Below, piece by piece: positions 1 to 64,000 of a DNA stretch of 64,000 nucleotides. A program made the position numbers and the translations under genes. Positions within the stretch are counted from its first letter, which is position 1. The number at the start of each line of letters is the position of its first letter. Source of the stretch: Watersipora subatra. Taxonomy: Eukaryota > Bryozoa > Gymnolaemata > Cheilostomatida > Watersiporidae. Under the pieces are notes generated by a model. The model was not told the DNA's origin. It saw nothing but the letters and a program-made list of their open reading frames with translations, and searched no databases. The DNA lies in the NCBI RefSeq assembly GCF_963576615.1, contig NC_088715.1, positions 51,376,007 through 51,440,006 on the forward strand, given 5' to 3'.

Positions 1-14
1 AAATATAGTTATAA

Positions 15-424
15 AATAAAAATATGCCTTCAAATTTAGAATCAAATAAAATGTTGAAAGCTCCAACAAATTGCACAGCAGGACACAGGCTATAATATCA
101 TCACAGGTTAATTGCAAGCAATAGATATCAACTGGTAGAGATATTTCTTCGATTCCCGATGCATATTTATTTAGAGATCTACAACAATTTGGAGGTAAAT
201 TAAAAGATTTATTGCATCCAAAAGGGTTTATGTCGCTCTGCTCTGAAGGAGGGTGCAAGATATAGGCGACATTCGCTTCGCCCATAAATGGGTTAAATTT
301 ATTTTCCCAAAATTCTGACGAGCTTCTTGGAAAATACAATGCCAGCCTCTATTTGACCGCCACTCTAAGAAAAGGGTTGAAAAATAGAGCGCCATGGCGT
401 TCAAATAGAGGTTTTACGGTATAT
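15..424 (+). repeat. Dispersed repeat, copy 1 of the family also at 27345-27845
   Basis: The sequence from AATATGCCTTCAAATTTAGA through GCTCTGCTC, AGGCGACATTCGCTTC and the terminal hairpin module CTCTATTTGAC..TTCAAATAGAGG recurs in the same order at 27345-27845. More diverged relatives lie at 19095-19700, 26450-26790 and, reversed, 62430-62780. No coding content was seen, so it is probably non-autonomous. Confidence 0.7.
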
Positions 425-447
425 GTATGATATATATATATATAAAA

Positions 448-531
448 ATGATATGTACATGTATATAAATGATATGTACATGTATATAAATGATATGTAC
501 ATGTATATAAATGATATGTTCATGTATATAA
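448..531 (+). repeat. 21-bp tandem repeat, 4 copies
   Basis: The unit ATGATATGTACATGTATATA plus A is repeated four times with one mismatch (TTCATG in the last). It follows the end of the dispersed repeat and ends about 20 bp before candidate exon A. Confidence 0.85.
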
Positions 532-551
532 ATGTATAACACATTTGTATT

Positions 552-752
552 TTGAGATCTCAATGTACAAATGCTAATCTTCAAGAACAGTCAACTTACG
601 TGACACACAAACTCCATGTTATACGCTGTTTCAATGGCAGCGACCAGCCAAAGGTACCAGACGAGTATGACAAAGTTGGCCTGGTTGTGAAGACCTATGC
701 AGGTGCCAGTAAACCTGTAAACAAGATAAGCTGCAAAATTACTGTAGGGAAG
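552..752 (+). CDS. Candidate exon A of an unidentified gene
   Basis: The open frame runs to a donor AAG|GTAAAT at 752/753 and ends in phase 0. The 5' edge is uncertain: acceptors of the form ..GAG at about 553 or ..CAAG at about 584 are possible. Unlike the AT-rich flanks, the frame has a coding-like residue mix, with two Cys, several Lys/Asp/Val and an N-x-S glycosylation sequon in CFNGSDQP. It joins in phase to the candidate exon at 2598-2715. I do not recognise the family. The gene would start before the window or in undetected upstream exons. Confidence 0.4.
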
Positions 753-2184
753 GTAAATATGATTGTAATACTTGTCTTATTTTTATATTTATATTTTAAT
801 ACAATAAAATACATAAGTTGAAATGTATTTTATTATATTAAAATAATATAATGAAATAGGTTTTATTACAATATAACAACATAATAAAATGTATTTTATT
901 ATATTATAATAAAATATATTATAAAATTCTATAAAATACATTATAAAATGAATATAATAATATTAGTTTTATAAATGTATTATAAAATTAATACATGTCT
1001 ACAGGAGCAAAAATAATCAAACATTAGAAATTAAATACACTATTCACCATTCGGTTATTCAATCATATCCATCATAAAAAGTTCAAATGTAAATGCAATG
1101 GCCAGCTGCCCAAAACAACGAGCAATTCTTTCATGTCCTCGAATGAATGGCCAAGACTATGGGCCCAACTATTTTTAAGGCATGGTTAAACATGCAGGTA
1201 GATTTTATTCAGTTACAGAAAAGCTTCAAATGAACTGCTTTTACATAAAACACTCTGCTTGAAAATATGGTTTTGACAGATTATTGCACCTGAACATGGT
1301 CTAACAGAACCTCTAACAAAAGTACGGTCATGATTTTGCCGAGTTCTTAAAAAGGATCACAGATAATGACAAACAAATGTAAATCTCAGGCTACAAACCA
1401 GCAGTGATGGTCCCTCTTCAAGATGCAGACATTACATACTTTACAGTGGTGACTCTCAGGAGGTCGCAACTCTCCACATTTTTCACATGTCTAACAAAAG
1501 AATTTAGGATTATCATTGAGCGTGGCATCTAATGATAACGTGATAAGCATATAGAAATGTTGATGGTTATGACCATATATATAATAAACCCTTATTAAAT
1601 AATAAGGGTTTATTATATCTATGGTTATGACAATAACTAGAAGGTGCATACCTCTATAGTAGTGTGAATAGCTAGCTTCCTGTCAAGAGGAAGTGAGGAC
1701 GGTCGGTTGTCAATGGTTACAACATTGTATAGCCTAATGTAGATGTTAAGAGCGCAGAACACTAGCAAACCTAAAAATTAACAAATTTTAATACCACTTG
1801 TTAGAAACAAAGATATTCAATAGCGAATCGTAATGTACATGTACACTCCTAATAAAAAGCAATGCGAAACCTTCGGCAAGAAAACTAGAAAAAATAAAAA
1901 CAGTTTCGTTGCAACAGTGCAACTAGTGGTGACATATGAATCAGTCTTTTTGTAGCACCTGATGGACAATTATCCATGACTTAAATTTCAGCTGTCTGTG
2001 TGTTTTCCTGGTAGGATGTTACAATTTACATGTTATTGTATGCCTACTAGCAAATGTCATGGGTCAAGTTGCATTTACTGCAGCCAGTTGGTCAGCTCAC
2101 ATAAACTTTAAAAGCTAAAACAAGCTTTTCATCGTTGGGTGACCAAACTTTACTATAATTGGAGTCCTAACCATAACTCTGTTC
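753..2184. other. Non-coding, AT-rich start, with a perfect hairpin at 1579-1618
   Basis: Positions 818-1000 are almost pure A/T with degenerate TTTTATTATATTA repeats. At 1579-1596 and 1601-1618 lie 18-bp perfect inverted arms around AAAT. The hairpin is flanked by direct repeats of ATGGTTATGAC. I see no gene in the rest. If candidate exons A and B are real, this is intronic. Confidence 0.6.
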
Positions 2185-2300
2185 ACCTGAAGCCAAGCTA
2201 AAAGCATTAGAAAAAATGAATGCACTGCATGGGGATCAAACCCAGATATTCGGACTCAAAGGCAAGCACACTACCACCATACCACTCAACCACCTTTTCA
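2185..2300 (-). repeat. tRNA-derived SINE fragment
   Basis: Read on the minus strand it has a tRNA-like head: GGTTGAGTGGTA..AGTGTGCTTGCC as A-box region and GGGTTTGATCCCC as B-box. A related minus-strand copy is at 21630-21760. Confidence 0.6.
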
Positions 2301-2371
2301 CATATAGGAATATTTGTGCACATACTTAATAATATAATGACTCTCAGGGCGCATGGGATTGCCAGCATTGT

Positions 2372-2516
2372 AATTTCATCACTAGGTGACCTATTTCAAT
2401 ATTGTTATCACTAGGTGACCTATTTCAATAATTTCATCACTAGGTGACCTATTTCAATATTTTTATCACTGGGTGACCTATAGCACCATTGTCATCAATG
2501 GGAGACCTATTTCAAC
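2372..2516 (+). repeat. Approx. 30-bp tandem repeat, about 5 copies
   Basis: Degenerate units carry TCACTAGGTGACCTATTTCA (later TCACTGGGTGACC and TCAATGGGAGACC). Copies are 25-33 bp apart. Each unit holds the partial palindrome TCACTAGGTGA. Confidence 0.75.
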
Positions 2517-2597
2517 ACTTGAATTAGATACATGCGTGTGTATGGCACATGTATTAAATATTTTCATTGGTTGAGCACCAAGATGGGATGCTTACAG

Positions 2598-2715
2598 CGC
2601 ACAAGAATGATGATAGGCAAGTCCTGTAAGTGCCCAGGTGCAGATTTTTTGACATCAAGGCTAGGGTTTGTCCCCCATGCTATCCTGTACTCCACTGATG
2701 CAGCTGGCTGTCTAG
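2598..2715 (+). CDS. Candidate exon B of an unidentified gene
   Basis: The acceptor is TGCTTACAG|CGCAC and the donor is TGTCTAG|GTAGGA. The 118 nt start in phase 0, matching the end of the exon at 752, and end in phase 1. The 39 codons encode a Cys-containing segment with motif SCKCPGADF near the start and DAAGCLG at the end, which suggests an extracellular disulphide domain. Family not recognised; it could be a chance open frame, though both splice signals and phase agree. Confidence 0.38.
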
Positions 2716-2899
2716 GTAGGAGTATATATTGTATATATACTATTACTATAATCTATATAAATATATAAATCTCAGTTTCTGTTGGTCATTAGTCTGTACA
2801 GCAACAGCGATGAAGTTTTAGCAACGGAAATCTCCTTCATTCTAGATTTAAACTCATGACAATCAAATCAAATTCATCAAATCATTTTCATCGCTCCTA

Positions 2900-3478
2900 C
2901 CATAAGCTGTATGTATATCATTTTTGCAATTGCAAATGCTAAATGTGCACTTTATATTATTAATTAATATTACTTTTTGCGTTTGTAATTTTTTGAATTT
3001 TTAAAAGCCAATTTTTTATACCATTACCTATTTTTTTAAATTGTAATTTGCAAATGTGCCACGACACTCATATTTCCGGTTTTAGCAAATCTGTAAAAGC
3101 TAAATGCTTCTCATGTTGACAATTGTAATATCTGGAGAAGGAATAGCCTTTACATTCTCTCTCCATTCGGTCAGACAAAGTATCAGACAGAGAAAGTTTG
3201 ATACCTAATTTTTCCATTTGTACCAGTATCGAGAGGTACCATCATCGGTCATCAAAACTTTGAATACAACGAGCTTCTGCTGCAACCTTTTTATACACAC
3301 TTCCATGCACTCATTGTTTATTTTTTCTCTTCATTTATTTGAGCTGCACAAAAACACTTTTCTCATGATATGTAGTTTGAAAGTTAGAATGGCAAATGTT
3401 GTATATGTTAAATAAAAAGTTTTCTTGGAAAAGGCTTTTTTATTACCCAAGCAATGCCAAGCATTCACCTAGTATATA
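2900..3478 (+). repeat. Dispersed repeat, second copy at 62935-63385
   Basis: It shares with 62935-63385, in order: ATGTGCACTTTATATTAT, GTGCC..CACTCATATTTC, ACTTTGAATAC, GAGCTTCTGCTGCAAC, CTTTTCTCATGATATG and an end TTTTTATTACCCAAGCAATG then CATTCACCTAG. Partial copies are at 16140-16470 (+) and 33560-33790 (reverse complement). Confidence 0.7.
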
Positions 3479-3689
3479 TAATAAATATACTATAATATAA
3501 AAAGCACCTGGCGTTTACTAAATCACTACAACTGATTGGCAAATGCTTTATAGATATCGGGTCTATAAATATGTCTGCTCTCATCAGATGATAACTTCAG
3601 ACAGCTGAAGTTATCAATTGACAAGAGCAAACCCATATATACGATGGGAGGAGCAGACCCAGACATATGATGAGATATATTACATCTAT

Positions 3690-3785
3690 CTAGACGCCTA
3701 TTATGCCACCTCTAATGAAACGCCACTAGTGGGAAGAGTTGAATGATAGAGCGCCATGGCGTTCAAATAGAGGTTTTACGGTATA
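3690..3785 (+). repeat. Hairpin-forming short dispersed element
   Basis: A degenerate left arm (CCTATTATGCCACCTC) and a clear right arm, GCGCCATGGCGTTCAAATAG then AGGTTTTACGGTATAT. Other copies have a left arm CTCTATTTGAACGCCA that is the reverse complement of the right arm. Confidence 0.65.
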
Positions 3786-3932
3786 TGTACTGTGTATATG
3801 ATTGAGTAACATATTTATTATTTTTTAAACTAAACAACATTTTCAGTTACCACCACATTATTAATATCGCATTGTTTACGAATATGGGAATTTTCACAGC
3901 TTTTAGTGTTTCATTAGACTCGTAATGTCAAA

Positions 3933-4214
3933 TCAACAGTTGGACAATTCTGACTGACCATAATAGTAGCAGTTGATGTGATGACCTTGATTTAGATAGT
4001 GTTCAGTCACCACATATCTTTCGTAAAGCAGATCTAATGGACCAGCTATTAGAAAAAGGGTGAATGCAGCTCTATCCCTGATGTTTGAAGGTAGATTCCA
4101 ATTCATTTCTACAAATGCAGCATTGATGCTAAAAGGTCCGTTTTGCAAAATTCCGACTTTACCACTTAATTGACCTAATCTGTTCCAAGCCTCCACAAAA
4201 CTCAGATATAACAT
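3933..4214 (-). other. Orphan 93-codon minus-strand ORF, function unknown
   Basis: A balanced-composition frame (INAAFVEMNWNLPSNIRDRA in the middle, ending SELSNC then TGA), unlike the AT-biased chance frames nearby. A possible acceptor TATATCTGAG|TTTTG lies at its 5' end. No partner exon was found. It could be a pseudogene or retroelement fragment. Confidence 0.22.
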
Positions 4215-4259
4215 TTGTATAAATTATAAAAAACATGTAATGGTTAAAATCTGAACAAA

Positions 4260-4400
4260 TACAGTAGGCGCTCTTACAACGCAAATACTCCGTTTCAGGA
4301 ACATTTACGTTATAGTGATTTTATGTTATAAAAACAGTGAAATACATGTAAATGGCTTAATTAGTTCCAAGATCTTTCCAAACTAGAAACAAATGTTGTC
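4260..4400 (+). repeat. Dispersed short element, homologous to 57792-57912
   Basis: ACAGTAGGCGCTCTTACAAC, a TTTACGTTATA segment, AAATACATGTAAA and CCAAGATCTTTCC recur in order at 57792-57912. The ACAGT end and CTCTTACAAC-like subterminal are reminiscent of mariner/pogo-type non-autonomous elements; that class is inference. Confidence 0.5.
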
Positions 4401-4878
4401 CTGCTCTGTATATTATAATTCCAAATTATATAGCTAACGAAAACATAACACTTGTCGTTTACTGACTTTTGTTAACAAGAGAAACCGAGTGAGAAGCATA
4501 TTATGTCGTACAAACTGGAAGCAGACAGGCCAAGGAACAAAACTAACAAATGGGCCAACGCCAGCTTTACATATCAAAAGTAACCTGAAAATTTTGTATG
4601 TAGAATTCTTCATAAGTCAATGTTCCACTGTACAGGTCTTATTCATCAAGTTATATAAACATTAAAACCAGATATTCGTAAAGTTAATAATTCAGAGCCT
4701 ATGAAAGTTATGGGCTTTGTTTGAGTTAAAATTGAATATAATTCACAAAGCTAGTCAAGAAGCACCACCTCATGCTGCAGTTAAAATATAGCATTAATCT
4801 CTTTCCAGGTAAAATTATAAAAAATATTTTCCTTGTTAAGCCGGTAATACGATGTGGTTTGGGCTAACAAATTATCTA

Positions 4879-5672
4879 TTAAACCATAACTGCCACGAAC
4901 AACTTTTATCGTATTTACTAGGTAAATCAGACAAGCTGATTTCGATTTTGTAATCAAAATAAAGATTAGTTCACTAACTTTTAGAGTAATGAAGGGTTTT
5001 TTATAGCGTTTTAATATCGGTCTCGAAAACAACACGATCGGCATAACAAGCTCCGCCCATAAATACGTGACGTAACCTAGCTTTTTAGGAACAGAAGTTA
5101 CGTAGGGATGTTTAGACCAGTTTAGAATAATAAAGATGGGTGTTTTAAAATCCATTAATATCTAAATTCAGCCTTAAAAATAATATGTCTTTTCTGAAAG
5201 GTAGATAAGCTATTTAGCATTGCATATTTAAAAAGCGCGATAACAACGCTAGCTTGTGATAAAACCGCGCTTTTTGAGCTCATTTTTCTCGGCGTCCAGC
5301 CCATTTAAACGTCATGTAACAAGCTGCAAGCAATTTTAAATAGTTTATATCCCTTTCATAAAAAACTGAAATTATTTTACAGGCTGGATTTAGATAATAA
5401 TGGGTTTTAAGACACCCATCTCTATTATTCTAAATCGGACTAAACATTCCTAAGTTCCGTTCCAGAAAAAGCTAGGTTTCGTCACATATTTATGGGCGGA
5501 GCTTGTAATGCCGATTGTGTTGTTTTCGAAACGGATATTGAAACGCTTTAAAAAAGCCTAAATGACTTTGAAGGTTAGTGGACTAATCTTTATTTTGAGT
5601 ACAAAATCGGAATCAGCGTGTCTGATTTACCTAGTAAATACGATAAAAGTTGTTCGTGACAGTTATGGTTTA
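4879..5672. repeat. Long inverted repeat: arms 4879-5174 and 5381-5672
   Basis: Arms of about 295 bp are roughly 85-90% identical by eye, separated by a 206-bp spacer. Matched blocks include CTTTTATCGTATTTACTAGG against CCTAGTAAATACGATAAAAG and CATAAATACGTGACGTAACC against GGTTTCGTCACATATTTATG. The TIR-like ends (TTAAACCATAACTG) show no obvious target duplication. No coding potential; long ORFs in it are AT-rich chance frames. Confidence 0.85.
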
Positions 5673-6744
5673 AGGACTTACCGAAATATGACACAGGTAT
5701 GACATCAAACTTATTTTATGCGATCAAAATTTTGATTAGACTGGCCACTTCCCTACCCTGTGCACTAAAGACAACTACTACTTTCTAGTCATACTTTTTA
5801 GACACCTCAAAAATAAAAAGTACCAGCTTTAATAAAGGCTGGCTAGCCATCATGTATTTCTTACAAAATTTATAACTGCTACCTCGAGAGCCCATGCATA
5901 ATATGAAGGTAAAACATACGGCCTGTAGCAAATTTTAGAGTTTCATTTATCGGAATCACAAAATCTTTGTTTAACTTTGTTGGTACTTCACAAGCAGTCC
6001 TGCTATAAATAGCTAAGGCATTAGGACATCTTTCGGAAAGGGTGAGAAGTAGATCAGTAGCCAGTCACTACAATTTATCATACTTCCACTCGTCATCGTT
6101 TCCTTGTCATTCGATCAGAGTATAAGCAGAGTTAGTCGAGCTCTGCAGTGCATCATGTAAGCCAAACCAACTGTTAACAACTTTACAACATATTCCGATG
6201 ATTAGAAGAGAGTTTTTAGAGGCTTAACCTGATGAGCCATTGTCAGAGGGCTTTATAATTGTCGGACTTGCAATATCCTCCAGGAGATTTGTAGTTGTTC
6301 TTTTTCGTGAAGCTGTTTAGCTCTTCCTCCTCATTTCGCTTCTTGTTCAAGTAGATCACTTACTTGACCCAGGCTGGCCAAATCTCTTGTCTTTTTTCAG
6401 CTATTCACCACTCGTTTTTTCCTGATTTAGCCTTATGGTTTTCAGTTTTCGTTAATAGATTTAACCGTAGATCGCAATCCTTTGTGCATGATTTATCTCT
6501 CATTGTTTCATAATTGCATGCAATATATTAAATATTGAATCTTTGCAGCTGAATACCAATGGCACGTATACCAATGCTCGTATTCACTATGTGATGGCTG
6601 ACTTGGCTTTTTAGTGTTATAAGCTTTAAAAACCTTGGCTATTATAAATAAAATGATAGAATTAACTTTTTTAACATTATCTTCATTTTATTTTGCAGTT
6701 ATTTATCAAATATAGGCTATATATCAAAATATGAAAAGAGCAGC
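5673..6744. other. Non-coding, nothing recognised
   Basis: Unique-looking AT-rich sequence with no open frame of coding character, no tRNA-like head and no tandem array. It would be intronic if candidate exons B and C belong to one gene. Confidence 0.5.
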
Positions 6745-6960
6745 CGTGGATCCGTGGTTAGTGCGCTGGTGCGCAATCAGCAGGTCAGTGGTTCGAATCA
6801 CAGAAGGACCATTGATGGTGTTAGGAAGGGCATCCAACCAAAATTGCTTCTGCGCCAAATCTCATGAGCAGATGGTTGCAGTATGCTCTGGACCAGAATA
6901 CACCAATTGCAATGGCAATCCCTCAATGGGGAAAGCCGAAAGAAGCTATATTAAAACACA
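6745..6960 (+). repeat. tRNA-derived SINE
   Basis: A tRNA-like head: GTGGTTAGTGCGCTGG (A-box region) and GTGGTTCGAATCACAG (B-box) about 35 bp apart. The body follows with AGGAAGGGCATCCAACC and CAGTATGCTCTGGACC. A 78-codon frame crossing it is a by-product. Bases before the A box are not a complete tRNA gene. Confidence 0.75.
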
Positions 6961-7389
6961 AACATGACGAAAATCAATTTCATGGTTTAACAGTTAGTCT
7001 CCGATCATATGCTGCTTAAACTATTGACGAAACTACGATGCTAGCCCAATGGTTCTACAGTAGAGACAGTATTTTAAAGTAATACTATACATGTATGAAA
7101 ATCGAAATAAAGGAAATTTAAAACTGTTCTTCACCAAAGCTAATTAGTATTTAAGTGTCGCAGTTAGTCGGCATCTTTGATACGATCCTGATATAGTTTT
7201 GTTGCATAATTCTAAGCAACTTACTGATGATGCTGGGTGATCATAATTCTAAATTAATATTTGGCTAAATATTATGCCAATATTCTATTTAGTTTCGAGT
7301 TTTACTATTGTGATAGTTGAACAATTCTATTATTTATTCTTGTCTCATGTATGTTACTAACGTTCTGCGTCGGTGGCTGTTTGCTGTAG

Positions 7390-7514
7390 TCCTTCTTTGC
7401 ATTGTCCTGTCTTTGGCTTATTTCTTATTGACATTTAAAAAGGAACAAATACTCCGCTTACATATGTTCCGCTTACAGACAATGGAGGTCTACATGACAA
7501 CTGAGAATACAGAG
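7390..7514 (+). CDS. Candidate exon C: transmembrane segment of an unidentified gene
   Basis: The acceptor is TTTGCTGTAG|TC and the donor is ACAGAG|GTAAAT. It starts in phase 1, as needed after the exon at 2715, and ends in phase 0. The frame encodes a hydrophobic stretch, VLLCIVLSLAYFLLTF, followed by KKEQ and a polar tail, which looks like a single-pass membrane helix with a positive-inside stop-transfer. Further exons of this gene, if real, are not identified before the ZBBX start at 8299. Confidence 0.35.
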
Positions 7515-8298
7515 GTAAATTCAAATAGAATAATACATAAAAGCATTCTTATGTGTAATATGTAAAAAATAGGTATTTATTTTATTGATCCATGTATGAA
7601 GTTACTAATCGATAGCGGTTTCATGTTGGCTGTTTAGATTTTAAAGCAAAAAATAATCGCAAAAAAGGTGGAAAACGCACAAACTGGCTTTAACCGCGCA
7701 TGTCGTTTTGCGGTCTCACGTTGCGTTCATAGACCTGTACCGCTTCGATTTGCACATGTGCAAGCACACCTGGAAACGCGTGCAATAAACAGTAGTTAGC
7801 AATATAATAGTAGCTCTAGAGCTGAGCTGTATACATGTACATGTATTGTGTTGTAGACGTTTATAATCGCTAAAGGCGATATTTTACTATCGGTTTGTCG
7901 AAACCTGAGTTTATAATTCAGATTATACCTATTCTATTCAGAATATGACCAATCACAAGTTAGTCAAATGTAACTTTCCGTACTTTTAAGCAAGAGACAC
8001 CCCACGCCATGTTTCGGCTCCTCAGCAACTGGCTAACGCCGCCCATTGGCAGTCCCGTTTTTGCCAAGGTTAAGACCCGTTTCATGTGTTAGGAATAAAT
8101 AGAACTGTAAGTCTTTATCTAATGCTGAAAATTATTTTACTGCTATAAAACAGAGTAACTTCAATTTTAAACTGCACTTCTACCTTACTTGGCAAGATTT
8201 GTTATGCTATTCGGTTGTTATAAAACGAATACTCTTTGCTTACGTTGTTAGTCTGTTGCAGTTTAGACTGGAATACCAAGAAGCTTTAAAAAAACAGA
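7515..8298. other. Region upstream of the ZBBX start
   Basis: The DNA at 7640-8060 is richer in CG (for example CGCGCATGTCGTTTTGCGG near 7700), which could mark a promoter or 5' UTR region. There is no clear TATA box. A possible acceptor TCTGTTGCAG at about 8252-8261 suggests a non-coding first exon upstream. Confidence 0.3.
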
Positions 8299-8351
8299 AT
8301 GTCATTTGCGTCTAGTCACAAAGATCCCGTTTCAATGAAGCTTAGAGTAGC
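8299..8351 (+). CDS. ZBBX: ZBBX exon 1 (start codon)
   Basis: ATG follows AAACAGA and the exon encodes MSFASSHKDPVSMKLRVA. The donor is GTAGC|GTGAGT, phase 2. The D-P-V-S-M-K-L-R segment matches the position of a similar basic run at the ZBBX N terminus. A TTGCAG upstream (about 8261) could be the acceptor of an exon carrying 5' UTR. Confidence 0.75.
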
Positions 8352-11300
8352 GTGAGTATAATATCAATTTAATTTCTCTGTTGCCATTAAATGTATTATT
8401 GTGAGTTAACATGAATACTAAATTGAATGAACTCTGAGGCCTGCTATCATTCATAATAAAAATGTTTTATATTGCAAATTTTTTAAAAGATTATGCATTG
8501 GTTATTGCTCTTCACTGGGTGATTACACAAAAGGGCTTGAGTTTGTGAAATTGTTTTAACAAAATCACCACACATCATCGTCTCATTGCTAACGTATATG
8601 GAAAAGCCATGAAACAATCACTCTTATAACTTTTAGTCAGATGTTTTCTGTAACACGAAGTTTATTTTTAAAGACTTTACTATGTTAACATAGCATGCTG
8701 AGGGTTTTATGTTTGGAGTTCAGTAACTTCAATTGTTTTCGCTTTCTTTCACAGACATATATAAGTGGCTGAATATTGTTGAAAAAATGAATAAGATTTC
8801 TTGAAATGTTTTACTAATGATAACACGCACTAGAAAATATCCAAGAAATTTCAATTATACCCATATTGAACCACAAAGACTATCAAAATTAGTTGCTGCT
8901 GGTAGTGCTGTTGCTCAACTTTCAGCCGATACGTAATTTGCCATTCTTATATATTTGATAAAACTTTTCATTGTTACTTTTGCTTTTCAATATGTAGTTT
9001 TAAGTACATTGCTGCCAAACAGTTGTTCTTTGATACTTACTCTGAACAGAAAATGTAGACTTTTAGTTCATTAGCTATTTATGATTCACGTTGGATACTG
9101 TCGCAATTTACATTGATCAAGCAGGTCAAAAATATATAGCTAAGCCAAACATTTCTATTTATATCGTACAGTTTAGGTAAGCACCGATCAGTGGGAACCA
9201 GGTTTGAGTGTTATTTCTGTAGCCTTCAAAAGGTCAACCATTGTCTGCTGCAGGAATATGAAGAGTAGTGAGGTAGAAGGTCGTACTCGACAACTTGAAG
9301 AAGAGAGCAGGCAAATGGAAGATCGATTAAAAGAACTTAAACTCACCATGAACAGGGAAAAGGAGTTGAGAGAGTGAGTTATGTTCCCACTTTAAATAGA
9401 TATATAAAATGCTGGCTGGTTGGATCATCGACTAGTTGTTCACTATACTACTGCTACTCAGTGCTCTCATGTCATATACGCTCATGTCTATGTATTCTCG
9501 ATGCAGAGCATTGACCTGTTGACCTGTTTCCCATTTGATACCTTATAAATGATAGGGAATGCAGTTGTGGACTACTGGTTTAGAATGCCTGACCTTCAAA
9601 CAACGGGTTGGGATTCAATTCCCAAAAAAGGCTACTGGCGATGACAGGACTGACATCCAACTTTAAATTGCTCTTTGCAACTGGACGTGTCTCCAGTCAT
9701 TGAGGTTCCCTGGTTGCCAGCCTCAGTTGTATCCAGGCGAGATAACAAAGATATTTTTGTGCATCAACCCTGTCAACAAAACACATGCTGTTCAATATGA
9801 AAGGAGTTGCTCAGACACCCACAGTTATAGTAGATTATTTTGTTGGCTTGTTCCCGTTTTTTTAGCAATAGTGCTAGACGAATATCAATGAAGGATTTTA
9901 TAGATACACGGGTAAAATCTTGGAGTGCATCTAAAACTGGAGAAGTGTGTTATATTAGAACTTGTGTTGCGCAACGTATTAACAATCATAAATTGATGTC
10001 GGCTGGCTTCAAATTGGTTGAATAGATATTTCTTTAAGAGGTGTTGTTTTATCTCCTCTAGAGGTCAGTTTTTTGTCTTTTCTACATTCTTAGAAAAATG
10101 AGATTAGACAAGTGAGATAATTTTATTAACCTTTTACGGTGATAAACCTAAGATTCGTGTCTACTAGAAGTTAGTATCTACTAGCATGAGTTAGTATCTA
10201 CTAGCAGGAGTTGGTAGCTACTAGCAGGAGGTAGTATCTATTAGCAGGAGTTAGTGTCTACTAGCAGGAGTTAGCGTCTACTTGCAGGAGTTAGTATCTA
10301 CTAGCAGGAGTTAGTATCTACTAGCAGGAGTTAGTGTCTACTAGCAGGAGTTAGTATCTACTAACAGGAGTTAGCATCTACTAACAGGAGTTAGTGTCTA
10401 CTTGCAGAAGTTAGTATCTACTAGCAGAAGTTAGTGTCTACTAGCAGGAGTTAGTATCTACTAGCAGGAGTTAGTATCTGTTAGCAGGGGTTAGTATCTA
10501 CTAGTAGGAGTTAGTATCTACTAGCAGGAGTTAGTGTCTACTAGCAGGAGTTAGCATCTACTAGTAGGAGTTAGTATCTGCTAGCAGGAGTTAGTATCTA
10601 CTAGCAGGAGTTAGTATCTACTAACAGGAGTTAGTATCTACTAGCAGGGGTTAGTATCTACTAGCAGGAGTTAGTATCTCCTAGCAGGAGTTAGTATCTG
10701 CTAGCAGGAGTTAGTATCTACTAGTAGGAGTTAGTATCTACTAGCAGGAGTTAGTATCTACTAACAGGAGTTAGTATCTACTAGCAGGGGTTAGTATCTA
10801 CTAGCAGGAGTTACTATCTCCTAGCAGGAGTTAGTATCTACTAACAGGAGTTAGTATCTACTAGCAGGGGTTAGTATCTACTAGCAGGAGTTAGTATCTC
10901 CTAGCAGGAGTTAGTATCTGCTAGCAGGAGTTAGTATCTACTAGTAGGAGTTGGTATCTACTAGCAGGAGTTAGTATCTACTAACAGGAGTTAGTATCTA
11001 CTAGCAGGGGTTAGTATCTACTAGCAGGAGTTAGTATCTCCTAGCAGGAGTTAGTATCTGCTAGCAGGAGTTAGTATCTACTAGTAGGAGTTAGTATCTG
11101 CTAGCAGGAGTTAGTATCTACTAGCAGGAGTTAGTGTCTACTGGCAGGAGTTAGTATCTACTAGCAAGAGTTAGTGTCTACTAGCAGGAGTTAGTATCTA
11201 CTAGCAGGAGTTAGTATCTCCTAGCAGGAGTTAGTATCTGCTAGCAGGAGTTAGTGTCTACTAACAGGAGTTAGTATCTACTAGCAGGAGTTAGTATCTA

Positions 11301-14300
11301 CTAGCAGGAGTTAGTGTCCACTAGCAGGAGTTAGTGTCTACTAGCAGGAGTTAGTATCTGTTAGTAGGAGTTAGTGTCTACTAGCAGGAGTTAGTATCTA
11401 CTAGCAGGAGTTAGTATCTACTAGCAGGGGTTAGTATCTGCTAGCAGGAGTTAGTATCTACTAGTAGGAGTTAGTATCTACTAGCAGGAGTTAGTGTCTA
11501 CTAGCAGGAGTTAGCATCTACTAGTTGGAGTTAGTATCTGCTAGCAGGAGTTAGTATCTACTAGCAGGAGTTAGTATCTACTAACAGGAGTTAGTATCTA
11601 CTAGCAGGGGTTAGTATCTACTAGCAGGAGTTAGTATCTCCTAGCAGGAGTTAGTATCTGCTAGCAGGAGTTAGTATCTACTAGTAGGAGTTAGTATCTA
11701 CTAGCAGGAGTTAGTATCTACTAACAGGAGTTAGTATCTACTAGCAGGGGTTAGTATCTACTAGCAGGAGTTACTATCTCTTAGCAGGAGTTAGTATCTA
11801 CTAACAGGAGTTAGTATCTGTTAGTAGGAGTTAGTGTCTACTAGCAGGAGTTAGTGTCTACTAGCAGGAGTTAGTGTCTACTAGCAGAAGTTAGTGTCTA
11901 CTAGCAATTTATATGTCCATTATTTTTTACACTGCTGTTTTGGCCTGGACGGGAGGATATCCCATTAACCACTTGAGTCACTTTGTAAAGCAGATTATAG
12001 CTTTTCTTTTTACCTTATTTCAGTACATAATGAATGTGTGTTCTATTCATTCAGGCAAAGAGGAGGTGGTCATTGGAAGTCTGGCAAGGAAGGGAATCTG
12101 AATTCTCATGCTAAAGATGTTTTGAAGAAGGCTCCAGTAAAACCAAAGGTAAGGGTACACAGTTTGATAACAGCATCTGAATGTGTAGAAAGGATCATCC
12201 TTTACTGCGAGACTGCATTTCAGCGAGGTAGTCAAGCATATTATTATACTCTATTTCCTAATCTAATAGCGATGTTGCTGCAATTACAATGTTATATTGC
12301 ATTTGCTTGTTTCCAAAAGGTTATCAAAAGTTTACATTTGTAACTCTCTCATCTCAGTTTGATCACGATGATTCTTTCTGAGTTGTTTTCTCTCAATTCG
12401 TTGAGACGCACTCACCTAGTTAATCTTAGTAGTTGTGTTCACTTTATTCTTTAATCTGCACATTTATGCATCATATTGTATTAGTGTTGATTTCATTCTT
12501 GGAGTTGTGCTTACTTTGGGTAATTTTTTAGTTGCAGCACTAGGAGCTGCAACTAAAAAGCTCCAAAGTTTTTTGGAGCTGTGCTCACCTTACTTTTGAA
12601 GTTGTTTTCACTTTGAATTAGAGTTGCATGCTAGACTGCTAGTCATCATAAATTTGTCTCAGCTCTAAAATTTTAAGAGCGTAATAAAGATATATCATAT
12701 ATCCCCACTCCTTCGCTTTCATACTAAACTACCAACTTTTTAAACATGTCTGTTAAACCCACTCAATAATACCTGATTTTAGTCTATTCATTTTTTTTGG
12801 CATTTAACGAAGAACATCATTTTGATGATGAATACCGATGCTAATAATTAGTAATGCATACATATTTTTGCATTTCCTATGCCCTACATATTTAACAAAA
12901 CATTTTAGTATTGTACCATATATGTGAAAATAATTAGAAATTGTCTCCCTACTCTCTTTTGATAAACCTAGTTTTTTCTAGCGGTCATGACGCCATTGCA
13001 GAAAACAGCCTTTCTTTTATTCAATTGCATGCTTATATAGCTGTTTACCAGCATCACTTTTCAAATCAATACGTGGTTGGGTTTTTTCAGTACCTATTGT
13101 AACGTCACGGAAAGGTGTTGTCACAGTTTCTTCCTGTACTCTGAAACCATATCAAAAAGGTCTAAACTTGTACATGACCATTAGTCTTTCTATAACATCT
13201 GCATATTTATGTAAATCATAATATGTTTTGATCATATCTATATATAAATATTAAAGTTTGTGTGTGATTCTGTGTATTCAGCTATAGCTATTAACATCTT
13301 GGAATGAAGAATTTGTATCACAGAAGTTTTGAGCTTCGCGAGATTGATAGATTTATCGGACTACATGAGTCGATATATGGGTGAAAATATGCATAGCGCT
13401 ATGCTTTACGCAACGTAATTAAGCTTGCTCTCACTGCTCTTACTAGTAAGTTTACTAACTAGCTTACACAAATTAGCCATTGGCAATGTGCCAGGCAAGT
13501 GACAGGCAACTACATTACTTGTCACTGTTTATAAGCTGATTTTTAATACCCGTCCAACGCTGGACATTCGGCTAGGTATAATATAAATAATGATAAGAAT
13601 AAAATGTTCTTCTAAAATGGCACTCAGAGAATCCTCCATCAGTTGATTGTAAAATTATATTATGTATTGTACTGCATATAAGTAATAGTAATTATTTGTT
13701 TGTTATGAATATCTATTGAATAGGTATTCTATATTAGAATAAATCTAAAAGATAATCTATTTATCAGCATCATTTCTCAAATCGATATATGGTTGGGTAT
13801 AATCATCGCCTATTCATGCTTGCTAGGCGTGTTACACAGGGTTCTAGCAAGGGGCGTAAGGTAAAAGTACTCAAGGATGAGCCAGTCATTTCATCTCCCA
13901 AAACTAAGGACAAAGCTAGACCAGGAACTTTAGCATTTATAGCCCAAAGAGATAACAAAAAGCCGGGCCTTCGTCCAACCGGTCCAATATGCGGACAGTG
14001 TGATATCAAGTCTGCAGTGACAGTAAGTACACTATGTACTATCAAATGCATTGAGAATATGCATTCAGTTCATTGTGCAATTTTACTAAATATTGAGTTA
14101 TTGTGCAGCACAAAAAATCAAAACAAATTCATTGTAACTCATAAAAGCTTCTGTGAGAGAAACTGATGAAATGTTAGTAAGGTAAGACAATTCCCAGACC
14201 AACAAATGTTTAGGTTTTACAGTCTTACGATGTGACTAGTATTGTTTAGTTTAGTATTTTAGAATGCAGATATTTTATTTAATTCTTCAGTGTTATTATT

Positions 14301-17300
14301 ATTTTATCTCAAGTCCTTGTTCTAATCATTTGAGGTAAACCAATAAAATAAAATTATGTTGAATAGCACATGTTTTTTAGAATGTAGATGTTCTGATTAA
14401 GTCTTTCATTGTTATCATTCAAGCTAAGGAAACTGAGTCGGACAACAGATGCCAGGCAGCTCGGATCTGAAACTCTTTTATAGCACTTTTTGGGCATCAC
14501 CATGAGATTCATAACATAAAAATCTGGCTATAGCATAGCAGATGTCAGTAATATTAACAGTAATGAAAACTATTAAACGTATTAAAATGTAATTAAAAGT
14601 AATAAAACTAACAAAAGTTTATTATCTATAAAATTATTAGCAATTTGTTTAATTGCCTTTTTCAGTTTATCAGCCCTTTTGTTTGAATTAGCTGGTCTTG
14701 ATTTGTTTTACTCAACGAGTTCACATTATACCTCCCCATAACTATCTTTATTTTACACCCTAGTATCCAGTTTACAGGCAGTGTCAAGGAACATAATTGA
14801 CAGTGCTAAGCTTTTTGTATTTTTTCTTGCAGATGTGCCAGGAATGTTCAGAGGTGTATTGTTCCGGGTGTTTTACTGCCTTCCACCTCAAGGGAGCCCT
14901 TGCCAAGCACCACTCTGTCCCTCTCTCCAAGATCACTGCAACTCCCAGAGGTATCCACTTTTCTTCATCTATGTGACTTACAACTATGACCTGTTTTACT
15001 GTCTACTAGTTACACGTTGAAATAGCTGAAAGCTGAAAATCTCCTGCCACGGCCAAGGCTGAAACTCATACCACTTATACATGGCATGGAAATACTGAAC
15101 TCAGTCTAAGGTGGTGTGAGTCTATGGGCTACATTGTAGTACCTAAAACATGACATGCAAAGTTTGTTCATTCTGATGTTTGTTTCGTTTGTTGAAACTC
15201 TCATAATTAGAATACAATATATTACTAATTTGTTTCAGACTCAAAAACAACAATAAATATTCCAAGTTATGACAAATAAAACTAAAATAAATGCATTTTA
15301 TGAAACTATATAAAAATTTGTATGTAAACTTATAAATTATATGTAAAAACTAAATTATTACAATAAAATATAGTAAAGAAGGTTTTGGTTTGCTACTTTA
15401 CTTAGATACAAGTAAGCAGGTAGCATTTATTTAGCAACTATAGGTTACTATAGTTACTAAGGTTAACATATTGTTCTGTTAATAATTTGTAATGATGATT
15501 GATTTTGATGATTTTTACCAGGAGGTGTTTGTGTTAGATAATTACTATGGATTTCTATACCACCCTATACAATATTTTTACCTAATGATGCCAACACTGA
15601 AACAAATTAAAATCATATAATTGTATACCAAATAATTTTTCATTGTAATTGTAACAAAACAGACTATGTTTAGCCATTACTTGCTAATAATTTCACATTT
15701 ACATTTAAACACCTTTACAGTTTTATCTTTCCTCCTAATTTATTTCAACAAAACAACAGTCTTCCTTCTTGAGCAGAAGGAAGACTTAGTAATGAGTTGG
15801 TTCGACGAAAGTTATACTCCTTGCTGTAATTCTCACTAGCTAAAATTAACTTAACTTGTATGAATTTTTATTGTTTTTGTTTTATTTTTCTGTAGTCATC
15901 CAAGAAATTACGAACGAAAAATTATAGAAATTATCTTGTATACCAAAACAGATATTTGCTTACCTAAATATTACATTGTACATAGAGTACATGTAGGTGT
16001 GAGGTAGATGTAAGTAGAGGTTTGACTTTATGGATAAAAATTGAATCTGATTCACGAGATTTTTCATTTTAGTAGCTTCATTTAGTAGTAGTAGTAGTTT
16101 TAGTAGTAGCTTTCATTCAAAGTAATGATTTATAAACGTGCTAATTATTTTATATTTTATTTATATTTTACATTTAAACATCTTTACAGTTGCTTTATTT
16201 TTTCTCTTAATTTAATCCAACTGCAAAAAACACTTTTTATGGCATTATAATTATTTAAAAGTTACAATTGTTTGAAAAATTTTGGAAACCTTTACAGTTG
16301 TCTTATTTTTTTCGTAAATCATTTGAAATGCAAAAAAACCCGTTTCTCATATTATAAAGTTTGAAATTTAGAATGGTAACTGTTGTGTTATATGTTAAAT
16401 AAAAATTAATTTTCTGCACAAAGACTTTTTTATTACTCAGGCAACATCGAGCATTCACCATGTATCTTATATAGTAGATTAGATACTGTAAGATGCTCCA
16501 AGATGCTGTATTAGGTATCTCCGATGTAAGCTTGAGGATGTGACAATATATGGCTTTTAGGACAATAAAATAAGATGGTTTTAAGGCAATAAAATGTTTC
16601 TTGCAGAAACAATTTACATTTCAATCAGTTTTCCAAAAACCTTTCATACAAAAACTGCATATATAAAGCATGAACAGTAATTGTGAGCCACACTTTGTTT
16701 CACAATATGCCCAAAGATTTCACTCACTGTTGTTTTATCATAATCATGGTTGTTTTTAAAGATTACGCAAGTCATTGGATAAATTTTTCTTTGCTTTGGT
16801 CTATATCACTTTTATTGGACCATTTTTAAATACTCGATGTGGATTGGCAGACGCATAAATCATCATTTTATTGTTATTTCTATTAGTATACTGGCAGTTC
16901 AGTGTGCCGTGAGAGATCGTCATGTGTAATAACTATGTGCACAATTATTCCAAAATGTGGCAAGATGATTGACCGATGCAGGTTGTAGTGTGTTTGACAG
17001 GTGATCCGAATGTCTGAGATTCATTCCTTTGTGTTGTGATATTTTTTCCGAATGTCGAAACATGGCTTTGGCCGGATGTACACGGTCCTTATTATAGTAA
17101 AGACAAGATTAATGCCCGGCATTTCACGAGTAATAGAATACAACTCATGAACAGTGGCAGGTAATGTGGTTGTTATAGGCTAGGTTGACTAATTAGCCAA
17201 TGGCAAATTTAGCTAATTTGAGTAACTTAAGCTAGTAACTTAAACGTATCTAAACTTTTACTATAATAAGAACCGTGAAGCCAGCTCGTAAATGTTACAA

Positions 17301-20300
17301 GTAATAACCAGTAATATTTTGCATGCGCTTCAAGTGTGCGTATCATAACCAATGTAATAAATATGACAGCAATTATTCCATCGTATAGCAGTGTAGCTGC
17401 TTGGCCTAGTGGATAGAACATCTGTTTGCTGATCTGCAGTATGTCAGATCAAACCCAGTGCAAAGCGTATCAATTCACAGCAGTTATTTCAAACTTGAGA
17501 ATCTCTGTAGTTTTTGCTTACTATTAAAAGACTAATTTATTTACTATTAAATTTAATAAATTTAAATTTTATTTAATAAATATTAAATTAATTTTTACTA
17601 TTAATTTACTATTAAAAGACTAATTTATGGGATTTTTTGTTACAGTTTTTGTGCTTACATATTGTACTTACTAACTCTGCAAAAGTATCATTAATCAAAT
17701 AGATCTATGAGCCTGTTTTTAATAGATGTGCACAGACCCAAATGACATAGCGCATCGCTTCATTCAATATCCCTGAATTAGAGTTTGCTAAAATCATTTA
17801 GGTATGCTCCAATCAGAAGTCTAGCTACAGAGAATGCTCCAATCAGAAGTCTAGCTACAGAGAGCTTTTTGTTGAGAAGTTGGTAGTTTTTTGGTAGATG
17901 AACTTGCGCAAATCTTTAGTAGATTTTATCAGAAATTATTAGTGATTTTCTATTATTTACGGCTGTTTTTTAAGTTTAGGTGATCTAACTACCAAAGATC
18001 TTTCAAGATTAAAATCGAAAAAACTTGTTTGCGGTGAAAGTGCTCAGATCAAGCAAAAGTGTGATTATGACTTCTGTAGTTGCAGAGAGACTGACAAATT
18101 AAAGACGCGCAACGCTTAACTTGGGTGCAATCGCCAATATCTACTATAGTACCAATATTAACTAGTGATGACATTTCGGTGCGTATTTTTCTTCAGCGTG
18201 TTTCAACCGCGATCAAGTTTTGTCGTCAATTTTAATCTTAGAACATCCTGGCATTCAGATCACCTCAAACATCAAAAACAATTAATTACAAAAATTACGG
18301 TTATTTTCTGAAAAAATTGCTAATATTTGGTGCAAGTTTATTTATGGCATATTGTAAAACCTAAAATTAATTATTTTTGTTATCTCTTATAATACTTAGA
18401 AAGTGACCAGTTTTGTATGTAAAAAAGTTTGAAGTAACTTCTGATTGTAACTAATACGAACTATGTGCAATATATTCAAATGTTTCACCTATCAAACAGG
18501 AAATGACTCAGTCTTCAGTGAGCCTCCTACTATGCCATCTAGTGGAGCCCGACAGCCACCACATGAGCGTAATAGAATAACATGGGAAGAGCCTCACCGG
18601 AGCACAGTCATAATTCAGCAGAAGGTAGAATTTAGGCCTTTTATTGGCTCATCCCTTAGTCAAAATGCTTGTCTATATGCCAGTCTGTTGGCAGGCTTGT
18701 AATTAGGGTCTATTGGCTAGTCCCTCATCAGTACTTCTGTATTTCAAGATGAATTCTACTCCTGTGTTCCATTGGCAGCTGTAGTTTTGAGGGTGGTCTC
18801 TATTGGTTAGTCTATCCCTCATTCGTAGGTCTGCTGTTATGGATCATTATATATGTCATTCTCTTATTGGCAGGTCTGTTTTTATGGACATCATTTGTGA
18901 GCCAGTCTGTTATTGGCAGGTCTGTTTTCATACATTTCTATGTTGGCTAATCTCCTAATTGCAGGTCTGATCTTATGGGTGGTATATGTTAGTCATTCGC
19001 TTATTGGTAGGTCTGTTTTCATAGACCATCCATGTTGGCCAGTTTTTCATCAGTAGGTCTGATATGTCATGGTTGCTGTAATCGGAAGTGATTACTGTAC
19101 AGCCTTTATTTGACCGCCACCCTTTAATTGAACGCCACCTTCACTAGAACGTCACTATAGAGAAGGATTAAAAATACAGCATCACTTTTTAATTGAACAA
19201 CGCCTCCATCAGACTGCCACTTGCCATGGTTATAGTGATGGTGTGCCTTAGAAGATCGTCAGAATCATCAGAACGAAACTCTGATTCGAAGTCACTAGGT
19301 CTATATCCTATCCATTGTTTTCATATTCGATCATAAGGTAGTTCATAACCTAATCTGAAGACTTTAAAACATTTTGATGAATGTTGAGAATACTCTTCAG
19401 GAACAGCCATTGTTATGTCTTGAAGTCTGTTTTCTAACTCCAAAGCTTTTTGATTTTTTTCCTTAGAACTTTGAGTGCAATGCCATCACAGTAATTAATA
19501 ACTGTATTTGCCTAATATGTTTTACTCAAAGTAATTTCTTGTTTAACTCGGTGCGATACTTTGACATATATGAAAAACGATTTATCAAAATTGCTGAGGC
19601 CAATGGCATTAATGTCGCTCATTCCTAAAAAGAGTGTAACAGAGCGAGTCGATTATATACTTTTCATCTTCACATTTGGAAACAATAATCTCCATTATTT
19701 CTTACACATTTTTATTATTATATTCATAAGCGGTTAGCAGTTTGTTAGGGTTAGATAACTCTGAACTATTGAAACTCTGTTGGTAACATAAAACTGGAGA
19801 ACATTGTAATGTTGTTAGTAACTACAATCAAAAAGGCTTGTTATTGGTTTACCTTTGAGGCACACACCTGCATACACTGATCTCTCTTTCATGTAGGTAT
19901 TATGGTATGTTTACCTTGTCATGCCTTGATCTCTTCTCCTCAATTTCACCCTCATGCCTACTTTGAGTCGAGCATTATTCTATAGGACATAGAAGAGGAG
20001 TCTGGTCAAAGCTCATTGCTCGATGGGGATTACAATGAAAAGGAAGCTGCCCAATCTTTTCAGCAAGCTCTTGCTGAGTGGAGGAAGGAAAATACTGATC
20101 CTAAGCCAAGTCCGACTGTCACATCTACACGCAATCTCAAGAAACCAACTCTGTTTGGTTCGAATGAACCAAACATTCAAACAGTCTCACCTGTTCATAC
20201 TCCTCGTAAGTTTTATTTCATTGACCTTGTTTTTTTCTGAGGATGCTTTACATTTTAACTAGACCTTGACCTACTTTTGATTCAATCAATCACTTTGTCA

Positions 20301-23300
20301 TCACCCACTTTGGTTTGTATTCACTGTTATACAGGGCATTTTAATCATTGCCTGAGTTTATCAAAGGCATCACCAACGTCTGCATTGTCAGCTGCGGTAG
20401 AAATGAGGGATGTGGCTTTGAACGGGCAAAACAAGTAGACTACAGATAAGCTTTCTGAACATATAAAATAAGCTCTGTAACCTTTGACCTTATAGGATTA
20501 TATTTTCTAAATATCGCATTTTGATCCCAGCTGATAGCCAGATGCTGCCTCATGAAAATATTTCATTCAGCAGTTTCTAGGATGCTTTGAACAATTTAAA
20601 ACCATTAAAAATTTTCTCCTAATAGTCTGACTGTTTGACTAGTACGTATTTGCCAGTATTTACTAATACATGCTGTCTTCTGAGAGGAAAGAGATATTTT
20701 GATTTAGATAGCGCAAATCAGTGTTGCAAAAAACATGAAAATGGTTTCAAGACAACACAACATACCCACCACACACACCCACCACACACACACACCCACC
20801 ACACACCACCCACACATACTCACTCGCCACACGCACACCACACACACACCACACACACATCCACCACACACACATCCACCACAGACCACGCATACACATT
20901 CACCACACACCCACCTACCACACACACTCGACACACACACCCACCACACACACCACACACACTCGCCACACACCATACACACACACCTCACAGACACCAA
21001 GCACACAATGACAAAATGGAATTTATAAATATAGATTGTCGTGTAACAGTTGGTCACATTAATTTCAGATGCCAATAGTTCAGCTAGATTTATTAGCATT
21101 ATAGGAATGAGCTCTTGTTTGATTATTACAGAATTATAGTACTAGAAACCAAAGGCAATCATCACTTCCAACTTATTTTTAAAATGCTTTTCTCAGAGAA
21201 TTCGGAGTTGTGTGCCTGTCAATTCATAAAAGTCTTAAGGTTGTATAGATCTCAGCTGTAGTTAGCATTATCAAGCGGATTGTTTGTATCACACAGGAGT
21301 GAATGTGGACGAGGGTACTAGCACCCTTCAAGGCTCCACTAAACCCGCTACTGACTACCAACCGGAATTCACTTCCTCTGAGCTCTCATATGCAGAAAAA
21401 CTTTTGCTAAAGAAAAACAGAAGGTCTGTAGTGCCATCCTTGACCCCAACACCTACAGCAAATCAAATTAATGGCTATATGGTTGACCACTCAGGCAAGT
21501 GTTTCTTAGCGATCAGTGCGAACCCACCAAATGTCTTGAAGATACAGGTTGGTTTGCTGGTAACAACAATTGACTTCAATAATTGATGTGTACACCTTGT
21601 GAATAAGGTTGCTAATTCCACCTGTTGAAAGCCACGCGAAGAGTATTAGGAAAAACAATAGCGCTGTTCAGGTATTGAACCCTGATAATCATATTCCCAG
21701 CTAGGTGCTCTACCACTGAACCATTCAATCACCTTTCAGCAAGAAGGAATAATAGTGCATATGGTCATTACACATGATACTGCCAGCATACCAGTATAAC
21801 TTATGTCTCTACATGCAAACATTGGTTGTCTGTTAGACCAATTATTATAATAGACTTTGTAGGTAGTCATTGCAAATGTGGACCTTGCTGTTTTTATCTA
21901 ATGTTACTTAATCTGTGAACAAAGATTACGCTCTTTCATAATTAAGTAGTACCCTGGCAGCCCTGGAGATTGTCATGTGTAATAGCTATACGCACAATTA
22001 TTCCTAATGCCATGCATGGCCGTGAAGCTGAATTTACAAGTTTGTATGCCATGTAAAGCAGTCTGTTTTCCTAACATCCAACCATTGCTTCGAATGGACA
22101 AAGCTCTCACTATAGCAAAGATTATACTTGCGTAGGTGATGATTTGGATGGGACGGAGTTGGAAGAACCCATCCTATTTGAAAACATATTGGCTACTGTT
22201 CAGGAGTCTAAGCAGGGCTATGATAATTGTTTGAATGGCTTTTCAACCACAGCTCTAGAAATTGAGGAGGTTTCCGAAGGAGAGGTTAGCACAGTTATTG
22301 TTTATAATTGTTGAATGTATTTGATGAATTTTTCGTATTGCGTTTTTCTCATTGTTAGAACTGATACTTTATTATTTTTACATATATCATGGTATATATT
22401 TATATATTACATATTTTATTTTTTCATATTATTCATATATAGTTAGCAATTACATTTTTTATTTTGAAAAATATCGTTTTTAAAACTGTAGCTGATAATT
22501 TTTGAACACATTATCACTGCCTTGTTCTCTTCACGTATTGACAGCCTCATACTACGAGTGACAATGAAAGTCATTACCTAGTCTTTGAAGATGTCATTGA
22601 GCCGAAGAAAAATTCGAGTCCAACAGAGGAAAGGTAAGAATAATCTATAGTATATATCATATATCTTTCCTAGTTGATGAAGTCGTGAGACGAGTCGTCT
22701 GATTGTACCGCTTATTTCCTGTGTTGGCATCTAAACACTCTGCTAACCTGAAGCAGATGGGCTTTTATAGAGTGAGGATTAGTGAGGGTGTGATTGACGG
22801 TATGAATGGGGTGTGAATGAGGGTGTGAATGGGGGTGTGACTAAGGGTGTGAATAAGGGTGTGAATAGGGGTGTGAGGGGGGGGTGTGAATGAGGGTGTG
22901 AATAGGGGTGTGAATAGGGGTGTGAATAGGGGTGTGAATAGGGGTGTGAATGGGAGTGTGAATAGGAGTGTGAATAGGGGTGTGAATGGGGGTGTGACTA
23001 AGGGCGTGAATAGGGGTGTGAATAGGAGTGTGAATAGGGGTGTGAATGGGAGTGTGAATAGGAGTGTGAATAGGGGTGTGAATAGGAGTGTGAATGGGGG
23101 TGTGACTAAGGGTGTGAATAGGGGTGTGAATAGGGATGTGAATGAGGGTGAGGTTGGCTTACGCATTAATCAGCTCTTGAGAAAAAGGCCCATTCTTTGA
23201 TATATACTTTCATCATCAGTGCATATGAAAAAACAAAATCTGTAATGTCAAAACACAAAGCTGTCATACATGTATTTCGATATAGCACCCAGTAGGTAGT

Positions 23301-26300
23301 TTGTCCAGGATAAAATATTTGTTGAGCTATGCTAGCCTTCATGCACAGTTTGTTGTCTGCACATTTATGAGTTATTGATTTTAGAGTTTATCCCACGGTT
23401 GTGCCAGCACCAACTGCCCTATTTCAAAAGAACCTTGCACCATCTGTACTGCAGTAAGTTTTAGTCATTAACTAACTGAATGACGAGCGTTGCCTGGGTA
23501 AAAAAAGTTTATATACAGTGTATATAGATTATTATGTTATTGTGTAATAACACATAATTTGTCTAAATATTAGGCTTGACTCTTAATAGCTGATATGTAC
23601 AACTGCATTAACTTAGTATGGTTTTAGCACCTGACGAGTGTGGTTTGCTCAGATTTGAAGCTGTGCTTTTGATTTTACTGTAAACCATACGAAACAATAT
23701 TGTAGTGCAATAAATTTTAGTCTCTGTATAAGTTGTTTAGATTGTTATGTATCATTAAGTAGAGTCTGGCATCATGGTGTATCCCCAGTAAGCTCATGCT
23801 ACATTTGTGATCGTGTTTATTTAAAATGTTCACATTATCACAAACCCATCTGTGTTCACATCAGCTAATAGTCTGTGGTATAACGTTCTCATTTTACAAT
23901 GTGGTTGCTGAAATACTAGTCCCGCAACAACTACCATGAAGGGAAAGATAGATCACGCAATTTGAAACAGTCGTTCACCATTGTTTAAATGCTGTGTATT
24001 GCGCAGACTAATATTTGAAAGTTTGACAGCTGCAATGTTTTCTGACATCTCTGCGTTGCGTCGGTGATGCCATCGTCATGGTGATGCCATTGTTAAGGCA
24101 TTCACATAATCTATGAATGATTATGATGCTGTGTGTACCAGGCTTTAAGTTTGTAATGGATGTCCTACTTTTAAAGGCTACAGAATTAGGGTACACGGGA
24201 TGCATCTGAATTATAATCACAATTTGAAGAGAAATATGGTAGTTTTTACTTCGATTGGGATACATGATGGTCCCCAATAACAGAGTCAGAGAGGGCCTGT
24301 TGACTTCTTGACCTGTTGAGGATAAGTGAATACATGGTGATGCATTAGCAAACCATTGCCAAAGGTGTTTATTAATATTCAATATTTTTAGAAATATTCA
24401 ATATTTAATGCTTTAGACCACTATAAGAGAGTGTCAGAGTGGCCTGGTGATAGCACATCGACTGTCAACCAAGGGCTTGGTGGTTCGAGTCCTGCTTAAT
24501 GTCGATCTGACAAAAAGCTCTCAGCGAGCTTTCAACCCTAAATTGCTGGGTCTTTCGGATGTAGACCATAATTTTGAGGCCCCGTAAGACAACTGGCAAT
24601 GTGGGCATGTTAAAGATCCACATCTGTCCTTCACACATTGGGCAAGTGAAATGGCTACTTGGCTCTGTCAGACTGGATGTGTTGCAATGGTATCCCTTCA
24701 GTTTAATCTGACAGTTCCAGAAGTGGCAATACTGCTCGACCCAAGCATGCATCGCTAAGATGCAAGTCGTTGTCGATTTCCGACAGACAGCAAGCCAGAC
24801 CACGATAACTGAATGCTTGTTTTATGTGTCGAAAAATGTTATATCGCAATTAACTATTCACTGGGAATTCATAGAACAATTATCGTGTCATTCTCATATC
24901 GCCAAACATAGCATGTAGGAGATAACTTTGAGTTTATAGCTGCACATGCCTATTTGGTACCCCATTCTTTAATAGATATGTTTTTAATATTTTGTCATGC
25001 ATACCATCAGGGTAAATATAGGGAATCCGATAGAATTTCCAGTTTCAATTGTGACAATTCCATGGATTCTCTCATTTACCAATCATCATACTATCAATCT
25101 ATAGGACTAACAATCGTCGTACTATCAATCTATAGTACTAACAATCATCGTACTATTACTCTATAATACTAACAGTCATTGTACTATCAATCTATATTAC
25201 TAACAACCATCGTACTATTAATCTATAGCACTAACAATCATCGTACTATTAATCTGTATTACTAACAATCATTGTACTATCATTCTATAGTACTAACAAT
25301 CATCGTATTAGCAATCTATAGTACTAACAATCACCGTACTATCAATCTATAGTACTAATAATCGTCGTACTACCAATATACAGTACTAACAATCATCGTA
25401 CTATTAATCTATAGTACTAACAGTCATTGTACTACCAATCTATATTACTAACAATCATCGTACTATTAATCTGTAGTACTAACAATCAACGTATTATTAA
25501 TTTATATTACTAACAATCATTGTACTGTCAATCTATAGTCCTAACAATCATCGTACTATCAATCTATAGTACTAGCAATCATCGTACTATTAATCTATAG
25601 TACTAACAATCATCGTACTATCAATCTATAGTACTAACAATCATCGTACTATCAATCTATAGTACTAACAATCATCGTACTTTCTTGTTTTCAGAAGGGT
25701 CGGTGGGGAATCCGTCTCCTCCAGTCTAGAACTTGTTGATATCAGTGACTCAATAGATATCAGCAAACCGGCATCCGCTAGGAAGTCAACGAGAGCACGC
25801 ACCCCTCACAAGCAGGTTGGGGCTCATAAGACATCTCCTTCTGATAGGCAAAGAGCAGAGAGTCGAAACTTGAGGCCAGCCAGTGGTTTAGCGAGACCCA
25901 AAAGCAGAAGCAATACGTCATTTCACAGAGGTTCACGGCCTCGAACTGCTGCAGAGAAGGCAGCAGACATTTGTGGGTGAGCAGTTTTAATATATATAAT
26001 TGAAGTTGGGAGTAGATTTACCATTTTGTTATGTGAATTACGTACATGAAAGGTATAGGCATAATTTTTCCAGTGTCAGTCATGTCTGTCGGAGGTACTA
26101 AGAGCAAGCAACATAATGATAGTATTTGTTAAGTACAGAAATGTAAATAGAAATAGACTGGAGTTTTGAATGTTTATAGATTGCTTTCTGAGTTTTTAAG
26201 AAGTTGTTTAGTTGCTGTACTTTGTTGAGCTGAAAGGTTGTCAACTTCAACCAAACTCGTTTGTTCTTTTTAATACTTCTATTTATATCTAAATGCAACA

Positions 26301-29300
26301 GTCAATGCTTGCAAATCTATGTATATACATGTATGTGCATATGTATATACATATATATTTATAATACAGAAATAATATATGTAATATATAAAATATATTA
26401 TATGCGGTTCATTATACATTTATATATATATATATAAATACCATAAAACCTTTCATTTAACATCACTTCCATTTGACCACCACTTTGATCTTTATGAACC
26501 CACATTAGCAAGTGATCAGTAAAAAGTGTCCACGGAACCGTACTAATAATGACTCGATTACATCGATAACAATTACCAATTCTTTTAGTGTTTTTGTTCG
26601 TATCGAAGTCTATTTTTTAATTTCAAAGCTTTTGGGCTTTCGTTAAAACATTGAAAGCAACTTCTAAGAAATAATTAATAACCGTATCAGGCTAATAGTA
26701 GTTCCTTGTTTAACACAGTCTTGATAGTTCGGCATATGTGAAAAATAGTTTACATTCACGGTACATGTACAAGTTTTAGGCTAAGAGTTGTGCTTACCAA
26801 CCCAACGGTTAAAAGTTTGTCATTATTTGTGTGAAATGCAACCCATAAAAAGTATGCTCTGCTGAAACAATTGTTTGGAGGCTAGTATCAACTACATGTA
26901 GTTCAGCAGTGCAGAAGAAGAGTTCAGGTCAGGAGACACTGTTGAAGGTATTGAACAGCTAGAAGATGGTGAAATGGTTTCGTACGCAAGCAACAATCAG
27001 AACGTAATTGGCCAAGCAAAAAAATGCAAATATTTTTGTTGAAATTAAAAGTATTAATTTTTGTTTCTGCATGTATTATAAGTATAGTTCATTTATTTTA
27101 CTTGTTTTTGAATACGGATTTGTAGCATTTAATAGATTATCATTATATAATTTATAAATTTGCAAGTTTATAACATATTATTTTATAGCATCCTTGCATT
27201 TATTTTAACATGGCTTACAATTGATCGACGCTCATAAATCCTTTCTTATCGCACATAAAAAGCCAGTTGTACTGCAAACTGTAGCAACCATATCAATGAG
27301 TGCAATGAACTTTTATGTAACATTGTTAAATATCATTTTAATATGAAAATATGCCTTCAAATTTAGAATGAAATAAAAGATCTAAGGGTTCAACAATTTG
27401 CAAAGCAGGGCACATGCTATATTACATGTAATAATAAAGATGATGATATATATAATGTATATATATCATCATCGCAGGTTCATTGAAAGAAATAAAATTA
27501 AAGTAGTAGAGATATTTCTCAGCTTCCAAAAGCCTATTTATTTAGAGATCATGTTTGACAAGTTTTTTTGTCGAGTTATTACAAGTTTGAGGTAAGTTGG
27601 CAGATTTATTGCATCCAAAAGGGTTAATGTTGCTCTGCTCAAAGGAGAGTACAAAAGATAGGCGACATTCGCTTCACCCGTTGACGAATTAAGTGTTAAA
27701 TTTACCTTGCCAATATTCTGACGAGCTATTTAAAAAATACAGCGCCAGCCTCTATTTAACTCTATCTTTATTTGACTCGCACTATTATAGAGAAGGGTTC
27801 AGAAATAGAGCGTCATGGCGTTCAAATAGAGGTTTTACGGTATATATTTATTTACTAGGTGAATCCCGGCGTTGCACTGGTAGTAAATAGAGTTTTTGCA
27901 CAAAAAAGTATTTTTAATCAATATTACTACATTAACTATTCTATTTTTTAAATTAAGGTGTTTGTTTATTTCTGTGTGAGTCCGGCCAATGCATAATATT
28001 TGAAAGCTAAAGCAGATTATTAAAAAACATTTCTTACGTTTTATGCTAAACTTTTTTAAGATTTAAACCAGCTTATAAACAGTGGTAGGTAGTTGCCAAT
28101 GGCTAAGTTTATTTACTCAATGAATCTGAGTAACTTAATCTATAATAACAGCCGTTATTGTAACTTAAGTTGGGAATTAGTTAATTTAACTTAAATTAGC
28201 CAGCGTTAAGAAAAGATATTGTGTCGTGGTCTCTCACGTAATCATGATCTTCAAGTGGGCTATTTTAACCAACCGGCGTTAAAGATTGGCAGTTGTATCA
28301 AGTAATTGAACAATTATACAACAGTATGGCAAGGACAGTGTAGCGTATTGAATAGCATGCTTGTTTGCAGAACGGGTGTTTTCAAGGTCAATTCCAGTGC
28401 AAAGCAGGGTTTTCATTTCTAGTTTTTAATCGCTGTATTTGGACCCACGAATGACAGACAACAGACAAACCAACACCAAGATTTATATAAGAGATTACAA
28501 TATAGAACAGTGTGAGCAAACATATATTTATATCTAGCAAACAGTAATTATTCAAAAGTAGCTATAAAAACGAGCGCAGAGCTAGTAAATGTACGCTTTA
28601 AAACACAGATACAAGTAAAGTATAGACAAAAATAAATAATGTACAGCTTTGTTAAAAAAATCAGGATTAGACAAAGGGAGATAAAGAAAAATACTCTAAA
28701 CATTTTGAAGCCTGGGCGTGGGGTAATTCGGAGAGTTGTTTTCCCACCTGATCATACGCCTGAGTAAACTTGGCTACATAGTTTCACTTAGTTTGGTTGC
28801 TTCATTCAGTATGTGTTTTTGGTTAATACCGAAGTTTTAAGTTGATTGGGCATCAGTTCTCGATATATCGCCGAAATACTGAGGGCATTTCTAACTGACT
28901 GAGAAATTGAAAATGGCATGAAGGTGTACTGAGAGATGAACGCAATGGCCGGAGCTTTCGGTTTTTTGAGATGTGTCTTGATGGTCTCAAAGTTTAACTC
29001 ATTTCCCATACCAAAGTGGGCCACACATATCTAGACAAGTAAACGCATACTGCAAGTTGACATATGGTGGAGAGAGGACAATTTCAAATTTAGTACTCAG
29101 GTACCACAAACACGTGGAAATCTTGAGAGAAGCATTTTTTATTGATTAAAAAATTAATAAAAAATCAGTTCAAAGGCATAACATTTTGAAGACTGGGCTC
29201 TCGATAATTTGGAGTTGTTTCACCTTTGCCGAGTAAGCTCTGATTCATAGTTTCACTTTCTCTTCTTATACTTAGTTTTATGTAGAATTACAAAATTTTA

Positions 29301-32300
29301 TAACTTTAGCCACTTTGTGCCTGGTTTGGTTTTCAGTATAATTCTGAAGTTTCAAATTGATTGGCCAATTAGTTTCTGAGATATCAGGAAATTACTGTAG
29401 GCATTTCTAACCGACCGAGAAATTAAAAATGGCTGCTGACAGAACATTAGTTTCTAACAACACACTGATTGAAATTCTTAGTAATGAAGGATCAAAATTA
29501 GACAAAGCTAGAAAGCTTCTCCTCTTCAGAAACAAGAACTTCACACTAAAACCATTTGTTTTTCAAGTCCTAACAAATATCAGACTTCGTGTACTGCAAT
29601 CAACATGTTTCTTCAACTGCCTCTAAAACATCACTTTTTCAAAAGAATGTAAATTAGATTAGATAAATGTTCAGCATTTTACAGGTAATAAAATAATTAC
29701 CAAATGAATTTGAGTAACTTACCTGGTAAGTTAGTAATATAAGCTAGTAAAATCTTTACTACAGTAAGAGCCGTATCAGAAGTTAACTTAACAAATGTTG
29801 GGCGTAATGATCAACTGTGCTAGTTAATAGCTTTAAGCGTGAGTATTTTAACTGATGTAATGAGTGTTTTCACAATCATTCATCAGTATGGTCAGTTGGA
29901 CAGCGTAGCATAGTGGATTAGTTTGCTAGTCTGCAGACCTGGAGGTTCCGATTTCAAATACTTTGTGAAACGGATTTTTGTTCTTAAAACTTTATCGCTT
30001 ATAACTGGGCAGACGAATGACAAACACTGAGATTTATAAATATAGATTAGGCTTTGGACTGTTAATAGTCTGGATCCATACTCATTGAAATCGACTACAA
30101 TAGGTAAGGAGGCACCGGTCAACCCCATTCAAAATTATTTTCTATGGATAATTTTTTGTTGACCTGCCAAATATCACACATTTTCTGTCAATGATCGCTG
30201 TGACTGCAAATCAGTTTTAATTTTCTCCTTGATAACTAATGTAACATTTCAGGGTTGGTACTCTTACGAAACACCCGTCTCCGTCCCTTACTGATCTCAT
30301 AGCCAAGTACAAAAACTCAGGCCAATCTCATGGGTACACCAGCAATCAAGGTTCAGATGTCTTAGCTGGTTTCTTCACCGCTGGTGTGAAAGCAGCGTTT
30401 ACAGAGAGGACGCTGACTCCACGAAAAGAAAAGCCTCAGTCCCCTGGACAGCCTCTCAAAAAGCATCAAATTAGCAATAAGGGTGAGAGTCAAGGAAAAG
30501 CTTGAGCTATGGACAACCTTGTTGGGATAGTTTTTGGTCCAAAGACACCCAAATAGGTTTTTAAGGTCAAAAGAACCAGTGTAAAGGAGTTGTCTTCTCA
30601 TTTTACTGGTCTGTTACAATAATAGTTTTTTATATTAATTACAACTTGTAATTGACACTCATCGATTAAGATAGTCTTGTGTTGATTACTTCAATATCTG
30701 ATGTTATGTGTATTTTCTGTAATGTTAGCAGCATTTTCGTTAGCTGATAATATGATTATTCACAGCTGCCTTTTTCAGTTTACACCCTCGGCAGCAAATC
30801 ATGGAGACCCGAGAGTAGTCTTGGAGGGAATGTCCAAGAGGAAGAGGTTAAAAAGATTTGGAACGAGTTTGATTATTCTCAGGTGAAAAACAAACCTATA
30901 TTTATTTATTTTATAATCATCATCAGCAGATAGTCATCTGTAATAAGTACGTGCGCAATTATTTCTAGAATTATTTTCCGGAACATTCTTGGCTGGGAAT
31001 GTGAATATTAGGGTTTCATTCTTGTGTGTTACAATTCTGTTCCTAAGGCTTTTAGCGTGGCTGCAGGTGGACATGGGACATGGTTCTTATTATAGTAAAG
31101 ATTATAATTACATTATAATCCAACCTACAGTGTTTTTGTGATGGCTGCGATTACCTGTTCGTTTTTGAGCTTTTAATCACATTTTCACGTATTTGGCACC
31201 TACAACACAACAGAGTAAGACATGGTGAATCTTTTCATATCAAACAACTGTAATGTGAATTTTATTGCAAGTCAACCTTTAAGCTGACCCAACACACGGG
31301 TATTGTTCTAGTAAAAGTTTTAGTAAGGATCCAGCTTTCTATTTCTAGGTAAGTTACTTAAATTCATTAGGTAGTTCTATTGCTCTTTATAATAAAGAAT
31401 ATAACATTCAAGAGTTATCATTCATTATATATACTAGTTGGATAACCATGTAATTGGTTGTCTCAAATATGCTATACATTCATTTCAGTTTGTTTGGTTT
31501 GTTGAAAAATAGTACATTTTTAAATTAATGCACATTTCTCTCACAGGATGTTGCACACTTTAATGTGCTTTTTATTAATCCTTTTTACACGCATCTGATG
31601 CCTTTGTAGTTGGAGAAGGTTGAACCGCCTCCAGAAACTACAATAAGCTATTCTTGGTCGGCTAGCCAGTCCTCAGGGGATGCAATTCCAAACTTTGCTA
31701 CTGAGCAACAATCATTTGCTGTAAATGCTGCAGAGGCATCCAATCTAACCAACCCTATATTTGACCGAAATATCCCCAGCTATTCTTCGACCAGAGGGAA
31801 TGTTCAAGGCTCTCCTAGACAATCAGAATCAGGACTGGGAGTTCGGCGGACCAAAACAGAGTATACCGTGACAAATAGGACTGTGGTAACACCTCGCCGG
31901 AGTAAGACCCCCCTCAGTGTGCGATCACACACCCCTATTGGTGAGCGAAGCCATACACATGTGAGCAATAACCATATAAACATAAACCATATACACATGA
32001 GCGAAATATACATGTGTTACGACTGCTTATTGGCTGTGCGATTTGCTGACATTGAAATTGGTTTACTAGATCCGATGTAGATGGGACGTGGGTGGTGGAT
32101 GTTTAAAAAACCTGATACATACAGTTTACCTGTTACATGCAACATGATAACCTGATACATGCAATCTCCATGAGTTCAAATTCATCTGTATGCGGAGTTT
32201 TAAATCCAAGATTTTAATAGCTATAGCTGGGCATACCGAAGGAAAAACATAAGACATACGACTAACTTTGAGAAATATATATAGATCACCACAAGTGCGT

Positions 32301-35300
32301 AACGTGATCAGGCGGTTTATGTCATCAGTTGATTGCTCTCAGAGATCATTAAACCACTCTATAAACTTCTAGTTGTGTTCATAGTTGTGGATGGAGACGA
32401 CATGACACGGTATGACAATGTTGCACCGATTGGAGATCAGGAAGATATGGATACCATGCATGACCTTGAAGTGGAGTTGGCCTCACAGACTGGCCGTCTC
32501 ACAGGTATGGTACATAGTACTATACGACTGACCATATGTTGCAATTCAAATTTCAATTTTTGAATCTCTGAACTTACCTTGGATTTTTTCAACTGTTATT
32601 TTGTTTATTGGTTCTCATTTTCAGGGCGATTCTCCATTGGCTCTTTCACTCTTTCTCTTTTCTTCTTTTGATTGTCTCTGCCTTTTTTTCTAGTGATTTT
32701 TTTTCTACTTATCCACTCTCTTTCTTTTTTTTGCTATCAATTTGCTCTTTCTCTGCTGCTCCTTCCGGTTTTTTTCGTAACATGCTTCCGCTGTCATGAA
32801 TTTTTTTTGCATGAGCAATCCCTCAATGATTGAGTATGATGTCTGCTTAGCGCATGCAGAGGCTGGGTTTTTTAAGAGCACAAACAGTTGCGCTGCGATA
32901 TCGGCTAGACATCTCTAAGTTCAGCAGTTAGGGAATCTCGACGACTTGAGCTATGCTCAGTTTCTTTATATATTTCGTTAAAATAATAATGTTTTTCTAC
33001 TCCTAGCTGATGGATCTGTGTCTCGACTCTTGTTAGATTCAAATGATAATGAGGAAGGCACCATCAGCCCCAAAAGGTCACTGACCCCTGACACACACCG
33101 AAATATAGACAGGCTCAGGTTAAGTATTAGTATTCACTCCCCTCTTCTTGAAGCTTAAAAAAAGGTTTTCTCTGAGAGGCATATACCATGTTTATAGCTG
33201 GATATAGTCTTTCACGCATTGAATATCCTCTAAGGTATTTTCAATAGCAGATCTCTAGAAAGCATACATTTGCTGTATGTTAACGCATTAGCTATTTAAT
33301 TCATCTACAATGGTTTTTTTTGTAAAATATTCAAACAGGACAATGGCTAGATTTTCCTGTTTAGTGGAATCTTTAAAGAAATAATCAAATTCTCTCCTTT
33401 ATTTTTAGGATGGCTGTTTTTTTTAGCAAAAGTGTGTTAGCAATATGAACATTTTGGAGATTTAATGAAACTGTAATCTGATTTGTACAACTACATTTCA
33501 TCTAGACTGAGGCACTAATAGGGGAATAATATATTATATAATATAATACATATAATATTACTAGCTGTGCTGCCCGGCGTTGCCCGGGTAATAAAAAAGT
33601 TTGGACAGAAAGTTGATTTGTATTTAACATATAACAACATTTCCCATTTTAACTTTCAAACTACTCATCATGAGAGAAGTGTTTTGTGTAGTTGAAATAA
33701 ATTAAGAGTAAAATAAAAACAACTGTAAAGGTTTTAAAACTTTGTAAAACAACTGTAACTTTCAAGCTTTTAGCCTGGCACATTGCCAATGGAAAATTGC
33801 AGTAAGCTGCTGGGCTTCTAATGACGGTACTCCATGACATTGAGTCAGCTTTGATGTCTAGCAACAGTTATTCTAATAATAGCTATAGCCGGAATGCAGA
33901 CAGACATACGGACATACTTTGAGAAATATATATAGACTAGCTGTGCCTCCTGGCATTGCCTGGGTATTGAAAATCAGCTTATAAACAATGAGAAGTGATG
34001 AGATTTGCTTACCACTTGCTGGTAGGCAGCTCTCCAGCAAGTGCCAGGCCATTGCCTAGTGGCCTGGCACATTCCCAATAGAAAATTCCACTAAGCTAGT
34101 TAGTAAGTTTCAAATGCCGGTAGGCAATGACATTGCGTCAGCATTGTTGCCCAGCTAGGCTATTCTAATAATAGCTCGAGCCAGAATGCAGACAGACATA
34201 CGACAAACAGACATACGACAAACAGACATACGACAAACAGACATACGACAAACAGACATACGACAAACAGACATATGACAAACAGACATACTTTGAGAAA
34301 TATAGATATAAGATATATTATTATATTAAAGTTGGGTTCACACACTGTCTCTGCTCATCTTTGTTTAGCTGGATTTCCAAGATTAATCAAGTCAAGCATT
34401 ATCATTTTTATAACACTTCTTTAACACCAATGTTTCCTAGGTTTTCTGTCAGGTTTGCTCGTGAACGTCAACCAATGTGAACCAGGTTTAAGCAAAAATA
34501 GGATATAAAAAAGTCCAAACTCGCCGATACTGTAAATCTTTGGAATAAGTACACATGTTCATGACGCAATGTGGAATTGTGGCATCTCTATAGAAGTAGG
34601 TAAAATATGGTAGGGTTAGATGTTGACATCACAGATATACATTATAAAGAAGGAAGCTACCCATCAAATTAGCATTGTTGTTCATCTAGGTCATATCTTA
34701 GCCCATAGCCAAAGATTATTATCCAGAGAGGATCTCGAGATTATTGCAAATATTTTCAATTTGTTTGTAGATTTTTCGAAGATTTTACTTATAATTTATA
34801 AATGTGGCAGTATTATTCTCTCTTTCTAACATTTAATTGTATTTTTGTTTATTACTTTTGACATTCTTTGCATCCTTTTATATTGTTAACGGGATTTTCA
34901 TTCAAAACTGTTAGTCATTATGGATGAAAATTGACTCTTTGTTTTACAAAAACGCAGATTATGACAAGATATAAAAATAAGACAGTTTGGTTGACTGCAG
35001 ATTTTGTGACAGTTGATCATCAGTCATCACCATGTTATTTGGTTATCTCTTATGTTTACCACTTAGGGTGATAATGGATGGAGTACACAACTACGATATA
35101 TGTTTTCATAGTAACTTCCAAATATCTCATCCACTCATGTCTTATCAAAATTTACTTATATCGTTACTCATATCTTGGCAAAATGTCTTGTCATACATGT
35201 CAATACCTTCTGTGTCCCAATTAAGCCGAGAATTTAGGAAGCTATGATCTTACACATGCTTAAGGTGTAGAAATAATCAGACATGTGTGACTGCTATGTA

Positions 35301-36469
35301 TCACACAGGAAAGAAATGTGAGATATATACGTACTTGTAATAGAGCTACTACTTCCCACCTCTGCTTGACTATTGTACATGAATGAAGCCGAATAGACGC
35401 GTAAGATCAATAGACACGGTTTTATTGAATGCGTAAAGTATATTTGTGAAAATATTTCGACGAATGAGGTTGCATGAAAGTGTAAACAGAAACCATCTTG
35501 TTCAACTACGTCCCATTTGAGCCGTTTTGGAAAGAGAATCCAAACTACGGCGGTCTCGTGTGGCTGCGATTAACTGTTCGTTTTTAGCTTTCAAGAGCTT
35601 GTAATCACATTTCCACATGTTTGGCACCTACAACACAACAGAGTAAGACATGGTGAATCTTTTGATACCAAATAACTGCAATGTGAATTTTGTTGCAAGT
35701 CAACCTTTAAGGTTAAATTAGCCTGTAGGCCGTGAGCACAGTTAAGGGTCCCTTAACAGACAATCATGGTAGTTTGTCCGCCAAAAATCACGTTAAAGTT
35801 CTCTAACCTCGCTACTTGTGAGCTTTTTACCTTCAGTATGTACAGGTCAGGCTATGTGAAACTGCCACCGATAATACATGTAATTCGATACCACCTGTGC
35901 ATCAGGCAACTACACCATTAACCACTATACAAATGGAAAGGGTGAACTGAACACTCATACAGAACCAAAAGTAACATCTGTAAAAGCACTGTGCTATACC
36001 CGTAATGCACGCCAGTGGCAGCATTTAGAGGTCGAAGATAAACCTTTTTATCAGTCAGCATCAGCGGCAATGGGATGGAAATGCCAGCATATCTTGACCT
36101 GTTTTTGCTCAATGGGTACCATATTTTTCCTGTTGAGATAGTTGATCTGGTCCAGCGAAAGTGGGAAATCACTACAACTTTTGCATAGAGCTATATGGAA
36201 CACTACCATAGAGCTATACGGAACACACCTAAAGACAGTCTTAGTCGCCTCGGCTGGCTGCGAGAGAGAGAGAGAGAGGAGGAAGCGATGTGCAGTTTAG
36301 TTAGTGCCCATGCTTGAAACCACTTTCTTCCCATGCTCGTTGTATGTACATGTGATTCAACTTCATTGACTCCTATCCATACAATTGTAGAGATAGCATA
36401 ATGGATGACTTTGAAGAGACTGAGCTGCTGATCATGCAAGATGAGGCAATGAGAGTTAGCTTGCTCTAG
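8299..36469 (+). CDS. ZBBX: ZBBX: zinc finger B-box domain-containing protein, 18 exons (gene-level entry)
   Basis: The joined exons give 2676 nt, 891 aa plus stop, in phase at all 17 junctions. Vertebrate ZBBX is of similar size, about 800 aa as I recall. Domains: charged coiled coil at about residues 20-60; conserved HWKSG motif at about 67; B-box at about 140-177 with C140-x2-C143-x8-C152-x2-C155-x4-C160-x2-C163-x4-H168-x7-H176; a conserved SLLDGDYNEKEAAQSFQQAL block at about 242-261; then a Ser/Pro/Arg-rich tail with conserved SWRPESSLG at about 650. In vertebrates the gene is expressed in multiciliated tissue; the biochemical role is not settled, so a ciliary function here is inference. 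The start is the first ATG of exon 1, chosen because the coiled-coil region follows directly. Identity rests on the N-terminal, B-box and SLLDGDY blocks together. The last exon is the least certain. Confidence 0.85.
8352..9253. other. ZBBX intron 1, nothing recognised
   Basis: The donor is GTGAGT and the acceptor TGCTGCAG. I see no repeat array or SINE head. Confidence 0.5.
9254..9373 (+). CDS. ZBBX: ZBBX exon 2 (coiled coil)
   Basis: The acceptor is TGCTGCAG|GAATATG and the donor is TTGAGAGA|GTGAGT. It encodes about 40 residues dense in Glu, Arg and Lys with heptad spacing (RQLEEESRQMEDRLKELKLT), followed by MNREKELRE. This is the coiled coil next to the conserved REKE motif of the family. 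Confidence 0.85.
9550..9720 (+). repeat. Degenerate tRNA-derived SINE
   Basis: GTGGACTACTGGTTTAGAAT could be an A-box region, and GGGTTGGGATTCAATTCCC a B-box stem-loop, followed by AAAAAAGGCTACTGGCGATG. It lies in ZBBX intron 2, upstream of the large minisatellite. Confidence 0.5.
10158..11906 (+). repeat. 20-bp minisatellite, about 87 copies, in ZBBX intron 2
   Basis: The unit is TTAGTATCTACTAGCAGGAG in strict 20-bp register over 1.75 kb. Variants GTGTCTA, ATCTC, ATCTG, CTAACAGG, CTAGTAGG and CAGGGG recur in fixed order, giving a 140-bp (7-unit) higher-order repeat. A block of about 350 bp at 10501-10850 is repeated 960 bp later at 11461-11810 with very few changes. The array ends about 150 bp before exon 3. 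Confidence 0.97.
12055..12148 (+). CDS. ZBBX: ZBBX exon 3 (HWKSG motif)
   Basis: The acceptor is CATTCAG|GCAAAG and the donor is CCAAAG|GTAAGG, phase 0 out. It encodes RGGGHWKSGKEGNLNSHAK, a family-conserved Trp-Lys-Ser-Gly block, then a basic linker. It follows directly on the 20-bp minisatellite intron. Confidence 0.88.
12149..13839. other. ZBBX intron 3: double hairpin and a reversed dispersed repeat
   Basis: At 12528-12556 TTAGTTGCAGC pairs with GCTGCAACTAA, and at 12559-12580 AGCTCCAAA pairs with TTTGGAGCT, two adjacent stem-loops. Positions about 13225-13585 are a reversed copy of the dispersed element at 33560-34310 (TATATCTATATATAAATATT, CATTGGCAATGTGCCAGGC, CCCGTCCAACGCTGGACATT). 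The remainder shows nothing. Confidence 0.6.
13840..14022 (+). CDS. ZBBX: ZBBX exon 4 (linker and first half of B-box)
   Basis: The donor is GTGACA|GTAAGT. The acceptor is taken as GTTACACAG|GGTTC; an alternative in the same phase at GGCGTAAG|GTAAAA would drop 7 residues (start 13861). It encodes a basic linker with TLAFIAQRD, then GPICGQCDIKSAVT, giving B-box ligands C140 and C143. Vertebrate ZBBX has the same linker-then-B-box order. Confidence 0.88.
14833..14950 (+). CDS. ZBBX: ZBBX exon 5 (second half of B-box)
   Basis: The acceptor is TTCTTGCAG|ATGTGC and the donor is CCCAGAG|GTATCC, phase 1. It supplies MCQECSEVYCSGCFTAFHLK and AKHH. Spacing C-x2-C-x4-C-x2-C-x4-H-x7-H completes the zinc-binding B-box started in exon 4. 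The B-box is therefore split by an intron after residue 150. Confidence 0.92.
14951..16139. other. ZBBX intron 5, first part
   Basis: A segment at about 15430-15620 (TATAGTTACTAAGGTTAA, GATGATTTTTACCAGGA, ATTACTATGGATTTCTATA) matches part of the element at 41438-42118. Short GTAGTAGTAGTAG runs lie at 16084-16110. The rest is AT-rich and not recognised. Confidence 0.5.
16140..16470 (+). repeat. Diverged copy of the 2900-3478 / 62935-63385 repeat
   Basis: Shared blocks are CATCTTTACAGTTG, TTTTTTCTCTTAATTTAATC, GTTTGAAATTTAGAATGG, TATGTTAAATAAAAAT and an end TTTTATTACTCAGGCAAC then GAGCATTCACC. Confidence 0.6.
16900..17480 (+). repeat. Two SINE-like segments in ZBBX intron 5
   Basis: Positions 16918-17110 (GTCATGTGTAATAACTATGT, CCTTATTATAGTAAAGA) match 21973-22130 and 30943-31090. 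Positions 17386-17460 hold a tRNA-like head, TTGGCCTAGTGGATAGAACA and GATCAAACCCAGTGC, related to the heads at 28345 and 29900. Confidence 0.55.
17516..17866. repeat. AT-rich repeat and 30-bp tandem duplication
   Basis: TTTACTATTAAAAGACTAAT occurs at about 17518 and again at about 17606, with AT-rich inverted sequence between. At about 17806-17866 a 30-bp unit containing ATGCTCCAATCAGAAGTCTA is duplicated exactly. Confidence 0.7.
18500..18624 (+). CDS. ZBBX: ZBBX exon 6
   Basis: The acceptor is ATCAAACAG|GAAATG and the donor is CAGCAGAAG|GTAGAA. It is 125 nt, phase 1 in and 0 out. It encodes a polar segment with ITWEEPHRSTVIIQQK at its end. Family conservation here is not clear to me; the phase fit and splice signals carry the call. 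Confidence 0.78.
18690..19080 (+). repeat. Degenerate approx. 60-bp tandem repeat in ZBBX intron 6
   Basis: Six or so units carry CTTATTGGCAGGTCTGTTTT or variants (TTCGTAGGTCTGCTG, AATTGCAGGTCTGATC), followed by ATGG and TTGGCCAGT-like blocks. It begins about 65 bp after exon 6. Confidence 0.7.
19095..19700 (+). repeat. Dispersed repeat related to 26450-26790
   Basis: The start has CCTTTATTTGACCGCCACC with AATTGAACGCCACC. Further on, CAAAGCTTTTTGATTTTTTT, AATTAATAACTGTATTTGCC and CTTGTTTAACTCGGTGCG match blocks at 26625-26740. A reversed relative is at 62430-62780. Confidence 0.6.
19986..20205 (+). CDS. ZBBX: ZBBX exon 7 (conserved SLLDGDY block)
   Basis: The acceptor is TTCTATAG|GACATA and the donor is ACTCCTC|GTAAGT, phase 1. 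It encodes DIEEESGQSS, then the family-conserved helix LLDGDYNEKEAAQSFQQAL followed by AEWRK. It is one of the strongest family matches outside the B-box. A polar, Thr/Pro-rich stretch follows. Confidence 0.9.
20757..21008 (+). repeat. CA-rich low-complexity tract in ZBBX intron 7
   Basis: About 250 bp of ACACACC/ACCACACAC repeats, C/A only on the + strand with occasional T. Long open frames on both strands across it are by-products of composition. Confidence 0.95.
21297..21494 (+). CDS. ZBBX: ZBBX exon 8, ending at a GC donor
   Basis: The acceptor is ATCACACAG|GAGTG. The frame stays open past GT dinucleotides at 21437 and 21547, but joining either to exon 9 gives an early stop. Ending at CACTCAG|GCAAGT leaves phase 1 and restores the frame into exon 9. 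It encodes a Ser/Thr-rich segment with SYAEKLLLKKNRR. Confidence 0.75.
21495..22135 (+). other. ZBBX intron 8 with GC-AG ends and SINE fragments
   Basis: The donor is CAG|GCAAGT and the acceptor GCGTAG|GTGATG. The intron contains a minus-strand tRNA-derived SINE at about 21630-21760 (TATTGAACCCTGA as reversed B-box, GGTGCTCTACCACTGAACC as reversed A-box) and a plus-strand SINE-like segment at 21970-22130. Confidence 0.65.
22136..22284 (+). CDS. ZBBX: ZBBX exon 9
   Basis: The acceptor is ACTTGCGTAG|GTGATG and the donor is GAAGGAGAG|GTTAGC. It encodes a strongly acidic segment, GDDLDGTELEEPILFENIL, then ALEIEEVSEGE. The start phase requires a single base from the previous exon, which the GC donor provides. 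Confidence 0.8.
22545..22633 (+). CDS. ZBBX: ZBBX exon 10
   Basis: The acceptor is GTATTGACAG|CCTCA and the donor is GAGGAAAG|GTAAGA. It is 89 nt, phase 0 in and 2 out. It encodes a short acidic segment with HYLVFEDVIEPKK. Confidence 0.78.
22771..23152 (+). repeat. 12-bp G-rich minisatellite, about 32 units, in ZBBX intron 10
   Basis: The unit is GGGGTGTGAATA with GGGAGTGTGAAT and GGGTGTGACTAA variants. Because 12 is a multiple of 3, frames stay open on both strands, reading as NRGV repeats on one and TPLF repeats on the other. These are not genes: they sit in an intron of a well-supported model and lack any flanking coding signal. Confidence 0.93.
23385..23453 (+). CDS. ZBBX: ZBBX exon 11
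   Basis: The acceptor is TTGATTTTAG|AGTTTA and the donor is GTACTGCA|GTAAGT. At 69 nt it is one of the smallest exons, phase 2 in and out. It encodes VYPTVVPAPTALFQKNLAPS. The frame has no ATG. Confidence 0.78.
23454..25064. other. ZBBX intron 11, proximal part, with a SINE at 24425-24840
   Basis: Near the start, GAGCGTTGCCTGGGTAAAAA (about 23488) is a fragment of the CCCGGCGTTGCCCGGG family. The SINE has A-box region GAGTGGCCTGGTGATAGC and B-box GGTGGTTCGAGTCCTGC. Its body has TCTTTCGGATGTAGACCATA, GAGGCCCCGT and TGTTAAAGATCCACATCTG, the order seen in tRNA-SINEs that share a conserved 3' domain across animals. Elsewhere nothing is recognised. Confidence 0.6.
25065..25683 (+). repeat. 31-bp minisatellite, about 20 copies, ending at a ZBBX acceptor
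   Basis: The unit is TATCAATCTATAGTACTAAC followed by AATCATCGTAC. Most units contain TACTAAC, the consensus branch-point sequence. The array stops at about 25682, 12 bp before the acceptor AG of exon 12. Confidence 0.95.
25695..25976 (+). CDS. ZBBX: ZBBX exon 12 (Arg/Ser-rich)
   Basis: The acceptor is TCTTGTTTTCAG|AAGGG and the donor is ATTTGTGG|GTGAGC. The 282 nt are open in the required frame with no ATG, so an ATG-based scan misses this exon. It encodes an acidic start (LELVDISDSIDISK), then an Arg/Ser/Lys-rich low-complexity tract. The acceptor lies 12 bp past the end of the 31-bp minisatellite. Confidence 0.85.
25977..27344. repeat. ZBBX intron 12: TA-rich tract and dispersed repeat
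   Basis: Positions 26320-26440 are TATA-type low complexity. Positions 26450-26790 match 19095-19560 (TTTCATTTAACATCACTTCC with GACCACCACTTTG; CAAAGCTTTTGGGCTTTCG; AATTAATAACCGTATCAGGC; CCTTGTTTAACACAG). The rest is unrecognised. Confidence 0.55.
27345..27845 (+). repeat. Dispersed repeat, copy 2 of the 15-424 family
   Basis: It starts AAAATATGCCTTCAAATTTA, has TTGCATCCAAAAGGGTTAAT and AGGCGACATTCGCTTCACCC, and ends in the hairpin module GAGCGTCATGGCGTTCAAAT then AGAGGTTTTACGGTATAT. It carries an extra TATATATCATCATC stretch not in copy 1. Confidence 0.75.
27850..28500 (+). repeat. CCCGGCGTT-family dispersed element with tRNA-like module
   Basis: It starts CTAGGTGAATCCCGGCGTTGC, has a tRNA-like segment near 28345-28415 (AGCGTATTGAATAGCATGC, GGTCAATTCCAGTGC) and ends with ATGACAGACAACAGACAAAC then GATTTATATAAG. 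The related block at 29680-30050 has the same order. Confidence 0.6.
28690..29440 (+). repeat. Diverged tandem duplication, units 28690-28930 and 29185-29440
   Basis: Shared in order: CATTTTGAAGCCTGGGC / CATTTTGAAGACTGGGC, GAGTAAACTTGG..CATAGTTTCACTT, CCGAAGTTTTAAGTTGATTG / CTGAAGTTTCAAATTGATTG, GGCATTTCTAACTGACTGAG / GGCATTTCTAACCGACCGAG, then AAAATGGC. The units are 495-510 bp apart. The ORF starting in the second unit (29429) has no coding support. Confidence 0.65.
29680..30050 (+). repeat. Further copy of the CCCGGCGTT-family body
   Basis: ATTTGAGTAACTTACC, AGTAAAATCTTTACTACAGT, a tRNA-like segment at about 29900-29960 (GCGTAGCATAGTGGATTAGT, GGTTCCGATTTCAAAT) and ATGACAAACACTGAGATTTA followed by TAAATATAGAT. 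It lacks the CCCGGCGTT start. Confidence 0.55.
30253..30482 (+). CDS. ZBBX: ZBBX exon 13
   Basis: The acceptor is AACATTTCAG|GGTTGG and the donor is AGCAATAAGG|GTGAGA, phase 1 out. It encodes VGTLTKHPSPSLTDLIAKYK and later DVLAGFFTAGVKAAFTE, a helix-like segment, then a basic Pro-rich end. There is no ATG in frame. Confidence 0.83.
30779..30882 (+). CDS. ZBBX: ZBBX exon 14 (SWRPESS motif)
   Basis: The acceptor is CCTTTTTCAG|TTTAC and the donor is TATTCTCAG|GTGAAA. It encodes VYTLGSKSWRPESSLGGN, then an acidic helix ending in WNEFDYSQ. SWRP-x-SSL looks like a conserved ZBBX motif. The intron to exon 13 is only 296 bp. Confidence 0.85.
30883..31609. repeat. ZBBX intron 14: two dispersed repeats
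   Basis: Positions 30940-31100 match the SINE-like segment at 16918-17110 (GTCATCTGTAATAAGTACGT, TTCTTATTATAGTAAAGATT). Positions 31140-31285 match 35562-35712, 61661-61815 and, reversed, 60890-61045 (CAACACAACAGAGTAAGACATGG, shown here as CAACAGAGTAAGACATGG; TGCAAGTCAACCTTTAAG). Confidence 0.65.
31610..31940 (+). CDS. ZBBX: ZBBX exon 15 (longest exon)
   Basis: The acceptor is CTTTGTAG|TTGGAG and the donor is CCTATTG|GTGAGC. It is 331 nt, phase 0 in and 1 out. It encodes a Ser/Thr/Pro-rich disordered segment starting LEKVEPPPETT, with basic clusters (VVTPRRSKTPLSVRSH) near its end. Confidence 0.82.
32385..32504 (+). CDS. ZBBX: ZBBX exon 16
   Basis: The acceptor is TGTTCATAG|TTGTGG and the donor is CTCACAG|GTATGG, phase 1 in and out. 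It encodes an acidic segment with DMDTMHDLEVELASQTGRL, which could form a short coiled coil. Confidence 0.82.
32505..33006 (+). other. ZBBX intron 16 with a pyrimidine-rich tract
   Basis: Positions 32630-32790 are strongly T/C-rich (CTCTTTCACTCTTTCTCTTT and long T runs), far longer than a normal polypyrimidine tract and about 215 bp from the acceptor at 33006. No exon is seen in it. Confidence 0.6.
33007..33118 (+). CDS. ZBBX: ZBBX exon 17
   Basis: The acceptor is CTACTCCTAG|CTGATG. The donor is GGCTCAG|GTTAAG, phase 2 out and of moderate strength. It encodes DGSVSRLLLDSNDNEEGT and ends HRNIDRLR. If not spliced, translation would stop at 33158 after 13 more codons, giving an 878-aa alternative C terminus. 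Confidence 0.75.
33540..34312 (+). repeat. Two tandem CCCGGCGTT-family elements, the second with a 15-bp array
   Basis: Copy 1 starts CTAGCTGTGCTGCCCGGCGT at about 33561 and ends TTTGAGAAATATATATAGA at about 33938; copy 2 starts at once with CTAGCTGTGCCTCCTGGCAT and ends TTTGAGAAATATAGATATA. Both contain CAGACAGACATACG near the end; in copy 2 this grew to about six units of CGACAAACAGACATA (34186-34290). An ORF across the array on the minus strand is a by-product. Confidence 0.8.
34313..35039. other. ZBBX intron 17, unrecognised stretch
   Basis: AT-rich sequence without tandem repeats or coding-like frames. Confidence 0.45.
35040..35870 (+). repeat. Dispersed repeat with a nested element (second copy 48421-48790)
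   Basis: 35100-35380 matches 48421-48640 and 35712-35860 matches 48650-48780, but here the halves are split by about 330 bp (about 35385-35712) that belong to another family (GCGATTAACTGTTCGTTTTT, CAGAGTAAGACATGGTGAAT, GTTGCAAGTCAACCTTTAAG). This is a repeat inserted into a repeat. Confidence 0.75.
35880..36300 (-). repeat. Minus-strand tRNA-like SINE fragment and GA microsatellite
   Basis: On the minus strand TATAGTGGTTAATGGTGTAG resembles an A box and GGTGGTATCGAATTAC a B box. A (GA)n run lies at about 36263-36280. All are in the intron just upstream of ZBBX exon 18. Confidence 0.45.
36391..36469 (+). CDS. ZBBX: ZBBX exon 18 (probable terminal exon)
   Basis: The acceptor is ACAATTGTAG|AGATAG and the stop is TAG at 36467. 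Phase 2 in matches exon 17, giving RDSIMDDFEETELLIMQDEA and a stop six residues later. The acidic helical peptide continues exon 17 (..NIDRLR) naturally. A rival partner for exon 17 is the exon at 43583, in the same phase, which I assign to the next gene. No clear AATAAA follows nearby. Confidence 0.55.
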
Positions 36470-38460
36470 AAATTTCACATTCTGTTAGCCTTAAGTTTTG
36501 TAACACGAACTGATCACTGTATGACATGTCTTAAATCTTTTTCATCTTTCATTGGTCACTCTATAAACAGCCTTAGATTACACTTGGTCACTCTATGGTT
36601 CTTTTAGCACCGATCATTTGTTCATTAGTTTGAGCCCAGGGTTTATGCTCCCTGCTGGGTATGCTTGAGGCAATGAGCAATATATTCTTCACATTGTTAC
36701 AATATTTATTAATGTGTTTTTTGTCAGTTTTAAATTAGCAAGATTGTCATTTTTCGTTGATGATGTATTTATGAAAACATTAAGATATAATTTTTTACGC
36801 TAGAGAGCCAGATGAGAATATGCAAGTTACAGCAAATACGCTGCAGTTTCAATAAGTAGTCAGGTAATACACTATATTTTGCTATGCATTAACTGTTGTC
36901 ATGATTTGTATTAAAGGGAATTGTCTGCTCTGATGAAAGCATCTTCAAACCAGCGCATCATCCGCAAATTATTTTCTAAACTCTTTTAACAATGGCTAAT
37001 CATTACTCCTAAAATGTAACTAACTTGATAGCTGCAGCACAAGCAGCACAAGCACAATATGCAGCACAAGCAGCATATTGTAAAGGATCCCCTGCAACTC
37101 TTTACTTCTGCAACTCTCTAAATCCAAACCACTTTAGAGTATAACGCTTTATATTTGTGATAAATATATTGAAGTATAATTGCAGTAAATGTGTGGGCAA
37201 ACATAGGCTGCGATGCGAGACTTAACCGCGCTGCCTTCTCTTGACTCATTGCTCTCCTTATCGCTGGCAGGCTCTGTTCCTTCTTCAGAGTAGCCGGCTC
37301 AGGAGTAGGCTGATCTATTCATTCCTAGTTCGGTAGCAAGTCGTTCCAAGTCGGTCTAGTTTAATGTTAGCTCAGCAGTAGTCTATTGGGTGCTCAGCTC
37401 GGTGGCCGGTCGGCTCATCCTTTACTAGCTGGCAGCGGACCGTGCTTCTGTCAGGATCAGTCAAACCAAAAAATAGGCTTTCTTTCTAGCCTCAGCATGG
37501 TTGGCTGGCGGTAACAATCCTCCTTGGCTTCTCTCTTCCTTCACAATTTGTGCGCGCTCGCCACAAATTCTGTGGCGATAATCAGATATATACACACCAA
37601 ACTGCACCACCTTTGGTTATAGCATATGAAGTAATTTTAACCTGGAGTGGAAAATATAAACAAACCACACTCTATGTGTTTTTCTTTGAACTTGGCAGCA
37701 ACCAGCCTACTGTTATCCTAAAGAGAGATTGTGAGGTTGCAAATTGTATTCAGGCTTTTGTGTTTCTAACAAGCTTTTAACAATGTGTTTGGCAAATATG
37801 CTGCAAATCTTCAAGAGACAACTTTATAGGTTAGGATTTTCAACACAAATAATCTGAAGACCAGCTGCCGGCCAAAGACAAAATACTGTTTTCAGATTTA
37901 AAAACAATTAAATATTAGGCAATTACTAGCAGAACTGTTACATAAGTTTAATCTAGCATAATGGAGTGTATGATGATACTATTCGACATTTATTCTTTCA
38001 TTTGCAAAGTCATAAAAATCCAAAGAGCTAGTTGACACATCATTGATGTTTACAGCGTTGTTTGGCGTTGCTACCAAAAACGGTATGGACGTTGTGCTGG
38101 AGCACGATAGAAGCGGAAACAATATTTACATGTATATGACGGAAACTGATACATGTCTATGACATCGGTTAACTTTATGATAATGTTAGATAGTCGGCCA
38201 AAACTTTGAGCTAAGTTTGTTTTGCGTTCAATTATACTTGCCCGCATTAAACTTTAGATTCGGCCTTAGTAAAATATACTTATTGTTATAATAAACCTAT
38301 AATAAGTCGATTTGATTGGTATCCAGGCGCTTTGTCTTTAAAACAAAACGTCGCTAAGCGTTTTAGCGCTGTACAACTTCGCCGGTGTTAATCAGAAAAC
38401 TTTCCTTGGATTAGCGAGTGCTATTATTTTGTTGACTTAATCTTATGGTTTTATGGTGCC
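36470..38460. other. Intergenic region between ZBBX and the small membrane protein gene
   Basis: 37030-37080 has GCAGCACAA repeats flanked by CAATATGC/GCATATTG. 37200-37560 is clearly richer in GC than the surroundings, with repeated GGCTC and GGTC motifs (AGCCGGCTCAGGAG, GGTCGGCTCATCC). It could be old repeat DNA or a regulatory island. 38040-38460, before the Kozak ATG, would hold the small gene's promoter; no TATA box is evident. Confidence 0.4.
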
Positions 38461-38621
38461 ATGGATGAAAATGTTGGCATGAGAGCTACATCTTCTAGCA
38501 CAGTTATACCCCAAGATCCAACGAGTAAATTACTTTCCGAATCCAATATTGTTAAAGTGGCTCTCGTTGGCTTCTTTTTCGGTGCTGCTTTTTCTCGATC
38601 CAGGCATTGGACTAGGAACAG
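38461..38621 (+). CDS. Small membrane protein gene, exon 1
   Basis: It encodes MDENVGMRATSSSTVIPQDP, then SKLLSESNIVKVALVGFFFG and AAFSRSRHWTRN. The donor is GGAACAG|GTAGAT. Unspliced, the frame stops at once at TAG, so it would be a 54-residue ORF. The strong ATG context and a clean membrane helix support reality. Confidence 0.55.
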
Positions 38622-41600
38622 GTAGATTGCTAACTGACTTCTTTGAAACGATTTGTGTGCAACGTATTGAAGAGTGGTGTAAATATGTTTGAGCAGATAA
38701 ATTAAATATTGACAGATACATGTTTTTTTCTGTAAAGCTTTGCAAAATGAGATGCCCGTGCGTACTCTTTAATTTAAACAAATTATGGTGTTTCTTTAGC
38801 TGTCTGTTATATAGATATAGTTATTGGTATTTTTCTTATGCAGTGATTAGTTCTATGGCAATTCTGATTTTAGGTGCCTTCGGGTAATTCCCTCTCGCGT
38901 GCTCTGTTCAGCCACAGAGTATGTCTCGAGGTAGCCTACTTACAAAACTCAACCTACTTGCAAATGTCTTGGTATTATTCTTGAATCCGTATTTCAAGAA
39001 CATTTATGTTCATTTCTATCAAAAGTAAGATTTTTCTCGACAAACTATTTATAATGCCGAAAGTTTGCTAGGTGAAGTATATGAGTGAATATGCGTTCTT
39101 ATATATGGATTGAGAGTTAGCCTTGGTGTCCAAGAGCGGAACTATATGTTTCAACTCTTCAGTTCAGAGTTTTGTAATTTTGAAGGTTTCTGGCTACGTC
39201 CTGTTGTATTCTATCAGGGGAGATTTCAACATGTGTAATCTCCAATCACAATGTTAGGTCTGGTATAGATTGGTGTCAGATACGGAGCTTGCTATCGCAT
39301 GACGCAATTTATCAGTCTGTGTTAAGATTGTAATCTTTTGGCGATTATCTGAGATTTCAAGTCATTTTCTAAAATCATATGCGAATACTCATCAATGTTA
39401 TGTTTTTGTCGATCTATATAAGATTGAATAACAGAGCAGAACAAAGATTAAAATATACAAAATCAGACATTGATAGTCTGTTGTTATAAATACATAGCAC
39501 TATATATGTGTTGTCATAAAATGTAGCAGTATATGACAGACAAATTAAACTTTCAACGCTTCAGTCTCATATTTGGAAAAAGTACGTTTGAAAATATGTA
39601 CCATAAAGTATATGAAATGCTTATAAGCCATTTGAAGTGTAGAATTTTCAATTTATGTTCGCTAATAGATTCTATGTAGTTTTGTAATTTCCGTTTCAAG
39701 CAGCAGTATCTTTACTTCTCAAATTTATTTAAATTGTTAACAATTAAGATGTGTTTTCACAGAACACATTAGTACTAATCATTTATTACAACAACAAGAT
39801 GTTATAAATAAACAACAGGTTCGTAAATTGAAATTTTGAAAAGGGAAGTCAAATCTTTTTTATTGGCTAAGGCTACATAACCAGAGTTGGCACAAAAAAT
39901 CAAAAAATGTAAATGGTTGATTCAAATCATGATTTCTTTTTGGTGTGAAAAAAATTCATGGTTTATTTCAATTTTCAATTTTTTTCATAATATCGCAAAA
40001 TTCAGTGTTTCTTGACAAACAGTTTTGTTTGAAGTGAGTGTAATAAATCTTTAAACACTCCTCCATCATCGTGATAAAGATAATTGACAGCGTGTAGTAC
40101 AACAGGATACAAAAGGACTTTGGAAGTTTACTAAATAAACTATGAGTTTATTTAATAAACTTCAAAGCAGGATTGAGGGGTAGCAATTATAACTGGCCCA
40201 ATTTTCCATCTCTATTCCGTTTAACAAATACATGTATATATAAATGACATTATGAAATCAAACTCTACTGCAATCAGCTCAAAAGCCTTGAAAAGTCTTC
40301 CCCAGTTTTGGTTTTGTTCATTAAAAATTATAAGGCACTAACTAAGTACTAAAAAATTATAAGGCACTGACTAGGTACTAAAAAATTATAAGGCACTGAC
40401 TAGGTACTAAAAATTATAAGGCACTGACTAGGTACCAAAAAATTATAAGGCACTGACTAGGTACTAAAAAATTATAAGGCACTGACTAGGTACTAAAAAA
40501 TTATAAGGCACTGACTAGGTACTTAAAAATTATAAGGCACTGACTAGTTACTAAAAATTATAAGGCACTGACTAGGTACTTAAAAATTATAAGGCACTGA
40601 CTAGGTACTAAAAAATTATAAGGCACTGACTAGGTACTAAAAATTATAAGGCACTGACTAGGTACTAAAAAATTATAAGGCACTGACTAGGTACTAAAAA
40701 ATTATAAGGCACTGACTAGGTACTAAAAATTATAAGGCACTGACTAGGTACTTAAAAATTATAAGGCACTGACTAGGTACTAAAAATTATAAGGCACTGA
40801 CTAGGTACTAAAAAATGGACAAAATTTATATTTTGCATGGTCAACCGCATCGATCACACCGAGGAAGAATGCACTTAAATTTTTCATTGTGCCTTTTTGC
40901 GTCCTTGGCCTTCATTTGTACTTTGTGTGAAGTTAGTAGTAGCTCTACTCTGCTACTAACGTACATGTAGTTTGCACATTATATTTCTTGCATTCAACAG
41001 CTATATAAAATTATAAGTAGCTGTCAAACTAAAGCAAGTCAGTAGTATTGCAAAGTGGGCTCACCACAATTCTGTTGTGCAATACAATTCTCAAAAATTT
41101 ATCATAAAAATCAAGATTTTGTTCTAACTTTAGTACTAACAGCTTACTGTCTGCACAGTATCCAAAGCAAAGTTTTTTATCTTAACCTAATGCGCTAGCA
41201 TATCGTTTTGATGGTGTAAGGTTTTGTGCTGTTGTGGTCTGTTGGGAAACCACATTATCAAAAAACTACTTTGTTCAGCATTCGAGAAGCTAGTTAGCCT
41301 TTTAAAGGTTGTTTCTTGCAGCACAACTAGATTCATCCTTTTAAAAATGACACTGCGCTGCACATGTCTTCTGAACTGGTATCAGTTTGCCATGTCACGC
41401 ACACATTCATAGATATGTATAGCTAAATTTTTGATATACAGTCATACTTCGGCATACAGTTTTTCCGTCTTACAATGTTGAACGCTATGGTTTTTCTGAC
41501 CTTGTTACAAATTTTTTTGCTCTACGACAACAAAAAATATCTCTTAAAATTGATTCCAGTACGATATTCGCTGAAACCCCGCCCACAACGCATGAAAGAT

Positions 41601-43682
41601 TGCAATGTTTGCGTGCTCTCTCTCTCAGCTCATCATTCTTCGTGTTCCATAAATGCTTGTTATTGTGGGAGTGAAACAAAAATTGGTGAGCAGTAAGGGA
41701 GAGTGAAAATTTATTGTGCATTTTAGCGTTTAATATAATATTTACTATAAACTTTTATTCAATATTCGTATATAACTACATATATAATATCAATTCGTTA
41801 GCCATGTGTCCAAAGATGAATAACGATGTTGAAGGAAGAAGTAAAAATCATAACCATAAGCAGATCATAACTAAGTACACTAAAGTTACTCTAAGTAACT
41901 ATAGTTACTAAGGTTAATATACTATTTTGTTGTTATGATTTTTAATAGTACAGTAATTTTACAATATGTACCGTATACAAAATTTTGATGATTTTTACCA
42001 GGATTTTGCATTAGGCAATTACTCTAGGTTTCTATAGCCCTCTATACGACATTCTCGCCCTACGATGCCTACACCGGACTGAATTAATGTTGTATAGTGG
42101 ATAGGGGTAGGGGTGCACTGTAGGGGAGAGTGGGGCACGTTAAAACACACCTCAAATTTCTTGCCTGTCTACATCATTTTGGATTCTTACCTCACTAACT
42201 AAAGAGTTTTCTAGGTCATCTTATGATATATTTTGATTGCATGAAATGAAAAGAACAGCCATGATTTTGTGAAATTTATTGGCAAATTTTTGCTTTTTCA
42301 TTTTCAAATCCAAATTTAGAGAGTTGCATATCTTCTTTGTACATGATCCCATGTTAACAAAAGTCAGTAGAGGCAGCTATAGACATGTTCTCTTCGCAAT
42401 GCACCCACCAACTTTAAGACGTTACATCATCCTGAGTTGGGATGAACATTTTGGTTATGCAAAGTCATTTAGGGCACGTCGAAACCCAAAGGGTATGGGC
42501 AAGTTGCAACATGTTTTAATGATAAAAATAGAAGGGCAAGTTGTAATATGCCTCAAACTTACCCTTCTATTCTTATGGAGGGGAACAGTCCAAGTAGCGT
42601 TGAAGGTTTGAACTCCAAAATTTCTGGACAATTTTGATATCACGACTGCAAATGCTAACATATAAAAAGAAAAGTTTGATCTTTAGATCAACATGTACAT
42701 ATGTTTTGTTGTACTGTGGAAGTTTGTTTGTCGTGATTCTTGTACACATTGTTCTAAAGTTTATAGCCAACTCTTTTCAAGTTTTTCTTGCTCAGATAAT
42801 CATTGGAAATTTGAATTGTTTGGCTGAAAATAAGTTTCAAGAAAACACAATTCTAAAACTAAAGTTTACTGTGAAAGTCAAGGACATTTCAACGTATCCC
42901 ATAGGGTGTTTCAACGCATCCCCTATCGGGCGCGTTGACACACCAATTATGCAATTAGTACTTTTGTGATATTTTCCAAAGTATACGCCCAGCAGAATTG
43001 GCATTTAGCATACATATGTAAAACATGTTTCTGCATCTTATGTGATTATTTAAATTATATTCTAATATTTTAGTAAAACTTTATAGCAAAAAATGTATTT
43101 TTTGTTGCAACGTGTCCCACCCTCCCCTACTTGCCATTTGAACATAATATGTGGATTGTCTTCATTTTTTTTTAAAGAATAACAACTCTTAAGTTGTTTC
43201 AATTTCTCGGCGGTTTTTCTCGAAAGACAAATCAGTGAGTTTTTCTGCTCATAATTAGACAATTCAAACTGTTGCATTTTAGCATAATCTTGTACAAATG
43301 CTAATCTTAGTTTACCTATCTCCCCTTTTTGTAAAAACACTTTTTTTCCATTTCTTAAAAATTTTATTGGTTGTAAGCATAACATCACTTGATTGTTTGA
43401 ATTACAAACTTCCTGACTGACTGATTACCTGAATTGGCAAGCCTGCATAATCAAATATGTGAGTGGCTGTTTTTTGTGGTTTGTCATATTATAACAAATG
43501 TTATAGTATATTTGTTATGGCAATAAAGATATTTTAGATTCTAAGTGTATTTCTTACTTGACATTTTATTGAATTTCTGCAGATATCGACTTGATTTCCA
43601 AGACGCACTAAAGGTCGAAAAAAGACATGTTCGCATGCAGCGGAGAATCATGAAGGAGAGTGAAGCAGCCGTTTCAAGATAA
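38461..43682 (+). CDS. Two-exon gene for an 86-aa single-pass membrane protein, family unknown (gene-level entry)
   Basis: Exon 1 is 38461-38621 and exon 2 is 43583-43682; together 261 nt, 86 aa plus stop, joined in phase 2. The start sits in a strong Kozak context (GTGCCATGG). The protein has a polar N terminus of about 30 residues, one hydrophobic helix (VALVGFFFGAAF, about 33-44) and a basic, amphipathic C-terminal half. This layout is typical of small integral membrane proteins, including many mitochondrial inner-membrane ones, but I do not recognise the family. It lies between the probable end of ZBBX and ADCY9. AATAAA signals occur about 100 bp past the stop. The intron of about 5 kb holds a 29-bp minisatellite and two inverted-repeat elements. 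Confidence 0.55.
38622..40320. other. Intron of the small membrane protein gene, first part
   Basis: Nothing recognised. At 39890-40010 degenerate AATCATGATTT/TTTTTTC stretches occur that resemble 47905-47960. Confidence 0.45.
40322..40816 (+). repeat. 29-bp minisatellite, about 18 copies
   Basis: The unit is TTATAAGGCACTGACTAGGT then ACTAAAAAA, with 27-29 bp spacing because the A run varies. The first copy is the most diverged (CACTAACTAAGTAC), which fits growth from one edge. Confidence 0.95.
41438..42118 (+). mobile_element. Possible mariner/pogo-like non-autonomous element
   Basis: The left end is TA-CAGTCATACTTCGGCATAC and the right end GGGGTGCACTG-TA, so both ends carry CAGT-like termini inside TA. 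Internal blocks (GATGATTTTTACCAGGA, CTATAGCCCTCTATACGAC) recur at about 15530-15620. No transposase frame. The class assignment is inference from the TA flanks. Confidence 0.4.
42119..43132. mobile_element. Non-autonomous DNA transposon with terminal inverted repeats
   Basis: The left end is GTAGGGGAGAGTGGGGCACG then TTAAAAC; the reverse complement of the right end is GTAGGGGAGGGTGGGACACG then TTGCAAC. The TIRs are about 27 bp and the element about 1014 bp. The motif GGGCACGTTNAAAC is repeated inside. Frames inside show no transposase features, so it would need an enzyme from elsewhere. Confidence 0.7.
43583..43682 (+). CDS. Small membrane protein gene, exon 2 (terminal)
   Basis: The acceptor is AATTTCTGCAG|ATATCG and the stop TAA is at 43680. 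It encodes YRLDFQDALKVEKRHVRMQR followed by RIMKESEAAVSR, a charged helix. Phase 2 in also fits ZBBX exon 17; the membrane-anchor partner is preferred because the exon at 36391 completes ZBBX and this basic helix fits well after a membrane segment. Confidence 0.6.
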
Positions 43683-43778
43683 TAACTGACACAAAAGGCT
43701 TTTTCCAATTCATTATCGATTAATAACATTTGCGTTTGTGTGACTTTGTTGCATTGCTATACTTAAATTCATGTTATA

Positions 43779-43788
43779 AATAAATAAA
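43779..43788 (+). terminator. Poly(A) signals of the small membrane protein gene
   Basis: Two overlapping AATAAA hexamers (43779 and 43783) lie about 100 bp after the stop at 43682, followed by T/G-rich sequence (TGTTTTGGTTT). This is the expected arrangement for 3' end formation. Confidence 0.55.
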
Positions 43789-46700
43789 CTGTTTTGGTTT
43801 AGTCTTGCAATGGAGCATTTCAGAAAAGACTAATGCTTGTGGTTGGGGACACATTCATTGTTGAGCTGTGTTGTTTTTATATTGATGATATTGTATCACC
43901 AAAGTGTTAATAACATGTTCAACTGAAGCTTCGATCTTTTGTCGTTTTTTTCAGTTGCTGCTGCGATTAAATCGGTGGCATTTTGAAACAAATATATAAA
44001 AAACTTGATTTTAATTTGCCGTTACTTGTTGAGAAAAGTTCTTCATAAGTCCTTGATGATTGTTGCTCGCAGTATAGATTCATCAGCAAATATGTATGTT
44101 CTATAAGACTTGGTAGGTATTGAGTGTAATTCTGCAGCATCAAGCTACTAAATAATCAACAAACTTGTTGAAGGAAAGAGATACCATTTATTAAATTTTA
44201 TTTTATTACTCTACGCTAAGTCATCATGTTTTATTGCCTTTATACAATGTTAAAGGTGATGCCGAATTAAACAAATAAAAACTTTGTAAATAGGAGTTGT
44301 CTTCTCAATTTGGATTTGAAGTTATAATAGACTTAGATTTTGATAATGTTTTTTTTGAACGATTCTACTACAAATATTTGAGGCGGTCTATTGCCGCTTA
44401 ACTTACCTGAGAATTCAGCCTATAAAACCATTGATCTCTTTTCCGTAATTGCTTGCGAGCATCGCTAACAGCGTCTCAAGAGGCTAACTTTTTCGATCGT
44501 TCGGCTGGAAGATTTATTTGTTTTTGTGAATGAGGCTGATTGGCAACTACATTTTTACTAATTCGTCTTGAGCATGTAGCGCCAGGTTTCATGCGGAACA
44601 GCATTTTCTCAGCTTTTATTTTAAGTACTCAATCTAATTTGCTAGTGATTATTCAACGTAGTTTTTTTATTATATTTACACATTTTAATATTTTTTGTAG
44701 TAGATGGAATGTTTTACTAGTGGATTGCTAGGTGATTAGTCTAAGATGTTAGTTATTGTAAGAATAGACGTAGTGAATGTGGTTGCTATGTAAAGTGTGG
44801 AATTTGTTTATTAAATTCTTTTAGATTTTTTGCAATGTGGGAACCTTAAGTAACCGTTGCTACTAGATAGGCTAGAGGATGTTCCAGTCTATAGATAGAC
44901 TAAAGCAGCAATCATTCATATATGTCTAGTGGCTTTAGGGAGAATGTGTAAGACCATTGGACAATTGCTTCTCAAAAGATTGTGTGTCAGTAGTTCTATA
45001 AGACAACAGATAAAAGTTAACAGTGCAGATAAGAACGAGCACCTATTTGTTTTGTAAAATGGTTTGGTTCTACAGTTTTCTTCGAAACCTTTATGTGGTA
45101 AGAAGTTTTCTTATTCCTTCATCTTCAAGCACCTATAGTTAAGGGTTTGGCTGGGTTTAATTGTATTTTAAGATTTTACCTAAGAGCAAGGTTTGCTACA
45201 ACATAGCGACAAAAATAGACACATTTTTTGCATATCATATGTCACTAGTTACCTACTCCGCCTTCACCATTACATGAAGACTCTGGCTATGTAGTTACAG
45301 CTGTTTAGTTCTATTAGACAAATTACTAAAGATAACCGAGCTGATACTCACAGGATTGACTTAGCTTCATTTATTTTATGGCAGGCTGAATCATTAAACA
45401 CAAATTATTAAATTAAATATCGAGATTGTTTGAATTGTTAGTTTGAGAAAATTTACCTAAAATTTTTGAACCAGTACCACACTATGCAGTATTTGTAATG
45501 GTTTTAAACTCAATAGATTTTAATGATTATGTTTATGGTAACCTTACCACAATTTTCTCAAATTGAAAAGCTCATTTATCAAACATACAAACAGTTCCAT
45601 TTCCACTTCCAAGTTTCATCTTTTTTTTTTCTGTGATAACAATATTTATTAACTATGCAGGTTATATCTATTAAAGATACAGCTTCTTGCAAAAGTTTAA
45701 TTATAAGAAAGTAGTTCAACTTTCGCAAAATGTATTTTTAATATTATTGAATTGGTTATTGAGGGTTTCAAAATAGATCTATGTCAGATGAACCGCTTTC
45801 AGTTTGATTTTGAATATGTTTCTTCATGACTTCAAAAAATCTGTTGGTGATAAAAGATGAAGACCTTTAACATTACGAAGGGCGTTATGGGGAGCCATTC
45901 GTTTGTTAGTTCTTCATGCTGATCTGGATTTATTCATTCAAGGAAGTAGTCTCTGGCATGGTAAACAGTATAGATTGTCAAATCCAATATTGTTAGTAAA
46001 ATTAAATGTGTAAAAGTTAAATGTGCTCATTCAGACTGCAGCTTTCAGGTATGCATTGTATGGATTTTAGTGTCGAAGGTTTATCTCATTGCCCGTCAAT
46101 GATTTATAGAAAAATTGTTTATATGCTATCCAGATGTATTTGAAACAAGTATTGTGAGTATTAATTTCATTTGATTTTGCAAACTAATTTTTCTTTAGTA
46201 CAAGTTTTTCCATTTGGTGTAAAAAATCAGTAAATTTTCAAACGTATCATTTGTCTCTATAGTTTAAGCATAATAAGGAACATCATTTTTAGGGTTTGAT
46301 GTAAAATGTCAGCACACACATTGAAAATGTATTAGTTCTGAACTAAGAAAAATAGAAAATTAAGAAACTACTATCATCTTCCTCAAGACTTGGTAATGAT
46401 CTTTATTGTTTTCACCAACTGAGTATGGGCTTTATATTTTATATGAGCACAATTTTATATTCGTCGGTTGTATGCGTGAATATTTAAAAAATGAATGGTG
46501 GAGAAGATAATTACTTTTCCAAGGAGCTCCGATAACAGTGTTTGCTGAATTAGTAAATAACTTCTTTTTACAAAGACATACGAAACAATTTAATGTTGCA
46601 GATGGTTCAGGCGGGAACATCGATTAGGGCAGGATGCACTGATTAGGTGAGCATTGTGTCATATCTCCCATATGATTCCACGTTTAATCAGGTGACAGTG

Positions 46701-46789
46701 TGTTGAATACTACTGTTTAGCTGTTGACATGGAAACTGTTGGAGACTCTAAAACGATCGCAGTAATAATTACTATCTTATGTTCTAGGG
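43789..46789. other. Intergenic region upstream of ADCY9
   Basis: AT-rich, about 3 kb, without tandem arrays or recognised SINE heads. It must contain the ADCY9 promoter or first introns, but I see no clear core promoter element. An acceptor-like TTATGTTCTAG at 46777-46787 suggests that the ADCY9 coding exon is preceded by a non-coding exon. Confidence 0.4.
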
Positions 46790-46822
46790 ATGCTGGGTAG
46801 AGCGGTTTTGTGCAGCTCCTAG
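46790..46822 (+). promoter_or_regulatory. Short upstream ORF before the ADCY9 start
   Basis: An ATG at 46790, just after a possible acceptor (ATGTTCTAG|GGATG), opens a 10-codon frame ending in TAG at 46820. It is out of frame with the main start at 46843 and ends 20 bp before it. If this is 5' UTR, it could lower main-ORF translation. Whether the region is transcribed is not shown by the sequence. Confidence 0.35.
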
Positions 46823-46842
46823 CCCAGAATCACAACTCTCTC

Positions 46843-47772
46843 ATGGAGGGCAACAATAACCGCTTCCTTTCACATAAGGACCACCATCTTAACGGCTCTA
46901 ACAACCATGTTGAGCAGATTGAGCTACAAGGAAAACATGCTTCAGACAGAAGACGAACTTCTGGAAATGCCGGGAGTTGTGTTCCTATACTGTTTGAACG
47001 CTCGAAATACGGCACTCTAAATCCTGGCTTTGACTCTCTTATACTCGAACATTATTTTCAGGAATGCTTTTTTCCTCATAATCGACGCAAGTTTCGCTCG
47101 GCTCTCGGCTATATCATTTTCTCTTGTCTAGTCTGGATTATTTACTTTGTGGTTTTAAGGCAGGTAACGCAAATTGACACCCAAATGGAAAAGAGACAGA
47201 GAATCTTATTGGAATATATAATCGGGACTTGTGCATTGCTTGTTATCTCCATCATTTTTATCATTCTCACCAGGTTTGAGTCGTACGCCCGACATTACAC
47301 CAAAGTCTCAATAGTTTATGCTCTCGCCCTTTGCGGTGTTTCCCTCCTTCGCTTTATCTATTTCGACTATGACTACTCTCCTATGTCGTCAGTTGGCTCC
47401 TTCGCTGGTCTCGTACAGATTGTCCTTTTGTTGTATAACCTTTTACCGTTACCTTTCTACTGGGCATTGCTTATCTCAATCCTCTACTCTATCATATATG
47501 AAGTGTTGTTCCTTCTCTCACTGAACGACCCTAGTCCCTCCTACATCGTTGGTCGGGTTTTACTTCTCATATGCGTGCACCTGCTATGCATGTCACTCTA
47601 TCTCATGGCCACTGTTAGAAAGCATTCGACCTTTTCACGGATCGGGCAGTCCACACGGGCCCGGCGGGCTCTGAAGAAGGAGAAGGAACAACAAGACAAT
47701 GTCATCTACAGTCTGATGCCAGTCAAGGTTGCCAAAGAGGCCATCAATAATCGAAACAACGATAAGCAAGAG
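46843..47772 (+). CDS. ADCY9: ADCY9 exon: N terminus and six-helix M1 domain
   Basis: This is one uninterrupted 310-codon exon ending AAGCAAGAG|GTATAG, phase 0. It has [13 protein letters not shown] before the first helix, six hydrophobic segments, then a basic stretch ([14 protein letters not shown]) and the conserved pre-catalytic [11 protein letters not shown], equivalent to the L-x-P-x2-VA motif of cyclases. It is more GC-rich than its flanks. A large first coding exon holding M1 is also seen in vertebrate ADCY9. Confidence 0.92.
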
Positions 47773-50700
47773 GTATAGTGTCATTACTATTTTCCTAATA
47801 TGTTTTTCTTGTATGTACTTGTATCCGTATGAGTTTTTTTTATAAACTTGTTAAAATTTTATTCTCATAAAATCATTTTGTATATTTGTGCAAGGCTGGA
47901 GGCTGGAAAAAAATCATGATTTTTTTCAAAAAATTTGAATTTTTTTTATTTAATTCGATTAAATCAAAGGCCTTTATATAGCGTGGTACTACCAATGCAG
48001 TCAATGACCTCCGTCGTACTTGTTAATTCATGGCAGAAGAGTGTTTATACATTTATTACACACATAAAAACAAGATTGTCAGAAAAAAATGTTTTTACAA
48101 AATATGAAAATATAAAAATAATCCGGATTTTTTTCCAGAAATTCCCTGATTGCAACCAAGATTTAAATCAAGGCATTGAATAATTTGATCTTTTTGAGCC
48201 AATCCTGGTTTTTTGTAAACTCGGCTTCTGATTTTCTAATTTGTATATTTTAATTTCTAAAGCTTCAGGCGCTTCAGCAAGCCGATTATTTTAATGTGAA
48301 TGATTTTATTGCACTTTCATAATAATTTTAAAATTTTAATGATTTAACCATAATAGCGAAGTTTAATTTTAAAAGTTTAATAGAAAAGAAATTCAGAAAG
48401 TTTTTATAGTAGTTTCAGAAAATATCATCCACTCACGTCTTATCAATATCTCGACAAGATATCTTCTGTTTCCCAATTAAGCAGAGCATTTAGGAAGCTA
48501 TGTCCTTACACCTATTTGAAGTGTAGAAATAATCAGACATGTCTGGCCCCTTGTATCACACAACAACGAGGTGTGACCTATATATATACTTGTAATAGAG
48601 ATACTACTTCCCGCCTCAACATGGTTATATTGTACATAAACCTTTGGGTTTTAGATAAGCTTGTAGGCAGTGAGCACCGTTAAGACTCCTTAAACAGACA
48701 ATCATAGTAGGTTGTCCACCGACAATCATGTTAAAGTTCTCTTACCTTGCTACTTGTGACCTTTTTATCTTTCAGTGAGTGTCTATTTGGGCAACCGTGC
48801 AAATTCATTTCTTCTGAACATTGCTCCACTTCATAAGGCAGCTGTGAAGAAGTTATATTTGAATTTTGCTCATTACGTGTTCTATCATTTGACTTCGTCA
48901 AATGAGCTGTTTTGGTATGCCATAACATTCCACCTCAGCTTATATCTAACACTCTAAAGAATATTTTCAATTTTAGAAATTGAATCATTTCGCTTCATTT
49001 TCGTAACTTGTTTGAGTGTGCATATCACATAATATGTATAGATATGCCAAGTAGACACGTAAACTAGAAAATAGAGCATGTCAAACGTCTTTAATACACA
49101 TAAGAGTAGGGTTAGACACCTCGTTGCTGTTTGTTTTTATGCGTTGTTAGTATTTACACTACGAACAGGCTTCAAGTAAAAGCACAATAGCGATATCCCT
49201 TAAAAACACGTAGATTGTGTGCAAACTGAATAGCCCTGTGTCTTTGCCTGATAGCTTTCTGAGCCAACAAAGACACCGTTGATTGATGCTGCTGTATTGA
49301 ATGGTCAGTGACAGCACTTCGGCAGCAGCTGGCTGGTGTGCAATGATTAGCGCAGGCTTTTAAAGGTTACCTAACCTAATGTATAGGGTTATCCGAGAAG
49401 GTTGATAAGCAGCCTCTCCCGCTTGTTAGTCGACTCTCTTCCTCCGACTCTCTTCCTCCGACTCTCTTCTCAGTCTTTTTGTTACTAGAAATGTATCTTT
49501 CATCGATAAAGCTTTTTATGGCTGATGGCGAGTGAGATATGCTGACACAAATAACTATTTATGGTTAGGTATGCTTTTTACGACATCCGTTGAATGTCTT
49601 GGCCATTGGAAGACATGACGGTTATGTTTACTAGCCAATTGTGTCTAATCAGTTATTCGAAATTATTGTATATTGATAAGTTTACAAACGACATCCGTGA
49701 ATCAATTTGCATTAAACATAGGTTGTTAGTTTCAAATTATTGAAAATACTCGGTGTCCGCTGTCATTGAACTCGAGGCTTATTACAGCTGATCTTTTTTC
49801 AACCTTGAGATTAACTTCACATAGCTATGTGTAAGAGTCTCAATGTTTGTGTTTTGTGAGCCGAGAGAAGCTGTACTTGCTGTTAAATTTAAGGTTTCCT
49901 GCTCAGCATGCAGGTAGTAATGATAGTTATACAGCTCAGCCGAATGTACTTTCTCGCAGCACTTAGGTATCAGCAGCAATATCTTTCAACATTTTCATAT
50001 CAAGTTTTAAGCAGTAAAATTTTGGAAAGTTGGCCGAAAAAGCACAAAATAATGAAGCTACTACATTTGCACTGGACACGACGAGCTGTTATTGTAAAAT
50101 CAGGCACAAGGTTTTTTCTCAACGTTTGAACTCAGTTGGATTTCTTTTATAAATGATTGTATGTAATTATAAACTAGTTATAAACGCTTCTTTATGATTC
50201 CTCAAGCTCAAAATTAATGGCTAAATCTGGTTGTACTTTAAGAACACAGTCAAACCTCTACATGCGAAGTTGGGTCGAGATATGCTGTCCGCATTAATAT
50301 GTTGAAGCACATATTGTATGTTGAAGCACATATTTTTATTAGATTACATTGCATTTGTTTAATTCGTTCCACAGTCCAAAATTAGGAAAACTCCTTAACA
50401 AACTCCGGAGACCATTGCGCGTAGCATTAACACTGTTTAACAAACTGTATATGAAAAACAGCATCTTCAAATACTGCACTATTTCTCAATAAAATGAGAT
50501 CTTTATCGCTACTTTGCTATTGTTGTAACTTCTGTAGTTCTGAGCCAGGAGTAACTAAAGCACCTGTTAGAGAATGTCACCTACACTGGCCATATAATGA
50601 TGTTTGTATACTTACTTGGCATTGTGATATTAGCATGATTATACTTGCGCTAGATCACTATACATACAAAATAAATATTTGTTGTCATCAAATTTCTACT

Positions 50701-53700
50701 CTGAAACGGTTTATATTATATAGGCAACTTGCATCTACAGCAATCTTTGGGAAGGTTTCTTTGAATAATATTGACAGCTTGTTTTGGTCAGCACAGTTTT
50801 GGGACGTTTGCAGTTTGCAAGGGCTTGTCTAGAATAAATACTTTCAGCAATTATTTTATTCAAGAAGTAGACCGCGTTGTGTTCATCTCTATTAGATTGA
50901 AGGCTATGGTGGTAGCGTTAAAAAGCATGCTGAAATTTCGCACATTTTTCAAATTTATCCAAAAAATCGTATTAATCCAAAATATCAACCTAAATAAAAA
51001 AAATCATAATTTTCTGCAACTCTGTGCTGAATACTACTTAGATTTTTCATCCTCATACAATAATGTGTGATTATTAAATGTTTTAATATTAATGTTTTCA
51101 TCTATTAAAGTTGGTGTTTAACAGGCATGATAGAACCTGTAAAATAGCTTTCATTAAGCGATGACAACTGGTTCAGTCAGCTCGATGCAAAAACAGCATT
51201 GAAACAAGGGGGGATGTTGGTGAACAGAAGTCTTGTTAGCAAGCTGTCTCGTTATTTTGTTCTAGTAATGAATTTTTCTATCGCTTTACTGGAGCAAATA
51301 TATGTACTGATTGGCGTATGCGTGAGTTCAAAAGGTTTAATTATCTACAAAACTTTATGCGCTTGACTGTTTTTAGAAATATAATGACAGGCATGTTAAG
51401 AGACACAAACGTGACTATAAGAAATCAATGATATTATCATGAACATTAGCAACTTGTATGTTGTACTCGGTAATTTGTCTGCCTTTCACGATTGTGCATA
51501 TGTTACTGTCAGAGTAATATTTCACAGTAACTGTGCATACTGAATGTTTGCTATTACTGTAAGTGTTTCAGAGTAACTATACAGGTGTGTGTGCGTGTGT
51601 GTTGTGCTGAGTAACTACACGCATGTCTTTTCTATTTCTGTGGGCTATGGTTTTTGTTCTACAGTAACTGTTCATACCTGTAGCTATGCATATTATTGTC
51701 ATTTTACAGTAACTACATACATATGTATGTTACAATCGCTCAACAAGTTCAGTTCATCATTTGCTTCTTGTTACATTCTCTCGAACATTCGTAACAGGAT
51801 GAGAGCGGAGAGAGAAGTGGGCCAGAAGGTGTGGAGAGAGGACAGATCGTTTTCAGGCAGTTTACCATGGATAGGATGGAAAATGTCAGCATTCTGTTCG
51901 CCGATATCGTCGGTTTCACCAAGATGTCTTCTAACAAAACAGCTGAGCAGCTTCTGAAGTTACTCAATGAGCTCTTTGGCGAGTTTGATCATTTGAGCGA
52001 TAAGAACAATTGTGAAAAGATAAGCACCTTGGGTAAGAGGTACTTGCTGTTTGTTTTACAGAAATTTGGTTGCCGACAATGAACTTGTGCGCAATCTGGA
52101 ACATAAACAGTCTCAAGGTTGTATATGTAGTTCTTATCATGTTGAAAAATCAATCGAAACCTGACCGAAGTTTTCAAGTTTGTAGCCATTTCTTCTGCAT
52201 GTTGAATAAAACTGGAAGGAGGAAATATGACTTGGCATCAACGTATTTTAGTTTCTATTCACGTTTATTATCTTTTTATGATTGCGGATTTTCTCGTCTT
52301 ACCAACAAAAAGCCGGCTTTCATAGCATTTATAACTGTTTATGACCGTTTATAACCATTTCCATGTTTCATACAATTCCTACGAGTGACATAGGATTTTA
52401 TATAAAAAACAAACATGAAGGAAGTCCCATTTGGTTGACGTTCTCATGGTAGGCTCAGCTTGTGACCATTGCGATGCGGCCAATAAAAACGCATGACTCA
52501 CGAGGATCAGTTTTTTATGTTTATACACAGATGCTGACGCCAGCATATTATTTGCAATATGACGATGGTGCCGTGACTGTGTCATCTCTGCTTTTAGAGC
52601 TCACGGCTTGAGGTGGAAAACGTTTTGTATATAGTCATTGTTCAGTTCAGACTCGATTCGATGTTATACTTGTGAAGCAAGAAAGTTAAAGCTGTGCATA
52701 TGGCATTAAAGCTGTCATGCAATATAATTTGTTTACAATCTTCGCTGTAATAGGATCAATATCCATCTGTCTGTCCGAAGAGGTTAACCCTTAGAGGCTA
52801 GGAAAAGAAACTCCTTTCTTTCAACGGCATTTAAACTTGTAGCTTTGTAGACAGACACGGTGTTTTTATGCCTGACGATCTCTTATGGCACACGGGCTGC
52901 CAGGGTGCTAGTAACAATTTATTAGAGCTTTTCAAAGTTCATTTATCAGTAAATTACACAAAATATTCTTGTTTGTTTGTTTGCCCGGTATATCAGGTTC
53001 AGACCAGACGCGTGTTCAAAAAGTAGCTGCAAATGACTGACAGTTTTCAAAACTTAATTTTTTTGCCAATAAAAATGAGAGGCAATAAATGCATAAAACA
53101 GTTATATGGTAATTGGACTTGCCTGAGATCTGCCGCAATTAATTAAACCCTCTAAGCTAATTATCAGTTTTAATGGAGTTGTATTCTCTATGCGAACACT
53201 ACGAAGCTGCTAGGCAACATGACGATAACATAATGTAAATGTATTTGCTTAAAGCAACAATGGTGTTATTAAACAGAAAGGCATGGGCTCCATTCTCCAT
53301 GTCAACTGTTCTAAATTTGCTTTGTTTCACTTTTAGGTGATTGTTATTACTGTGTGTCCGGTTGTCCCATTCCTGACCCGAACCATGCAAGAAATTGTGT
53401 GAATCTTGGGCTAGATATGGTGGATGCTATTCAGAAGTTTGACAAGAAACACAGCGAAGAGGTGAATTTATTTTCAACACTTGGTTACGTAGCACTGTCT
53501 CAGGACCTGTAGCGGTTTCTGTTGTACGTCAGCCTCTAGAACTGTAGCATCTGTTATTGTTTGCGTCACTTGCTCGCTCCGCAGCATCTTCTATCGGTGG
53601 TATTCTCTCAAGACTTGCAGCGTTGGCTGTCTCTTTCTGATTACCTGAAGCACCATCGGGTGCCTGAGACTTGCGTGAGCCCTGCAGCACCTTCTGGTGC

Positions 53701-56700
53701 CTTCCATTCTTTCGTCGTGTGCAAAAAATTGTGTTGATTGGCGCTTACGCCTGTAGCGCTTTTTGCTTGTCACTTGCTGACGTTTGTCGCTGCTGATGGC
53801 CGAAGTACATTTTATTGTTTATCGTTTTATCATGGCCTTCAGCATCTTTTGCTGAACCTTACCTTTTTACTGGATGCGGGACTCGTACTTACACGTACAT
53901 TTTGCCCTACGACTGAAGATAATTTTTCTGAAGCTTGAATAAGTGTTTTAAATATGCAAACAAACATTGTAGAAGCGAGTGCGGCGAGGGGCCAAAGTAC
54001 TGGCTATTACATGTATAGCACACCTGCTAAAGGCTGCCACTCTCGCAGGCATTCTTGTTATAGAAATCTATCACCATCCGGATGTTTCACTCGTGTTGAC
54101 ACCGCGTTAATTATAGATGGACAATGGGAGGTGTCCTTAGGGCTGCGCCCTGCACAGTATTCTTATTTGAATTCATATGAGTTTATGTGGGGGCTTCAGG
54201 CTGTACCCACCTACATCTTGACTTATATCAATTTCTTAATATAAGGTGTCACTTCAAGCACACTTACATACAAATCGCGGCTACAAGCCTTGCCGTAAAG
54301 GGCAAAGCTGTGGGGTGTTTTAAGGCATATTTGATGTAATCATACTGGCTGCTTACATTTCTAGAATGTTCCCATTAGTTTTTTTTACCAGAAACCGTTG
54401 ACACCACTTGATATTTTCCGCTTAGGGCGATGAAATTGTCCTGTGAATCTGATCAGTAAGACTATAAAACTAGTATTTAAGGTCTACCATCACATCTACA
54501 TGAAATGGATAAGTCATTAGTCTAGTGCTGGCCTTGTAAAAAGGCACTAGGTAAATGTAAAAATAAACGTGATGTGGGTATTGGTGTTGGACAACATTTA
54601 CGAATCTATATATATTTCTCAAAGTTTGTCGATGTTGTATATGTCCAGATATAGCTATTAAAATCTTGGAATAAAGAATTCGTACCGCAGAAGATTTGAC
54701 TCATTTTATATTAGTCAGATATATATATATATATATTTCCTTCAGTGCTAGTGCTATAGTGCAAGTGGTCATGTTAAAGCGAAGACACTTATCTCTCAAT
54801 TTAAAAATTGGTCCGTCACTCAAATGTATTTTATATTTGAATAAATACACGAAGAAGGTTTTTTATTTTGGAAGTTGGACTACAAAAACAAGAAACAGTT
54901 TGGAAATCTGTCTACAAATGTAGCTTAGACTTGTTACATCACTTCCTGTTTACTAATTATCATTTTCTCTTTCTAGTTATGACTTCCTGTTTACTAGTAG
55001 CTACTTCTGTCTGCTAAATGTCGAGTCTGATTTGCTTGCTAGCATTTCTTGTCTACCAGTTAGCATTTCCTGTTTACCGATTTTTTTAAAATAAGGAAAC
55101 TTTTGCTTTTGAAGTTAGCCTATGCGCTAACCTCATGAGCTCATTTCAATTCATTAAATTTATTTTATTGCAAAGTTGAGAAAATGCTTGTCGGACATCT
55201 TAGCTTGTTCTTCGCAATGGCGTTGTAGTGTTTAACATGCGCATAAGGTCAAGTGAAGGTCAAGTTATGGGAGCTCATCAGACATCTCTGCCGTTCTCTC
55301 GAGGGAATCAATCCGCGTTTGTTTATTACTAGCTCTCATTCTTATTAAGTTACATAATCTAATAACTACATCACTCCAGCTGTCATTATGTTAGCATTGG
55401 TTCCTGCACTTTCACAAGCATTGCCAATTACAGTCACCAATTAATAATATAAACTCATGCTAAACACTGTGCTGAAGGAGCACACGATGGGGGTTTTTTC
55501 TTTCCAAGATTTCTAGTTACTTCTGAATTCCACTGCACTTGAACTAGTTTAGGATAAGTAATACATTATTATTAAATGTATTACTTTGAATCGCTTTATA
55601 TCAGACAGTTAGGGAGTTGGAGCAGAATTCAGATGCACTATATCTCACGATTGTACTGATATACTTGTACAATGGATATATAGCATTAAGATACACTATA
55701 TCTCACGATTGTACTGATATACTTGTACAATGATTATATAGCATTAATATACACTATATCTCATGATTGTACTGATACACGTACAGTGAATACTGTACTT
55801 TTCTGGCTATTAACCGCACCATTAGATAAGCCGCATCTTTGTTTTTAAAAAAAAGATAATAAAACAATACATAGGCCGCACCTTTGTATAGTCCGCAGAA
55901 CTCAGGACGGTGCTTTTTAACATGGCAGCAACTTTGCTAGTTAAAAGGGAACAGCGCCGTTAGGCACTGTTCCGTATTTACAGACGCTTGTTAATCCAGT
56001 GTTTAATGGAACAGTACCATTAGGCATTGTTTGGTTTTTGTTTCACTGCTAGAGGCGCACTAACCGGAGAGTCTGGTTGATGTGCCCTAGCGGTGTAAGA
56101 AAAAACCCTTATATCAGCCACATGGCTCAAAACATCAGAAAAAAAGTAGCGGCTAATAGTCCGAAAAGTACGGTATATGACTTTAAGATGCTTTATGTCC
56201 CATGGTTACACATCCATACATGATCCGCAAATACGTATATACAACGTAAACCATAAATATATAAAAATATATAAATTATATTTATATATTTTAGTATATA
56301 TATTTATATACTAAATTTATATATAATTTATATATAATAATTTATATATATTAGTCCCATATCGATTTGTTGTTGGCTGACTGCCTAATGTGTTTGGAAC
56401 TAACTATTTGCAGTCACTTTCAAAAACAATGTACTGGCGTTAACTTTATGATAAGTCTTCATTTCAACCTCGTTTTTTCTACAAACACGGTGAACCACTT
56501 AACGTGTAATTTTAAAGAGAGAGTTTGCTCAGTCTTTTTCATTTATGCTGTAATATGCTGCCTTCCTAATTTCATTGTTTTAAATATGTAATAAGTGACG
56601 CTGTAGCTTGAGATGTGACTACATACTAAACACCACACAAGTTACTGCAATTAGTGAAAAATACAACATGCATGAGTGAACAGTTTTTGATAAATATTAC

Positions 56701-59700
56701 TGGCTCAGACAGTTTCTAATATTTTAAACTGGACATAATGCATCAACAGACATGGAAAACATTTTTGCCATTCAAAACAACCGAGGAGAATTTGAGAGTG
56801 TTAATTGAACAAGGTCTAGAGAGTTCTTCCTACGAGGGTGTATGATTGTTACAGATCACAGCTGAAAAGGAAAGGATTGATTTGCAAATGGTTCATGTAA
56901 ACACAGGCAGCTCATCAGTCTTAAATACCACTGTAGTTTTAATGGTGATAGTGACAGATGATTTAGTTGTGATAGGGTATTGTGTAGCCTTCATTCTTCA
57001 GAAGAGGAGAATGAGGGCTACGCTTTACTGCTACAAGTGGCTTGTCTGCAGATGTGCACAAAATTTTTAGTTTTCTCAGACTCCATAGCGTGTGCTTACT
57101 TTCCATCTTCATTTCAAAGACTATAAGTTATGAGAAATTGCTCATCTTCTCAAACTTTCATCTCATGTTTTACCCAGCAAGCTCACAACTGTCAGAAAAT
57201 GTAGACTTCCTGTTTACGTTCACCAGGTGGATTTATAGAGAGGGTTTAGAGGCGACTACGTTAGTTCTTCTGCCTGGTGGAAAATTTACTGTTCAAAAAT
57301 TAGTCTGATTCCCAAAGAGAGTATTGTCAGCTCTATCATTTGTCTACTGTATTAGTCTTCGTGTCTTGTGGACCAGATGCTCTTCATCTCTTGATGCCTG
57401 CCCTGGGGGGCACTCAGGAAATATTCTTTTAGATTTCTGCAAACCAGATACTGTGCATTGTGCTGCTTTAGTGACCTTGTACTCACCTGGCATACATACC
57501 TACGTCGCTGGTAGCAGCGCAAAAACCCTTTCTCAGAACAATCATGTTCCTGATTTCCCCTTTTGTCGATTCACCTTGGTGTTCCACCAGTCATAACGTT
57601 TGGCCTAAATACTTACTGCAATTATTTTCGAATCTATTTTTAGGTAAACATGAGAGTTGGAATTCACACAGGAACTGTTCTCTGCGGTATTGTGGGTACG
57701 CGAAGATTCAAATTTGATGTCTGGTCACACGATGTCGATCTGGCAAACGTTATGGAATCAACTGGTGAGATATCAACTTTTGCTACAAAATACAGTAGAC
57801 ACTCCTACAATGTAAATAACCCGCCACGGGAATGTTTGCGTTGTAGGAATTTTACGTTATATGTACAGTAAAATACATGTAAACTGCATAATCCATTCCA
57901 AAATCTTCCCAAATTCACCCTTTTGTCCTTTTTGAAATAGGAACAAACCAATCCTAACTTTTTCACTTAATGACTCTACAGTAACTGTAGTATCGTTAGT
58001 TTGCATCGTCAACTCTTTTTTTTCCTTTTCACGTTCACTCCATTTATGGTTCATGATTAAGTTAATTGTAGGTTAAAGGGGTGTGCACCTTACATATCAA
58101 TTTACATTGACTTTACTCACTTTTTTCGAAACAGCAAGGTCTATGCTGCCAGGAAAAAAATATTATATATTTCTATAATAGAGTAAAACAAAAATATATA
58201 TTTAGTATTGTAAGAACGGTGTCTGTCTGTTTGTCCGTTTTTCCGAAGCCATGGTTAGAAATTAGAATGAAAGGTTGATTTTCACGAGACTCCAATTCGT
58301 GATATTCAGATCGGTAGATCGACACTCTAACACTCTCCCCAATCGACTGGCTTTAAGTATTCCTGAATGCGTCGCTACTTATTCGCTCTGCTTTATCGAC
58401 ACACCTGATGATCTCTTACGGCCTGTTAGACCGGGTGGATCCTAGTATATATAATATTCGTAGTTTTCTTTCCTTTGTGTGGCAAAAGAGAGCGCAAATG
58501 ATATTTTTAAGGCTACTATGGACTCTCGTTATTCAAATCAAATTTGAGAACCTGTTCCGACTTGTCGCTTTATGTTATGTGGAGTTTCTTACGTAATATG
58601 AAGCAGCAACTTTACATCAATTTTTTAGGTTAAGTGGAATTTTGTCATTGGAAGGTATACATTGTAGCAGCGTTTACTTATTTTAGTAAAAATGGTTAGG
58701 AACCATAAACATTGTATTTGTTGTAATGCTGCTGTGTAATCCTCTGAAGTATTTATCAATGAGCTGTCGCAGGTTCTCAGGCTATGAAATGAGTTACATT
58801 AGCTGTCACAGGTTCTCAGGTTATAAAATGAGTTAAATCAGCTGTCTCTGGTTCTCAGGCTATGAAACGAGTTACATTAATTAATTATCACCAAAAGATT
58901 TGATTTGGTGTTTCGTGACAGTTTCATCCTAGGAAGCAAGTTATAGAATGAATTGCATTTGTATGTAGAAATTTTATTGTTTTAGAATTATTTATTAAAG
59001 AAAATTATATAAGATACGCAATCGTTCACTTAGTTGTCAAAATTCTTTGTCAAATAATTTTAACATAGCATCGTACAAATGATGAGTAAAAGAAAGCAAA
59101 TCCTGCTCGATCCTAGTCATAGGTAAAAAATACTGGCTTCTTAAAAATGGTAACTATTTACGTTACCCCTTGAAAATGTGGAGACTATCATTTACATTAC
59201 ATGTTTATACATCATTTAGCAGTGGAGTGGTCTTGTTTAGAACTCTTGTTTAGTATCATTTGAAGTTTAGTTTGAAATAAGCTTTGACCTCTTGAAAGCA
59301 ACGTCTATAAAACGCTCAAAATTCATTTGCATTGCGCTGCCATGGCCATGCTCGTCCATCTCTCTAATGCAATTATGACAAACTTTAAAATGCTCATTCC
59401 TAGCTCAGACGTAATTAAACAGAAGCTGCCTTTGTTACTCCCTGGTATAAGGTTCATCATACTGCGTAGGTCACAGCATGCTCCGGTGTTTGATTACCTA
59501 GTTGCCTTGATAATGGGAGGATACGCATACAAGTCTCAATACACCTAAGTGTTGTGGTACTCACTATTGATCTGTTCATTATATATATAGATATGACTAA
59601 TTATGTCACCCTTATCAGGCTTACACAGCCACTCTCCATGCCCTTATCAGCCTACGTATCATCGCCATCTCCTCTTTTTCACTTGATTTCTGCCACTTTA

Positions 59701-62098
59701 GCAGTTGTTGCCCCCAGCTGATGCTGAACTATCCATCTATATATGGAGTATTATAGTTAACGCACGTGCATAATAGCGTGTGCTCCGGAGTCACACGCTC
59801 GCAGTCTGGCATGAAATCAGAGCAAACGGAAACTCATAGATGTTCACATGATATGCTTTGCCAAATTTGGCCTCTTATCTGATTGGTTAACCGCAGTGTT
59901 TCCTGGAAGGTAACGGACATGGTAGTCAGACTCTCATTAGAAACACAGGATTAACTAGTTGAACAAACTACAACCCATAGATAATAGTGCTACATATCGG
60001 TAATACGTAACCAAAGCATTGCTTTTATCCCTATATTAAATATGATGGCTTTTGGATTTTCAGGTAGCCTAGCGGAACGTGCATGGTGAAATTTTTAAAA
60101 GTGTTCATCGCTGAATTGGGCGCCCAGTAAGCATTCGCTTAGTCCCCTATTCGTGTATATAAATTTGGAGTTATCTTCTGCTGCATTCAGCAGTATGAGA
60201 AACACTTTTGGAAACCCAGGAATGTATGCAATGAAACATTTTCACCGTACGGTAAACTCATTTGTTCGTTTATCGTAGACTGCAAACATTGCAATATTTG
60301 TAATGAGCCCAAGTTAGAGATTTTGCCAATTCATTACGCAAATGTTCTTATTAGTTGTTTGGCTGGTTTTTATGTGTTCTTGATACCAAAATTATGACAA
60401 ACGCTACCCTATTTCTACTAAAACTAAGAGGCGTACTCAATTGAAGTACAAATGGCTCACAGTATCTATTTACCTTAAAACCTCTAAATGAACGCCAGCC
60501 TCTATTTGAACGCCACCTCCAATTGACCCCCACTATAATGGAGCAAGGTTTGAAAAATCGAGTGTCATGGCATTCAATTATAGGTTTTATGGTATGTATC
60601 GATTACGTGAAGGAAACCTGAAAACTCTAGCACAGCGCATTGTCATTGGCCTGTTAGTTACCTTTTCTGTTCTTTCTTGCTCTCAAGAACTTACAGAAGT
60701 TATCTTCTCTTTGTCATGGTCATAACTAGAATAGGTCAGCAACTGATCTGTGTGAGCCTTGAATATCTTTAGTAACGATGTCCCCCTTTCTTAGAGGAAT
60801 CAACTTTTTATAGCTAACCAAAATCAACCCAAATCTCCATTTTAGTAGCTCCTTGTGAACGATGAACTAATATCGAAGTCAAAAAACTTTAAAGGTGCAC
60901 TCGCAATAAAATTCACATTACAGTTATTTGGTATCAAAAGGTTCACCATGTCTTACTTTGATGTGTTGTAGGTGCAAATATGTAGAAACGCGATTACAAG
61001 CTTTTAAAAGCTCAAAAACGAACGGTTAATTGCAGCCATCATGAAAACGACGTGAGTTGGAATCCCTCTCCAATGTACGGCTCAAATGGAACAAAGTTGA
61101 ACACGATGTGCTTCTGTTTACACTTTCATGCAACCTCATTCGTTGAAATATTTTCGCAAATATACTTCACGCATTTAATAAAACCATGTCTATTGTTTTT
61201 AAGCGTCTGTTTCATCATCATTGTAATGCTGTCACTTTGAGCATTGATATTTCAAAACCTAGCCTAAAGATTAGTTTAATTTTTTTAACCTTAGCTCGAT
61301 GGAGTGCATATTATCCTCTGATAAACATGAGGAGCCTGTTGGTCACCTGTAGTAGTCGAAAAATGCTGCAGAAATTGTTCGTGCCATTTGGCAGGACATA
61401 TGGGTCACATGATCCGATTACGACTTGATGATTAGACCAGGCTGAAAGGAAACTGTGAAGTAGCGAGCATCTATATTTGATAAGGGCTTTCCGGTAAAAC
61501 CCGAAGTGTTTGTCATAAACTAATGCTACGAGACGTTTTACATTGAGCCTTTTATTGGCATTTAATCTCACGTGATAACATCACGTGCCAAAACAATAAC
61601 CATAATGTTTGAGTACATCATCGAAAGAAAGAGAATCCAAACTACGGCGTATTCATGATGGCTGCGATTAACTGTTCGTTTTTTAGCTTTTCAGAGCGTA
61701 TAATCACATTTCCACATATTTTACACCTATAACACAGCAGAGTAAGACATGGTGAACCTTTTGATATCAAATAACTGTAATGGGAATTTTGTTGCAAGTC
61801 AACCTTTAAGGTTCGCACTAGACTTTAACCTTTAAAGACTATTTGCTTCAAGCATATTCTATTACTCTATATGGAATGTTGAATCGGTATTTTTCTGCTT
61901 TACCCTTTTTTAAGGTTGGTAAAAGAAAACAACTCCAAATCTGTACAAACTAGTTATCGTTTACACTTCCGATAAAATAAGTCGCATGTGTTTGCTTGTG
62001 TCTCTGTGTAGGACAACCTGGACGCGTTCATATCTCAGCAGCGACATACAAGTTCCTAGCTGATGACTATGAGGTGGAGCCAGGGGAAACAGTGCAAG
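46843..62098 (+). CDS. ADCY9: ADCY9-type membrane adenylyl cyclase, N-terminal half (gene-level entry, runs off the window)
   Basis: The enzyme makes cAMP from ATP at the plasma membrane, downstream of G-alpha-s receptors. Five exons (930, 235, 125, 121 and 87 nt) join in phase to about 499 residues. There is a cytosolic N terminus; six membrane helices at about 87-105, 122-142, 155-174, 186-201, 204-227 and 236-256; a linker; then the C1a catalytic domain from about 325. Metal-binding aspartates are D346 (FADIVGF) and D390 (LGDCYYC). The assignment to type 9 rests on [28 protein letters not shown] and [19 protein letters not shown], closer to ADCY9 than to other isoforms as I recall them. 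The second membrane set and the C2 domain lie beyond the window. An in-frame TAG at 46798 limits the start to ATG 46843. Confidence 0.9.
47773..51797. other. ADCY9 intron after the M1 exon
   Basis: About 4 kb. It contains the dispersed repeat copy at 48421-48790. 49431-49470 has three copies of CCGACTCTCTTCCT. 51510-51740 has degenerate copies of ACAGTAACT with intervening T-rich sequence. The start 50249 ACAGTCAAACCTCTACATGC resembles the ends of the pogo-like elements. Confidence 0.45.
48421..48790 (+). repeat. Dispersed repeat, uninterrupted copy
   Basis: CATCCACTCACGTCTTATCA, CCCAATTAAGCAGAGCATTT, GTGTAGAAATAATCAGACAT, TACTTGTAATAGAGATACTA, then GTAGGCAGTGAGCACCGTTA and ACCTTGCTACTTGTGACC. 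It is the same family as 35040-35870 but without the nested insert. Confidence 0.7.
51798..52032 (+). CDS. ADCY9: ADCY9 exon: start of the C1a catalytic domain
   Basis: The acceptor is TTCGTAACAG|GATGAG and the donor is ACCTTGG|GTAAGA, phase 1. The first 15 residues are a polar linker; then [20 protein letters not shown] and [21 protein letters not shown]346 is the first metal ligand. It ends CEKISTLG, a type 9 signature. Confidence 0.93.
52033..53336. other. ADCY9 intron within C1a; dispersed repeat at 52750-52930
   Basis: 52750-52930 (GGATCAATATCCATCTGTCT, CCGAAGAGGTTAACC, TGCCTGACGATCTCTTATGG) resembles 58200-58450 (TGTCTGTCTGTTTGTCCG, CTGATGATCTCTTACGGCCT), probably an old interspersed element. 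Otherwise nothing. Confidence 0.45.
53337..53461 (+). CDS. ADCY9: ADCY9 exon: GDCYYC segment of C1a
   Basis: The acceptor is TTTCACTTTTAG|GTGATT and the donor is AGCGAAGAG|GTGAAT. It encodes [20 protein letters not shown] and a helix to HSEE. The Asp following the junction is the second catalytic metal ligand, D390. Confidence 0.93.
53462..55615. other. ADCY9 intron before the central C1a exon, first part
   Basis: 53500-53720 has degenerate repeats of TGCAGC(A/G)..TCTCTT type. 54590-54690 (GAATCTATATATATTTCTCA, CTATTAAAATCTTGGAATAA) is a reversed fragment of the CCCGGCGTT family. 54940-55085 holds five degenerate copies of CTTCCTGTTTACTA. No gene seen. Confidence 0.45.
55620..55790 (+). repeat. 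Approx. 60-bp tandem repeat, three copies
   Basis: The unit has ACACTATATCTCACGATTGT, then ACTGATATACTTGTACAATG and ATATAGCATTAAG. The last copy is truncated. It directly abuts the inverted-repeat element at 55791. Confidence 0.85.
55791..56175. mobile_element. MITE, 385 bp, with about 27-bp terminal inverted repeats
   Basis: The left end is TACTGTACTTTTCTGGCTAT then TAACCGC; the reverse complement of the right end is TACCGTACTTTTCGGACTAT then TAGCCGC. Internal duplicated motif GGAACAGCGCCGTTAGGCAC / GGAACAGTACCATTAGGCAT. It belongs to a widespread animal group with ACTATTAGCCGC-type ends and TA targets, as I recall. No coding capacity. Confidence 0.75.
56176..57643. other. ADCY9 intron before the central C1a exon, second part
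   Basis: 56255-56360 is TATATAAATTTATAT low complexity. The remainder, to the acceptor at 57643, has several short open frames without coding support. Confidence 0.45.
57644..57764 (+). CDS. ADCY9: ADCY9 exon: central C1a strand-helix block
   Basis: The acceptor is TCTATTTTTAG|GTAAAC and the donor is TCAACTG|GTGAGA, phase 1. It encodes [20 protein letters not shown], then [20 protein letters not shown]. This is near-identical to the same block of vertebrate ADCY9; the common cyclase form of the Asp-Val-Trp-Ser stretch differs at the flanks. Confidence 0.95.
57792..57912 (+). repeat. Short dispersed element, copy of 4260-4400
   Basis: ACAGTAGACACTCCTACAAT, CGTTGTAGGAATTTTACGTT, AATACATGTAAACTG and CCATTCCAAAATCTTCCC. 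It begins 28 bp after the exon ending at 57764. Confidence 0.6.
58200..58880. repeat. Interspersed fragment and three 41-bp tandem units
   Basis: 58200-58450 is a relative of 52750-52930. 58762-58878 holds three units with GAGCTGTCGCAGGTTCTCAG then GCTATGAAATGAGTTACATT, slightly diverged. Confidence 0.6.
58881..60470. other. ADCY9 intron, nothing recognised
   Basis: No array, SINE head or coding-like frame. A weak GC-richer patch lies at 59760-59820 (GCGTGTGCTCCGGAGTCACACGC, partly palindromic). Confidence 0.45.
60475..60600 (+). repeat. Hairpin-forming short dispersed element
   Basis: AACGCCAGCCTCTATTTGAAC then GCCACC at the left, GAGTGTCATGGCATTCAATT then ATAGGTTTTATGGTATG at the right. 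This copy of the hairpin module shows both arms. Confidence 0.7.
60880..61230 (-). repeat. Reversed copy of the 35385-35712 nested element
   Basis: In reverse complement it has AACCGTTCGTTTTTGAGC, CACCTACAACACATCAAAGT, CCTTTTGATACCAAATAACTG and, further out, AATATTTCAACGAATGAGG and GTAAACAGAAGCAC, in the same order as 35420-35712. Confidence 0.7.
61625..61815 (+). repeat. Direct copy of the 35545-35712 element part
   Basis: GAGAATCCAAACTACGGCG, GCGATTAACTGTTCGTTTTT, AACACAGCAGAGTAAGACAT, TGATATCAAATAACTGTAAT and GTTGCAAGTCAACCTTTAAG. With 60880-61230 it forms an inverted pair about 400 bp apart. Confidence 0.75.
62012..62098 (+). CDS. ADCY9: ADCY9 exon: HIS-x-AT helix of C1a
   Basis: The acceptor is TCTCTGTGTAG|GACAAC and the donor is GTGCAAG|GTGGGA, phase 1. 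It encodes [20 protein letters not shown] and EVEPGETVQ. In cyclases the G-x-VHIS-x-AT stretch precedes the last strand of C1a. Confidence 0.93.
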
Positions 62099-62178
62099 GT
62101 GGGATATAGACATCCTTCTGCATATTTGAACATTATTTATGTTATAATCTTTACATCACTGTATATGGGCTCTTGTAG

Positions 62179-62333
62179 ACACGAGGAAAGTAAGAAATCT
62201 CACGGAACAGTACGATCAAGAGACGTGCAAGTTTGGTGTTCAGCAAGTAGAAGTTTCCGGAGGTTTGGCATACTTTCTGGTCCAAATTTTATGTTTAGGG
62301 AAATCTGTGAGACAACAAGCATATATTCATGAT
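62179..62333 (+). CDS. Tentative next ADCY9 exon (3' edge unknown)
   Basis: An acceptor GCTCTTGTAG|ACACG would make an 80-bp intron and continues in phase 1 with an open frame to TGA at 62331. It reads DTRKVRNLTEQYDQ and later SGGLAYFLV, which only loosely resembles the final C1a strand (usually G-x-KTYLI). No convincing donor is seen. It may be a chance frame, with the real exon further downstream. Confidence 0.22.
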
Positions 62334-62429
62334 CTGTACACAATCTGTTCATGATCTGTCGCTCTGCACACAAATGTTTGCAAATTATTGTCACCGGTCA
62401 CCGAAAACTTAACTAGAATAACAAAAAAA

Positions 62430-62780
62430 TAACGAATAACCTCGATTTGAGCGCCTTAGCACAATTTTTCAACCCTTCCCTTATAGTGACTTTCTGTTAA
62501 AGTTGACGTTCAAATTGAAGGTGGTGTTTTATATTTGACTAGCTGGTCTAAATGTTGGGAAAATGAATTTAGCTTTTGTGCGGGCCAAGTGATGCTAATG
62601 TCACCTATATTCGCACTCTCTCTCTCTCAGGCAGAGCGACATTGATGCCATCGGCATCAGTATCATTGCTAAACAGTTTTTTATATACATCAAAGTATCA
62701 GACGGAGTTAGACAAGGAACTACTTTAAGTAAAACATATTAGACACATATAATTATTAATTATTTCAATGGAGCTGCTTT
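62430..62780 (-). repeat. Reversed, diverged copy of the 15-424 / 26450 family
   Basis: On the minus strand: GGCATCAATGTCGCTCTGCC, GTGCGAATATAGGTGACATT, CATTTTCCCAACATTTAGAC, then the hairpin module CAATTTGAACGTCAAC..AAGGGTTGAAAAATTGTGC. It matches the order at 220-420. Confidence 0.65.
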
Positions 62781-62934
62781 TAAAGTTTTGAGAAAAAATG
62801 AAAAACTTTGCAGTTAGAATTAAAATCGACCAATTAAACTCTGCTTTGCGGAGGATTTCTACTCGCGACGTTCAAACGCAAGTTCACTAACAAGCACACC
62901 TAATCACAAGGCCAAGCTGTTCTTATCATTTCTA

Positions 62935-63385
62935 TTTCTCTTACCATGTACTGCATATCTTTTTCATGGTTGCACATGCCAAATATGCACTTTTTATTAT
63001 TGATTAGTATTACCTTTTACGTTTGTATTTTTTTTAAAGCGACATTTTTACTATTACTTATTTTTTCATTTGTAACTTTCAATGGAGCCATTTCAATTTC
63101 AAGTGTGCCGTCACACTCATATTTCTGGTTTCGGTAAATCTGTATCATCATTTAAAACTTTGAATACTTCGAGAGCTTCTGCTGCAACAGCAACCTTTTT
63201 ATCCACACACTTTCATGAACATTGTTTATTTTTTCTCTTAATTTATTTGAACTGCACAAAAATACTTTTCTCATGATATGAAGTTTAAAAGTTAAAATGG
63301 TAAATATTGTATATGTGAAATAAAAATAAGTTTTCTGCGCAAAGACTTTTTATTACCCTGGCAATGCCGGGCATTCAACTAGTGG
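62935..63385 (+). repeat. Dispersed repeat, copy of 2900-3478
   Basis: Block order is as in 2900-3478, ending ACTTTTTATTACCCTGGCAATG then CCGGGCATTCAACTAG, the reverse complement of the CCCGGCGTTGCCCGGG element start. ORFs crossing it are by-products. Confidence 0.7.
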
Positions 63386-64000
63386 GTTCATAAAGATAAA
63401 ACATGGTGTTGAATATCCAAGTGGTTTTACGATATTCGATATCCGATATTTTTTGTTAAATAAGCCTAAATCTGAGCTGAGTTTACTGAAAAATCTGTTA
63501 GTGTGTGGATTTATCTTTTTTTGAAGGTTTTTGTTTTTCTGATGTTGACCTTGAAAATAAGTCGAATAAATAACTTGTGAATTTGTGTGTTGATTTCAAA
63601 CCTGATCATTAGCTTGTTTACAAGTTATGAAATTTCGTCTTTTTAGGATATAACTTGCCAATTGAGGATAGAGAGTGCGCATTAATGTAGTCTTCATCAC
63701 GTATATAAATTCTCATCTCGGCCGCAATCTGATAGGTTTTTTACTGTTGCACACCTGAAAGTAGAACATTGTAAATTGTTTATGATGTAAAGGCTGGCTC
63801 ACACTATATCGCCATATCTCGGCATTGATGCCACAATACTTCGGTGATTGTCGATGATAACGATGTTCACTCTATCACATACCCATCCCATTTGCATCAG
63901 GAAATACTTCGTGACATAGTGTTCCCATTTCTGTTTTTAAATTTTCACGAAGAAAATTCTTTGTTTTCGTGTGCTGGAATTAAATACTAGTCCTGCAGCT
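63386..64000. other. ADCY9 intron to window end, nothing recognised
   Basis: No exon of the remaining cyclase was found. TATCGATATCCGATATT-like short repeats occur at 63425-63450. Confidence 0.45.

Follow-up and report, generated by a model that had tools for sequence, protein, structure and literature searches.

A minisatellite that runs almost to the start of a coding exon, and whose repeat unit ends in a TACTAAC-like word, raises the question of whether a tandem array can supply the branch point of an intron and, if so, what its many other copies do. Such an array lies in the window, a 64-kb stretch (G000:C8:51376007-51440006) of the 784-Mb genome of Watersipora subatra. TRF places it at 25080-25681, with a period of 31, 19.4 copies and 86% matches, and alignment in register gives 19 full units at 25081-25669 with the consensus AATCATCGTACTATCAATCTATAGTACTAAC. 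The features around the acceptor are the following.

25081..25669, plus strand: 31-bp minisatellite of 19 full units, each with a TACTAAC-like branch site at its end (TRF and register alignment).
25670..25681, plus strand: partial 20th unit, 12 bp.
25661..25662, plus strand: final decoy AG of the array, immediately before the last TACTAAC.
25663..25669, plus strand: last TACTAAC, the putative branch site, with its branch A at 25668.
25681..25694, plus strand: pyrimidine tract and acceptor, TTTCTTGTTTTCAG; 15/18 upstream bases are C or T.

The first-pass annotation had described TACTAAC in most of about 20 copies. The 31-bp unit and a copy number near 19.4 hold, but the exact word is present in 14 of the 19 full units rather than in about 20; CTAAY is present in 18. 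Of the last four units, the first two each deviate from the consensus at 1 base and the final two match it exactly. Units eight apart differ by 2.8 on average versus 4.3 for neighbours, and their greater closeness points to a duplicated 8-unit block within the array. A genome-wide search for the unit, allowing up to 3 mismatches, returned 16 matches, every one inside 25080-25681. The word itself is more widespread. On both strands of the window we counted 100 TACTAAC against 12.0 expected by chance (sd 3.5): the 31-bp array contributes 14, every one plus-strand, a second array at 10169-11906 contributes 74, and 12 lie elsewhere. The second array (20 bp x 87) sits between early exons of the same gene, and its TACTAAC are mostly minus-strand (64, versus 10 plus-strand); a TACTAAC array is therefore not unique even within this window. 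Rfam and tRNA scans of the 64 kb returned nothing. An interspersed repeat lies upstream of the 31-bp array, at 24425-24815; it contains a stretch resembling a tRNA promoter, looks SINE-like when judged by eye, and has at least 40 or so other matching places in the genome (at least 41 rows including itself).

The argument depends on the acceptor at 25694, and thus on the exon that follows it, numbered 12 in the first-pass annotation. The exons that make up the model downstream of the array are listed here.

25695..25976, plus strand: coding exon, 282 nt, GC 0.51, open in 1/6 frames, donor TGG/GTGAGC at 25977.
30253..30482, plus strand: second exon after the array, phase agrees.
30779..30882, plus strand: third exon after the array, phase agrees.
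31610..31940, plus strand: fourth exon after the array, phase agrees.
32385..32504, plus strand: fifth exon after the array, phase agrees.

The acceptor looks real because the frame is open, GC is raised (0.51 vs 0.36 for the window) and all four junction phases downstream of the exon agree. For the upstream side of this junction, the search turned up no partner exon whose donor has the right phase; the ORF at 22075-22314 was considered as that exon and rejected, as it has no good donor of matching phase. The identity of the gene comes from two exons further upstream.

13840..14022, plus strand: exon with the first half of a B-box (CGQC), the basis for the ZBBX-like name.
14833..14910, plus strand: exon with the remaining half of the B-box; its start and end are approximate.

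Joined, these two exons match the ANCHR-like B-box zinc finger (PF22586, E 2.4e-8), and because of this split B-box we call the gene ZBBX-like. The name ZBBX itself goes back to the first-pass annotation. Pfam searches of six single ORFs of the gene gave no family above its cut-off. The window also contains an adenylyl cyclase gene on the plus strand at 46801-57871, with AC_N and Guanylate_cyc exons.

The acceptor AG is at 25693-25694, behind a tract of 15/18 pyrimidines whose longest run is 7. The array had been said to stop 12 bp short of it; the end is indeed close, but 11 nt separate the TRF end at 25681 from the AG dinucleotide. From the branch A at 25668 to the G of the acceptor there are 26 nt with no intervening AG, just as originally proposed. 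The AG-free zone upstream of the acceptor begins exactly at the last TACTAAC (25663), right after the AG at 25661-25662, and it holds only that word, the partial unit and the pyrimidine tract. Because of this content, the array most likely supplies the branch point for acceptor 25694, a conclusion that is strong for one drawn from sequence. Array sequence takes up the whole interval between 13 and about 614 nt before the AG, and therefore the branch point should fall within the array, barring a very distant site that skips many AGs. Other As of the AG-free zone may act as branch points, such as that of CAATCAT at 20 nt from the AG, which is also inside the array. The last unit is nevertheless the best branch site for this acceptor, in line with its earlier description as the ideal branch point.

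The word is complementary to the GTAGTA of U2 snRNA, which we found within GTGTAGTATC in 4/4 U2 genes read, of 46 U2 gene matches in the genome. TACTAAC is generally the best-pairing branch site for a U2 with GTAGTA, and since the genes read carry GTGTAGTATC, it should be so in W. subatra as elsewhere. As to the genes themselves, 40 of the 46 matches lie in a single cluster (G000:C8:57321634-57450771), many about 1.5 kb apart. TACTAAC is not the ordinary branch site of this species. It was absent from the last 60 nt at all 77 predicted kinesin acceptors and from 10/10 other candidate acceptors of the ZBBX-like gene, some of these ten being uncertain.

We consider it probable that the array is a minisatellite at the 3' end of the intron, comparable to the mirages of lancelets, that was born from the branch region, and that its last unit supplies the branch point while the other copies are passive. 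A 31-bp stretch containing the intron's own branch region would have been tandemly amplified, and the amplified array would now occupy the intron end as far as the pyrimidine tract. By the branch-to-AG rule, SF1 and U2 would act on the TACTAAC in the last unit, since no other optimal branch site has both a path to the real AG that is free of AGs and a good pyrimidine tract along it. The 18 other units would be by-products, mostly ignored by the splicing machinery; they would cost little and do nothing necessary because the AGs next to them have weak tracts.

Two other readings give the extra copies something to do, and both can be weighed against the units themselves. The array contains 18 AGs. 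An AG had been claimed for every earlier unit; it is found at the TATAG place in 14 of 19, and units 3, 6 and 14 lack any AG. The claim that scanning from the earlier units would meet decoys does stand: 17 CTAAC sites precede the acceptor in series, and for the 16 upstream of the last the next AG comes at 25 nt in 10 and at 15-56 nt in the other 6. Unit AGs used at some rate would give alternative exon starts, and these counts would suit such a source of cryptic acceptors. The tracts of the decoys are weak, however (10-12/18 pyrimidines, runs of 2-4), and an in-array AG used as acceptor leads to a stop within 2-21 codons in 18/18 cases and to a frame shift in 14/18, upstream phase 2 being assumed from the frame of exon 25695-25976 itself. 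We thus regard use of these AGs as very unlikely, and with it a useful role for the cryptic acceptors that had been suggested inside the repeat. The array AGs look like tolerated decoys. It is somewhat easier to imagine, and still unlikely, that the array is functional, with tandem UACUAAC sites concentrating or holding back SF1 and U2 so that array length tunes exon use. The tandem UACUAAC repeats of the Gomafu/MIAT lncRNA are reported to surpass other branch sequences in SF1 binding and to delay the splicing of a weak substrate in vitro (PMC3116199). In our array, however, conservation of the TACTAAC columns does not significantly exceed that of the other columns (5 of 133 cells changed; permutation p 0.15 for all 7 columns and 0.075 for CTAAC), which leaves the suggestion that the array makes the 3' splice site robust unsupported as regards the extra copies. 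RNA structure speaks against the functional reading in the same way.

25646..25665, plus strand: hairpin predicted for the last unit, a 7-bp stem of 25646-25652 with 25659-25665 whose 3' arm contains the decoy AG.

A hairpin whose 7-bp stem takes in the decoy AG can form in most units (-6.2 kcal/mol for the last) and 89% of stem cells pair, but there is no covariation among units, with 0 pairs changed on both sides, and the GUACUAU/AUAGUAC stem was rejected as functional. Unit palindromes were also rejected as a general rule of arrays in this genome (z < -2 in 3/14 arrays, mean z -0.38). A functional array would further be at odds with the lack of a clear genome-wide sense bias, given below. 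The extra copies are probably passive.

The stronger challenge to an origin from the branch region is that an ordinary minisatellite spread to the acceptor and displaced an older branch site, its unit happening to hold TACTAAC. We find this plausible, if short of probable. A chance array next to a branch site would look no different, and the density of arrays allows for one: in a small sample of ten 4-kb stretches at round coordinates (TRF score limit 50), 8 arrays with a period of at least 7 and at least 4 copies covered about 7.6 of the 40 kb, or about 19% of sequence. TACTAAC arrays are common on both strands of the genome. Three TACTAAC at short distance gave 8555 + 7395 matches, against 3236 + 1736 for the reversed word, these figures being matches of which there are many per array. 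The mostly antisense array at 10169-11906, in the very same gene, also fits a chance neighbour. Nor is the sense arrangement clearly commoner before acceptor-like sequence. Two TACTAAC followed by TTTNCAG at 12-30 nt gave 14 matches at 11 loci, the ZBBX-like array included, and an antisense TACTAAC pair before TTTNCAG gave 43 matches at 14 loci. At 4 of these 14 the motif lies within the unit, and at three more (L053, L057, L058) it is an apparent unit variant at the array end; since it is thus part or variant of the unit at up to 7/14 antisense loci, the fair comparison is 11 versus 7-14 loci, with no clear sense enrichment. What argues against chance is that a perfect site at the ideal distance is an extra coincidence where typical acceptors lack TACTAAC, and on balance we prefer amplification of the intron's own branch region. 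Separately, a class of TACTAAC arrays before acceptors was considered and rejected: at none of the 10 other sense loci does a clear coding exon follow the AG, a judgement made by eye that could miss short exons. Of the antisense loci, 10/14 were fetched, the four with the motif inside the unit being left out, and 1/10 (L052) shows a peroxidase-like frame of 48 aa, judged by eye with the same risk of overlooking short exons.

Arrays of any sequence at exon edges were surveyed in kinesin genes. The acceptor sample consisted of the 321 bp before each of 100 of 131 exon matches (31 were left out), and arrays of at least 4 copies were counted at a TRF score limit of 40. Nine of the 100 stretches contain one, and in four of these it extends to or past the match start. 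Arrays cover about 5.7% of these stretches versus 4/100 at the acceptor, and the closeness of the two figures means that arrays neither clearly avoid nor are clearly attracted to acceptors; 23 of the 100 stretches lack a confident acceptor by our in-house score, including L174 and L175, which were judged by reading frame. With 4/100 kinesin exon starts having an array at the acceptor, the ZBBX array is one of a recurrent class of arrays reaching acceptors in this genome. At L176 (G000:C7:43205030-43206200), 39 bp x 7 stands before the kinesin P-loop exon. Its six upstream units end in TTCCAG or TTCTAG; its last is the most changed (7/39 bases) and the sole unit with a branch-like TTCTAAT. The TTTCAG of this last unit would be the acceptor of the P-loop exon, judging by frame, where the score had picked another AG (index 283). 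At L175 (23 bp x 10.4) the AGs that fit the open frame are all inside the array by eye, and in both L175 and L176 the acceptor AG is part of the unit. At L174 (52 bp x 15) the AGs fitting the open frame are likewise inside the array by eye, and the array seems to enter the exon. At L113 (G000:C2:23025700-23027300), 42 bp x 15 with the frame open throughout runs to the kinesin exon; the acceptor candidates are TTGCAG/AAAGCC, 12 nt after the array, or a copy inside it. Should its copies contain acceptors, each step upstream would lengthen the exon by 14 codons. For donor sides we took 14 kinesin gene stretches, chosen for compactness and overlapping the acceptor sample, at a TRF score limit of 50; their 28 gaps between neighbouring matches hold 6 arrays of at least 4 copies. 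Those of L184 and L185 begin no more than about 40 nt downstream of a likely donor and that of L183 begins 25 nt past the end of the match, and donor sides are therefore affected too. The 21-bp array of L185 (G000:C2:17325570-17327650) begins some 6 nt downstream of a likely GC donor (GAG/GCGAGT) of its kinesin exon.

Acceptors in this genome thus tolerate arrays up to or through them (4/100 kinesin exon starts sampled), so the lancelet mirage idea, with its proposed link to new introns, is testable here by RNA reads alone. Within the ZBBX-like gene, the 17 serial CTAAC sites, with a decoy AG at 25 nt for 10 of the 16 upstream, offer a natural experiment on branch-point and AG choice. It is also conceivable, and to our minds rather doubtful, that tandem duplication recurrently starts at 3' splice sites, giving branch-only arrays (ZBBX), whole-acceptor arrays (L176, L175) and acceptor-plus-exon arrays (L174, perhaps L113 with its 15 in-frame 14-codon units). 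If true, minisatellites would arise at splice sites with particular frequency, and the resulting arrays would form a stock of spare acceptors and new introns, which goes further than the published lancelet cases.

Minisatellites have been linked to splicing signals before. A minisatellite in IFI6 (6-16) reportedly offers multiple donor sites for splicing (Nucleic Acids Res 1995); the ZBBX array resembles it in supplying a splicing signal many times, but the signals there are donor sites, whereas here they are branch sites directly before an acceptor. Canestro 2002 is also cited on the lancelet mirages. Like the repeats of Gomafu/MIAT, our array has clustered perfect UACUAAC words, putatively able to bind SF1. 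Unlike the ZBBX array, which by our exon model would be intronic and hold the branch point of its intron, the Gomafu words are exonic and proposed to act in trans; a sponge of that kind is not what we found. In C. elegans, an intronic minisatellite has been linked to multiple alternative splicing, and the available part of that paper mentions neither branch point nor branch site (PMC4039745). The closest counterparts are the mirages. In lancelets, these are described as tandem repeats with units of 10 to 160 bp that include the intron end with its acceptor and the exon start, as in Adh3, globins BflGb6/9, TnC and PGBD5, and they are reported not to disturb splicing (PMC3087553, PMC3902484). 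Instability of length is a further trait of mirages. It had been stated that no tandem array supplying a branch point was described; we found no description of a branch-only unit in the open-licence literature, but the mirages were already on record. The ZBBX array shares with them a minisatellite-like make-up, a place at an intron-exon edge and a splice signal within the repeat (31 bp x 19.4, 11 nt from the AG). Its unit, unlike theirs, holds the branch region only and no intron-exon boundary, the array ending 11 nt before the AG, and on this count the kinesin arrays are closer to true mirages than it is. The ZBBX array stands beside the mirages as a branch-only variant, in which the branch site is repeated and the acceptor lies outside.
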